Assembly: GCA_013368315.1 (NCBI GenBank)
Contig: JAACJM010000002.1
Coordinates: 248,001 to 312,000 of the forward strand
DNA: 64,000 bases
Direction: 5' to 3'
From: Tetrapyrgos nigripes
Taxonomy: Eukaryota; Basidiomycota; Agaricomycetes; Agaricales; Campanellaceae
Shown piece after piece: positions 1 to 64,000 of the stretch. Within the stretch, counting starts at the first letter, position 1. Each line of letters begins with the position of its first letter. The notes beneath the pieces were generated by a model. That model was given only the letters and a program-made list of their open reading frames with translations. It was not told where the DNA came from and ran no database searches. The translations under genes and the position numbers were made by a program.

Positions 1-262
1 ACTTCCACTTTAACTCCGTGTTATCAACTTCCACTTCCACTTCGGTTAGGCAGCGACTTCAACTCACCTTTGCCCGGCAGTTCCCGAACCGGCTTTGCAT
101 CAGCTCTCGGTAGTCTTTCTATTGATCGTGGCTATTTCGTACTTGGCTATCCATCTTGACCAAATGTGCCAGATCCGTTAACCAAACTCGCATTCGTCCA
201 GGGAGGCTAGAGCTGGTCGCGTACAGTACGCTTACATAGAATTAGAAAAGTCGGCCATCGGT
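1..262. other. No gene recognised
   Basis: I see no coding or RNA feature in this stretch up to the first MITE. Confidence 0.4.
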
Positions 263-471
263 CACCTTGGGCGGCGTTGCATATTTCCAAAGATCTCTGT
301 GCAAACTTAAATTTCGGATTTTTCAGTGCCATTTTTGCTCGCCCGGGTCTGCTCCATATGGGACCAATCTGAGGCCGAACAGCCATATGGAGTAGCTCCG
401 GCGCCGAGCATAAATTCGTCATTTATGTTTGCCCAAAAGATCTTTCCAAATATGCATTGCCGCCCAAGGTG
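263..471. mobile_element. MITE copy 1 (CACCTTGGGCGGC ends)
   Basis: A 209-bp element starts CACCTTGGGCGG and ends in the near reverse complement, giving terminal inverted repeats of about 24 bp. It is flanked by a 3-bp direct repeat, ggt, at 260-262 and 472-474. A second copy lies at 57536-57732 with its own 3-bp duplication (gag). It has no coding capacity. Three-base duplications and ends starting CAC would fit a CACTA-like or other 3-bp-TSD superfamily; the assignment is inference. Confidence 0.85.
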
Positions 472-516
472 GGTTAGACAAAGAGACTCGTTGGCAAAAA
501 TCTGCTCACGTGAATT

Positions 517-719
517 TCCCATCACGCCTGACGCGAACTTTGCGAAGTCCCTCGTCTCAACCCGCGTTGACGGTATATAAGACATAAGAATGCACAATGA
601 TTCATAAAATATTACGGAAAAGACTCAAGTTTTATTATGCAACATTTAGAAGCTGCTGTATACCGTGAACGCGGGTTGAGACGAGGGACTTCGCAAAGTT
701 CGCGTCAGGCGTAATGGGA
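517..719. repeat. Imperfect 59-bp inverted repeat around an 85-bp loop
   Basis: Arms at 517-575 and 661-719 are reverse complements with about two mismatches. The unit could form a long hairpin or be a foldback-type MITE. I see no clear target duplication and no gene inside. Confidence 0.8.
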
Positions 720-1251
720 CCTTCATACGGACCTTGTTACAGAGCTCTATATTCATCCCAACATCTCGTAGCAACTCTAAAGCTTCCTTGATCGTCGGTC
801 TAGTGATCTTTCTCCTTGATGCTGATAAAGACAACCATTCCAACTCTGCTGTCGAGGAAGAGGGCCACTTCAACTCCTGCTCAGAGCTCAGCGCTCAGCA
901 CTGGTACCGGTTCTCTTGACTGAACCAAACATCATGATATTTCGATCATCCAGTTCGTAGTTTCGCATTACAAGCTTCATCCATCTAAGCCAGGGCACTA
1001 GTATCTACTAATGTAGATCTAGTTAATACCGGCGAATCCACTATGTACCGCCATCATCCTCCCAAAAACGTTGCGCGTGAACAACACAAACCCCAGATAT
1101 AAAAACTGATCCAATTCCTCCAGGCAGCAACTTCAAAGTCTATAACACGTCCCCGTGTTTAGTCGCCAACGAGGACATCGACAAATACGCAATTCCTGTC
1201 TCATTGAGACGCAACATTTTGACTTATGTAAAACCCGGATAATAAGGGATA

Positions 1252-2048
1252 CTATGTAGAACGCTTGTTCGTGCTGTGCTCCCACTGATTCCAATTGAAC
1301 GAGATTCGGAAAGTCGATGAACCCCTGAACGCGCTCACTGTCATCGCGAAACCCGGTTCTGGACTCCCAGATGAAAGTCCGACAAAGACATTATATAGAG
1401 GTTTGAAATGCGCCTCTGGAGTCTGGCTAGCCGGTATAAGCTTCTCCGAGTCTAATGCCAGAGATCTTGAGACGCTGGACACAGACGGCAGATAGGAGAC
1501 CGTACTTCCAGGACTTCGTCTGCGCATCGGATGTCACGGAAAGTGAGGTCTGTGATGTGGGCCAGGATTAGATTAGGCCCTGAAAGCTTGGAGAAACGCA
1601 TTCCGGTGAGCTGAAGCGCTAGCCATCGAAGAGAGGGTGCGGTAATCAAATCTGGAAAGAAAGGGTGTCGTTCGAAACCAAGCTCGGACTTCCAATGGGA
1701 TGATTGATACTCAAGGATGTGAGACGTGGAAGCATTGGTATTAGTTGAGGAAAAGATGCGATACTTAATCTGCTCGAGGTCATATTCACAGTAGAGCAAG
1801 ATGGCAAAACTCCTCCATCGATGAGCGTAAGCGAGAACGGGGTTGAGAAGTGATGCAATGAGGGCGTATGCGGATCTATTGGGAACCAACACGCCGAAAA
1901 GACAAAAATATCCGCTCGACGGATAGATCACATCACTACTACTGATATAAGACATATCTGTTAAAAAGTGTGTTTCTGTACGCCTTTCTGCCGAGCGGAT
2001 ATTTTTGTATTTTCGGCGTGCAAAGAGCAATGTTATGGAGTAACGCAT
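1252..2048 (-). pseudogene. Decayed F-box/LRR-type protein fragment
   Basis: The minus strand from about 2048 to 1452 gives a 198-residue open frame. It contains stretches typical of the LRR part of mushroom F-box proteins: a 'HRWRS' helix near the middle, then 'APSLRWLALQL' and 'HITDLTF'. A second minus frame (1646-1858) reads as LRR-like ('FPQLIPMLPRLTSLSI'), which suggests a frameshift between the two. No F-box itself is visible, and the 5' side runs into an inverted repeat at 1890-2020. I read it as a degenerate fragment; the family assignment is by resemblance only. Confidence 0.4.
1890..2020. repeat. 29-bp inverted repeat
   Basis: Arms at 1890-1918 and 1992-2020 are near-perfect reverse complements separated by about 73 bp. 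The unit abuts the F-box relic and may be the foldback element or duplication that broke it. Confidence 0.75.
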
Positions 2049-2079
2049 CGCCGAACGTCTTTCATTATTATTATTGTAA

Positions 2080-2391
2080 TAGGGCTCCTAGCGGATCGGA
2101 TGATCCGACGGTCATCCGGCGATAGGCCCTCGGATTCGGATGGCGGATGAGGCTTTGGGTGAGTGTCATCCATCGGTTGACCACCTGACTATCATAGATT
2201 GTTGTAGTTTAAATTGGTTGAGCACAACGAATAGATGTTCTTGAAACCCCACACGACTACGTTTAAGTACACCTACCAGTCATCCGCCCATCCTTCGGAT
2301 GCCATCCGCCGATGCGGATGAAGGCTTGTTAGTAGCTCATCCGAGCGGATGGATCCGCATCCGAACAGCATCCGATCCGCTAGGAGCCCTA
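2080..2391. mobile_element. hAT-like MITE (TAGGGCTCC ends)
   Basis: A 312-bp unit is bounded by perfect 23-bp terminal inverted repeats starting TAGGGCTCCTAGCGG. The interior is dense in CGGATG/CATCCG repeats next to both ends, as expected of subterminal transposase-binding repeats. Ends of the TAGGG type fit the hAT superfamily, but the flanking 8-mers do not match each other, so the insertion is old or has lost its target duplication. There is no coding content. Confidence 0.75.
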
Positions 2392-2879
2392 CTTTCATAG
2401 TTAGTGTTGCCGCACGGCGCGAGTCGAGCGACCCCCGTTATTTGGTAACCCAGAACAGAGGGTGGTTGATTGAAGTACTGAAAGTTCACTGTTCCCGCCA
2501 CTTAGTGTGCTTGATGTTTGCTGAGCACATCTCCCGAAATTCCATGGGTTACAGTCTCATGCAACCGGGTGCATGAAATCTGTGGGCGGTTAAACGGTGT
2601 GTCAATCTCCAATCTTTCGTCAAACGGCCGCTTAGCGGGTGCTTTGACGGTGAGTTCAAGTTGATGATGACTAGCTGCGATATTCTCCCGCTCCTGAATC
2701 AGAGTTTTTGATACTCCACTTCCACGGATTTCCTTTGACAGACTTGGTAATAGCATAGGAATTGTTCCAGCTGCCGATTACTACGGGGAAAGGCGGATTC
2801 TTCTTATCACCGACAACTAAATAATAAAAAGTCTGCTTTCCTGTCATAATTCTCCAACTGCCCTCCTAGTCTATCAAAC

Positions 2880-3323
2880 ATGCGCACCTTTTTCACTGCT
2901 GCTCTTGTCGTTCTGCTCGCCCAAAGCTTCACTCTTGCGAACGGCCAATCTTGTACGTTCCTCTTTGCAGATGTTCAAGGCCAATTGAGCATAATCTGAT
3001 CCGCTCTACACATTTTTTATGATCTCATTATAGGTACTGAATCGAGTGTGAGTAGTCTTTTCGTAGTTGAACGAAAACCGGCAATCTAACCGATTCTCTC
3101 TGCAGCCTTGTACATCTCGTTCAATATCATGATTCAGACTTCCTATGTCTGATTATTTTTTTACTTTTCAGGCGCTAGCAATTTAGAATGCTGCTTTCTC
3201 AATGGCTTCGACGGCCAACCGTAAGTAGACCCAGCCTAGTCTGATTGGCATTCGAATTTCGATCTAATTTCGACGTGTACTATCAGTGGACAGTGTGTCC
3301 CACTCGGACAATGCCCTTTTTAA
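2880..3323 (+). CDS. Small cysteine-rich secreted protein (5 exons)
   Basis: Exons 2880-2952, 3034-3047, 3106-3118, 3172-3220 and 3287-3323 join through four GT-AG introns of 53-81 nt into one open frame of 61 residues. The N terminus (about residues 1-22, MRTFFTAALVVLL...) is a clear signal peptide. The roughly 37-residue mature part has six cysteines spaced C-x5-C-x8-CC-x10-C-x5-C, enough for three disulfides. An A/T-rich TATA-like stretch lies about 57 nt upstream of the ATG. Each exon is too short to show as an ORF, so the call rests on splice-site and phase consistency. It resembles the small secreted proteins and effectors of basidiomycetes in general; no specific family is recognised and no function is claimed. 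Confidence 0.7.
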
Positions 3324-4044
3324 ATCAACTAGTGGACAAGCAGTGCCACAGCTAGCGGCTGGTGATGGCCTAAATTCGAAGACTTGCTGTCGATATACAC
3401 CATGGTTTCTTCGCTTATTTAAAGGCTATACACAAAGAGATTCTATGCTACACATGTAAAACCAAATTTATTCTGAAATATTCATTGTGAAAGTTGCAAA
3501 GTCGCGGAACACAGAAGTTAACTCGGCCTAAAAGAGCCTCGTAATACTGTATCGTAATGGCGGACTCTGAACTGGGCCAAAATCCATCTTCGTAACGCAT
3601 AATAGAGGGCCATGAATTGGCCGTGAACTATGTCCGTAACATTTTGGTTCAGGCTAAATTTCTTTTCGGGCGGACTAAATTATTGACATGTATATAAAGT
3701 ACTCACCTGTAGATATGTACGATAGAAATTGACAGCCCCCGTTCGACACTAGAGAACCCCGTCTTCGGGTGGAACCAGAGAATACCATTGTGTTTTGACT
3801 GTTAATTTGTGTGTTTGATTTTGAAAGGGGAATCCCAACTTGCGCTGACTCGCAGTTACTGAGGGATCTCAGTCAGAGTTTTACTGGAGGGATCTCTATT
3901 TGAGTAAATACACCCAAACAATCGTACCTTCCAGAGTGTGGACCTTTGGTCCCAAGGCTTATTTCTCTGAGACCCCTTTGAACTTAGGGGCTCTTATTGA
4001 GTGTTTTATTGAGAATTTAGTAGTTTTCTATTGAAAGCTACATT
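3324..4044. other. Gene-free stretch
   Basis: No coding region is recognised. The sequence is moderately A/T-rich with no clear repeat ends. Confidence 0.4.
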
Positions 4045-4800
4045 AGAGAGCTTGGACAGAGCCACCAGCAGCCACGTGTGGCTTAGTAAGCGTGCGCAGA
4101 GCAGTTGGCTCGAAATCGTGTGCGCAAGTTGCAAAGCATATATTGAGGTAGCTACAGTGAGTGCATGCAAAACAAGCATAGGGAGTGATGGAGGGAGCAT
4201 CCAGGAATAGGCCAAGCACAAAAGAACTGGGGTATGATGTACAAAAACTAGCATAACAGAGATTTGATGTATATGAACTATGAGAGCTCATGAGAGAAAT
4301 AACGTGCTTCTCTGGACAGACGGGTGAACTGGAAAGGATGCTGGGGTCAGACAGTATGTTTGATGAAAAAAAAGGATGATAGGTGAGGATATCTGGAGAG
4401 AAAGCGCAGGGTGGTGAGGGAGGACGCATAACAGCATCATTGCTTAGGGCCAGCTCAGAGATGCAGGGGACTGGACCATTCTAGGCATCCTAAATCAATT
4501 TTGGGCCCAAAAAATACACAGAAAGCAGCATACGCACCTGTGTATCCTGATGAAAGCTGCCAAATGTTCCTGCCATACTTCTGACGTGTCCTACAGTACC
4601 ATGGTGCACAGAACTGCACAGTAAGTTCCCTGCGGCCTTGATTGTGATGCCAACTGAGAATCGAAGAGGAAGGGAGGCGGTTGTTGGGCTGACGAGCGAG
4701 ATATGGCTGCACTTGGGTTGCGCACACGATTTCGAGCCAACCGCTCTGCGCACGCTTACTAAGCCACACGTGGCTGCAGGGGGCTCTGCGCAAGCTCTCT
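4045..4800. mobile_element. 756-bp element with 83-bp terminal inverted repeats
   Basis: The first 83 bases (4045-4127, AGAGAGCTTG...) and the last 83 (4718-4800) are reverse complements with only a handful of mismatches. A 3-bp direct repeat, att, flanks the element at 4042-4044 and 4801-4803 and may be the target duplication. The interior has only short overlapping frames and no transposase motif, so it is a non-autonomous DNA transposon of unknown superfamily. Confidence 0.8.
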
Positions 4801-5158
4801 ATTTCTATTTACATACTACATTTAAGTACTACATAGCCCTATCAATTCGAAAGTTGAAACCAGGAACCCGATCAGGCTACCCGCTATGATTAATTATATG
4901 GGCCTCCGATGGATACGTTTCTCATGGCCCTAAGCTCCCGGGTAGATCCCGCCAGGTTGGTGGTGTAGTATTATTATTATTATTTTGAATCATGTTCAAA
5001 ATCATGGCAAGTCGAGATTCCGAGTACCATAGCATCCTGTCACAGGCACTTCTGAACCGGCAATATCGTCTATAGTCACAGCTCCGTCTCCTTGACCATC
5101 TTAAAAGTCAGTTACTGCTGCGACACACGCATACATACACTCCTCCCTCTGTCGACCA
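4801..5158. other. Promoter region of the isocyanide synthase gene
   Basis: No gene is seen. A short (ATT) run lies near 4970-4984, and a TTAAAAG TATA-like motif lies near 5100, about 58 nt before the ATG at 5159. Confidence 0.4.
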
Positions 5159-7533
5159 ATGACTGTCTGCGTGCCGCCATCAGAATTCCCGCGACCTCCG
5201 TCCAAAATCATCAAGCTCGACTCCAATGGCAAGCCTACGGGGACTGCTCCTGCTGCCGTCGTCGGTAAATCCAATCGTCCTTGGTGGTTCACTTCTGGGC
5301 TTCCAGACAAAGCAGCTCGGCTCACGGAGGTCGTCTCTCACTACCTTTTCCTAGATGGAAAAGACAACCGCTTTGAAATGCGTGGACGCCACTACTTATA
5401 TAACGTTCTCTCCCGTTACGTCCAAAAAGAAGAGAAGATTGAGCTCGTTTTCCCTGGATTCCCTTTCAAGAGTCCTAGTGCGCAAAAAGTCCTTGGCCGG
5501 CTTCCTGATCTTGGAGAGGAGCTTCTTCTCCATAGGCTCGAAGCTCTTGCTGCCGCCATTGAGGACGATTATGCGCCTGGTGCTGTCGTTCACATAGTAA
5601 GCGACGGGATTGTGTATGGTGGTAAGGCTTTTCCTATCACTTTTACTCTTGAAAATCTGTCTTTCTGATGTCCAAGCCTAGAACTTCTCGGACAGGACGA
5701 CGCAAGCGTCTACCTCTACAACGCCGAGCTACGTAAAATATGCGTGGAAAGCAACTTGAACCACATCACGTTTGTGAGGCTTGCGGATTTGATTCAGAGT
5801 GACGTGGTCTCTGTCGATTCGAACGAGATGACCCTGGAAGAGTACGTTCGCTACGCCCCCATCATCCGCTCTCAATTTCTTGCCCACGATATTTCGTGCT
5901 ACAATATCGAGGACAGCATCAGAAATGATTCGGGGGTACTAAAAACCTACCGAGGATACCTCAAGTTCTTGGAGCTCGATCTAGAGGGAACGAGCGTGAT
6001 GATGGATCCCAATGGAAACCCGCTCTCCGGAAAGCAAAAGGACAAGATCCGTCGGCAGCTTGCCAAGAAGATGATTGTCCACGGAACTGTAAGTTCTTCT
6101 GGCCTGAACTCACGACACTTAGAACTGATCTTTCCGTTAAGAAATTCTCCGATCTTGTTCGAGTGAAATTCCCTTCCTGTGTCCGTTTAAGCTGTCATGA
6201 GCATCCCAACGAAGGTCCGAAATTCGCTTTGAATCTCTTCCCGGGTGCAAAAATGTCTGCTACACCAGTAAGTACCCCTTTCGTACTGATTATTTTAGGC
6301 ATAGACTAAATGTTTTGACAGTGGCACAACGTCATATACGAAGCTGCTGATGGACGCGTCCAAATCGGTCCCCTCCAATCGTTCGACGAGAAGAACTACG
6401 AGATTGTTTCGAAACACGGCCGACCCTATTACATTCGAGAGAAGTCCACGGTATACTCATTTGGGTCACAGCTGGACACACAGATTTCATTCACTCGAAA
6501 CTTCCCATTCGGATTGACCATCTCTTGTTCACCATCCGACAGCTTGTCTTTGAACGATCTACCCATGAACAAACTGCGCACGCTCATGGCTATGCACTCC
6601 TGTGTACTCCTCCGTGGGTTCTCCAAGGTTGATCGTGAGGATTTTATCAAGAAATCCGAAGAGCTAGGACCAATTCTGTATGGGCTTTTGTGCTTTAGGT
6701 CTCGTTTCAAAGTCGTTCTGACAGTCGATTTAGGCGCTGGCCAGCTTATGGGGCTATTTTCGAGCTGAAAGAAAACCCCGACTGGGACGTAAATAGCTCA
6801 CTCACATGCGAAGCAATGCCTATGCATTACGACGGTACGTGCTCACATTTGTATTTTTTTCATGCCCACTCATTCCGTCCAATTCTCGAAGGTGTCTTCA
6901 AGACCAAGACAGACGGACATGGGCGAATCACAAACGATCCTCCTCAGCTCCAAGTCTTTCAATGCATTCAGGCACCAGGGCACCAAGAAGGCGGCCAAAC
7001 TCTTTTGACGAATACAGCTGAAATTTTGCGATACGGAGTGACTCCTTTGCAGAAAGAGCTACTTGCTTCCAAGAAGTGGACGGTGTTCACACCCCAGAAC
7101 ACGGTGTTTGGAGGAGATCATTTCAAACTGCCCTTGGTCACGCAAAACGAGCTTACTGGTCATGAAATATTGCGATGGCACGATCCTTGGTATGTTCTCT
7201 TTGCTGATATGATAGCGAACGGGGTCTGATCGATCAACAGGCCGCAATGGGTGACGAAGTTCAAAGCAACTAACGTCGGGATCAGTGATGCTACTCGGGA
7301 AGAAGAGGCAAAGATTGTTGATTTGCTGTCCGATCTGTTGTATGACCGCAGGTTTTGCTTAGCTCATACCTGGGAGACGGGAGATTTTCTCATTGCGGAT
7401 AACGTCGAAGTAAGTATCTTACCAACTAAGTTTTTAATTTTGATATGGTATTAAAGAATTGCTTCAGCTGCTACACACAAGGACAGCCTTTGTGCCGAGT
7501 CCAAGGGAATTGTGGCGCATTCACGTCAACTAA
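5159..7533 (+). CDS. Isocyanide synthase (DIT1/PvcA) fused to Fe(II)/2OG dioxygenase (TauD-like)
   Basis: Eight exons (5159-5621, 5682-6088, 6142-6267, 6322-6677, 6734-6834, 6892-7189, 7241-7409, 7468-7533) join in phase into 661 residues. Residues about 60-340 match the DIT1/PvcA isocyanide synthase family: an SDG motif at 148-150 followed by a 'GxLLGxDD' stretch, 'VRLSCHEHP' at 304-312 and TPWHN at 331-335. Residues about 375-655 are a TauD/clavaminate-synthase-like dioxygenase with iron ligands H482 and D484 (HYD) and H643, plus arginines R653/R657 positioned to bind 2-oxoglutarate. In this family the synthase converts an amino acid (Tyr or Trp in studied cases) and ribulose 5-phosphate to an isonitrile, and the oxygenase then desaturates, decarboxylates or hydroxylates it. 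The fused order recalls fungal xanthocillin-type XanB (from memory). All key residues are intact. The substrate is not readable from sequence. The next gene on the same strand is a prenyltransferase. Confidence 0.93.
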
Positions 7534-8097
7534 ATCGATCTTGAACATTTCCTTCAGGTGTATTATAGCTTTTTATTGGTCTGGTTAGCTCTTCATATGC
7601 GGAACATATATTTATCCGCCTCGGACGCATTCTGTCTTTCTTATTTAAATACATGATGGTCGCATTTACCGCTGAGACTCCATAAAGACCCTATGACAAC
7701 TCGCAGTTACAGACTCCGACTGTGCACGGGCGTAGCAGTACTTCAATGGAAGTGATAAAAAATGTACCATAAGGAGCCCCTCGGCCTAATCACTAGGAAC
7801 TAGCAAGGATCTCGCAAGAGCTCATTCAATTGATCAAGCACTACAAAAGCTAAGATTTCAATCCAAGCCGCGAAGCAGTGCGAAACAGAGTCGACCTCAT
7901 TTTCCCTGACTCTTCATTCAGTTGCGCTCAGTGTTGGACGGGCAGGAACTCAAAAAGAGATCTCTGAAGGCTTGGCCATCATTCGCTGTCTGTTACGATA
8001 TATTGATCGTCCCTCAACCCATCATCAGTGATGTACATACTGTTTTGCGATCAAGCATTGTTACTGCTGATCTACACAGAGCCCAACGATTAGACGA
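7534..8097. other. Intergenic region, no gene recognised
   Basis: This stretch lies between the stop of the isocyanide synthase gene and the duplicated promoter module. A 66-residue open frame at 7922-8122 has no recognisable features. Confidence 0.4.
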
Positions 8098-8401
8098 CGC
8101 CCGTTGCGGTTTTCAGCAATAATACGCTGAAACACGATTTCTACCAACAATCGTAGCCAGGTCAGGAACCGTGGCTCAGGGTCTATCTCTTCCGTTGAGT
8201 GACGGGGATGATTCCATTAGAAAAGACAAGTATCCGGGAAGATACATAGCCGCCCGTTGCGTTGTTGAACAATATGCTGAAACATGATTTCTACCAACAA
8301 TCGCAGCCAGGTTAGGAACCGTGGCTCAGGGTCTATCTCTTCCGTTGAGTGATGGAAATGATTCCATTATAAAAAAGCCAATTATCTGGAAAGACACATA
8401 C
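8098..8401 (+). repeat. Two tandem copies of a 153-bp module in the prenyltransferase promoter
   Basis: Units 8098-8250 and 8251-8401 begin CGCCCGTTGCG and are about 85-90% alike by eye, including a long identical core ('GGTCTATCTCTTCCGTTGAGTGA'-type block, 8177-8199 and 8330-8352). The second unit ends 19 bp before the ATG at 8421. Only the second keeps a TATA box; the first reads TAGAAAA at the matching place. Confidence 0.85.
8368..8374 (+). promoter_or_regulatory. TATA box of the DMATS gene
   Basis: TATAAAA lies 53 nt upstream of the ATG at 8421, inside the second copy of the tandem module. The matching site in the first copy is mutated, so the proximal copy should set the transcription start. 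This is a positional inference. Confidence 0.55.
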
Positions 8402-8420
8402 AAAATCGTTTCCCTTTGCT

Positions 8421-10371
8421 ATGACTCCTCCAGCATCTAGTGAAGCTCCAATCAAATGTAAGTAACAGTGCTCATTGTACTCATTCGGAATTTGGACATA
8501 CATTTACCTTGGGATTTGCAGCTCTCCTGAAGTCTGTCTGGAGACCAGACGCCTCGTTGGAGGACAATGTCAAAGCACTTGTCCGTGCCCTGCACGGAGG
8601 CAGTCTTCCTGATATCAAGCCATCGCATAGCAAGGAGCAGACCGGTTTGAAGCTATTCGATATTCTGGCCGATGTAAGCCCGTTTATGACACTTTCAGTA
8701 TTCGGAAACCTCATATCTTCTATCAGATACTCATAGACGACCAGTCCGAGCAGTCTTACTTCCATTGGCGAAAGGTAGTATTACCTTTTGCCCAGATGCT
8801 TGATACATCGGTAAGTACGCTTTTGTAGGGGTGTTTCACTATTTCTTAGTACGCGTCTTTCCAGAATTATCCTCTTCCCATACAATGCGCCTTTGTTCTC
8901 TTCGTATATGCCCGAGTTGTCCCCTTCTTGGGTCCAGATGCCTTCACTTTGCCTCCTTCCATTATGACCCTCGACGGCAGTCCCATCGAGACTAGCTGGA
9001 TCATTCCAAGCTCTAATTTGAAGGAAGCTACATCTGGCGATAAACCCAATCGCAACGTTCGCTTTGCGATTGAACCTCGGTAAGGGTGCATTTATTTACC
9101 TTCCATCTTCTTCTTGATCTGGGACATGAACCTCTAGAGACCCAAAAACCGGCCAGTTTCACAAGGGCGCAAGAATGCTTGATTATTACGTGTCCACACT
9201 CGGAAACTTTGGTGGAATGGTCAAAATTGAAGAGGATGGAATGCTTTGGCGACGAAAGATTGAGAGATTCATGTTTCCTGAGGACGAGGATTCTCAAAGT
9301 GCGGAACTTGGAGAGGAAGTTCTTCCGGGAAGTCGTTTCATGCTTGGTAGGCGATCTGATTTATATTTCGAGCGTTGTACTCAATGCCATTTCAGGAATG
9401 GACTTTAGTCCATTGGGTAACATAGTGCTGAAGGCGTACTATGTTACCATCCGAGTTCCTCCTTGGGATCCGACCTCTCCTCCACTGAACACACAGAGCC
9501 CTGTGTTCATAGGGGATCTTGACCTTTCGCCCCTCCGTAAATTGACCCAAGACCTTGATCCGTCACTTGCCCAGCCGTTCGATCTCTTGATGGAATACAC
9601 GAACAGCATTGATAAGGAACTTCGCCCCGCATTCGAAATAGTAGCTACCGACTGCCTCACTCCTTCAAAGAATCGTTTGAAAGTAAGAATCTCGAATTTT
9701 CTCTTCTTCGCTGTGACTATCATTGACTTTTTTATGTAGATCTACTGTCGTACTATGAAGGGTACTTCTTGGGACGATGCCAAGAGCGGTTTTACTCTCG
9801 GTGGTCGTCTCAAAGGGCCTGAAATGGAAAAAGCCGTGAAGGTTTTGGAGACCCTCTGGGATACCATGTTCCCCAATGCTGTTGAGAACCATTCGCAGCC
9901 CCTGGAGAGATCCAAAGACGTTGTGAAAGCTGAGAGGAATATTCATCCTCTCGGTGGACTTTTGTACTATTACGAGTTTGTTCCCGGACAGAACTTGGTC
10001 TTCCCCAAAGTCTACCTGCCGATCCGGTAAGTTCTGCTTTTTTAGAGCTCTTGTTGGCCATACTGACCTGAGACAACTGCAGTGTATACTCTACAAACGA
10101 TTTGAGTGTTTGCGAAGCGCTGGAACGATTCTACCGTCGTATTGGTCTGACTGAACATCTCCCCGAAGGCTGGTTTGTCCGAGAGGTATCCAAAGCCTAG
10201 TAAGTAGTTCAACTTGGTTGCTGAAACGTTTCCCTCTCAAACAAAACCTGCAGTTCTCATAGGCCTCTTGATACCCCGGGCAAAGCTATTCAGACTTATT
10301 TGACATTCTCAATGAAGAAACATGGTTGGGAGTTGACGAGTTACTTTTCGCCTGAAGTTTGGTTGAATTAA
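8421..10371 (+). CDS. DMATS-type aromatic (indole) prenyltransferase
   Basis: Nine exons (8421-8457, 8522-8673, 8727-8810, 8865-9079, 9138-9346, 9396-9682, 9740-10026, 10083-10199, 10254-10371) join in phase into 501 residues, somewhat longer than the usual 400-470. Family landmarks appear in order: 'PIETSW' around E133, where studied enzymes place the glutamate that binds the indole N-H; 'VRFAIEPRD'; 'GMDFSPLGNIVLKAYY'; 'IYCRTMKGTSWDDAKSGF' followed by 'LGGRLKG'; and 'GGLLYYYEFVPG' leading into 'PKVYLPIRVYSTND'. These match the beta-strand motifs of the ABBA-fold fungal dimethylallyltryptophan synthase family, which moves a dimethylallyl group onto an aromatic ring without an Asp-rich motif. 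It lies 0.9 kb downstream of the isocyanide synthase on the same strand, suggesting an aromatic isonitrile or its precursor as acceptor. Acceptor and regiochemistry cannot be read from sequence. Confidence 0.92.
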
Positions 10372-11251
10372 CGACTTCCGAGTCGCCCAGGTCTTGTTCT
10401 TGATCATGATCATAACCTGGTTTGGTTTCTTGCATGTATTCTTTAAAAGCTTCAAAAATTCTGTTATTGAAACTACATTATATATTAATCTTTGCTAGCC
10501 CCTGACATTCTGTTTGACACCCGGCCTTGACCTCACATGCTTTCTCACCCTCACCCTTTGCTTGCTCCAAAGGCCTGTACTAGTCCTGGGGGTAGACTAA
10601 GGCCTATCTATCTTGGATGCTTCGAAGCATTTGTACCAACTGGGAGACATTCACGATACAACCGCGTCAAACGCGTCAAGAATTGAAGGTTACAAGATAT
10701 GGAGACTCAGGCTATGCGTACGATCTTGACTAGTTGCCAGTGCTGATCCGCGGGAGAGACCAGCTAGCGCTACTTGCTCTACCAGCTCTAGTACTCGCAT
10801 TTTTGAAAATAGCAGTGAGAGAGCGGGATTGCGTGTGCCTGCCATTGGTTATCTTTGAAAGGGAAAGCAGTGGGACGGACTTCAAGTTTGGCACACGTCT
10901 GTTTTGTTTATGTTCGCACATACTCGCATCTATCATCGCAGAAGTCGTACGTTGCACAGGCCTTAATTCATAGCCAGATGAATACCAGATTCAAAGCGAG
11001 TTGTACATAACCATATATCAGGCCCATATGTCGAATGTAGGGAGAATACAATTTTGAATATGAAGAAATAGAACAAATTTTCGACAGGAGACAGTCGATC
11101 ATCGAGGAACAACGATGATAGAAGTAGATAATTTGATATCTCCTGCACGGTCATTGCTCTCAACATCCTATCCAGCACTGTTAAAACTTAGAAGGAAAAC
11201 TTCACAGCATGATTGACTCACATGGAGAGCGGTCGCAGAGCCATCGGATGT
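10372..11251. other. Convergent intergenic region
   Basis: This stretch lies between the stop codons of the DMATS gene (+) and the DUF6534 gene (-). Short frames around 10730-10973 and 10963-11178 show no family features. No gene is supported. Confidence 0.4.
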
Positions 11252-12765
11252 TTAGCCCTGACTTTCGAAAGGCATGAAGCTCAGAGACCTGGTTTGTTTT
11301 GATCGCCGCGAGGAAATAACTTCAGATGAGTAAGTGTCGTCATTTTTCTGTCTGGTGTTTAAACTGGCCAAAAGAACGTTGGAGTGGCTAATGGGTAAAG
11401 TCAGCGACATGTCGAGTGTGGAACGGGTAGGAATTTTACAGTTTTCCCAGAAAGAGAGCACTTAGATCAACGATAGTTTCAGTATTCAGAACAGTCCGAG
11501 ACAGGACCAAAGCACGTACTGCGTACTATAAACGAATTTTTGAGGCATAGTGATGTAGAGGATGAGTTCAACACCGGCTGCCACTGCTGTGATAGCACCA
11601 CTGCGAATAATGCGAATGATCAACTGGTCGATGAGGCTGTTTGTAAGACCGAAGTTGCTTTTGGAAGGGTGCAACTGGAAATTTTATGTTAATTATAAGA
11701 AAGCGAGGAGATCCGGGTATTGATGAGAGAATTTGCTATGATTAGCATGCATGTCGCGATGAGGATATCTACAACGAAGCTTCCAGCAAGCCAGACCTAG
11801 TAAATATCGTTGTGAAGTACAAGCATTATTGTCTGAAATTTGAGACCTACCGTGAATATTGGCGTGAGCAATTCTATATCCACGATATCCACTGTGGCTG
11901 ACTGTGAACCTGAGTGCTCATACTAGGATGAGTTAGCCATCGGTACTCACCTTGATGAAAGCAACGAAACAACCAATGAATTGAGCCAGCGCGATCTGTT
12001 AAGCAGAATTAAGTACGAATAACATGGAATTTGAACCAAACGTTTTGCATACCAACGCAGTAAGCACTGTAGCGGCCTTCGCTATCGTGTTATGCCCAAG
12101 AATCCGGATGCGCCTTGAGAAGAGGAATATTTTGTCAGCTAAATATGACGGTGCATATCACACTGACCATGCAAAGAAGAATTAAATCAGAGCCGCGACT
12201 GTGGTATATAATCAGAAATGCAGAATCATGCTGAAGGATGGAAACACCAAATACCTATACCGCACATCACTGGAAACGTGTACGCAGTCCACGGTGGAGC
12301 AGCCAGCGCAGCAGGATCACCCCAGCCCAGAATCAGAATTCCCCAACTTGAATGAGTAGCGAAAATCGTCTGTACGATGTCGAGCACGATACACGTAGCG
12401 ACTAAGCAGGCCTATTCAGACGTACGAATCGTAACTGAGTGACACGTCTCTTACCCAAAACCTGGATCCATTTCGAGTCCCTATGTCGGGAATTGTAGTA
12501 GACATCTGAAATTACGATGGTTAATCAAGACTCAGAAGCAAAAGAAAATAAAGTATTCACAAGCTTGAACCACCAGTCCACCTAACAACGCCATGTTGAG
12601 GATTGTCCCACTAATTCAGCGGCGTCGAGGTAAGTAGAGGAAGTGTGCGAGAAGTATGCCGTACAAGAGGACCAGTACTAGTGTACTCCAGTCAGAATCA
12701 CGTTGAAATATGAGGGTGCGCAGGTTGACTTACAAGAGCAAGAAGGGCTCGCCGGCGTGAGACAT
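11252..12765 (-). CDS. DUF6534-type seven-helix membrane protein
   Basis: Read from 12765 down to 11252, about ten short exons give a polytopic protein: 'GTILNMALLGGLVVQAYVYY', then 'DSKWIQVLVATCIVLDIVQTIF', 'GCFVAFIKH' (part of a helix), 'VWLAGSFVVDILIATCML', and 'TNSLIDQLIIRIIRSGAITA' leading into 'AGVELILYI'. It ends in a soluble tail with 'SNVLLASLNTRQ'. These blocks, with alternating hydrophobic helices and the T-N-x-L-I-D/I-I-R segment, are the signature of the basidiomycete DUF6534 family, which has no known biochemical role. The N-terminal exons (11 residues from ATG 12765, then a tiny exon) are the least certain part. It is convergent with the DMATS gene. A role in transport or sensing for the neighbouring pathway would be pure inference; the family is very common across mushroom genomes. 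Confidence 0.8.
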
Positions 12766-13798
12766 CTTCAGACCGCGCTGTAGAGTACCTCCCTCCTAGG
12801 ATTTATATGTTGCGTTCAGTTTGTCTGTCAAACAAGCTTTATGAGGATGGCCTCCGAGTCATGATTAGGTTCCTCAACCGAGGCACTAAATTTTTTTCGG
12901 ACCCCTTGGATGCCGGTGTTCTTTCGTGCTAAGGAAGTGTTTCTGTGATGAGTCGCCTGCGGTCCGCGAAATTTTCCTCTTCCCATAGTTGGCGCACCCT
13001 CGATAGGATGCCTATAGTAGAATCATCTTTGTTATTGCCCGGAAGCTACGCTCATGTAGCCCGGAATATTTCCTACAGACCTCAAGCCACTGCGGGGTTT
13101 GATCTTGTTTTCACCTACGTATTAGGGTTCTGTAGATCATAATGTGACCAACTAGGAATACATATCATCCGTTGATTTTCTCCCCTCTAATTCCTGAACC
13201 TCTTTTCAACGGCGCGACGCCAAGCTTTTCGAAGACGACATCATCACATGACTCCGCAACAGCTTGCTGGCAAACCGCGACCAGCTGCATTCAGTCTTTC
13301 CAGGTCTTTGAGCCCTTTTCCCTCCCATATAAAGCAAGTCATTTACCCTAGACAGCATCCTCACTCTTCAGATAGCCTTACTATGAAGAAACAGGCCTTC
13401 TTCTCCCGTCCTCCTGAGGAACCAAGTCATATAGCTGGACTGCAAAGTGACAAATTTCGGGCGCAACACCGTGAGTACTCCCTCCAAGACTTCCATTCAT
13501 TTCTCCAAATCAACCATGTGTGATACTGGGCAGTTGACCTCGAAATTTTCCGTCTTTTATTGATACATGATGTACAGGTATCTTCCATTGCCCACCGACA
13601 GAATCGAAAGAATACTCTCAAGTTCCTTTTGATCTCATACCCATATCCCATAATCATCATTATTCACATGAAATCGACACCACTAGTACCAAGCGGGTGC
13701 ATGCGCAAGGCCTAGGACCAGTAGCCGTATATAAGAAGTTTCCGAGATTCTGGAGGAGTACACCGAGGGTCCAACTTCAAGCGACATTTCTCCTGTTG
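12766..13798. other. Intergenic region and FAD-oxidase promoter
   Basis: This stretch separates the divergently transcribed DUF6534 and FAD-oxidase genes. Open frames at 12945-13142 and 13248-13523 lack recognisable features. The TATA box of the downstream gene is at 13728-13734. Confidence 0.4.
13728..13734 (+). promoter_or_regulatory. TATA box of the FAD-oxidase gene
   Basis: TATATAA lies 71 nt before the ATG at 13799. It lies downstream of an in-frame upstream ATG at 13697, which argues that 13799 is the real start. Confidence 0.5.
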
Positions 13799-16597
13799 AT
13801 GATGGGGCTCCTCTCAATCACTCTTGCTCTTGCTCTTTGCAGCGGTTCGGCACTGTTCCCGGGATTGTCGACGACGACGGTGTCGGTTGTCGCGGGAGGT
13901 GAGCCAACGATTTCATTATGAACACTGCATATGTTGACGCTGATGCTGTGTCTGACTGAATGACTTGACTCGTCTCCCCGACCAACACAATCATCGTTAT
14001 CATCAACGCAACACCCTCATCATCCGCCATCCCGTCTTATCATTGTCCCGTCTCGTCTCCAGCCGAGGTATACAACACGTTCGATGGACCAGGATTCCCA
14101 GCATGTAATGCGGTGTCGCACGTATACCGACCATCAACGGTGGACGAGATGGTTGAGATAGTAAAGAACGCGAGTAGCCAAGGGATTCCTGTTCGGGCTA
14201 GTGGGGTGAATTCCAGACTCATACTACTTCTACGTTCAACTGACTCTTTTCTTTCCCTTAAGAATGCACACATGTGGTGTACGTCTCGATTTCCAGTTAT
14301 TCAGTCGTCAAATCCTCATATCAATACCAATACCAATACCTCATTTTTCCGTCCTTATTCCTTCTTACAGATGACACCATGTGCTCTGACGACCCCGAGA
14401 CCATCATCATCAAGACAGACGCCGTGAATCGAATTTCGGATCTAGAGCTAAACGATGGTGTTGGTAGTGTGATGATCGAAGCTGGAGCGACATTTCCGCA
14501 GGTGTAAGTCGGTATCCAATCGTCCGCTTGACCTTCTAAGCACTAATTGATGTTTGGATACTTAGTGCCCAATGGTTACATGACCACGGAGCCGCGTTGG
14601 GGTACACTCTCGGTAAGTCAAACTCGTTTGATAGCGCGTCAGATCTTCATACTCATTGGCCTTATTCCTCGTCAGTAAATTGGAACATCACCATGGGTAT
14701 GTCTGTCCCAGCGTTTCACTTTACACTTCCTGTTAGTACATATGGCTCACGCATATATTTCATCCAGCCGGTGCTATCGCCATGGGAGCCCACAGATCCT
14801 CACTTCGTGAAGATTCTCAAGTATCGGCCGCAGCTCTTGCGATGGATATTATCAACGGGAAAGGTGTGCATTCTTCAAGTTCGCTTTCAAGGAAAAGAAA
14901 TCGATTCGGTCACTGACTAATCTTATCGCAGGCGAACTGATCCACATCGAAAAAGACGACTCCGACACCTGGCTCGCAGCCACCACCTCCCTTGGTCTTC
15001 TCGGCATCATCGCTCGAGTAAAGTTTGCAGTCCAAGCTGACTATAAGGTTTATGCAAACCAGACTATTTTGGATGAGGATGAGGTATTGGGTTTGAATGG
15101 GGATTATGATATATTCGAAGAGGTTTCGCCATATGTTACTGCCAATTATTGGGTGGGTTTCCGTTTTATCTTTCAACTTTGCTCATCTTTTCGTCGAGAC
15201 TGATGATTCTGATTCCTGACGCTGACGCGGTGTAGTGGTGGCCTGGCCAGAAGAAATTCCACCTCAGAACCTATGGTGTCGTTCCCATTGAGACTTCTGG
15301 AAATGCGTTCCAGGTACGCAATCCTTCTCCTTCAGTTCATTTTAACATCTAAATGATCATATCGTGTTTGTCTCATACTCATGGTATCACGGTAACAGTC
15401 AACCTTCTCCGTCACTCCCTTCGAAGGAGACACTGCCCGTAATCTGTTGAACGCAGGTCAGAACCTGAGTCTGCCGAATTTCGTTTCAGAGGGGATTTTC
15501 TTTGGGTTGTGGTCTGCTCCCAATTTCCATGGTATGTTCTCACGGTCATTGTTTCCTCCTTCATGAGCGGGTTTGAATGTTGACGACTACATCATCCCCC
15601 ATCTATCCCATAAGACAAACAAACCGATCTACCTCTCCTCTTCTGGCCCGTCAAGGGCTGGTCTTACGACGTCCTCATCGGAGGGTTATACCCCAACCAA
15701 TTACCTGAATGGGATTACGACTTACATGGAAAGACACTTGAATTAGCGGTTCCTGTTACGCAGGGACAAGCGTTGTTGAAGAGGGTGAGGGAGTTGTTTG
15801 ATGAAGCTGCGGCAGATGGAAAGGCGGTTACGGCGACTTATAGGAGTGGAATTAATATTAAGGTGAGCTTTTATCTTCACGGCACTATTAATTAATTATC
15901 GGTTTCAAGTTGGCTAATATGAGCTCGTACGTTGGAATTAGTTTGGCAAGCCGTTCGATAGTTTCCTCGGACAGACGACTGAGCGTGTCGGGGATGTTCA
16001 AGCGGATTGGTCTAAGGTGAGTGTACACGCTCAAACTAGTCCTTATTCCTTGATCCTGATCCTTCTGTATGGTATGTGACCGTATAGGGTGCTCTGATGT
16101 TCGATTTTCCCTCATTCGTCCCCACCACGGGTGATCACCATCGTTATAACGAGGAATGGTCAGTAGATTATTCATTTCTTGTGCACCCTTTCGAGAAATC
16201 CTGAGCCTGAACTCATGCCGAAAATCATTTTGTTTTGTAGGTATGCCAAGTTGGCGACTACGCTCATTAACGAGGTATGGACTATCTTTCCTTTTAGAAG
16301 CGCCTTACTCTGACGTTATTCGTTACCTCCTTCTCATAGTTCCCTGTCCGGCCTCACTGGACAAAGAACACTCGTAGCATTTTCCAGCAGGCTTTGAAGA
16401 ATTTGGATCAGGACGTGAGTACTTTTCTCTTCGTTCACTCACTTTCATTTTTCTGTCCATTTCATCCATCTTTCACCATGCTAACTAATCGCGGTGCTAT
16501 CCAGAGCATCACTCGTTTCTCTCAAGTCCGCAAAGAATTCGACCCCGATGGTACCTTTAAGAGTATCGTTGGCGAGATTATTGGGGTCATGGATTGA
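13799..16597 (+). CDS. Secreted FAD-linked oxidase, sugar-lactone-oxidase-like
   Basis: About 15 exons from ATG 13799 to TGA 16595-16597. The first residues (MMGLLSITLALALCSGSALF) form a signal peptide. Exons 2-6 carry an FAD_binding_4 (VAO/PCMH) domain: 'HVYRPSTVDEMVEIVKNASS', 'PVRASGNAHMW', 'GAHRSS' and 'TSLGLLGIIARVKFAVQ'. The C-terminal half ends in 'FPVRPHWTKNTRSIFQQ' and 'FDPDGTFKS', the layout of the D-arabinono-1,4-lactone/gluconolactone oxidase (ALO) family, where RPHWGK is usual; here Gly is replaced by Thr. Such enzymes oxidise sugar lactones or related alcohols with O2, producing H2O2. With a signal peptide it probably works outside the cell. FAD oxidases also act in fungal secondary metabolism, so a link to the isonitrile pair is possible but unproven. 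The start was chosen for the signal peptide and upstream TATA; the ATG at 13697 would add 34 residues. Confidence 0.85.
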
Positions 16598-16603
16598 ATT
16601 GAG

Positions 16604-16981
16604 ATGTTCGGGAAGTGGCCTTGCATTGGGCTGCACCAATGGACATTTGGTTTGCGTTTGGTTGAGATCGGCGGTCTGGAGAATGCGACCCTTGGTTTAG
16701 TTAGGCCTAGGTTGAGGCACTGGCAACGGACTACAAAGCATTGGCTGTATGTGTGTATTTACCAATGAACTGTGGACTCCAATTTCCAGCTGAGGATCCT
16801 ATACGAGTACTCGAGGAAGAATAAGCTGGACCCAGATATACCGATTGCGAGGATGTGGCATGTCGAGAGTTGGTTCCCGAAGACGAGGGAGAGGGGTAGG
16901 AAGAGTGGGGTTGAGGTCGTTTCTGAGGGTCCGGAGAACTGGGACGTTGATGATGATGAAACAGAAGACAATGGTTGGTGA
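16604..16981 (+). pseudogene. C-terminal fragment of an unrecognised protein
   Basis: Right after the FAD-oxidase stop, two coding-like pieces read through a plausible GT-AG intron (about 16751-16791). The first is rich in Trp and Gly ('GLHQWTFGLRLVEIGG'). The second runs 'LYEYSRKNKLDPDIPIARMW', then a basic stretch and an acidic tail ending at the TGA at 16979-16981. Composition and the intron look genuine, but there is no start region, so this is either the 3' end of a destroyed gene or an unusual 3' exon. I do not recognise the family. Confidence 0.35.
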
Positions 16982-17135
16982 GATTATTGGAGTTATGCAT
17001 TGAAGCAAGTTAGGTTTTCATAGATGATACGGCGCAGTTAATGAGGAGGGACTACACTACTATACGACGCATTAACGGTATGTATGTATGTACGCAATGA
17101 TTAGTACTAGCAGGAGACTGTTTCTAGTAGGAATC

Positions 17136-17371
17136 TAATAGACTTAGGTTATCTTAGCGAATAGTCTTAGTGAGAGTCACAAAGTGGGGGGTAAGAGCGT
17201 GCGAACGTATCTCGCTTGACTCTCAAGTATATATCATTAATCAGAGTAGTATAACAATATAAATAGTCTAAGTATATCCGTATGATCATTTGACCGTATG
17301 TCCGCAGTACTTGATTGATTGCCGTATGCGTAGTAGCTTAGTAATATGATCGTTATCATTAAATTCCAACA
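17136..17371 (-). repeat. Copia-1 3' LTR
   Basis: 236 bp. In element orientation it begins TGTTGGAATTT and ends CTAAGTCTATTA. It matches the other LTR base for base as far as I can check. Confidence 0.95.
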
Positions 17372-17378
17372 CTCCCCT

Positions 17379-18279
17379 TCAAGCGGATATCCCTAGTAAT
17401 CGGGAGAAACGCTTGATCTTATCAGCGGAGAGAGCTTTCGTAAGTATATCCGCAAGTTGATCATTAGTTGACACATGTTTAACTCGTATGTATCGTTGAT
17501 GTATCCGATCAGTAAGAAAGTTTTTACGGATATTGAAATGCTTAGTTCTCTGAGTATGTTGTTCTTCAGGAGCACGTATAATTGCCAAAGTAGATGCACT
17601 ATCTGAGTTGATAAGTACTGGCTCCTGTTCGGCATTTAGAATTTCTTCTATAAAACCTTTCAAATAAATAGCTTCTTGTGAGGCATATGCGAGTGCGCAA
17701 AGTTCAGCCTCTGTAACTGATAAAGTTACCAGTGTGCCTCGCTTACTTGACCAAGAAATAAGCGATTCAGCAAATTTGAATGCATAGCCCATGATTGGTT
17801 TATTGCCATACGTGGACATACCATCAGAGTCGGCAAATCCATAAGTAGAAGTGATAGTAGGGCTCCCTAGGTTGAGCCAGTAATCGCAAGTTCCTTTTAG
17901 ATAAAGATAGCATTGTTTAGCTGCAGCGTAATGCTCTTCACCTGGATCATTAAGGTATCTTGCTAGTTGACCAGTACAATATGTAATGTCTGGCCTAGTG
18001 CAGTCAGCGACATATCGTAAACCACCGACTAGTGACATATAGTGTTTAATAGCAGCGGCGTCCCGTTGCAGTTCACTCCCAGGTCTAGGGCTAAGATTTT
18101 GCCCGGGTAGCATAGGTGTACGGCGTGCATGTAATTGGTCAAAATTGTATCGTTTGAGAATATTCTCAATGTAATGTTTCTGACGGAGTTTAATAGTATG
18201 ATTATTCCTATCTCGTTGAATTTCCATACCGAGAATCCAGTGGATTTCTCCACCGTCAGTGACTTGGACGTGTCCACTA
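17379..18279 (-). pseudogene. Copia-1 pol, C-terminal part (end of RT and RNase H)
   Basis: The minus-strand open frame runs from the TA at the Tc1-A junction to the stop at 17379. It begins at 'GHVQVTDGGEIHWILGMEIQ' of the RT thumb and continues through the connection and the RNase H domain ('GYAFKFAESLISWSSKRG', 'TEAELCALAYASQEAIYLK', 'TKHFNIRKNFL'). The frame is intact but cut off from the rest of pol by the Tc1-like insertions. Confidence 0.9.
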
Positions 18280-19916
18280 CAGTGGCCAAAAAAATTGTCC
18301 ACATGTTTGGCACTTTTGGAAAGATTGCTGATTTAAGAGCTATTGAGCAGAAATCTCAAAACATGGCTGGTGGTAGCAAGAAAGCCTTTGATTAGAGCTA
18401 CAATAATCTGTCTGTTTTGTCTTATTTGGCCAAATATCTGTGGAGTTATGATTGATTTAAAATTGTATGTCATTTGGACAATTTTTTGAGTTGCCACTTC
18501 AAAATCATTATTGCAATAACCTGATGTGTTATACATGATGTCATGGGTGGAGCTGTACAGTAATGTGATGTATACACTACAATGATGTCATAGCTGCCAG
18601 CTGGAGCATACATAGCAACATACAGATGCTCTACAGCTTCTATGAAAATCATGGGGTCCCTCATATCAGCCCAGAAAGACAATCTCTACTCTCTCCTCCA
18701 AACTGCCCCTCCCTCTATCAAAATTTCAGCTCAGACTGAAGTATGAAAGCAGAGTGTTGCTTTTATAGGTAGAGAGACATGTTCTGATAAAGGAAACCAT
18801 TGGATATAGTACTTTAGAAAGTTAATACCCAGCTGAAAAATGGCCACCTCTGGATCAACTCCCATATTATTAATGCTTTCCAGGATTTTGTTACTTAAGA
18901 TGGTCATATAGTGTTTGCAATATATCTTCCCCTTCATCTGGACCATTTTTACTGCTTACTGTTGCCCCATACCCTACCCCATCATGTCATTTTCTCTCTC
19001 AAATGTCATCATTTCTGTCACATCTTGCTGTACCATGAATTTATCTCTCTTTTCTCACACATGCTGGGGCATATTTGCCCCAAAATAATTGGTTTTGGTC
19101 TTATCTGAGAAAATAACCCACTTCTAGCCTTCTACAGCCTGGTCTTTTTACATCTGTGCAAACTTCAAGTGAGCCTTGCTGCAAGTCACTGTAAGTTTGC
19201 ACTTGTTCTGTGTTTTGGAGATCGCCACAAGACGTTTTCAGGAATGTTTTGGCTGTTATAGGTTGGGACAGGTTGTCCAAGAAGAGCCTTGATGTTTCAG
19301 GCCACTTGTGTAGCAATCTGGCTTTACCAGAATGGATTTTTTCCCAATCTAACCTCTTCACAAGTAGTAGAGAGCCTCCTAGGACACCCTGCTGTATTGT
19401 TCTCATTGTCTGTATTTGTCTTTTAAGCCACAAAAGCAACTCTTGGCTTCCATACTCCAGTCTGAGCTGCAATTTTTGCAGATGGAGAGGCAGTTAAGAG
19501 GAGAGAGTAGAGATTGTCTTTCTGGGCTGATATGAGGGACCCCATGATTTTCATAGAGGCTGTAGAGCATCTGTATGTTGCTATGTATGCTCCAGCTGGC
19601 AGCTATGACATCATTGTAGTGTATACATTACATTACTGTACAGCTCCACCCATGACATCATGTATAACACATCAGGTTATTGCAATAATGATTTTGAAGT
19701 GGCAACTCAAAAAATTGTCCAAATGACATACAGTTTTAAATCAATCATAACTCCACAGATATTTGGCCAAATAAGACAAAACAGACAGATTATTGTAGCT
19801 CTAATCAAAGGCTTTCTTGCTACCACCAGCCATGTTTTGAGATTTCTGCTCAATAGCTCTTAAATCAGCAATCCTTCCAAAAGTGCCAAACATGTGGACA
19901 ATTTTTTTGGCCACTG
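18280..19916 (-). mobile_element. Tc1/mariner-like element, copy A
   Basis: 1637 bp starting CAGTGGCCAAAAAAATTG and ending in its reverse complement, flanked by TA at 18278-18279 and 19917-19918 as Tc1/mariner insertions are. Terminal inverted repeats are very long: about 400 bp nearly identical, then about 90 bp diverged. The middle encodes a decayed transposase on the minus strand with several stops. One stretch ('KIYCKHYMTILSNKILESI' followed by 'VAIFQ') matches the region just before the second catalytic Asp of Tc1 transposases. It must have moved with help from another source. Confidence 0.85.
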
Positions 19917-20066
19917 TACTAGGACTTAAGAAGTCTACTTACGATAATGCGGTATTCTACCGATATCATGAGAATAAACTCATTTTAATACTATCTTGTC
20001 ACGTCGATGACATTACTTTATGTACTATCAACAAAGCTACTGCACAAGCTTTTGTTACTGCACTTA
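19917..20066 (+). pseudogene. Inverted Copia-1 RT fragment carrying the catalytic H-V-D-D
   Basis: This 150-bp piece encodes 'LGLKKSTYDNAVFYRYHENK' and the polymerase active site 'SCHVDDI' on the plus strand, whereas the rest of Copia-1 is on the minus strand. At both TA junctions the codons join the flanking halves in frame if the piece is flipped back. It is therefore the missing middle of the RT domain, inverted in place. Confidence 0.9.
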
Positions 20067-21703
20067 CAGTGGCCAAAAAAATTGTCCACATGTTTGGCAC
20101 TTTTGGAAGGATTGCTGATTTAAGAGCTATTGAGCAGAAATCTCAAAACATGGCTGGTGGTAGCAAGAAAGCCTTTGATTAGAGCTACAATAATCTGTCT
20201 GTTTTGTCTTATTTGGCCAAATATCTGTGGAGTTATGATTGATTTAAAACTGTATGTCATTTGGACAATTTTTTGAGTTGCCACTTCAAAATCATTATTG
20301 CAATAACCTGATGTGTTATACATGATGTCATGGGTGGAGCTGTACAGTAATGTAATGTATACACTACAATGATGTCATAGCTGCCAGCTGGAGCATACAT
20401 AGCAACATACAGATGCTCTACAGCCTCTATGAAAATCATGGGGTCCCTCATATCAGCCCAGAAAGACAATCTCTACTCTCTCCTCTTAACTGCCTCTCCA
20501 TCTGCAAAAATTGCAGCTCAGACTGGAGTATGGAAGCCAAGAGTTGCTTTTGTGGCTTAAAAGACAAATACAGACAATGAGAACAATACAGCAGGGTGTC
20601 CTAGGAGGCTCTCTACTACTTGTGAAGAGGTTAGATTGGGAAAAAATCCATTCTGGTAAAGCCAGATTGCTACACAAGTGGCCTGAAACATCAAGGCTCT
20701 TCTTGGACAACCTGTCCCAACCTATAACAGCCAAAACATTCCTGAAAACGTCTTGTGGCGATCTCCAAAACACAGAACAAGTGCAAACTTACAGTGACTT
20801 GCAGCAAGGCTCACTTGAAGTTTGCACAGATGTAAAAAGACCAGGCTGTAGAAGGCTAGAAGTGGGTTATTTTCTCAGATAAGACCAAAACCAATTATTT
20901 TGGGGCAAATATGCCCCAGCATGTGTGAGAAAAGAGAGATAAATTCATGGTACAGCAAGATGTGACAGAAATGATGACATTTGAGAGAGAAAATGACATG
21001 ATGGGGTAGGGTATGGGGCAACAGTAAGCAGTAAAAATGGTCCAGATGAAGGGGAAGATATATTGCAAACACTATATGACCATCTTAAGTAACAAAATCC
21101 TGGAAAGCATTAATAATATGGGAGTTGATCCAGAGGTGGCCATTTTTCAGCTGGGTATTAACTTTCTAAAGTACTATATCCAATGGTTTCCTTTATCAGA
21201 ACATGTCTCTCTACCTATAAAAGCAACACTCTGCTTTCATACTTCAGTCTGAGCTGAAATTTTGATAGAGGGAGGGGCAGTTTGGAGGAGAGAGTAGAGA
21301 TTGTCTTTCTGGGCTGATATGAGGGACCCCATGATTTTCATAGAAGCTGTAGAGCATCTGTATGTTGCTATGTATGCTCCAGCTGGCAGCTATGACATCA
21401 TTGTAGTGTATACATCACATTACTGTACAGCTCCACCCATGACATCATGTATAACACATCAGGTTATTGCAATAATGATTTTGAAGTGGCAACTCAAAAA
21501 ATTGTCCAAATGACATACAATTTTAAATCAATCATAACTCCACAGATATTTGGCCAAATAAGACAAAACAGACAGATTATTGTAGCTCTAATCAAAGGCT
21601 TTCTTGCTACCACCAGCCATGTTTTGAGATTTCTGCTCAATAGCTCTTAAATCAGCAATCTTTCCAAAAGTGCCAAACATGTGGACAATTTTTTTGGCCA
21701 CTG
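20067..21703 (+). mobile_element. Tc1/mariner-like element, copy B
   Basis: 1637 bp, an essentially exact inverted copy of copy A, flanked by TA at 20065-20066 and 21704-21705. The small differences between the two long terminal repeats are shared: copy A's left end equals copy B's right end. The transposase relic runs on the plus strand (about 20511-21250) with stop codons and no intact DDE catalytic domain. Confidence 0.85.
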
Positions 21704-24700
21704 TAACTTTATGAGAATATTGCATAATTTTTCATACCATCGACGACCAGCTTGTTTCAACCCATATAGAGTCTTTCTGAGTTTAAGTACGTAGCCTTCA
21801 GGTAAGTTAGGTAGTAAATTACCCGGAGGTGGACGAAGGTATAATGTTTCCTCGTCAGTAACGTTTCCGTAAAGATAGGCAGATTTAATATCAATCTGAG
21901 TAGTTTCATAGTCTAATGAAGCTGCAAGAGCAAGTATAAAACGTGTACTGCTCATGCGTGCTACAGGGGCAAAGATATCATTTGCGTAGTAATCAATGCC
22001 TTCTTGTTGACTAAAGCCTTGTGCTACTAGTCTAGATTTCAATTTGGTCTGTTTGCCAAGTTCGTACTTAGTTTTGTAGACAAATCTGGAACCAATGATA
22101 TTCGCATCAGCAGGAGGTTTGACGTATTCCCAGGTTCCTAGACTTTCTAGAGATTCTATCTCAGTTTTCATGGAATCAAACCATGCGTCACGTTGTGGAT
22201 GATTGAGTACATCCTTGAATGAAATTGGATCGCCAACGTTATCAGCGTAGTAAACATTGAATTCTGTTAAGAAGAAAGCAATGTTTTGTTCAACTTCATC
22301 GTAGAGTAAACCTCTGGCTTCTTGGATCCTTTTTGATCGTCTTGGGCCATCAGGTTGTTTAGTTTCGTCTTCGTCGACATCCATTGGTTCAGGTTCGTGT
22401 TCCTGAGAAGTTGGAGTTTCAGTTGTATTTTCTTCTGTAGTTTCTAATGGTTCTTGATTTTTGTTTTGTAACTCCCCTTCAACTTGCGATTTGGACGTTA
22501 AGAATTGCAAGTTGCGTTCTACATTCACTTTAGTACCAAAGTAGACATAATGGCCTTTTGAATGATCGTCAAAGCCTAACCAAACTCCACGTTTTCCTTT
22601 AGGAGTTAGTTTACTAGTTCTTGCTTCGTCATATACAATGCAAGGTGTACCAAAGCTATGTAGATTGTCTAAGTTTGCGTTAACACCGTAACGTTTAAAA
22701 TAGGGAGTTTGCATTTTTAATGCAGTTTTCGGAGATCTATTAAGTATGTACATAGTATAAAGTCCTGCATGCCACCATAAACGATTAGGTAGTTTTCCGG
22801 TATGCAGATTAACACGAATACCATTCATGATATGTTGATGTATGTTTTCAGCAACTCCGTTTTGCTGAGGCGTGTCATGAACTGTATAACGTGCAATTGT
22901 ACCTTGTGCTTTCAGGTAGTTTTTGAATGCACCCGAAGTAAATACGGCATCGTTGTCTGATTGTAGAATTTTAACTTTGATACCATATTGCGTAAATAGT
23001 TCAGTAGTAAATGTAACCCATTGGGTATAGGCTTCGTCTTTTGTTTTAAGTGGAGATAATATTAACCAACGCGTACAGTCGTCAACGATGGTTAACCAGT
23101 ATTTGTAGCCTTCAATAGAGGCAGTTCGTAATGGACCAAATATATCAATATGAAAATGGTCTCCGAAGTTTTCTGCTAATTCTGAAGTACGTTGTGAAAG
23201 TCTGTGTATATTATTGATGATGCAGTCTTCGCATTGAGTTTCTGTCCAATCATCAATAATGATTGTAATAATAGATTTATCTGTTTTTAGTAATGTTTTT
23301 AGATTTGTATAACTCATATGACCAGTTTGTTTGTGAAGTTCATATAAACTTAAAGTAGCAACGTTATCACTCAATTTTTTAGTTGTGATGGAGTAAAGTT
23401 TGGCGCTCTCGTGTATAACGCCAATGAAATTGTCCTTATCATTCCGTATTATACATAAATGATCATGAAAAGTAAAAGTATAGTCCGCTTTTTGTGAAAT
23501 ACTGATTAAAGTAAACGGAAGTTTTGAGTTATAGTATACATTTTTAAGAGTGATCGATGAAGACTCACCATTGTCCTTCCTAATTTCTACCCGCATATCG
23601 CCTGCTAATTGAAGATCTAGATGCTCTGAATTGGCAACAGTTAAAGTTATGGCAGGCGTAGTATGAATGTTAAAAAGTAAGTTAAGATATGGTGTACAGT
23701 GTATAGTAGCACCAGAATCAATGATATGCGTATGATCTTGGTCAGAGATCGCGGTAAAAGCAGGTAGGGAAATATGATGACTCACTGGAGTCTCTGAGTC
23801 TTCCATCTCAACGTCGCTCGAAGAAATTGACTGTACCCAGTCCGATTGCGAAGTTGACGTAGTCGCAATTTGAGAAGAAGAAGACGCAGGCATGGAGATG
23901 GCAACTGATGCATTCTCCTTGGTCTTGCCTTTGTTGGATTGTTTAGTAATCCCTTTCTTCTTCATAGCTTCTTTGGACTTTTCAGTCCACGGTTCTGGGC
24001 ACGTCAGGGTCGTATGACCCATCTTGTTGCAGTTGAAGCACTTCCGATCCTTTTTGACATCAGAAGGCTTCTGGAACGGCGCTGCGGCGTTAGCGCGTTC
24101 CCCTTTTGACTTGTCCGATCGTTGAGCACCGCCTTGACTAGTGCTACCAGACTTCTTGTCGGACTTCTTCGAAGGATACGTTCGAGCATTGCTCAAACGA
24201 TAGTTTGTGAATTCCTTCTTTAGCCGCGCAATGAGGTCAACGGCTCTGTATACGGGTTTCTCCCCTTCAGCTGCAGTAGTGGCATCCCATGTAGCTGCAG
24301 CTGCATCCACAGTTGCTTCGTAAGAACTGCGAACAAAGTGATAGTGAGGAGGAATAATCCCCACTAGAGCTGAGTAAAAAACTTGGTCTGAGACATCTAT
24401 GTCTCTCTTCTTGATAGAAGCCCAGAGATCCTGAGCTTCGTCGAGGAGCTTATCAAACTCCCAGACTGGTTTTCGTAAGTTGAAGAGTTTCCACAGCTCG
24501 TTAGACTCTTGAACTGTGGATGAAGGGTCGAAACGTTGCTTGAGCTTCTCGATAAGCTCTATCGCATCCGACTCTTCGGTGTAGTGGATCATGATTTTAT
24601 CATCAATCTTGCCTGTAATAGCGTTAAAACAGGCTAGTTTGACAGTATTACCAGGATGTAACCCGGAACTTTTAAAGTGTTGGTGACGAATCACCCGTAT

Positions 24701-25114
24701 AGCGTTATTAACGCGGAAGTACCACATCTTCCAATTCTCACTGCCAGTAAGAACTGTCAGGGAATCAAAAGCTTTGTTGATGTCGCTGAGCGGCATCACG
24801 TAGTTGGGGTTTGTGTTTTCGGGCACAGATAATGCGACCGACGAAGTAGAGGTAGATGGAGGAGATGATGGTGAAGTAGGGGCAGTATCCCGGACATCAG
24901 TCCTAGTATGTTCGCCAGCATCAGACATAATGGGATCAAGTGGGAATGGAAGAGGGTTTTGGAAGAGAGGATCAAGTGGTTGGGCTTGTGAAGTAGATGA
25001 TACGGGCGGAGTAGGAGTTTGGGTACCAGAGGGGTGTGCACTAGAGTGGCGACTGGTAGTAGGAAGTGGGATATCTGGGGCTGATCCTTGAGATCGAGTT
25101 TGTCGACTAGTCAT
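21704..25114 (-). pseudogene. Copia-1 gag-pol, N-terminal part (Gag to RT fingers)
   Basis: An uninterrupted minus-strand frame of about 1,137 Copia codons from ATG 25114. Order: a Pro/Ser/Thr-rich N terminus; a Gag capsid-like region; a CCHC knuckle 'CFNCNKMGHTTLTC'; aspartic protease 'IIDSGATIHC'; an HHCC zinc region; an integrase core with its first Asp in 'FHIDIFGPL', second in 'LQSDNDAVF' and Glu in 'QQNGVAE'; an acidic linker; and RT fingers/palm ('RLVAQGFSQQEGIDY', 'TQIDIKSAYLYG', 'LRKTLYGLKQAG'). Translation then runs into the Tc1-like end. All motifs are intact, so only the nested insertions inactivate it. Confidence 0.93.
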
Positions 25115-25194
25115 ATACTAGTCCAAGAACAGAGTACGAGTAGAGAGTAAAGCAGAGTAGAACAAGTGTTTATCGGAGTTATAGCAAGCTAGGC

Positions 25195-25207
25195 GGGGCC
25201 CATAACC
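25195..25207 (-). other. Copia-1 primer-binding site
   Basis: In element orientation, GGTTATGGGCCCC directly follows the 5' LTR. It is almost the complement of the initiator tRNA-Met anticodon arm, which fits the half-tRNA priming known for Copia-type elements. Element 2 has the same site (41293-41305). Confidence 0.65.
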
Positions 25208-25443
25208 TAATAGACTTAGGTTATCTTAGCGAATAGTCTTAGTGAGAGTCACAAAGTGGGGGGTAAGAGCGTGCGAACGTATCTCGCTTGACTCTCAAGT
25301 ATATATCATTAATCAGAGTAGTATAACAATATAAATAGTCTAAGTATATCCGTATGATCATTTGACCGTATGTCCGCAGTACTTGATTGATTGCCGTATG
25401 CGTAGTAGCTTAGTAATATGATCGTTATCATTAAATTCCAACA
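25208..25443 (-). repeat. Copia-1 5' LTR
   Basis: 236 bp, the partner of 17136-17371, followed on the plus strand by the target duplication gaatc at 25444-25448. Confidence 0.95.
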
Positions 25444-25448
25444 GAATC

Positions 25449-25832
25449 TACAGGTCGAATCAAACATCGAAGAAGCTCGGAGGACAGTCAGAGACAATAG
25501 CCATTATCTCTTCCTGCAAAGAGTCAAGACGCTTCAGTCTCAATTCGGCCTCGGTTTGAAGAGAACGAACGAATCACACCACGCGAATATGCGTAAGGAG
25601 CAAAGAGTTGAAACCAAAACTATCATACAACGCGGTTTTGTACATTGTATCTATCTATCTATCTTGTGCCCCTTCTCCCAACTCCCTCCTTTTCTTCGCG
25701 CCTGCCCACTTCATCGATACCCCCATCCTACCCCTTGGTCCCCCCAACTCACACAAACTTCCTTCTCTTCTTCCCCTCCTCTCCGTTTGCATCACTTTTT
25801 TTCGTTCATTTGGCTCATCTACCAACGCCTAC
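25449..25832. other. Downstream region of the FUR1-like gene
   Basis: Pyrimidine-rich sequence on the plus strand, downstream of the FUR1-like stop. No gene is supported. Confidence 0.4.
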
Positions 25833-28111
<2,279 letters not shown>

Positions 28112-29471
28112 TTGACTGATGTTCTTAAACCTAACGTCCTTAAATATCTTGACAGGTCCATATCTGACAAATCCACATCATTTCATCAACAACTACTCGC
28201 AACCCTCAGTCTCCTGCACCGCAGCTCAGCAAATACCGGAATGCAATCCTCCTTCCTTACAACTTCTGATATCACTGCCATTCAAGTTGTAACACAGGAA
28301 AGTGCAAGGCTTTGACAATCGCCAATGCGAACCTTTCTAGTGGCTGCATGTGCAGCAATGCTTATAAGCTCAGCTTTAGTTGCCTTCCTAGATCTGATAT
28401 TTGATATAGTTCAAATTCATGGATTCGCAGATCAGACGCATGATCCTATTGCATTCATGATTAGGATTTCAATATTACAGGTCTTAGCAGCAAGAATGAG
28501 TGTGAGTGGCTTTCTCTTAATCTCATTTCTCAGCTGGATGCCAAGATTCTTGGAAATAGTATTTCCTGGGAGACATAATTGTGATTTGGAGGGCATGGAT
28601 CATTTTTCAGAGAGAGACTGTTCCCAGAAGAATTCTTCTTTTGTGTACTATTCAATCTCTAGGTGAGGAATCCCTTTTCATAAATGAATCCCATTGAGCT
28701 GACTTTATTGGTCTTAGGATGCAGTATATTTGACATAGTAATCAATATCCAAGAGTTGCTTCATACAGACTTTGTATGTATCTTACACTATATTTTGATT
28801 CTAACGAAAAATCAGGCAGCATCTTATACAGCAAGAAATCAATCAGGATACCCAAGTGATATTTCCAGCATTGCTGCTTGTTACCAATCTCTCAGTAGTT
28901 CTTCTGATTACGCACAAAGTTTGGTGGGTAGACAGCATTCTGTTAGCTATCTGGTTTCAGACCTCAACCTGATTTCTCAACAGGCAGTACAGACAATCTA
29001 TCAAAGCCCATCTTGAGGATTTAACAAGAAGAAGCCAAGTTGAGCAGATACTTATCCTCTTAATTCAATCTGGTGCAATTTACTGTATTCCCTGGGTAGG
29101 TGATTGTTTTGGCAATCTCAAATATCCTTTCTAACACTTTGAATTGCAGATTCTGGTCCTACCAACTATATTTGATCCAGAGTATAATAACGCTGCAGGT
29201 AATTACCTGGATGCAATGTTGCCACACCTCGAAACAATATATCCCACCACAGTCATCCTCCTTTCCCACCTCTACACCACGCCAAGACTCCATTCTTGAG
29301 AGTATTTCTCAGCTTCTGGAGTTTGCTGCCCCTGCTGCCCCTGCTCCCCCATCCCAATCTGATCTACCATCTTCGACACAGGGACATGGTACTCAACATG
29401 GAGAGAATGATATTCAGGAAGTTAGTAGAGGAAATGCTGTTGCGGTTTGGTTTGAAGATCGAATAGAGTGA
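28112..29471 (+). pseudogene. Polytopic membrane protein, tandem copy 1 (frameshifted)
   Basis: Exons with hydrophobic segments are recognisable: 'FLVAACAAMLISSALVAFLD', 'CSIFDIVINIQELLHTD', a helix around 'PALLLVTNLSVVLLITHKVW', 'QILILLIQSGAIYCIPW', and a last helix ending 'LPHLETIYPTTVILLSHLYT'. The arrangement suggests a basidiomycete seven-helix receptor-like protein of unknown role. Compared with copy 2 (30258-31686), this copy lacks two bases just after 'SHLYT', which shifts the frame into a Pro/Ser-rich tail, and its first exon is degenerate. The tail later returns to the shared 'NDIQEVSR' end. I read it as a decaying duplicate. Confidence 0.5.
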
Positions 29472-30257
29472 TATAATTACTGATTGAAGAGGAGAGACCT
29501 TCTGAAGTGTTTTATTTATGGAATCATTATTTACATTTTCGAAAAAAAAAATCTATATTTAAGAACAAAAATACGTCTCTTCCAGAATTTATCAGTCGTA
29601 TCAGAGCCCTAGATTCCAAACAGGGTCAAGTGATATTCGAGTAAAAATAGGTAATTGAACCAAGCTGTCTTCCCAGACCCCGGTCTGATCAAGGCAGCAT
29701 ATTTGACAAGTATTGAAGTGCGCCCGGTACATATATGAGTCCTGTTGTGAGCGACTCGAAGGTGTCTGTATGGGGGTTGTGGGCATAGGATAGCAGATAT
29801 TTGTGTATGCAATGTGGTGGGGAGGTAGGAAGGGGAAGGGTGATGAAAGGCGAAAGGCGGTGAAAACGAAAAACAAAAACTGAAACACATGCGTGAGACG
29901 GAAAAGATAACACCGAAAAGCGGCTTTGCCGCCAACCTTCTTTTTATGATAATTAGAACTAATGTCAAACTTTATCGCTTCAAACCGACGGAAAACTTGG
30001 TCGAAATAGTACAGTAGTCGAGCTGAATCATGGCGCTGACTTGGGCTTGAAACAGGGGGTGCTGAGATCATATCCATCAAAGAGCATGTGAGCATGAGTT
30101 GAGGTTGGCTTACACATGGTCGATTGAAAAGACCTGCAGTTGACAAAACATCTCAGTTGGCTGATGTCCTTAAAGATATTGACAGTTCCATGATAGCTTA
30201 TGTGACGAAGCTGAGACACATAGCAAACTGACAGATATTTAAGCGACTGACGAAACC
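29472..30257. other. Spacer between tandem membrane-protein copies
   Basis: The spacer includes about 200 bp (from about 30040) that match the upstream region of copy 1. A 181-residue minus-strand frame at 29601-30146 is compositionally odd and was not accepted. Confidence 0.4.
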
Positions 30258-31686
30258 ATGTCATTCTATCAACCACTACTCGGCGCCTCTGAGTCCCCTC
30301 CACTGCAGTTCAGCGAATGCCAAGAATGCCATCGTCCTTCCTTACACATCCTAATATCACTGCTATTCAAAACTCTATACAGCAATTTGCAATTGAGGGG
30401 TCATTGTTTAGTAGGTCCACTTCCAGTCTCGGGAACTATGGTTCAACTTTGAATTGTCTCTATACTTATTATTGTAACATTGGTATCTAGGTATTGCGCT
30501 TTTGCTAACAACTTTGACTATCTCACTGCTATGGTAGGTCTGTCCAATATTTTTAGACACAACCTTGAACAAGAATCAAGTCAGCAAGGGCTTCGACGAT
30601 CACCAGTGGGAGACTTTCTGGTGGCTGCATGTGCAGTAATGTTCATATGCTCCTCTCTAAACATTGTGGCCACAGGGCTATTTCATATAGTTCAAATTGA
30701 AGGACTAGCAGATCAGACGTATGATCCTCTTCCAATCATGATCAAGAGTGGAATATTACAGATCCTAACGGCAAGAATTAGTGTAAGCTCCTTTCTCCAA
30801 ATCTCATTCCACAACTGGATACTAACATGCAAGCAAATAGTTCTTCCTGGGAAACATAATTGTGATCCAGAGGGCAAGGATCATTTTTCAAAGGGAGATT
30901 GTTCCCAGAGGACTTCTTCTTTTTTGCATCACTCAATCTTTAGGTGAGAAGTCACTTTTGATACATGAGTTCTCTTGAGCTGACCTTTCTGCGTTTAGGC
31001 TGCAGTATATATGATACAATCAACAATATCCAAGATTTGCTTGATGCAGACCTTGTATGTTCTTTGATTTGTATCTTAATTCAAAAGAATCTCAGGATAT
31101 CATATATAGGCAGACAACAATAAGCCTATTCAAGTGATATTAGCAGCATCACTTCTTTTCACCAATTGCACAGTAATTCTCCTGATTACATACAAATTTT
31201 GGTGGGTAGAAAGCAGACTGTCAGCTAAATGGTTCTAGACCTTAACCTGATTTCGCATCAGGAAATACAGACAGTGGATCCAACCCATTGGGGATGTAAC
31301 CAGACTCAGAGGCCAAGTTGAGCAGATGCTTATCCTCTTGATTGTATCTAGTGCAATCTACTGCATTCCCTGGGTATGAGCTTGTCTTATTATTCTCAAA
31401 TATCTCTTTATAACATTTTGAACTCCAGATTCTGGTCTTACCAGGTATATTCGATCCCGGGTATAAGATCTCTGTAGGATCATATCCTGCTGCAATGCTA
31501 CCCCACCTGGAAACAATCTATCCCACCACAATCATCATCCTTTCCCATCTATACAAGACACGAGAAGACTCCTTTCTTGAGAGTCAATCTCTGGAGTTGT
31601 TATCAGTATCAACCCAGGAACATGACATGCAACATCCAGAGAATGATATTCAGGAAGTCAGTAGAGAAAATACCGTTGGGGTTTGA
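30258..31686 (+). CDS. Polytopic membrane protein, tandem copy 2
   Basis: This is the better-preserved copy. Recognisable blocks in order: 'FANNFDYLTAMVGLSNIFRH', 'VGDFLVAACAVMFICSSLNI', 'GLFHIVQIEG', 'SVSSFLQISFHNW', 'CSIYDTINNIQDLLDAD', 'PIQVILAASLLFTNCTVILL', 'QVEQMLILLIVSSAIYCIPW', and 'LPHLETIYPTTIIILSHLYK' with tail 'ESQSLELLSVSTQEHDMQ'. Six or seven membrane helices are likely. The 'R...VE.ML.LLI.SGAIY' and final 'IYPTTI' segments resemble uncharacterised serpentine proteins common in Agaricomycetes. Exon joins in the 5' half are uncertain: one join near 30944 is out of phase in my reading, so it may also be damaged. Confidence 0.5.
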
Positions 31687-31930
31687 TTTGAAGATAAGAT
31701 TGCAGAAATAGACTGACGTACTTACTGACAAGAGAGATATCTGAAGTTTCTTATTGATGCAATTTAAAAACAAACTGTTTGTTTTTGCCTCTGACAGATT
31801 TATGAGCCAGAGAGGCACAGGACAGCCCTGGAACTGCAGCACCCCTGAAATGTGCAGCAGTGATAATGTCATTTAATGAATGGCACAGGTATCCTGTGGG
31901 TGCTTCTGCATGGACCTCCAGTCGAAATCC

Positions 31931-32158
31931 CAGTAATATGCTCTCCCCCAGAAGAGCCCATGAAATCGCTGGTTATTGGCAACACTCGTTCACCATGCTG
32001 GCAGCCCTTGACGAGTATTGATGATCCTCCTCCCGCAAGCATTCCAGTAATATGCTCTCCCCCGGAAAAGCCCATGAAATCACCGATTATTGGTAACACT
32101 CGTTCACCATGCTAGCAGCCCTCAACAAGTATTGATGATCCTCCTCCCGCAAGCATTC
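31931..32158. repeat. Two tandem copies of a 114-bp unit
   Basis: Units start CAGTAATATGCTCTCCCC at 31931 and 32045 and differ at a few positions. The period is a multiple of three (38 codons) and frames on both strands stay open through it, but no start or family supports a protein. Confidence 0.75.
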
Positions 32159-32509
32159 TATGATATGACTCGTACAAAGCCTGTAAGTATGTACGTGTAA
32201 AAGACTATGAATATGAATTCTTGTACATTGGATACTTCTATTGGTTATATTATAACAATTCTTAATTCCCCCCCAACAAACCCCTCTTTCATTACCTTCC
32301 CCATCCCCTAACCCTTCCAAATCACATGAGCTCCACTCATTCTAGTACTCTTTCTCGTCGTTGGAGTAGGTCTAGGACTGGCTATCACTATGCCAGAGCC
32401 AAACACAGTGGATTGAGGTCAAGTGCTAGCTACAGCGTACATGCAAGCTGTAGACCACGCGATCACGTGACTCCTAGGGCCTAGACCGCCCCCAAACCCC
32501 CACTCCATC

Positions 32510-32671
32510 GTTCGCTCACTCACAATAGCTCCTCCTCCCCAAATCCCCCAGACCCAGAACACTATAATTCCTCTCATGCAGACCTTGATCTACCCATCCT
32601 GTTATGACTTTGACGTGGGGAAAGCAGGAGCAGAATGTGTGCAACTGGGAGGGGAAGGAGATCTGTGTATA
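32510..32671 (-). pseudogene. FUR1-like relic 1, 3' part (left of Copia-2)
   Basis: This stretch is homologous to the last exon and 3' end of the gene at 25833-25980, for example the shared 'CTACCCATCCTGTTATGACT' and 'GGAGATCTGTGTATA'. Many indels and substitutions destroy the frame. Copia-2 is inserted right after gtata at 32671; the relic resumes at 41971. Confidence 0.75.
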
Positions 32672-33068
32672 TAATGAAGCAGCAAATATTCAGCGTAGGG
32701 TGACCAGTCAGTAGAGCTCACCAAATAGAGGGCTGAGTAGAAAGCTAGTAGAGCTTAGATACGAGTTGCTTGTAGAGCAGATAGAACTGGATATTGTTCT
32801 GTAGTATCTACGACTTTACAGAGTTTTTATACTAGATAAAGAGCATGTAATTACTAATATCTACATTGTCCATGGACATACCTAGAGACTAAGAGGATAT
32901 TGCCATTGGCCATATTGCTATCTACAGAGATATCACTACATAGTAGAAGATAAGAGTAATGTCTGGAGAATGTCCTGGAGGACTAGCATACTTATAGCTA
33001 CATAGAAGTTTCATAATAACTCCATATAGAATCATAGTTACTATACATGGAAGGTATATATTTCAACA
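32672..33068 (-). repeat. Copia-2 3' LTR
   Basis: 397 bp starting TAATGAAGCAGC and ending ATTTCAACA on the plus strand. It is preceded by gtata (32667-32671). It differs from the LTR at 41567-41965 by one substitution and a 2-bp indel as read by eye. Confidence 0.93.
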
Positions 33069-33284
33069 CTCCCCCTCGCTTTAGATGCGGACTTAAGTGC
33101 AGCATTGTAAGCGCACATCAAGGATTAAATGATTCTTGCATGAGCATAAACATAATGGAATGCGAATAGTATCTACTCTGAAAATCTTGACGGTTGTTTC
33201 CAACCCATAAGTATATTTAAGAATCAAAGAATAGTCCTAACTCATTTCGGAATTTAAGAAACTTAATGTGCCCAAGATTCTTTG

Positions 33285-35207
33285 TTAGAAGGTCTGCACA
33301 ATTTTCGTTTCCAGGAGTAAATAGAGTTGGATCTTTTTAGACTCCTGAATCAGTTCTCGTATAAAATGATAACATATATCAATATGCTTCGATCTTGATT
33401 CAGTGATAGGATTTTGACTAATAAAGATCGAGCCTTGATTGTCACCAACAATAGGAACATGACTCAATTTAAAACCGATTTCTTTTAATAGAGTTTTAAT
33501 CCATAGAGCCTGTTTCGCACATTCACAAAGTGCCATGTACTTGGCTTCAGTGGAGGACAATGCAACAGTTTTTTGTTTTTGACTAGACCAGCAAATTGAG
33601 CCCTGTGCAAGCTCAAATATAAAGCCAGTCTGTGAATGACGATTATCTCGATCTTGTGCCCAGTCACTATCACAAAAACCTATAAGACCACTAGATTTAG
33701 ATCCATCATAGATGAGTCTATAATGTTTCGTAGAAAGCAAGTATCTTATGATATACATAGCTTTCTTTAGATGGTCTGGTGAGGGATTTGCTGAGTATGT
33801 TGATAACTTGATAACAGCAAAAGCTATATCAGGGTGAGTACCAAGCACAAGATAAAGGATCGAGCCAATCACTTGTTGGAACAAAGTTCTAACTTTGGTA
33901 TCCACATTTCCATCATGTGCTAAAGGAATATATGACTGTGGCATAGGCGTCATTGTGTGCTTCATATTCTCAGCACCAAAACGTTTGATGACTTTATTTA
34001 AATAGTCTTCTTGATCGAGAGTAAGAATACTCTTCTTTCAATCACATTTTATGCGCATGCCTAAAAATTCCTTTGCATCTCTGAGATCATGAGATTCCCA
34101 TTTAGCCATGAATTGATTCATCAATCTGTTTAATAATTTCAGATCTGAACCCATCCATAACGCATTGTCTACATATATGATGGCTATTATGGTTTTGCCA
34201 TTCATACAGTAAATATATACGCCGGCATCTGAATGTAAGCGCTTAAAGCCTAAAGATTGCATATACTTTGTGCATTCAGTCCACCAGGCTAAGCTAGCTT
34301 GTTTCAGACCATAAAGTGCCTTGCGTAACCTCCAAACCTTGCTTCTGTCCTGACTAACAAAGCCATCAGGCTGTGTCATATAGATTTCTTCATCAAGAAG
34401 TCCATAGAGAAAAGCACTTTTGACATCTAGTGCCTTGATCTCCCAATTCTCTATAGCAGCAATGGCAAGTAACAGTCTAACCGTTTTGAAGCGGACTACT
34501 GGACTGAATACATTGTTATAATCAATTCCTTCTGTCTGGGAAAAACCCTTTGCAACAAGTCGTGCATGTTTTGTTTTGTTTGATTTAATATTGAATACCC
34601 AACGACATCTGACTGGTTTACGACCTTTGGGAAGATCTACCAATTCAAAGACATTTCGTTTTTTCAATTGATCAATCTCATACTGACAAGCTTCTTCCCA
34701 TTGCTTCTTAAGATCCTTTGGAGTGTTCCTGAAATCATTGGTTGATGTCCAGTGCTGCACGAAGGTCTTATTTTCCCAATAGTCTATCAGATCTTTTGTA
34801 ATTTTATCTTGTTTATTTTTTGGATCTGGATCTCTATTGGTATCATGATGATATGGATATTCATCCACTAAAGCAATAGGAGTATTGTGAATAAACAGAG
34901 GTGTCGCAGAGGAACTTCCTTGTTTATTGTCTACAAACGCCCCTGATAAGAGATAATTTTGTAACCATACTCCCCCTTGTTGAACACGTTGTTCTAAAAC
35001 ATCTTGTTCAAGAAACTCCGCAATTTCTCCACTAGGTCCTGGTTCTGTTTCAGATTGATCTTCTTTGTCACTCTCTTCTCTGACTTGAGAAGTCGATGGA
35101 GTTGGATCTGTTACAGTTTGTGAACCAGTAGCACGAGATTGAGAACGAGTTACTCTTGGAGTTACTCTAGTCCATCCACCTCGTGGTATATCTCTACTGT
35201 GTTGCAT
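33285..35207 (-). pseudogene. Copia-2 RT and RNase H, broken
   Basis: Two frames are separated by a stop and frameshift near 34010. The first (35207-34038) has RT blocks 'RCRWVFNIKSNKTKHARLVA', 'KALDVKSAFLYGLLDEEIYM' and 'LRKALYGLKQASLAWW', and an active site YVDN in place of YVDD. The second (33965-33285) has RNase H blocks 'GFCDSDWAQDRDNRHSQTG' and 'SSTEAKYMALCECAKQALW'. The Asp-to-Asn change at the polymerase site alone should inactivate it. Confidence 0.9.
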
Positions 35208-35221
35208 GTTCGGATCTGTTA

Positions 35222-35483
35222 CGAGGCCTCTTAAAGGCCGAGTTAATTTATGTCGACCTCGAAAATTTTACCACGACCTCAAACTCCCACCCCTTTTCGT
35301 TGCTACAGCCGGTCTCTGCCCTTCCCGACAACCGGAATGTCCAGACTTGGTCTGGACCGTTGACGTCAATAACCACGACGTCATGCTAGCGTGCCAAATC
35401 AGTCTGCCCTTCTTCCCTCTCGCTTTCCACCGATTCTCCCTCCCTTCTGCATAACCTAAGTTGGACTACGTGAAAGGGCCTCG
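35222..35483. mobile_element. 262-bp MITE inserted in Copia-2 pol
   Basis: The unit starts CGAGGCCTCTT and ends GGGCCTCG, giving short terminal inverted repeats, and is flanked by TA on both sides (35220-35221, 35484-35485). Removing the unit and one TA brings the Copia frame back across the gap with matching codons (W-Q-I / T-D-P-N). TA target choice fits the Tc1/mariner superfamily. It has no coding content. Confidence 0.8.
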
Positions 35484-35485
35484 TA

Positions 35486-36981
35486 ATTTGCCACGCGAAG
35501 CGATGGCCCTTTGCCCCAGTAATTCTCCAATTTGGTCTAGATTGACGATCTGAAGATCTAGTCTGATTTGGATTAGGTTCTCTATTTATAAATCTACCAG
35601 TAGTTAAATCGACGTTTCGTGGATTAACTGGTTGAGGACCTTGTACAGGTACAGGATCAGCAGGTATTTGAGCAGGTGGTTCTGGTGCAGGTGGTGGAGT
35701 CGGTTCACGAGATTGTGTAGATTCTGTTTCGGAGTCATTTGGATCAGAAGGTTGGTGTGCACCAGGATCATGGTCTTCGGAAGTAGCATCTGAACCATTT
35801 CCATCATCAATATCTTGATGATCACCATTACCTTCATCGGGTGGTGGACCCTGATCATCAAATTGATCTTGGAACAGGTCATCTAAATCGAGGGGTACTA
35901 CAGGGTCAGGTGGGAGTTTATTTGTACCCTGTTTGTGCAAACTGTGCATTAATTCAGAAGGTTGGACAGGTTTGGTGGATTTGTCGCTTTCTTCTGTTTC
36001 GGATGATAAGACTCATGGAAACCATTTCTCAATGAAGAGTGCTTGTGGACTAACAAAGAGTGAATTGTCATGTCTCATGAATAACCAGGCTTTAGAACCT
36101 TTTTCATAACCAACAAAGATCATTAATTCCGATTTTGGGGAGAGTTTGTTTACTCTTTTCTTTTCTGGGATGAATACATATGCAGCGCATCCCCAAGAAC
36201 GGAAATAAGATACGTCTGGTTTCTTTTTGTACCACAATTCAAAAGGAGTCTTCCATTTGAGTCGTTTTGTTGGTGTGTGACATGCTACAAAAGTAGCTGT
36301 GGCAAGAGAAAATTCCCACCAAGAAGGAGCTCCATTTGCATGATGACGCATGGATTCTGACTTCTCATTGAGTGTTCTAATTATTCTCTTGGCACGACCA
36401 TTTTGTTGATGTATGTATGGGGCTGACATTTGTCTTATAATGCCTTTTTCAGCAAGAAAGTTGTCAAAATCTTTGTTCATAAATTCTGTACCCAAATCTG
36501 ATCGTAAAGTCTTTAGTTTTTTGCCAGTAGACTGTTCTACCCAGGCAACATACATCTTGAAAGACTTAAAGACATCAGATTTCCTAACTAATAGGAAGGT
36601 AACAGGGAAAGAACTAAAATCATCTAGAAAGACAACGAAATACTCGTACTTGTGATATGATATAGATGGTTGTTGTTTCACATCTGTATGCACAAGTTCT
36701 AATACTTCTGTAGCTCGCTTTTCTGATAAAGGATAAGATTTCGATGGAGTCTTGCCTAAGGCACAGCCTCGACATACACTATGTTTGGGTACTTTAAAAG
36801 GTTTTAAGCCTTTAGTATTCTTAATGATATGACTTTCCACTGCCTTTCCAGGATGTCCATAGCGGTTATGCACGATGTCATAATCAGTAGGAGTAGATGA
36901 TAAATTTGCTGACTCAGGAATGATTATCTTCGATTTGAGCCAATGCAAATTGTCTTTCCGATGCATTGGTAATAATGTCAT
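35486..36981 (-). pseudogene. Copia-2 integrase and acidic linker, broken
   Basis: 36981-36013 carries the HHCC region and integrase core: 'HNRYGHPGKAVESHI', 'CRGCALGKTPSK', the first Asp in 'LVHTDVKQQ', the second in 'TLRSDLGTEF'. The third acidic residue is lost: 'QQNGRAKR' has Lys where Glu belongs. 35949-35486 is a Pro/Asp/Ser-rich linker in another frame that leads to the MITE. Confidence 0.88.
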
Positions 36982-37026
36982 CAGAAGACTTTGATCTACT
37001 TCTTTCCGAAACTCGGACTTGCCATC

Positions 37027-37932
37027 TCATGAGATTTCATAGTATCCTTCACGAAGAATACATCCTCGAGACAACAAACGATGTGTGCAAGTTGGTTGAT
37101 AAAACACTGGGTATAGTTTTATAGTATGTTTGACTCCTTCTTCATTGATGTGTTCAATAAACACAGTTCCAACACCTTCAAGGTAAGTTTCAGATCTTTT
37201 ATCAGCAATCTGAAGTGGAATTGGATTGGGTAACTTATGGTACTGAGCAAAATCCATTAAATTGTTTGTAATATGAGTCGATGCACCCGAATCTGAAACC
37301 CAATAGGTTATTTCATCAGTGATCTTACTCTTACAAATACTATTCAAAGGATACTTTTCACACGTTGAGCAATGTGCGCGAACAACAAAACTTTGTTCAC
37401 AAATAAATACAGGCACATCATTTGTAATAATAGTACAATTGTCTATAGCCGCTAGGGCTGTATGAGATTCACAATAGTCCAACGACATTGAGATCTGAGG
37501 CAATTGTATGAGTGCACTATTTTTATTAGAGGTGTGAAATACTTGCCAGAAAGCCATAGTTTTGTCTCCATCAATATAAATTTCCACATCTGATTTTGAA
37601 CCAAGACTGACACCATCATCATCGGCAAGGTATCCAGACGAAATGGAAACATTTATAGCATCTGCCAGAGATGAGGGACCAGCTTCATCTTCTAAAGGTA
37701 CATCATAGCGAGGTTTCTTCGAAGTGTTTCCAGATTCATCAGGTTCTCTTTTCATATTCTCGAGGATTGGATCTGTGAACATGTGAGACATTCTGTCTTG
37801 CCACATTTTGAATGCAACACTCGGAGGGATATATTTAAAGGAACTTTCTTTGCTATGATCCGAAGATGTAGGATCTGATGATTCAGAAGAAGACGAACCT
37901 CGAACAGCCTTTCGCTTTCTACTCGAAGACAA
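37027..37932 (-). pseudogene. Copia-2 protease region
   Basis: A 301-residue frame with a Ser-rich basic N terminus, then the aspartic protease motif 'WVSDSGASTHITNNLMDF' and 'HRLLSRGCILREGYYEI'. It is separated by stops from Gag (upstream) and integrase (downstream). Confidence 0.88.
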
Positions 37933-38071
37933 CGATGACGCTTTGGTATGATTAAAAGGTAGAGTGTGAATGAAATCGGGATATAGTGATGTATCATGAA
38001 ATTGAGTGTTAATTGTAACACCATTGTGCGCATAACAGATTGAGCAGGAGTAGGCCAGTAAGCTCTCTCAA

Positions 38072-39826
38072 TTAAGGAGGCTTTGAAGAGACTGGCTCAC
38101 GTTTTTTAAACTGCTGTGGAATCCATTTATGGTTGCGCATATCAGCCAAAGCTTTATTCATGATATAGCAGCAAGAATACTTGACCTCTTCCTCGATTTG
38201 TTTCTGAATGGGACAGATAGTTCCTTCATGATCAAACCATTGGTTTGTCATGTCTTCGTCACCATTGAGATCCTCTTTTGCTCGAAGATAAGGTTCTGTA
38301 TGAGTGCCATCAGAATTGTATGTGTAATCCCAAATTTCGGCTAGCTTACGGGTCTTTTGATGACGAGCTTCTACTCTGAGAAAACTTTCAAAATCAACTG
38401 TCTCCTGTGCGAGTTCATTGATCATGAGTATCTCATAATGAGTAAGAATGAAGTAACCCGAAATCGTTTGCGGTCTGACCTGTTTAGCTAAGTTCCACTT
38501 TACTCTTTCCTTCAAAGAAGAATGATTGTTCTCGTCTATAAAGCAATCTGATCGAACAATCAGAAAGTTATGATAGGGAAGAAGTTCATAAATGGGTTGC
38601 TCACATGTCTCTGGTAGATCATCAGTATCACTGATTTCGATTGGATCTAATGTGGCATTTATAAAAGGATTTGCCATGAAAGCGGTCACCATTAAAGGAG
38701 CATCATCATCAGAATCTGAATCAGCTTCGACTTCTGGATTAGCTAAATTAGCAGCACCTTTTTTGGAGCCCTTCTTCTTACTGCAATGAGTTTTCTTCTT
38801 CTTATCTCCCCCTTGATTCGCATCACCTGTTGTAACAGTTTTAGAAGGTTCCTGAGGTTTGGGTTGTTTACCCTTACCCTTGTCTTGGTTCTTCTGTTTA
38901 GAAGATCCAGCCTTCTGGTTGTTCCAATTGGGTGCAGAATCAAACTTTCGTCTATCTCCAGTAATGCGGGTAAGAAGAGATGATTCCGAAGATTGACCAG
39001 TCCGTCATTTGTACTCAACGAGAATTAGTCCTTCCACATGTGCCATAGTCAGGTTCTTTGGTTCGATAGTGGCAAGTGTGAATTGAGCATAGTTTCCCCA
39101 GGATTGCGGAATGCGATCCATCAAGAAAAGAGCTCTAAACTTGTCATCGACTGTGAATCCATAGGCTTTAAGACGTGTGAGAACTGCTCCCAGAGATGCG
39201 ATCTGGTTTGCAGGATCTTTCTTCTCATCAAGCGTCCAAGACATGAACTCTTTGAAGTCTAAGCACCATGACGTCAGGCCAGGAGAACTGTATTTCTTGT
39301 CTATTTTATCCCAAAGCATTTTTGCAGTATAATCTCCTTTTGCTTTGGCACAAGGGTCTTCTTCTATTTCATCTCTAGTGAACTCTCTCATTTCCAAACC
39401 CACATCATTCGGAAGATAGGAGGAAATAAAACCCAAAGCCTGTTCATCTTTGTCATCCCAAGAACTATGAGGCTTATAAGTTTCAACTAATTCCCAATCA
39501 TGTTTATTAACCAAAATTTGATATTGATCCCATTCATGTGCAAAGGTATCAATTATTTGGTTATAAGACAATTGTTCAGATTCAGTTAAAGCATTAAAAA
39601 CTTCATCAGGAACTAGTACAAATCCTTCAGGAAAAGAAGGTGCATTACCTGTTTCAGTGGGACTTGTGTTCACATAACGCTTCTGGGTACCTGAAGCAAC
39701 CCTGCTAAGCCCTTTGGCTTCAAGGAGGCGGGTGATAGCATAGTTCCAAAACTCATAATTGGTAGTATTGAGGATGGGAACATTGAAGATGCTTTCAGTG
39801 TTGTTGATAGCGTTGTTGGAAGACAT
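38072..39826 (-). pseudogene. Copia-2 Gag region, split by a stop
   Basis: 39826-39005 is a 273-residue Gag-like frame ('ILNTTNYEFWNYAITRLLEA', 'AKMLWDKIDKKYSS', 'RFRALFLMDRIPQSW'-type helices, here 'KFRALFLMDRIPQSW'). A stop near 39006 is followed by a Lys/Gly/Gln-rich basic segment and a further frame to 38072 that lacks a clear CCHC knuckle. Confidence 0.85.
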
Positions 39827-41305
39827 ATTGATCTATGAAGCATCAATCAGTAAAGATGTGCATTCAATAGGTCACAAGTACCAAGGAACATCGAAGGGTC
39901 TAATACAACCACAGTGTATAGGATGATCACAATATTCCTTCTCCTTTCTGAGCAAACGCCCCAGACAAGGAATGTACATAATACATTTGCATTAATCAAC
40001 TATATGCCAGTAGAAAACCGTTTGTTGGTACGTGTGCATAATGGAATCCTATATTAACTTCTTCATCAGTGCTTCTCAATCAATTTCACACTGTCAGAGA
40101 CCATACTCTTGACAGAGAGCACATGATTACTCTAGAAGTCACAATATTGACCGTAGTGGCACAGTACTTCCTAATGGGTGTAGAGATGCCTTAAAGCATA
40201 TAGGGGAGCACTATCTAACTACTGTTTTTCTATAGATCTAGATCGGCGACTTTTATAAATGCCCCTGGCTCATCCGAATGACTACGGAGTTTTGCCTGAG
40301 TGCGAAAAACAGTCCCACACTAAAGTGGAGGCTGCAAAGCATGCCAGTCACTCTGCATACAACTATCTGTAGATCCATAAGGGTTCCACAAATAATTGTT
40401 ACAGGTATAAAGTGACTTATCTAGATCTATAACTAAACCAGCTGTTAAGTCCGGGCGGATCCTAGCGTTAGGAAACACGTCGGACCCGAGCGGAAGTCTT
40501 ATTGGAGTTTTAGGAAGGGATGAAGATGGATCCGGGTGGAACCGGGTGGAACCGGTAGTCTCTGAGATCAAAGTATAAGGAAGACACGGAATGGAATCCA
40601 TTAGGATGGTACTTTGTTGTCTGAAGTTGGATGAAGTTAAGAGACCAGCTAATTTGATTTTAGACTTAAGCTATCTACTACAAAGTTGCTAGCTTAAGTA
40701 CTACTTCGGAAACTATCGGAATGAATAGGAGTAAGATAGGAATGGTTCGGAAATAAAGAAAAAGCACATGGTGCTATTGGAGATGGATGGAGTACTGCGG
40801 AACGAAGTGGAAACAAAGTGGAACAGATTGGAGATGAAGTGGAGTAGCTTTGGAGATTAGATATGAGCTATCCGGTAGTTATCCGAAATGAATCACGAGT
40901 TCCTGGATGGGTTCCGTGTGTGGAGATTAATAGTGGAGCTCGGATATGAAATCGGAAATGAATGATCGGAAAGTGTTCAGGATGAAAGGGAATGAAGTTC
41001 AAAATAAAAGGAAAAGAAGTTCGGAAAAGAATCGGATATGATCAGAAAGATATACAGAAGCATAGATATTACACCAGCAAAGAGTGCCTAATGCGACTCT
41101 AAACTGAACCCTGGTTATATATTTTACCAGGCAATATAGATGAAGAAGGAGATAAAGTGAAAAACAGATCCACCAACTGCACAACATCGAGTCCGACAGC
41201 TTACTCGGTGATGAGCTCGCCGTTGACCTCGACAGTGCGATCCATCTTGACAACAGTAGTTGTATGGGATAAGACCAGCATTGATGGCCCTTGGGGCCCA
41301 TAACC
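39827..41305. other. Copia-2 leader, 1.5 kb without recognisable genes
   Basis: This lies between the Gag start and the primer-binding site (41293-41305). It is unusually long for a Copia leader (element 1 has 93 bp), so it may contain captured or unrelated sequence. I recognise no gene; it has many GGA/GAA-rich imperfect repeats around 40680-41040. Confidence 0.5.
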
Positions 41306-41351
41306 TAATGAAGCAGCAAATATTCAGCATAGGGTGACCAGTCAGTAGAGC
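41306..41351 (-). repeat. Truncated Copia-2 LTR (46 bp)
   Basis: The first 46 bp (plus-strand sense) of the LTR, with one mismatch, break off at AGTAGAGCT into sequence identical to the left flank of the element. Confidence 0.85.
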
Positions 41352-41355
41352 TTGC

Positions 41356-41566
41356 AATCACGTGACTCCTAGGGCCTAGACCGCCCCCAAACCCCCACTC
41401 CATCGTTCGCTCACTCACAATAGCTCCTCCTCCCCAAATCCCCCAGACCCAGAACACTATAATTCCTCTCATGCAGACCTTGATCTACCCATCCTGTTAT
41501 GACTTTGACGTGGGGAAAGCAGGAGCAGAATGTGTGCAACTGGGAGGGGAAGGAGATCTGTGTATA
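41356..41566. repeat. Second copy of the Copia-2 left flank
   Basis: About 210 bp (ATCACGTGACTCC... to gtata) match 32459-32671 almost exactly, including the FUR1-like relic and the gtata that precedes the LTR. Confidence 0.9.
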
Positions 41567-41965
41567 TAATGAAGCAGCAAATATTCAGCGTAGGGTGACC
41601 AGTCAGTAGAGCTCACCAAATAGAGGGCTGAGTAGAAAGCTAGTAGAGCTTAGATACGAGTTGCTTGTAGAGCAGATAGAACTGGATATTGTTCTGTAGT
41701 ATCTACAACTTTACAGAGAGTTTTTATACTAGATAAAGAGCATGTAATTACTAATATCTACATTGTCCATGGACATACCTAGAGACTAAGAGGATATTGC
41801 CATTGGCCATATTGCTATCTACAGAGATATCACTACATAGTAGAAGATAAGAGTAATGTCTGGAGAATGTCCTGGAGGACTAGCATACTTATAGCTACAT
41901 AGAAGTTTCATAATAACTCCATATAGAATCATAGTTACTATACATGGAAGGTATATATTTCAACA
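41567..41965 (-). repeat. Complete Copia-2 LTR (solo-like), right side
   Basis: 399 bp, flanked on both sides by gtata (41562-41566 and 41966-41970), i.e. a correct target duplication. With its own flank copy it looks like a solo LTR joined to the internal part of the same insertion. Confidence 0.9.
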
Positions 41966-41970
41966 GTATA

Positions 41971-42290
41971 TAGGGACGAGGTTCGCAGACATCCGTGTCT
42001 CTCTCCTTCCTCTAACGAATCCTCGTTCATGTCGGCGTAGAAACGCAAGGAAAGAAAGAAACACAAACAGAACTTGGGGGAGAGAGAGAGAGAGATGTAT
42101 TACCCGGCCTACGGTCACGAACTGATACGCTGGGGGTCCGGGAGGCAACCCGATGTACTTAGTAAACTAATAGTACATCAAACGCGCAACCCACTCACCA
42201 AATTAACAAACAAAATCCTCTCCTCTCTGACCCCTCCTTCAAAAGCACCTCAACGACTTTTATCGCGCGGTTTGGGAAATAGTGGAGGCC
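41971..42290 (-). pseudogene. FUR1-like relic 1, continued (right of Copia-2)
   Basis: It resumes the homology left at 32671: 'CCGTGTCTCTCTCCTTCCTC', 'CCCACTCACCAAATTAAC' and the exon-3 end up to 'GACTTTTATCGCGC'. The intron between the two exons is longer than in the gene at 25.8 kb and shares its extra sequence with the relic at 45.1 kb. Confidence 0.75.
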
Positions 42291-42447
42291 AAGGGTGATG
42301 ACGTACTGCCGTAGAATTATGAAAGGGAGTCGGTATAGTAAAAGAATTGAGAAAGTATGGAGAAGTATGGTCATAGTAATGAAGATCAGCAAACTCACAG
42401 AGAAATCCAAACACGAACTGGTCTATCAGAGTTTGGCCTAACTGCAA

Positions 42448-42869
42448 ATGGAGGAGATGACGACTAACGAAATCCTTGCGGAAGTGGCTTCTGTCACAAT
42501 TGAAGATATACTGAAGGCGGCAGGACTCAGGAAGAATCAAGCGGGTCAGCTGTAAGTAATATACTTTTCCGTTTTTCTCCCCCCTTGTTTGATTTGCTCA
42601 GTCTGATTCTTATCCCCAGCACACAAGAACGTCGAAACGAGATCTCAAAGCACCTATTTGAGCAGAAGCTGGGAAAACAAGCATTCGATGCTTTATCTCC
42701 TGAGCAGGATCGCTTACTTCTTCTCAAGTTCATCGGATGCGGTCCACATAAAGATCTCAACTCTACGAAATACGGCACTGTCGACATGGCGCAAACTTGG
42801 GGACGGGACCAGGATATTGCGATGCAGGTCGCAGTTCAGTTGAGAACGAATGATGCGGACTGCCATTGA
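42448..42869 (+). CDS. Small hypothetical protein (2 exons)
   Basis: Exons 42448-42551 and 42620-42869 join in phase into 117 residues. The protein is helical and charged with a core 'ALSPEQDRLLLLKFIGCGPH' running into KDLNSTKYG. A '(C/S)xxHKDLNxxKxG' core recalls repeated ORFs in mushroom genomes that I associate with mobile elements, but I cannot name the family with confidence. It may be the end of a longer, lost protein. Confidence 0.4.
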
Positions 42870-43800
42870 CCGTATGGCTTCATCAGAGTCATTGCGTTTG
42901 GCGCTGTCAAACTTTGTGCTTCATCATCCAAACGGCGACACAGGCTATCAGGATAAGCATTGAATCTTCATGAGCGATCAACTTCAAGGAAAACGCTCTG
43001 AGTGCAGTCTTGGCTGCTCTCACTCACCGGTGTGTCAGCTTATCTTTTGAATTCCTTGGTAAACATGAGTCTCATTCCTACTTCTGGGTCTCAATTCCGA
43101 ACTGCAGACATCGGTTGACGGTGGTAGCTTCCCAGAACACGGGTAACGATCGACGACGATAGTTGATACTTTGTATTGTAGATGGCATTCAATTCTAATG
43201 ATCCTCGTTACTGTCTATCTACGAGAGACTAATTTAAAATGTACTACTAGCTGTCTTTTTGTGTCGATTTGTGCCTACTTCTGTACTATGATAAGTATGG
43301 GTTCCACATCACGGGTGAGCCTGTAAACTTCAGAGAATGTGTACGGCGTATACTAGACTCATTCTACATATCGAAACCGACAGGAACATCGCTTTTGATG
43401 GTGTACAAAGAAAGCCAGACATGCTGTTTCGTCAGAGGCGGTGCCGACCCACTTATGTAAAGGGCCTCGTAACTACGGCGTTCATCTATCTCCGATGAGA
43501 AGCCTCAAGGTCCATCATGATGCATTGATTTGCAACCCTATCACAGATGGTTATTTATGGACGTGATCCGCAGCGCTGAACAGCTGGCGCCAAAAAGTAA
43601 GTTTCCATCACCTTCATATAGCAGATGGTTTAAGTTACAGCAAGAACCCCCACCTCAGGCTCCCATCGTGCCTTTCCTCTTCAACTTCCCTGATTTGAAA
43701 ATGAAGCGTTCCGGATTTTTACTCTTGTATGTATATGTACTTGCACTCACTCTATGTACATACTGAACCTTGACGAAAATACAGATACTATGCATATACT
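42870..43800. other. Gene-free stretch
   Basis: Short frames at 43269-43460 and 43530-43766 carry no recognised features. A GGGCCTCGTAA motif at about 43463 equals the right end of the MITE at 35483, but I found no matching left end. Confidence 0.35.
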
Positions 43801-44774
43801 ATGACCCCTTACCTCTTGACCTTACCGGCATTCGTATCCGCATTCACCCTCACAGTACCACCTGACGTCACGGTAGGAGTCGCATCCCAAGCTACATTCA
43901 TTACTCAGAATACCGGCGAGGACCCTTACGGATTCGACCTCCGGAGGAAGCAGACTAACGGCACATTTGAAGTCGATCCCTCCAACTCCATGCTCCCGTA
44001 TAATTTTATAACTGGAGTGGTACAATTTACTGTGAACCAACCTGGGTGCGTCTATCTGTATACTTGCTCAAACTTACTTAATCTTTTGAAATTTGAAACA
44101 TTAGGATATATCGTGTTTTTGTGTGGGATGCGGTTGCTGGTGGCTCAGGTCCCCTGAATCCGATTACTAATAGTACGGACATAAATGCCACCCAAAGTTC
44201 GAGTCGGGCTCCGCCCATTGCTATCATAGTACCAGTAGTGATTGGAGTCGTATGGTTGGTCTTGATAGGTCTTCGGATCAGATGGCTTTGGAGGAGGAGG
44301 AAACACAAGAAAAGGGGACAAGGAGGTCTCGAGCCTTTACCCTTTGTCCAAACTACCAGCCCGAGCAATTTTGGTATGGCAAAGTCGCTCTTCCTGAAGG
44401 GTTATACTTATGAGCGAATGAATCTAATGTCCAGTTTCAGGCCCTACCATCAATGGATATGACGAGGAGAACCAAGGTGGGTCTACTTACGAAACGTGAT
44501 GGCTCAATCTGGTGCTTATGGATCATCATAATCTCGTTCAGGCAACCGTAACGTCAACACCATGGCCATTCCGGATCCGACTTTGAGCTCAGTCACTCCC
44601 AATCATGGTCCAACCCAAACAGCCGACTCATCTCTCCAGCTGTTCACTCGTGCCTCTCATCTCGCTCTCAACGAGGTTTCTATCGGTATTACTGGAAGGG
44701 ATTCGCATACCTATAATACGAGCAACGATACGCACTACCACTATCACGGAATGGGTCCCGGCTTAGTCTCGTGA
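43801..44774 (+). CDS. Single-pass membrane protein, secreted N terminus
   Basis: Exons 43801-44045, 44105-44373, 44441-44476 and 44542-44774 join in phase into 260 residues. Order: a signal peptide (MTPYLLTLPAFVSAFTLTVP); a roughly 80-residue extracellular beta-type domain ('FDLRRKQTNGTFEVDPSN', 'QFTVNQPGIYRVFVWD'); an Asn/Ser/Thr-rich stretch with several N-glycosylation sequons (NST, NAT); one transmembrane helix about residues 128-150 ('AIIVPVVIGVVWLVLIGLRI') followed by a basic stop-transfer patch (RRRKHKKR); and a soluble Ser/Thr/His-rich tail. This layout is common among basidiomycete cell-surface proteins of unknown function. No enzymatic motif is seen. Confidence 0.75.
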
Positions 44775-44814
44775 AACCAGACTGACGATACCCACTATGT
44801 GTGACTCCTCCATG

Positions 44815-45330
44815 GTTCCCTCCCCCATCTGTCCCAACCCTTCCAGATCCCAAAAGCCCCACTCACTCAACTCTTTCTCATCGATCATTGGTCGCCTACC
44901 TGGTCACGCCTCACTCATAATACCGCTCCCCAAAATCCCCGACCTTGTTGTACCCTTCCTGTTATGAGTCATGACTTTGACGTGGGAAAAGTGGGAACAG
45001 AAGGTTTGGAGGCCGGAGGGGGAGGAGATCTGTGTATACGAGGGCGCCCCGGGGGACAGGGTTAACATAGATCCGTGTCTCTTTCCTTCCTCTAACGAAT
45101 CCTCATTCGCGTCGGCGTAAAAACGCAAGGAAGGAAAGAAAACACAACACACAAACATGAATTTGGGGGGAAAACACGTTACCCTATAACCCACTCCTCC
45201 AGCTCCCTAACTCCCTCCTCTAACAACAGCTCTACCGTTTTGATCGCGCTACCCCAGATGGCAAGCATGGGCTCGAGGAAGATGAAATACCAGGACGAGA
45301 GGTTGGAGGGGAATTTAAAGTAGAAGCAAG
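44815..45330 (-). pseudogene. FUR1-like relic 2 (3' exons)
   Basis: This stretch is homologous to exons 3-4 and the 3' end of the gene at 25833-26226. It still reads ISSPSGLQTF with a C5 run at the start of the last exon, but a short internal duplication (near 44965) and other changes break the frame after it. It shares 3' flank and enlarged intron sequence with relic 1, so the two relics are more closely related to each other than to the main copy. Confidence 0.75.
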
Positions 45331-46645
45331 TAGAAGAGTCAAGGGAGCCTGGGAGGGGGGGGGGTTAAAGATGAAAGACACCGGAGGATAGAAGAGGACA
45401 GGATGAACGATAACGAAAGAACGTGAGCGGAACGATTATAAGAAGAAGAATGGTCAATAGGTCCATGTATCATGCATGTTAGACAAGGAGGGGGAAGAAG
45501 GGGGGGGAGGAGGTAAGGATAACATGAGGCGAGGGGGGAGTGAAGGATGGAGGAGACAAATGGCAGGATGGGATGAAAGAGAACAAGGTCAGTGTTAGCG
45601 TCTAGCGAAGGGAAACAGCAAAAGAAGGTTAGAATAGTGTAGGAGAAGAAATAGAAATATGGGACCCTCGGTTTGCGCACAGAAGTCCGAAAAACACACC
45701 AAGTGACCGAACGAAATTAAGTAGCAAGTTGAAGCCAATAGGTGCGTCGCCAATACACGCTGTGGCCGCTGTGCACACTATGCACACCAGACAGATGAAG
45801 CCTTCACGTTTTCGAACAACTTTCTTAATCCTATGTAGAAGCAGATGGGGCTTCCTTCTGCTACTTTCCGTCTCGCTGGTCAAAGCCGACAAGGATTCTA
45901 TGCCCCATCCGAGCCAAGGAGCGGGTATAGGGTACAGCTGGCCATAAACCTGAGGGAAGTTTGTAGTAGGAGGGAAGAACAAGAGGCATGTTTTGCAAAC
46001 TGAGAGTCGACGAAGAAAAACAGGTGTGCTGAGTCACACGTGCAGCAACGCTTGCCAAATTCGGTGACGACATCGACGAGTCATGAGTGATTCAACACCA
46101 AGTTTCAGTCATGAGGAGACGTGGATAGTAACAGAGTATATATTCGATTGAAGTACTGGTAATTAGTAATGCATGGGCTAGGCTGATAAGAAATACAAGT
46201 CGTGACAAAGAAAAGAGACAAATGGGGGTTCGTAACGATACATTGTTGTACAGGTAGATTTCGTCATGATAGAAAGAAGAAAACATTTCGGGTCATTGCG
46301 AAAGCATGATCAAGGCAAAGCCCAAAGAAAGACAAAGCAACAAGCCGTCGATGTCTCTAGGACTGACGACATAAGTAAAGGAGAGGAAAGGATGGGAGAA
46401 GGAGTTGCGGAACGTAATAATGATATGTAGTATGTAGTGGGAAATGAAACACAATGCGCGGAGAGACGAGAATGAAGGAGAGACGAGGCGCAGTGCCATC
46501 CTATGACGAGGATGACGGGAAAGACGACCTTGACCTCAATGAGGTAGGGAATGGTAGATGAGTGTAATAGGGTGTAATGGAGGTCCAGCGAGGGACGCCA
46601 GCCGGTCCAGAGAGAGGTATGTATGCCACAAGCATCCTTGTCATC
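45331..46645. other. Gene-free stretch, purine-rich
   Basis: Purine-rich plus strand with G runs (45350-45365, 45490-45510). The open frames here are low-complexity by-products. No gene is supported. Confidence 0.4.
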
Positions 46646-47318
46646 TCATGCCCTCAACAAAGCATAGATCGTCAACCCAGCTGCAACGCCAAAGAAAACC
46701 ACGACCAAGAGAGCCCAGAAGCATCTCCAGGCCCATTTGAGCTCGGCTTTACGCATATGGTTGATTATAGCTTGACGCTCTTCTTCGGTTTTCTCTGGAA
46801 GCCAGGCGGCCGTAAAGGACGGCTCTGACGCCGAGTCTGAAGAAGAGTTGGATGAGGGAGCAGGTGCTGGCTCTGGAGCATGGAGTGGAGAGAAGAGTAT
46901 ACATGCTCCGAGGATCCAGAATGGAGGGAATACTGAACAAAAGAAGGTAGTGTAAGTCAAAGAGAGTCACAGTGTAAAAAGGAATAAAACACGCACAAAA
47001 CCCAAATTTAAACAGATACATCGCAAGCGTTATAGGCGGCTCATCCGTCTTCGTGTACACTGGGGGCTCCTCATAAGCCGGTGGTGCCATGCCCAACTCG
47101 AGGTCTCTCTCGGCATTTTGGGTTTCCAGGTCTGAAAGCGACAGACGACAGTCGTGTCGGCTTTCGTGTGTAGATGACCTGGACAAGGAGAAGGTGTATC
47201 CGAGGGAAGAAGAGTCGATCGGTTGGGTGGTTGAAGATTCTTGGGTCACTGCATGAGCAGGTAGAGGAAGAGAAGAGGAAGAAGCTTGAGCGTTGTCGTA
47301 GTAGGTCATCGATGACAT
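46646..47318 (-). CDS. Two-transmembrane protein of unknown function
   Basis: Exons 47318-46997 and 46932-46646 join in phase into 202 residues. A Ser/Thr-rich cytosolic N-terminal half carries a 'PPAYEEPPVY' motif (PPxY-type, potential WW-domain/ubiquitin-ligase docking). A first hydrophobic segment follows ('FGFLFPPFWILGACILF'), then a Pro/Ser/Ala loop, a charged helix ('EKTEEERQAIINHMRKAELK') and a C-terminal transmembrane helix ('CFWALLVVVFFGVAAGLTIY'). I recognise this as a conserved but unnamed fungal membrane protein type. The intron at 46933-46996 falls inside the first membrane segment. Confidence 0.8.
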
Positions 47319-47981
47319 TGTAGAGGATATGACGAGCTGGTCGTTCTAGACGATGTAGAAGTTGCTGAGCGGACTGCGGGGGATGTTCTGAGAGACATCA
47401 CGGGCAGAAACGAGGCGTTTAATAAAGAGAGTCCAAGCGAAGTCCAATAGTCCTCGATGAGAAAAAGTCGAACCAAGAAAACGCCAAATTAGGCAACTTG
47501 TCTAAAAGTAAATAAGTGCAAATACGGGTTGCTATGCCGCTTTGGTCCTTGACAACGCCTCAATAGGCCTCAATCCAGGTCGATTGTGAGGTTTTCAGGG
47601 CGGGACTGCATTCAGAAGTCTCTATGAGATAGGATTGCTCTCAAACTGTCTTCCGACGGCATGGCCGACAGCAAGGGAGCTTGGGAGACGCGTTCTGGAC
47701 GCACTGTTTCAAATAGCCTGATACAATAGCGCCGGTTTAGAAGGCAATAGGCCGCATTGATTTTGAAAATAGCGTGGAGTCCAAGCATCGTAGCCTAGTA
47801 GGGGATTCCAGTCTAGATCGGCAGAGCTTGTATACTACCGAAGCTTTGAGATTAAATATTCATTATTAGCATGCCAGCAAGCCCTGACAGCGCAATCCAG
47901 GTCACTTTTGAAGGTTTACAACGTAGAAGCTCGAAGGAAAGCAGAACTTTTGTTAGAGAAAGCTACTCTTTACACCATTGA
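47319..47981. other. Intergenic region
   Basis: No feature is recognised. Confidence 0.4.
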
Positions 47982-49463
47982 TCAGTCCTCGTACTCATTC
48001 CGCTTTCTAACAGTCAAAATACCCCTCGCATTGGTCTCAGGTAGATGAACGAAAACCTGCGCCAAATCATCCTCATCATCCTCATAATCCGCCGCATAGG
48101 TCACCTGAACGCCTTTCAAAAATCCGGGAAGATTAGAGAGAACCGGATCGAATTTCGTTCCGCGGTTCTCCGTCATTGTGTAGAAGAGGCGAAGGCAGAG
48201 ATAATCGAGGCTGGATAATTCAGTGAATATGGCAGAGATGAACGCTGCTTCCTCGTCGATGACATGCTCCCAATCATCGTCCAAATCAATGCTGTCCAAC
48301 TCCAAGTATTGAAGTTTCTCAAGATGGCGAAAGGGAGAAGGGTCAATTCTTTGTTCAGGGTTATCTTCTTCAGGATCCCATACTATGACTAGGAACGTCT
48401 AAGCCTATGTCAAATTATGGATTGAAAAACTCACAGGGAGATGCATCAAGCCTTAGACGAACAAGAGATCTACCACATTGTGATAGCATTCCAGGTATGG
48501 GCTCCAACCTGAGCATCACACTATCGAGTCCTATTCCACCTCCACCAAGGACAAAATTGGCATGGTTGCGTTCCAGAGACTGCAATCGCGGCGAGAAAGA
48601 TAACGTGAGCTCCTGCAGCTCCGAGATATCCAATATGGAATTGGGTTCTGTGAATATAGGTCCCACAAATTCGCGGCTGGAATTGATGTATCGCAAGACT
48701 CTCAGGCGGCACGGGAAAGGAGGATATTTTCGGGCCAGAATTTCCAACAGCATTCTCATATTGACGATGCTAGTGTATAATCGTACCGTCGAGGACAAAG
48801 TCAGAGTGTGGAGGTCTTCACGTTGTCTGAGCGGAAGCAGCGCATCCACTATCTCCGTGAGCCAGCCTGCTTCTATCTCCATGTGAAGGGACTCGAGCTG
48901 GGGATTCTGTGTCAGTATGTCAGGCAGGTAGGAGTCGATGAGAGCTGGATAGCATCTATCGTTGATAGATATTTCTCTGAGCGTTGTAAATGGAAGACCA
49001 CAAAAGTTTTCAAGAAGTTCCCTGTTGAAAGATAGCTTCTGAGGCATACGAATCCGGAGTTTCCGAGCCAGAGAGGAAATATCAGAAGACAGGCATGAAG
49101 GATGAGTGTCCGTCTTTCCGAGAAGCGCGATTTTGTCGATGAAGAGCTGTTCTAAATCACTGTCCGAAGAATCATCCTCGGGTGGTTCTGAGACCTGAAT
49201 GATGAACTCCTCGAAAAGGTGTTTTCGTGCTCTGGGTAGCCAATCTTTGCAGACAAGACTACAAGATTTCAGCCCGGGAAAGCTCGGCAGATCCGCCATG
49301 AAATCGATGACTGAATCGCATAGTTCGGGAGGGACTCGGTGGTTGACAGTGCTCGCGATGAGCTTTTGCGTAGACCTGAATGAGAAGATGTAATGAGTGG
49401 ATCCTGCTAGCAAGAACATCAATGTATGGCTCACTTATCAGGTACTACGACTTTTAACTCCAT
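47982..49463 (-). CDS. F-box protein with degenerate leucine-rich repeats
   Basis: Exons 49463-49435, 49375-48435 and 48388-47982 join in phase into 458 residues. The F-box lies at about residues 21-65 ('RVPPELCDSVIDFMADLP' ... 'CSLVCKDWLPRARKHLFEE'), the site for SKP1 in an SCF ubiquitin ligase. The rest carries irregular LRR-like strands ('LHTLTLSSTVRLY', 'LRVLRYINSS', 'LQELTLSFSP', 'LVRLRLDASP', 'LQYLELDSIDL') and an acidic stretch near the C terminus. The tiny first exon (MELKVVVPD) is preferred over an ATG at 49434 because it gives correct splice sites and phase. The substrate is unknown. Confidence 0.85.
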
Positions 49464-49559
49464 GCCCAATTTCCTGCCTGAACACCCGCGTCAAACGGTC
49501 AACGTCTACACAGTAAGCCGACAGTAAGCCTGATTTGGCAGGCCCTAGATCAAGACAAG

Positions 49560-49862
49560 CTAACTCACCAAGATGAGAAAGTTTCGAGCCGCTGGGATGC
49601 ACAACGGACGAGACAATAGATGGTGGTTCGAGAGAAGGTAATCTCGTGGCCGAATTGCACTTGCACTGTGAAAATTTGATGAACTGGTGTAGTAAAATTG
49701 CGGAGGAGGCTGGTTGGAAGGCCGGGGAGTGGAAGGTGCTGCAGCTTGGAATGCGGCAGGCTCATTTGCACAAGGGTCTGAATTTGAGGTAGATGCGGAA
49801 GTCAAAGGAGGATAGTACGAATAAGGCATATAGCCATATGCTGGATGATAAGATCCACTCAT
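49560..49862 (-). CDS. Hypothetical Tyr/Pro/Ser-rich small protein
   Basis: A 100-residue open frame (MSGSYHPAYGYMPYSYYPP...) is rich in Tyr, Pro, Ser and Ala, low-complexity in character, ending 97 bp upstream of the F-box start on the same strand. No splice join to the F-box gene keeps phase. It could be a short disordered protein or chance. Confidence 0.25.
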   Translation of the reverse strand: MSGSYHPAYGYMPYSYYPPLTSASTSNSDPCANEPAAFQAAAPSTPRPSNQPPPQFYYTSSSNFHSASAIRPRDYLLSNHHLLSRPLCIPAARNFLILVS

Positions 49863-50628
49863 CGAGGGGCGATTCGAAGCTGGAACAGAATAGAAAAGAA
49901 GCTCAAGGCCCCCAAAACCTTGAGCTTAAATATTCAGACTGTCGTCAAGCTGGCTAAAAATCTCATATATTATCTCCGAAAATCAAAATATGAAACAGAT
50001 AGATATATTGTGTAGATACAGGCATTGGAGAAGGATAAGAGGGAAGAGCAGGAGGAGGGGTCCCAGGGGATGCTTCAAGCCCCTATCTAGACATTGAAAT
50101 GCCCATTACATCATTCTGTAATGCCGGATTGATGCGGCTGATGGGAACTTCCATTTATGGGGGTGGGCTGGACTCGAGCTCAGCCCATGTGGTGGGCGCG
50201 CCCAGCCCAGCGCAACACTACTTGCACATCCATTTTTATAACTCCGCTCAAATCTCCGCCTGACTTACTGCTTTTTTCACCGCTACTAGGTCTGACAAAG
50301 ACTCGCTGTACATGTAAGTGGGTGAGTAGTAGTTTTTTCCCGATTCGTAGTTTGCTCTTAGTATTGCAATCTCGGTTGGTTACTTACTCAACCAATACCC
50401 AAGAGTCGACTTACGGTCATTGGTCAACAGGTCAACTATGAGCTATCTCCGTCTAGCAATGGCATCCACTCAAATCAGTTCAACCTCAGTGCCATGAAGA
50501 GATACTCCGTACTGTTCTTGAATTAAATATACATACCATGGATATATACATATATTAAATAGAGTTGTAAGATACTACTAACGAATTTTGACTGCGCTAA
50601 CTAGACAATAAATACTCGTCAAATATGA
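49863..50628. other. Intergenic region
   Basis: No gene is supported; a 94-residue plus frame at 50157-50441 has no features. Confidence 0.4.
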
Positions 50629-52061
50629 TCAAGCGTATTGCAGCTTCATTCCGTTCAACGCAACATCACTACTGGAGGGATTAAATGTGTTCGAGCCTTT
50701 CAGTTTGAGCATGAAGACTTCTTCACTTTCCATGAGCCGGCCAACGTGGAAGACATTGTAGGTAACCGTAGCGAGGAGGACCATCAAAGCGTCGAATACA
50801 ACTGAGAACCAAGGTGAGAGATTAGCTACGCATGTTAAGTCCCGGTAGATAGTATAGTTAACTTACGGAACAGCCATTCGATACTGATGATCTTTCCTGG
50901 TCCGAATCCGTCCGCAAGCTCAGCGGTTCTGTAGATGGCGCTAATGTCGAGTTAAATGAGTACGTTCGTTCTATATGATGAGACCACTGAAACTCACCGG
51001 AGAAATAAAAGTACGGTATTAAAGGCAAGGGCATAGATCAGAAGCTGAATCTTGCCTTCTATCCTTCCTCGAGGTGTTTCACCCTGACCCAAGGGACGCA
51101 CAGATTTGTCTTGACTATGGTGTTGGAAAAACTTGTAGGAAAGAAGAGAAAAAGAAACGATGATCACTAGGAGTGAAGAGGGACGTCAGCCTGAACCTTT
51201 GCGCGACGACAATTTAGACTCACTCATTTGGAAGATGATACCCGCCAACATGATGTTGAGGCCCTAAAAACCTTTCAATATACGGAACATGGGATAGCAG
51301 ACATCATACTGACGCACCAGGTCCACTGTTTTCTTAGGTTTATTGGTGCCAGAAGCAATGACACCTCCCCCTGCTTGAACGAAGAGACCAATTACGTCCT
51401 GGATCGTACATCATGTCGAAATGAATCCAAGAAGAAGAATATAGATTACCTACACTGGTAAAGAAGATCTTTGTATCTGTTCACACAGAGATGTCAGTCA
51501 AAACGGTGAAACCACAAGTGTCAAGTCATGCTCACACAATCTCGGTCTAAGTCTGCTATAGGTCGTCCCTAGTCTTCTAATAATCCGACCAAAAATAACA
51601 AAATTGGCTGCTAGCAATGGAGTTGGGGCGATGACCGTGCATACAAATCTGTGAGCAATGAGTACCAAGGAAACGCTACAAGAATGTTTTGGACAGGCTT
51701 ACTGGATCGTATAAGGAGTAGACTTCAGGACTTCGCGACTGGACCATAAACGACCATACCACCCAAAGACTTCGAGGATACCGGATAATACGACGGTGTA
51801 GAGCAAAAACCATCGGCGAGAGAATACAGCTTGCCCGAGATGAAGAACTGCCAAGGGTGACCATTCATGAGTATATATATACATTTAAAGGCACAGAGGG
51901 AAGGTGAACTCATTACCGGCTGCGATTAGAAAAGCACCCAAGAATATGTAGCTCAACGCACGGTTTGGCGTATATCCATAAGGACTCTCTGGGAGTAAGT
52001 CACTGTCGGTGGAATTTCCATCCGCCCGGGAGGAGAGGATTTGAGAATATGTGTCAAACAT
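50629..52061 (-). CDS. RTA1-like seven-helix membrane protein
   Basis: Read from ATG 52061 to the stop at 50629-50631 through about nine short exons. The N terminus is polar, then 'ESPYGYTPNRALSYIFLGAF'. Later blocks: 'LLHLGQAVFSRRWFLLYTVV', 'EVFGWYGRLWSS', 'VCTVIAPTPLLAANFVIFGR', 'DVIGLFVQAGGGVIASG', 'LAGIIFQM', 'RIEGKIQLLIYALAFNTVLL', 'LRAIYRTAELADG', and 'FDALMVLLATVTYNVFHVGR' near the C terminus. The E-x-x-G-Y/W-x-x-R and D-V-x-G-x-x-x-Q-x-x-G-G motifs mark the fungal RTA1 family, linked to lipid translocation and drug or lipid-stress resistance in yeast. The cargo is not predictable. Exon edges in the middle are approximate. Confidence 0.82.
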
Positions 52062-52233
52062 TTCTCAATATTGAACTGGTGAGCAAGACGTGAAGAGGGA
52101 GGAGAAATTAAAATATGACGATGACAGTCAAAGGATGGATCACTTTATAGTCTCCAGCAGCTTTGGGATGTCAAGGAACCGGCCGCAGTGGCTTGAAGCT
52201 GTGTCTGTCTTCAATAGGGACGGCTCGAAAACG

Positions 52234-52743
52234 TCAGTTTTGAACGCTTTGATGATTATCTTGTCTCGTTCTATCTATAGCAAGAATTAGCTCCATCGGA
52301 TATTTGGGCTCGTATGTATGCTCATCTGCCAAAGCCAGATGAGACTCGTAACCTGCTACTTGCATCCTTGGGCGCTGTTTCCAGAATGTGCGTATTGCAG
52401 CTTTGACTATGTCAAATCTCCCATCTTCTCTTGCCACACCGCGCATGTACTGTCCAAATGCAAATGAATACCGGAAATCCACGAAATCATCTTCGCTGGC
52501 GCTGTTCTTTATCAGGATCATCCAGCTTGCCGACGTCGACATGGTTTTAAATGTGATAGGAGGATTTGCTGTGCTTTCTACAGAGCGGTACAAACTAGAG
52601 AATGTGTTGCCCGGACAAATCATTGAAATCAACGTCTCGAAAAGCGGGACGCTTAGATGGCACGAGCTTTGACCAATTACAAGATTGGGTATGCAAATAC
52701 TGTTGTTGAGTTTCAGACGAGCCAAAAAAGTACGAGTCCTCAA
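52234..52743 (-). CDS. Hypothetical protein, unrecognised
   Basis: An open frame of 169 codons; the most protein-like part starts at the internal Met of 'MSTSASWMILIKNS' and runs through 'FRYSFAFGQYMRGVARED' to a charged C terminus. There is no intron, signal or family motif. It may be a fragment of a lost gene. Confidence 0.25.
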   Translation of the reverse strand: MRTRTFLARLKLNNSICIPNLVIGQSSCHLSVPLFETLISMICPGNTFSSLYRSVESTANPPITFKTMSTSASWMILIKNSASEDDFVDFRYSFAFGQYMRGVAREDGRFDIVKAAIRTFWKQRPRMQVAGYESHLALADEHTYEPKYPMELILAIDRTRQDNHQSVQN

Positions 52744-53168
52744 GCTCAGGTATCGACGCTGTCAGAAGATGTCTCAATTCGAGATGAAAGCTGTTGAAAC
52801 AATTGAAAAAAATAAGCAACTTCACTTTTGGATGAACGCCATGTCGGAATTAGAAGTTGTTATGGCGTTGAACCCAGCACGGTAAGTAAACGCCGTTAGG
52901 GCCGCAGCCTCTGACCTAGTGAAGAACTGACGATTTCCAGGGAGGAAAGCTGTAAATGCGATGATCGTTGTAAGTTTCTAGGAACCTCAGAGATTGGAGT
53001 GAGTGTAAGCCGCAGACAAATTAGCTTGAGAGCCTGTCCCAAAAATTAGAGAACGGAACAGCCACGTAGAGTCCAAAGTTGGAGGTGGAATTGAGATGGA
53101 ACATCGTGTAAGTTCGAGAAACCGTGACAAACAAAGGTAGACTGATGCATAACAATACTTGTAACTTC

Positions 53169-53766
53169 TAGGGCTCGGAACCGTCCTGTATACGGTCCCG
53201 GTCGTATTTTTATGGGCCGTATTTTTTACGGAATATCCGGACCCGTACCGTATTTCTTCTTTCGACTGTGCGTACGGTACGGGTACGGGTCGTATACCGT
53301 CCGTATACGACCGTCTTGCCCAAGGGATTCCCGAAGGAGCTTTAGAGTAACTTTTTACCTTAGTTTGGCTCTCCACTGTCGTTTGGAAGCTGGACAAGCA
53401 GATGGTAAGGTTTGAATTGACTGCTTCATGCACTCGGTCATTTTTAATGTGCGTCAGATGGTTTCTTTGAGTGCTGAATGAGCAGAGTTTACCAAGGATT
53501 CACTCTGATCTCACCAGCAAATATCGATTGAACCGCGAGGCAATCTATTTTTGGTCAATTCTTCAGGCAAAATGTAGAGTCGGGCATCTCGGGAGACACC
53601 AAACCGTATTACGACCGTGTACGGTAATTGAGGGCGGTCTAGTACGGGTATGACTGTCGCGTACCCGTACCGTATGTTACCTGTACTGCTGTCGAGACGG
53701 TACGGTCCCGGATCCGTATTGACGGTACCCGTAAACCGTCGTATACGAAGACGGTGCCGAGCCCTA
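53169..53766. mobile_element. 598-bp hAT-like MITE (TAGGGCTCGG ends)
   Basis: The ends TAGGGCTCGGAACCGTC and its near reverse complement bound the unit. Flanking 8-mers gtaacttc (53161-53168) and aatacttc (53767-53774) share their last five bases, consistent with an old 8-bp target duplication. Both ends are packed with CCGTA/TACGG motifs, the subterminal repeats expected of hAT elements. There is no transposase. It shares the TAGGGCTC start with the element at 2080-2391. Confidence 0.85.
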
Positions 53767-54027
53767 AATACTTCGACGTTGCCTCGACGCGTCGTGGACT
53801 CGCAGGGTAGGACGCCAGATGTGGAGGACGAATGCCTTGCGCGAATACAACTGAGGAATTCAGAGACCTACCAAGGTGATATCTCAGCTGCGCGCATATA
53901 AAGCCCTAGCTATAGGTAACTTACGGAACAACCGTTTGATACTGAATCTTAGATGTAATCCATATATAAATAAATACATGCTGGTGCTGGGCTGGTAGAT
54001 ACGTACATAGAAACAACGCGGTCTCAT

Positions 54028-56474
54028 CTATTGGCTGGTTTCAATTGTGATGTTCTTCCAGAAACTGGAACCGTGACCTAGAGTCAGCTGGTGACCTTTA
54101 ATGAGAAGGATAAGTGTACTCACCGGCACCTGTTTAACAAATCTTGGTTGCTGTTCACGACTTCGATTATAGGCTGCAAGTCCTCAGTCCTATTGAATAG
54201 CATCTCCGATGAGTTTCTCGAGTCCCACAAAGGCCACTGCGGGAGAACGTTCTGGTCAAATTTGTCGTTTGGATCCAAGTTCTCCGAAGTTGCGAATGCT
54301 AAGAAGCCTTGAGTAAATGCTTTCTGAAACTCTTCATTCTGGAATTTAGGTGGCGAAGACCTTCTTAGTCTATTGAATATTGAGTATCTGTCAACAACGC
54401 CATCACAAAATAACGGCTCGTACTCACGACGCGAAGTAGTAGTATATATCATCGCCATGAAGAGCAGGAGGAATGGCAAACTGGCCCTGCATAAGATGAT
54501 TGAGATATTCGAACGAATTTTCGATCATGAAATTGATTTGAAGTACCTTGTAAGAGCTGTTGGGATGTGCCTCTAAAAGGGAATACGTCGGGCATATAAA
54601 AACCCCTTCATACGAATCATGAATAACGAGGCGAGCTAGTGAAGGGATGAATTGACTTACATTCCGAGTAAATCTGCGCGGCTATTTCGACTGCAGACAT
54701 CGTAGGATTGGCATACAGTGCCGCTGCCGCTGCCGCTGTGTCCTCAGACAATGTGGGGAATATATTCCCGGCAAAGTCTGCAAGGTCGGTAGCGTTCGGA
54801 TCAGTGAATATGGTCCCTTCAAAAGAATTGGTGATGGCAAGGATTTTCTCGACCTGATGGGTTCAAAAATGAATAATGACGGAATTTGTTGACAAGATAA
54901 TGAAGAAGATCAAACCTTGTTGAGCTTTCCTTGCGCTAGTAGTTCCAACGGCCTCTGGGTAATGAAGGTACCATCGACGACTGGGCTAAAGGCAAAGGTT
55001 CCAAAGAATCCTGAAGCAGCAATTTGATTTTTGGCTGCAGACAACACATCCAGATCTGTTTCGCGCAAACAGTTCAATGTATCCTGTGCATCTGAGCAGC
55101 TAATAAGTAAAGAGATCCGAGATCAGTAATCATGAATGTGTCGTAACCTCTGAACAGGGATTCTTACTTTGATTGATTGACGACTTGAGTGTAGAGTGCC
55201 TAGCATAACAGCGAGCTAAGCAGAAGCGACAGTAGAACAACAGGAATCCGTGATCACATACCTCAGGAATGGAATCATTGTAGTTATAGACTGCAGGCAA
55301 AAAATGTGAACTCAAAATGCCACCGTGGAATAAAGGAGGATCTGTTTTGCCATCGTTAGCGATGATATGGTTGAGCACCGAGCCAGCGCCTATAAACCTG
55401 GCCATCAGATGAAATAAAACTCGTCGACAATGGACCTCACCAGCTGATTGACCCCAGAGCACCACGCGAGAGGGATCCCCATTAAACTTAGATACCTACT
55501 TAAAGCATTAGTTGCATATAATATTGGACGATGTGGTCTATACGCACGTGCTGCCGCACCCACTGCAAGGCGAACTGTTGGTCAACTTAACGATAGATCT
55601 CAGCCTGGAAACCTCAAAGATGAAGATATAAATACCCACGTAGCCCAGCATTAAGAGCACCATCATCCCTGACTTTGCCCCCTGCCAAGAATCCGAACAG
55701 CCCAAGGCGATATTGAATGACCACGACAATCACTCGATTATCCCCAATTCGAATGAGATCTTCTCCATCGTAGATCCCCGTAGTATTGGGGAAACCAGTA
55801 TCACTGCTGCTACCGGAGTTATATCTACCAAGGATCGCACTCAGTCAGCCAACCGGGGAAGCGAGATTCTGTGAACATACCCTCCGCCGTGGATCCAGAC
55901 AATTACTGGAAGTGTCTCTTCAGAACTTGTCTTATTGAATTGCGAACCAGGAACAAAGACACTAACAGGAATCGAGTCGTTTGAAGCACATTCAAGATAC
56001 ATGGACTTACTTCAAGAAAAGACAATCCTCGTCTTCCGGGGAGCCTTCATCGCGCTTCGAAAGATTTGGGTTACTGTTCCTGAAAGGACTGGTGTCTGCA
56101 AAGCCGAACGCGGTCTGTGGGCATTTAGGCGGTTGTGTGTCAGCTATCTGCACCTCCGCTACCGCATCGGGAGTCTGAGGAACTTTCCATCTCAAAGAAC
56201 CTTTGGACAGTCATAGTCAATAACAGGGAGTGAAGGACGACAAACGGTATTGCTTACCCGCAGGGGACTTTGCATAACGAATACCAAGAAACCTCACATT
56301 GGAAGAAGTTTCGTTTAGAACACCTTGGTACTTTGCGTATCCCAGGTCAACCACGAGGCTACTATCATCGACGGTAGAATTGTTCGGGGAGGAAAGCTCA
56401 GGAGGAGCATATGCGGCTTTAACAATGTGCAAAGCGGGAAGCAAGAAAAGGAAAGAGCCCAGTAACCCTTTCAT
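54028..56474 (-). CDS. Secreted type-B carboxylesterase/lipase
   Basis: Multi-exon gene from ATG 56474 to the stop at 54028-54030. The signal peptide MKGLLGSFLFLLPALHIVKA is followed by 'VVDLGYAKYQG' and 'FLGIRYAKSPAG', the 'SPEDEDCLFL' type-B signature, oxyanion 'VIVWIHGGG', 'VVVVIQYRLGLFGFLAGGK', and the nucleophile elbow 'VVLWGQSAGAGSVLNH' with the catalytic Ser in G-x-S-x-G. The C-terminal half has 'HGDDIYYYF' (probable catalytic His region) and ends 'RFWKNITIETSQ'. Several N-glycosylation sequons are present. It is predicted to hydrolyse carboxylic esters outside the cell; substrate unknown. Intron positions in the central third are approximate. There is no strong tie to its neighbours. 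Confidence 0.87.
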
Positions 56475-56529
56475 GACCTCGAGTACTAGAAGAAAGATTA
56501 ATGAAAGTCCTAGCTTTATAGACGTGACG

Positions 56530-56808
56530 GCCCATCAGGAAATCGGGTCCGGAACTTTCGGGTGGTTTTGATTGCAAAATAACCCCGAAAGTGAACCAGT
56601 GTACAAGATGGCCGTAACCTCGGTCTGCTAATTATTTTCCCTTTCCAAGCTGCCGGCTTTGTTCCCATTGCTCATCAGTCTTTCATTCTACGCCATGTAA
56701 GGTTTTTGAGACACTAATAGGAGACGAGGAATCGAGGAAATCTGAAGAAATTGGCTCGCAAGCGTGATAACCATCAAAAACCCGAAAGTTCACACTTTCC
56801 TGATGGGC
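56530..56808. repeat. Imperfect inverted repeat, arms about 36-43 bp
   Basis: GCCCATCAGGAAA at 56530 and its complement ending at 56808 open two arms that also share an ACTTTCGGG block. They are about 200 bp apart, just upstream of the esterase start, and may be a small foldback MITE whose insertion touches the esterase promoter. Confidence 0.65.
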
Positions 56809-57535
56809 GCTGTAAGAGGCTGTAAGGCATTTCCGTTGACGTCCAGCGCTGCAAATCACTTGCAAATCTTGGCCCAACACAGTAATCTGCAAACAGTAAT
56901 AAGACCAAAGTAAGACCTGGGACGCGCAACAGCTCGGAGAGCAACGGGGTTATTGAGAAACGGAAAATTATTACTCATGGTGATCGGTGGATCATGAGAT
57001 TCATATGCAGTAGATTGGTGATGCTCCTCCTGTAGGACCAGTTCACCAAATCAGCCGTAACAACTGACGCAAGAGACGGAGGAGACATGACTCTGCAAAT
57101 GATTCTGTAGTCCCCTGAGTAAGTGGTCTGAGCTGACGTTGGCCTGTATGCTTAGTATGAGGGACTCGAAATGTGGACCTCCACTTTACAAATTTTGCGC
57201 CCGGGCAAGGTGACGAATCGAGGCGGGATTTGTCAACCAGTCCCCAAGCGACGTTGTCAGCAGACGACTCAGTTGAAACGAGCGTGCTCATGCAATGTCT
57301 TTTCGTAGTTAGGTTCATCAAGGTCAACTTAGTCTATCTTTTAGGCGGAGATGAATATCATTTTGTAATTGAGAACTGAGTCTTATTTTAAAGTACCTTT
57401 ACAAAAGTCTAATCATCGCCGTGAGTACATACTCGTATTTCTCTTCCCCATCTTATTCAACACTCCATGCGTAGGACCCTGTAGGACCTCAGTGCTGTCC
57501 ATCAATTGCCTCAGGGCTACATACAGAATTGAGAG
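56809..57535. other. Gene-free stretch
   Basis: No gene is recognised between the inverted repeat and MITE copy 2. Confidence 0.4.
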
Positions 57536-57732
57536 CACCTTGGGCGGCGTTGCATATTTCCAGAGATCTCTGTGCAAACTTAAATTTCGGATTTTTCAGT
57601 GCCATTTTTGCTCTCCGGAACTACTCCATATAGGACCGATTTGAGGCCGAACTGCCATATGGAGTAATTCCGGCACCGAGCAGAAATTCGTCATTTATGT
57701 TTGCCTCCAAATATGCATTGCCGCCCAAGGTG
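57536..57732. mobile_element. MITE copy 2 (CACCTTGGGCGGC ends)
   Basis: 197 bp, about 90% like 263-471 with one 10-12-bp deletion near the right end. It is flanked by gag on both sides (57533-57535, 57733-57735), so two independent insertions each show a 3-bp duplication. Confidence 0.87.
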
Positions 57733-58580
57733 GAGTGAATTAGCCGACTACGCTACAAACAAAGTATTACTCAGATTGCGTATTCGTGAGAACTGCGTGA
57801 CAGTCACACAGTAACTCGCGGAAAGAAGAGATACCTCTCTGCTCGTCATTGAAGACAGCGCAGACGTCGTTATTTCGACGTTGAGAATCCAAGACTCGCC
57901 GCAGAGCGAGCTTGAAGTGCAGATAGAACGTAGCCCAGCTTTTGTGGCTAAAGGATATCAGGAAGGGGTTGGATTGGAGTGCATGGATTGGATGATGATG
58001 GAAGTTCTCTGAAGCTTTTCACTTGCGGTGTTGCCTTTCCTAGAGCCGGCGTATCAGCTCTGGTCCCAGCCTGGGTAATACACTCTACTCCTAGATCCTC
58101 TCGCTTAACTGTGCCCAGACGGTCTTGGAGGGGGCTTGGAGGCTCTTGGAGAGCGACACAGAGAGAGCAGGAGAGAGCCTGTATAAATTTCCGGTGCGCT
58201 TGCTGGTTTTGATCCGTCATAAGATTGACAAATTGACTCTTGAACCTAGGCCTGAAGCTGCTCAACGATCGTCAGTCGACTCAAGGCAACCGCCGACATT
58301 CTTTGCCTTCAAGAATCCGCTACCTTGTATTGGAGATACCCTCAAGCAAGAAGGAACCGCACAACGCGCATACAGCTCTTGACATGGCGACTCAAAGGGT
58401 TTTCGCTCCCAAACGCAGACGACGGCATATCAATCAGGCAATTCCTTCTTCCGACCAAAAGAAGTGCTAGCGGATCCAAGTGTGCCGCCTCCGAGTCAGT
58501 ATGGTTTAAAAGCCGTGCCTTTTTGCTCGGATATCATCTAGTTCCTACTCCCTCTCCGCCTTTTGACGCTTTCTTTCATC
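57733..58580. other. Intergenic region and carbonic anhydrase promoter
   Basis: No gene is supported. A TTTAAAAG motif at about 58505-58512 lies 70 nt before the ATG at 58581. Confidence 0.4.
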
Positions 58581-59656
58581 ATGCGTTCTTTCTTCGCCCT
58601 CGTTTCCGTCTCTCTTGCCTCACTCGCAATGCAAGCTTCGGCTAGCTGCATATATGGCACCACCTTGCACCGGCGTCAAACAGACGTCCCCGTCAGTAGT
58701 TATACCTTTGGTGGAACCACAGGTGAGGAGCTACACAGCTACACATTATTCTTCATTCTGCTTGTCCATTTCTTTCGGCACCTTGACGCTAACATGCACT
58801 TTTTTCACCACCCACCAGGTCCCATCAACTGGGCAGGCCTCAAACCAGAGTACCGTGAATGTGCTCTCGGACACAACCAATCCCCCATCAATTTCAACCA
58901 GAGTATCCCCTTCGCTACCGAAATACCCCAGATAAACATCCCATCGACATCCTTTGCCGAATTTCTGAACATTGGGTCCACGGTTCAAGTGTTTATTAAT
59001 GGGACGACGATGTTTGGTGGAAAGACGTATCATTTGATTCAATATCACTTCCATACGCCTAGTGAACATAGGATTGAGAATGAGTATTATCCGTTGGAGA
59101 TGCATATGGTGCATGAAGCTGATGGTGAGTCCTCCCTTCTGGTCTTCGTTCTACTTGCATATGTCACTACAAATCATTTTTATTACAGATGGTGCGCACG
59201 TTGTCGTCGGTGTCCTTTTCCAACTGTCCGACTTTGGCCTCACCACCGATTTCGTACGTCAAACTATCGTCAACATCGATGGTATCAGGGAACCCGGGAC
59301 ACGAAACGTCACTGGTTATCTCGACTTTAGTGAACTGGTCGAAGCCTTCCAGAGTGCACCTATTTACCAGTACACTGGATCGCTCACTACGCCTCCTTGC
59401 ACGGAGGGGATTACTTTCTTGACGCTTGCGTATCCTGTGAGTGTCTTTTCCCTTCTGAAACAGGACAGTTTGTTGACCTACTTGCTTTTTTCTTTCTCTA
59501 TCTCTATCACCCCACCCACCCTTTCAGATGGTATTAGACGTCGCTTCATATAATCTACTCAAGTCTGTCATGAAGTTCAACGCGAGGTACATACAGAACG
59601 CTCCCGGTGAACAAAACCTCTTGCAAATTTCCGCACGAGAGATATCCGAGCTTTAA
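58581..59656 (+). CDS. Secreted alpha-carbonic anhydrase
   Basis: Exons 58581-58722, 58819-59124, 59189-59436 and 59528-59656 join in phase into 274 residues. The signal peptide (MRSFFALVSVSLASLAMQAS) is followed by a 'RRQ' stretch that may be a processing site. The zinc ligands of the alpha class are all present: H124 and H126 in 'YHFH', H143 in 'LEMHMVH'. Other family marks: 'GHNQSPINF' (65-73), C62 with the cysteine of 'SLTTPPCTEG' for the conserved disulfide, and T-T-P-P for substrate orientation. It interconverts CO2 and bicarbonate, here in the wall or extracellular space. Alpha-type enzymes are less common in fungi than beta-type ones. Start, phase and length all fit the family. Confidence 0.93.
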
Positions 59657-60226
59657 ATCGCGACAGTGACATGCAGTGAGTTTTTTCCTGCAGACTCATA
59701 TGTTCATGGCTTTGTTCGGAACTCTGATGTTCTGCTTTTCCTTACTACAGTATTTATCCAAGGTGCCACTGGTACTGCGCAATGGTAACTACTAGCCAGC
59801 CACTCGTTATATGAAGGACTATTATTCCCTATAGTATACAACCCTGCTTAATTATTCGCTGCTAGTGCGATAAGTGCATGTTGTACGAGTGTTTCACAAT
59901 AATGATACCCGACTTTGAGCACTCTGCAATACTTGTTTGTTCTGAGTACTCTGATAGTCTACCCACATAGTCTGACAAGACAAAACAGACGGCCTAGACC
60001 AATGTTTAATTTGAAGCGTAAAAATCGAATGCTGGGTGACTGTCACCGTCTAAGACTACTGACTGGATGCTATCCACTGTCCCTCTAAAATGCAGAATGC
60101 AAAAGAAACGCTAGACCAGCGAGCTACATTTGGAACTAGAAACGAAGACTTGGAAATAACGGAAAATGCTATCGTACAGTCTTTCTTTCAACTGAGCCTT
60201 CCTTCCTGCAAACCGTCTCCAAGGCT
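59657..60226. other. Convergent intergenic region
   Basis: 3' ends of the carbonic anhydrase (+) and P450 (-) genes; no other feature is seen. Confidence 0.4.
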
Positions 60227-63161
60227 TCAGACAGATACCTCCTCCTCGCCTACATTCAGCCCTTTCATCCTTACCCACAATCCGCCCTATATACACAACG
60301 TTCAGAGCATCAATATCACATTCAGGTGGACCAAACGGGGAAATGAAGTACTCGACTTACCCTTACACACATCGTCAAATGCATCGAAAACATAATCTTA
60401 TCCCTTCCTTTTGTCGTACCTTCCATATCTTTCAACCCTTGTTCTTGTGCCTGTGCCCACTCCTTTGGTGGCTTGATGTTATCTGAAGGAGAAGGGGTAG
60501 CGTATTGGACGTTTTCTGCGAATCTGTATGACAGGTTTTAACGTGAACTTAGCGCATACAAAACGCATATACACGTACTCGATCTCCGTAAAACTCTGCA
60601 AAAACTTGATCAAAAAGAACGAAGCCTCATTATACGCAAACTGTTGTCCCAAACAAATCCTCGGCCCAGCGTTGAACGGGACGAAGATGTACGGGTTTGG
60701 AGTGAGGTATTTGTGGACTCGGGAGTCGAGGAATCGGTTGGGGTCGAATTCGAGAGCTGCCAGTATATGATCGAGGATGTGATTGAACGATTGGGAGTGC
60801 ATTAGGAACCGATACAGACAATCGATAATTGCAAACAAGTGTGAAATAGAGGACTAGAGCTCAGAGATGGCGAGATACGTACCGTCGGGTCCCCACAAGT
60901 CCCGTCTCCTGTGCATGAGGAAAAGACTGTACAGACATTTCGTTCCTTTGGGGATGTAGACAGGAGGTCCAGTTTTCGATCGCAAGACAGTGGAGGTGGT
61001 GGATGATCTGACAGGCTTCGTGTCAGTGCGCCTCGTCATGGATGTAGACAGTAATCGATACATACCGAGCATTAAAGGGTCTAAAGACAGTAGTGAAATG
61101 ATTCAGCACGATCCTTCAAAGCCAAGATAAAAGCTGTACAACTCACACGGGAGGATACAGACGAAGAGTTTCTGCAAGGTAAGGTTACGCATGAACTCGG
61201 ATATCACAAAGCAAAACCAGAGAATCCCTAATTACCGTTCAAGAAAGCCCTCAAATATTTCATCTCTCTGATGTGCTCATATGTCGGCCTACCGCGCGTT
61301 CCGACCTTTTCATTGATCTCCTCTCGCAGCATCTTCTCAATATCTGGGCGTTGAGATAGAACGTATATGGCAAATGTCAAGAGCGAGGCGGTCTGTAAAG
61401 ATCAAAGACGGCCCATTAGCGTGAGGCAAATTTGCAATGGAAGGTAGTAAGTACACGTACCGTATCCCTTGACGCGACAAGGATATTCAACAATTCGTCT
61501 TTCAAAATCTGTCTATCTGATATTCCATACCCGACGTCTAAACGTCAGCACTTGCACTTGAAATGACCTCAAACCGCTTCTCACTCACCTTCTGTAAACC
61601 TAATCAAATGATCCAAAAAGGTCTCGGTCTCTTCCTCCTTCCCCTTCCCCGCTCCCTTTCCCTCCTTCAAGTTGTCCTTCAAGTCAATTTCCCTCCCAGA
61701 CCCTACATCCAAAATCGGATTAACAAAATCATCTAAAGCCCCTTTCGTCCGCTCAACCTCGTCCCCCAACATCTCCCTCAGCCTCCAATGCATTCCATAT
61801 CGAGTTCGTCCCGCAGTGAGTTCTTGAGCGGCTAAGAAAGAAGTGGAAAATACGTTGGATGGATGAGTGCTGTTGAAGCCTTTGACGTTCGTTTTGAGCT
61901 TGGTCCCATCCGCAACTTGAACTTCAGCAGAAGATGAAGGTGAATTGACCGGTGGATAAGGAAGTCCGGCGCCTAGAGAATTCACGTTTTTCCCAAAGAG
62001 GAATTCCGTTGCAGAGTCTAGGGTGAAGCGAGATACAGCGTCCTATCCTCGAGTCAGAGAAATGATCATGTGTTCGAGTCTACTAAACACGTACCTGGAA
62101 CTCAATCGGGTGTCCCTCTTCAATTCTTTCTTTCATGAGTTTGATAACCTCTTCAGCATGCCGATCAAAAACATCAAAATCACTGATACGCTCTTTGCTG
62201 AAGAAGGGTCTTGTCATATTACGATGAAATCTGTGAACATATGAGCATCAGCAAATATGAACGGATACATGTGGTCCGATTATGTCCTTCTGAGACGAGA
62301 AAGACAGCAGGCATTGCGCCAAACAAAAAAATCCTTCACCGTGCGCGTAACAAAAGGCGAGGTGGGAGGATTCTGCTGGCACTTTGAAAAAGGACAGCAA
62401 TGATAAGAGAAGACTTACTTCCACATCTCTCCATCGGAATTGAAGACACCGGATCCAAGCAAAGAGCCAAACTGTCCAAAAAGAATCGGTCCTTTCGCGA
62501 ACGACTCGAACTGAGTCGCTAGAATCGCCTAATGTCCCTAGATAAGAACACATCTAAAGGTTATGAGATCCGTGAATAATATGCGTACCTTGATATGGTC
62601 TGGTTCGAAAGTCATGATCTAACGAGTCGAAGTTAGCGGTTAAGTAACAGGTAAGGCTGTTGATGTAGAAGCCGCTTGCTTACCCGCCCTTCACTAAAAA
62701 TGCTGATACCAAAGTAGTTCCCGTATGTCTTGGACCATTCATGATACACGTCGCCTGCAAGATGAGAAGGAGTCAGCATATAGCCTGAGAATGCCAGGTC
62801 ATCCGGGAAGAGGAGTTATCACATGGCCAATGGCCATATGCATCGTCGGAGGGAGTACTAACTTACCCGGATATCCCTTCGTGAAACTCTCCACAATCTT
62901 CTTGATAATGGCAAAGCTTCCCAGCTCGACTTGAGGAGGCAAGACGGCACCATGCTTGAAAGCCTCTCTGCGGTTCTTCATGCTTGTATACCAATTCGAT
63001 GCGACAATGTGGACTGGATGAGTGAAAAGGACTGCAGCGAGAGTCAACCATGTCGGGCAGCCATTGTCAAACGCCTTGAGAGCATAGTAGACAAAGAATG
63101 GAGGAATGAGCAGCTTTGGAAGGATGGTGCGAACGAGGTATAGGAGACCTATGGGAGCCAT
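60227..63161 (-). CDS. Cytochrome P450, CYP63-like monooxygenase
   Basis: Multi-exon gene from ATG 63161 to the stop at 60227-60229, roughly 590 residues. An N-terminal membrane anchor (several hydrophobic stretches in residues 1-50, '[20 protein letters not shown]') is followed by helix-C '[16 protein letters not shown]'. Next is a long basic/acidic insert (about '[20 protein letters not shown]' to a Lys/Glu-rich stretch), then I-helix '[20 protein letters not shown]', ExxR in '[12 protein letters not shown]', and the heme loop '[17 protein letters not shown]' with the ligand Cys. It ends in '[19 protein letters not shown]'. Heme-loop and I-helix wording are those of the basidiomycete CYP63 family, associated with alkane, fatty-acid and aromatic oxidation. 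Anchored in the ER, it needs a P450 reductase. Family-level certainty is high, subfamily moderate. Confidence 0.92.
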
Positions 63162-64000
63162 GGTGGAGGTTAGAGGAAGAGTCCCAAAGCAGGTCTAAAC
63201 GTCCGTTCATCGGTTCGGCGGAAAAGGAGACTGTCGCCCGAGTTTAATTGAGTTAGCTTCCAGGAACGGAATCACAGTATTCCATGTAAACTGTCATCGC
63301 TTTGGAGGCCCATGAACCTTAATTCGAGCAAGTGAAGAAATCCAAAAGGGCGTTCATGAAGGGGGCAATCTACTGATCATGAGGAGAAAGTGCTTGAAAG
63401 AGTCTGATTGCCCGGGGTCGTCGGAAAATGCAGCAACTTGAGCACGTGTTTGTTCGTTCATTGCACGTGCCTTGACGCATCGCGCAATGTACGGTCCGAC
63501 GCGTCTACCCAACGTCTATCAGATTAACACCAGCTATTGAAGGAATGTGTGATGGCCATCAAGGCTTATTCACCATGTACACAAAAATTCATACAAACGT
63601 CCACTAGTACTCCTCCTTCAAATCATTGAAGGTCTGCCTTTCGATAGACACCATGGCTATTATGTTCTCGTTGCCCGATTCTCTTCTCTGTATATGTATT
63701 CAGCGATCAGTGAGAAGTAAACCTAGAAGAAATATAGTAAGAGTAAATACACACCCTATGATGATTCCCCGATACTATCGAAAAATTCGCATTCCCGACT
63801 CTTTCTACATCCTGAATCTGATTGCCCTTCGTCCTACTCGCCGAGTCATTTGCATTTGAGGAGTGACCTCCGAGACTTAGAGTGCTTATATGTCCGATTC
63901 TTTCTTTATCCCTCTTAAACCGAACTCGAGCGTTTAATGAGGCGTAAAGAGTGTTGGTGTATAACTTTGATAGGCCTAGAGATCTGCGTGCCAGTCGTGA
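63162..64000. other. P450 upstream region, no gene recognised
   Basis: A 77-residue frame at 63626-63859 lacks features. Nothing else is seen up to the window end. Confidence 0.4.

Follow-up and report, generated by a model that had tools for sequence, protein, structure and literature searches.

Fungal isonitrile gene clusters are a young class, known mostly from ascomycetes and with few known products. Among their enzymes are fusions of an isocyanide synthase (ICS) with a TauD dioxygenase, termed ICS-TauD or ICS-DOX, for which excerpts of two publications give XanB and IcsB of A. fumigatus as examples (PMC5974471, PMC10153163). The second of these, a preprint survey of ICS genes, lists T. 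nigripes with 6 ICS clusters in its excerpted text, and the words prenyl, rhodanese and sulfurtransferase are absent from its main text (PMC10153163). In Burkholderia gladioli, the sinapigladioside pathway uses a rhodanese to convert an isonitrile into an isothiocyanate, as an excerpt of the source describes (PMC12112954). The cyanobacterial hapalindole/ambiguine clusters bring together an isonitrile synthase, an IsnB oxygenase and an aromatic prenyltransferase, and some of their products are isothiocyanates. In the same excerpted account they are indole-based, with 19 genes common to the clusters, and their prenyltransferase is described as a member of the ABBA superfamily, not as a DMATS (PMC4236562). 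The text of that paper nowhere uses the word rhodanese (PMC4236562).

We analyzed a 64-kb stretch of the genome of Tetrapyrgos nigripes (Agaricales, Marasmiineae), hereafter the window, in which an ICS-TauD gene and a gene for a DMATS-family aromatic prenyltransferase lie on one strand with 887 bp between them (7534..8420, from the ICS stop to the DMATS start in the gene models). A preliminary description had placed the two genes at 5159-10371 and judged both intact. The gene models reproduced these coordinates exactly, and Pfam matches, splicing and conserved columns bore out the identity and integrity of both genes. The ICS-TauD gene (5159..7533, plus strand, 661 aa) runs from an ATG at 5159 to a stop at 7533 in 8 exons (5159-5621, 5682-6088, 6142-6267, 6322-6677, 6734-6834, 6892-7189, 7241-7409 and 7468-7533), separated by 7 introns of 51-60 bp that are all GT-AG. 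Residues 85-360 form the isocyanide synthase domain (DIT1_PvcA PF05141, E=2.9e-72) and residues 407-658 an Fe/2-oxoglutarate dioxygenase domain (TauD PF02668, E=3.5e-31), and this order of PF05141 and PF02668 in one chain places the protein in the ICS-TauD family. All 103 conserved columns of a 20-member ICS alignment are present, 33 of them invariant and 70 near-invariant (the same residue in 18 or 19 of 20 rows). In the dioxygenase half, MHYDG begins at aa 481 and LLHTR at aa 641, motifs whose HxD...H we take to be the metal-binding residues. The protein was aligned to PDB 7tcl, a TauD/TfdA dioxygenase, and to the isonitrile synthase 9dhm. It thus shares the two-domain fusion and the conserved columns with the fungal ICS-TauD family, and reaches 35-37% identity to the three ICS-TauD proteins of Aspergillus used for comparison.

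The DMATS gene (8421..10371, plus strand, 501 aa) has 9 exons (8421-8457, 8522-8673, 8727-8810, 8865-9079, 9138-9346, 9396-9682, 9740-10026, 10083-10199 and 10254-10371) and matches Trp_DMAT (PF11991) with E=1e-61. The protein retains each of the 29 columns conserved across 37 or more of 41 aligned rows. One of these is E133, which aligns with the FgaPT2 chain in a column that is glutamate in 41/41 members (E134 of P0001). This residue is presumably the counterpart of the acceptor-binding glutamate Glu89 of FgaPT2. An orthologue from Marasmius oreades, 82% identical to the window protein, has the DMATS fold, and its PDB matches include DMATS1, FunA, NotF and FgaPT2. Intact copies of both genes are under purifying selection, with dN/dS values of 0.11-0.24 over 15 pairs for the ICS (leaving aside copy C281, whose last exon is frameshifted) and of 0.09-0.21 over 10 pairs for the DMATS (leaving aside the broken copies C201 and C194). 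Pseudogene status of the window genes was rejected on the basis of their intact spliced models and low dN/dS.

Within the T. nigripes genome the pairing recurs. A DMATS gene lies 887-1726 bp downstream of the ICS gene and on the same strand at 5 of the 7 ICS loci found, counts that are lower bounds because the genome searches score best candidates only; with the near-identical pairs C34/C247 and C281/C446 counted once, the figure is 4 of 5. The C281 and C446 loci had no DMATS in the stretches examined. DMATS genes without an ICS occur at C201 (frameshifted) and at C194 (degraded, 2.3 kb from the contig end). Chance neighbourhood of the two genes was rejected given the linkage at 5/7 loci and its recurrence in other genera. 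By blastn between loci, a unit at 5035..10439 (plus strand) of the window locus, C2, is common to C51, C115 and, more diverged, C34/C247, and the ends of the intergenic stretch align to intergenic DNA of C51 and C115. The window DNA flanking this unit is, repeats excepted, not common to the paralogous loci. With short high-copy repeats set aside, the flanks at 1200-3900 and 10480-16300 matched other parts of the genome only over part of their length, at no more than 88-90% identity for the best matches, and no allelic second copy of them was found. We observed that flanks differ among C2, C51, C115 and C34, which raised the idea of a mobile two-gene cassette. We do not claim such a cassette because introns are kept and flanks are common within C34/C247 and within C281/C446; these shared flanks, the introns and the decayed P450 and rhodanese neighbours elsewhere point instead to old segmental copies whose flanks have eroded.

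The fuller locus is C34, with its near-copy C247, where a divergent P450 gene and a two-domain rhodanese gene join the pair in the order P450 <-> ICS-TauD -> DMATS -> rhodanese. At C51 both the P450 and the rhodanese are broken; at C115 the P450 is broken too, and no rhodanese lies within the 40 kb examined around that locus, so the extra genes have been lost or have decayed there while ICS and DMATS stayed intact. Neither the cluster P450 nor the cluster rhodanese had a match within the 64-kb window. Of ten open frames of the window scanned for families (chosen from lists, one of 55), a scan that can miss intron-split genes, three gave matches: a copia-like retroelement, a P450 fragment 50 kb away and a carbonic anhydrase fragment. 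The preliminary description had treated the pair as a pathway in itself; it is probably the core and not the whole, since the fuller locus adds the P450 and the rhodanese. The description had missed the proposed sulfur step.

ICS-TauD relatives at 61-89% identity occur in five species, T. nigripes itself counted, and among the matches listed these are the same five that have the rhodanese at more than 60% identity. M. oreades has consecutive locus tags for rhodanese (E1B28_013475), DMATS (013476) and ICS (013477); in Stygiomarasmius scandens the tags of DMATS (VKT23_014708) and ICS (014709) are likewise consecutive, with the rhodanese nearby (014711), and in Collybiopsis luxurians a single contig of 481,823 bases carries the three genes. 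In C. confluens, ICS and rhodanese lie on different contigs and the cluster DMATS had no match. Flagelloscypha has both an ICS and a DMATS on one 347,564-base contig, its DMATS falling outside the cluster clade in the tree. A scan of bacterial contigs for ICS loci gave four weak loci of 21-31% identity. Linkage of ICS and DMATS is kept in species of three families, and the gene trees contain no supported conflict (ICS tree: 28 of 120 listed matches, out of 161 found, plus 4 own copies; DMATS tree: 28 of 46 matches plus 5 own copies; both with a long-branch warning from the program). The functional partnership proposed earlier is thereby supported, and the synteny check set by the preliminary description comes out in its favour in other Marasmiineae, the pair being adjacent in M. 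oreades and S. scandens. That the genes are neighbours by history only, with unrelated products, is highly improbable, as the solitary ICS genes at C281 and C446 and DMATS genes at C201 and C194 that speak for it are set against the broken state of the latter two, the linkage across three families and the non-conflicting trees.

We regard ICS-TauD and DMATS as the core of a biosynthetic gene cluster conserved in the Marasmiineae, and put at roughly 0.55 the probability that they are partners on the way to a prenylated aromatic isonitrile or a derivative of it. As to substrate, order of steps and products, we infer the following scheme. The ICS half would convert an aromatic amino acid, most likely L-tyrosine, although sequence alone cannot decide this, into an isonitrile acid, which, on the model of PvcA/PvcB, the fused 2-oxoglutarate oxygenase may decarboxylate and desaturate into a vinyl isonitrile. 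The DMATS would then transfer the prenyl group of DMAPP onto the phenol ring or oxygen, and the P450 may oxidize the scaffold. The cluster rhodanese could finally pass a persulfide sulfur to the isonitrile carbon (R-NC -> R-NCS), so that a prenylated aromatic isothiocyanate would result. With only the first two enzymes, the window copy may draw on C34/C247 for P450 and rhodanese activity in trans, or may make the isonitrile alone.

The place of the prenyltransferase in its family bears on the acceptor. The cluster DMATS clade is sister to BypA/BypB/ShPT (fork support 100/99), and the window protein is 41% identical to BypB and 41% to ShPT. In an excerpted account, BypB acts on orsellinate, ShPT on hydroxynaphthalenes and VibPT, 91% identical to ShPT, on 4-hydroxybenzyl alcohol and aldehyde; unlike for the cluster DMATS, this excerpt mentions no link of these enzymes to an ICS (PMC10344970). 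A tyrosine-type phenol therefore fits better than an indole. The DMATS might also precede the ICS and prenylate the free amino acid, e.g. tyrosine at its oxygen, with the ICS then using prenyl-tyrosine. Amino-acid acceptors do occur in the superfamily, because the solved structures nearest in fold include a prenyltransferase of free histidine as well as DMATS1, which was crystallised with L-Tyr and also with L-Trp; the nearest characterised sequences, as far as the excerpted account goes, use phenols or naphthols and not amino acids, and we regard this order as possible yet doubtful. It involves the same partners and is compatible with the main reading.

The rhodanese bears on the end product. 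The cluster rhodanese, encoded at C34 and not in the window, has two PF00581 stretches, i.e. two rhodanese domains, and the fold of a two-domain sulfurtransferase, and its catalytic cysteine (C253) is invariant in 44/44 aligned sequences. Among the best 120 of 443 matches, the active-site loop CGWGVT is found in 5/5 cluster rhodaneses and 0/115 others. At the column where the loop arginine usually stands, 5/5 of the former have a gap and 104/115 of the latter an R. A looser count, which accepted an arginine anywhere beyond residue four of the segment, gave 0/5 versus 111/115 among the same matches; in the cluster rhodanese P0170 residue four is itself an arginine. The 115 others are at most 37% identical to the cluster rhodanese, and a C-terminal extension conserved in the cluster rhodaneses is absent in the three other relatives of the displayed alignment. 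The fuller locus carries this distinctive rhodanese, which is also found with the pair in three further species, and this makes an isothiocyanate a possible end product. On these features and the B. gladioli precedent, sulfur transfer from rhodanese to isonitrile is a tentative assignment, at somewhat less than even odds.

Alternatively, the prenylated isonitrile could itself be the end product and the rhodanese a non-biosynthetic self-protection against cyanide or isonitrile. According to an excerpt of the survey, 21.1% of fungal ICS clusters contain isocyanide hydratases, hypothesised to serve self-protection (PMC10153163), and the excerpted sinapigladioside source gives cyanide as the classical rhodanese substrate (PMC12112954). 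At C2, C115 and C51, ICS and DMATS are intact but the rhodanese is missing or broken. The remodelled loop and conserved extension of the cluster enzyme argue against such a role, as does a separate distant rhodanese at C15 (36-37% identity), and we consider it unlikely. The preliminary description had also drawn a parallel to the hapalindoles, in which a Trp-derived indole isonitrile would be prenylated convergently. The name of one PDB entry indicates that bacterial members of the ICS family take Tyr or Trp, and the excerpted hapalindole account pairs IsnA/IsnB with an ABBA prenyltransferase (PMC4236562), whereas the sister enzymes of the DMATS clade prenylate phenols and naphthols. The indole parallel is accordingly weak and improbable, while the partnership behind the proposed prenylated aromatic isonitrile is supported.

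Unlike the Aspergillus ICS-TauD proteins, the cluster enzyme is partnered with DMATS and rhodanese, and our literature searches found no paper on this combination. Against xan, crm and dit, only the pair and its P450 and rhodanese neighbours were compared, by words in the main text of the survey. The sinapigladioside pathway, as described in the excerpted source, resembles our proposal in its isonitrile and subsequent sulfur transfer by a rhodanese. That pathway is bacterial, whereas the mushroom cluster has a prenyltransferase. In sinapigladioside the aromatic oxygen is glycosylated. It is conceivable, if less probable than the partnership itself, that the Marasmiineae have a route to prenylated aromatic isothiocyanates for which a rhodanese was recruited and remodelled as a dedicated isonitrile sulfurtransferase, convergent with Burkholderia.

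These data describe a putative basidiomycete isonitrile cluster with a defined core of ICS-TauD, DMATS and rhodanese that is kept together in several genera. The predicted chemotype, a prenylated isonitrile or an isothiocyanate with the reactive group of mustard oils, is specific and easily detected. If the rhodanese step is true, it would represent an isonitrile to isothiocyanate route in a eukaryotic microbe, and the signature of CGWGVT with the missing loop arginine could be used to seek such enzymes elsewhere.

The two neighbouring genes noticed in the window are real and their coordinates exact: both splice into complete plus-strand genes, an isocyanide synthase-dioxygenase fusion (ICS-TauD) at 5159-7533 (8 exons, 661 aa) and a DMATS aromatic prenyltransferase at 8421-10371 (9 exons, 501 aa). 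The fusion carries PF05141 and PF02668 and keeps 103 of 103 invariant or near-invariant columns in an alignment with 20 relatives, bearing out the catalytic residues claimed for it. The DMATS, correctly assigned in the preliminary description, carries PF11991 and keeps 29/29 such columns in an alignment with 41 relatives. Among solved structures, ICS-TauD is nearest by sequence to a TauD/TfdA-family dioxygenase and to isonitrile synthases, PvcA among them, and PvcB is listed too; the DMATS is nearest to DMATS prenyltransferases.

Other elements share the window. A MITE-like element of about 760 bp (4044-4801) has 84-nt terminal inverted repeats, 94% complementary; 39 copies besides the query (81-97% identical) were found with 40 of 69 candidates scored, making the copy number a lower bound, and at two other loci of the genome, C281 and C446, a copy is also found 1-2 kb upstream of the ICS. 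A high-copy repeat of about 130 bp (1886-2024) is mostly 95-98% identical at about 40 scored places. A Copia-type retroelement polyprotein with RVT_2, integrase core and related domains occupies 21650-25117 (minus strand), and ORFs at about 33.3-37.0 kb are similar to an element at locus C115. Exons at 13969-15895 (plus strand) resemble an FAD-linked oxidase by eye and gave no Pfam match in the three open frames tested; related DNA (74-79%) occurs on C53, C17, C115, C33 and C281.

A genome search placed PF05141 matches at at least seven loci and PF11991 matches at at least seven. Both genes occur together at five of them, the window locus (C2), C51, C115, C34 and C247, always in identical order and strand and 887-1726 bp apart. 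Since C34/C247 (about 97%) and C281/C446 (about 98%) are near-copies, possibly alleles, the independent ICS loci number about five, of which four have a DMATS. No DMATS was found in the stretches examined near the ICS of C281, whose last exon is frameshifted, or that of C446, which is intact; the unpaired DMATS copies (C201, C194) carry a frameshift or are degraded. DMATS reading frames are open at C51, C115, C34 and C247, intron 3 being GC-AG in the gene models of the last three. Low dN/dS among intact copies (ICS, 0.11-0.24 in 15 pairs from six copies; DMATS, 0.09-0.21 in 10 pairs from five) shows that selection kept both genes after copying.

Protein-level comparison of the loci revealed two further common genes, a P450 and a rhodanese. 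At C34 and C247 the P450 flanks the ICS on the left in divergent orientation (PF00067, E=1.6e-66; the start codon of the model is provisional), and a two-domain rhodanese of 334 aa lies right of the DMATS. The C34 rhodanese model is 100% identical to the database protein D9758_008351, and a copy at C247 is nearly identical to it (87-98% by piece). The P450 is broken at C51 and C115, leaves traces at C281 and C446 and has no match anywhere in the window; the rhodanese is in fragments at C51 and left no trace in the stretches examined at C115 and C2. The window locus, having neither gene, is thus a stripped copy with the two core genes only. Separately, the window holds a P450 fragment at 60482-60853 (minus strand). 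A second P450 (L032, C34:261607-263657), matching the cluster P450 at 43-62% identity by piece, lies about 14 kb beyond the rhodanese, and ORFs between them (268.8-274.3 kb) resemble a Gypsy-type element by eye. A 55-residue relic of the cluster rhodanese family (L033, C266:38473-38737), with no ICS or DMATS within the 5 kb examined, may be what is left of a lost cluster copy.

The synteny check in relatives favoured the partnership. Marasmius oreades carries rhodanese, DMATS and ICS on consecutive tags (E1B28_013475, 013476 and 013477), and Stygiomarasmius scandens carries DMATS, ICS and rhodanese on near-consecutive ones (VKT23_014708, 014709 and 014711), the pair itself being consecutive in both. 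In Collybiopsis luxurians all three share one contig of 481823 bases. Together with T. nigripes (Campanellaceae, Marasmiineae in the NCBI taxonomy), these species span three families, Campanellaceae, Marasmiaceae and Omphalotaceae. In Collybiopsis confluens the ICS and rhodanese genes lie on separate contigs, and the homologue search gave no DMATS match. One contig of Flagelloscypha sp. PMI_526 carries an ICS and a DMATS, but this DMATS falls outside the cluster clade. We consider the ICS-DMATS partnership well supported.

In maximum likelihood trees, the cluster DMATS proteins form one clade (100/100), whose sister group consists of BypA, BypB and ShPT of Stereum hirsutum (100/99); the cluster ICS proteins likewise form one clade (100/99). 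M. oreades and Collybiopsis group together in both trees (93/99 and 98/93), and C34/C247 stand apart from C2/C51/C115. The T. nigripes copies form one group in the ICS tree (98/96) and are not resolved as such in that of the DMATS. No supported fork of one tree contradicts the other, which fits joint inheritance, or joint transfer, of both genes. In both, S. scandens is the first branch inside the cluster clade despite belonging to the same family as T. nigripes, and thus leaves T. nigripes, M. oreades and Collybiopsis together without it. The history of the cluster therefore departs from taxonomy, through either horizontal transfer or an old duplication followed by loss.

The rhodanese is itself unusual. 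We aligned all 120 listed of 443 matches; just five are >60% identical, from exactly the five species with an ICS >60% identical, and the next-ranked is at 33%, the other 115 listed all being at or below 37%. The catalytic loop reads CGWGVT in 5/5 cluster rhodaneses and in none of the 115 others listed, where CGSGVT or CGTGVT predominates. The segment ahead of a conserved GH has 8 residues in all five, compared with 16-22 in 113 of the 115 and 7 in two, and the column of a loop arginine (R in 104/115) is a gap in all five. Its members also share a C-terminal extension, which the three other relatives displayed in the alignment lack. A confident two-domain AlphaFold2 model (pLDDT 90.7) is closest to 3-mercaptopyruvate sulfurtransferase and rhodanese. 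In those enzymes the loop and arginine without counterpart in the cluster rhodanese serve to bind the substrate or sulfur donor, which suggests that the specificity of the cluster enzyme has changed.

A survey preprint lists six ICS clusters in T. nigripes, and the words prenyl, rhodanese and sulfurtransferase are absent from its main text (PMC10153163). In their accessible text, papers naming both 'isocyanide synthase' and 'DMATS' treat them as separate backbone classes or have ICS in the reference list only. Among the titles and abstract openings that searches of the open literature gave, none describes a fungal ICS together with a DMATS or a rhodanese, a scope that excludes most subscription papers and leaves absence unproven.

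PvcA/PvcB-type enzymes convert tyrosine to a vinyl isonitrile. Characterised basidiomycete DMATS enzymes are described as prenylating phenols or naphthols (PMC10344970), and a Burkholderia gladioli rhodanese as transferring thiosulfate sulfur to an isonitrile to give the isothiocyanate sinapigladioside (PMC12112954). Our reading turns away from the likeness to indole-based hapalindole pathways drawn in the preliminary description, which is weak given the acceptors of basidiomycete DMATS enzymes and the sister position of the cluster DMATS to BypA, BypB and ShPT. Our best reading combines the three precedents, with substrate, step order and regiochemistry as predictions: ICS-TauD would convert tyrosine to a vinyl isonitrile, which would then be prenylated and oxidised; if a rhodanese accompanies these enzymes, the isonitrile would become an isothiocyanate. 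A point against this reading is that rhodanese and P450 are absent or broken at C2, C51 and C115 with ICS and DMATS intact. Perhaps the isonitrile itself is the useful product there, a single locus serves for all of them, or the rhodanese has a protective role. Protection, which the same losses favour, is slightly less favoured by us than biosynthesis, to which we give only modest odds. Of the reading first proposed, the partnership stands; its prenylated isonitrile should be widened to a cluster with its own predicted sulfur-transfer enzyme.
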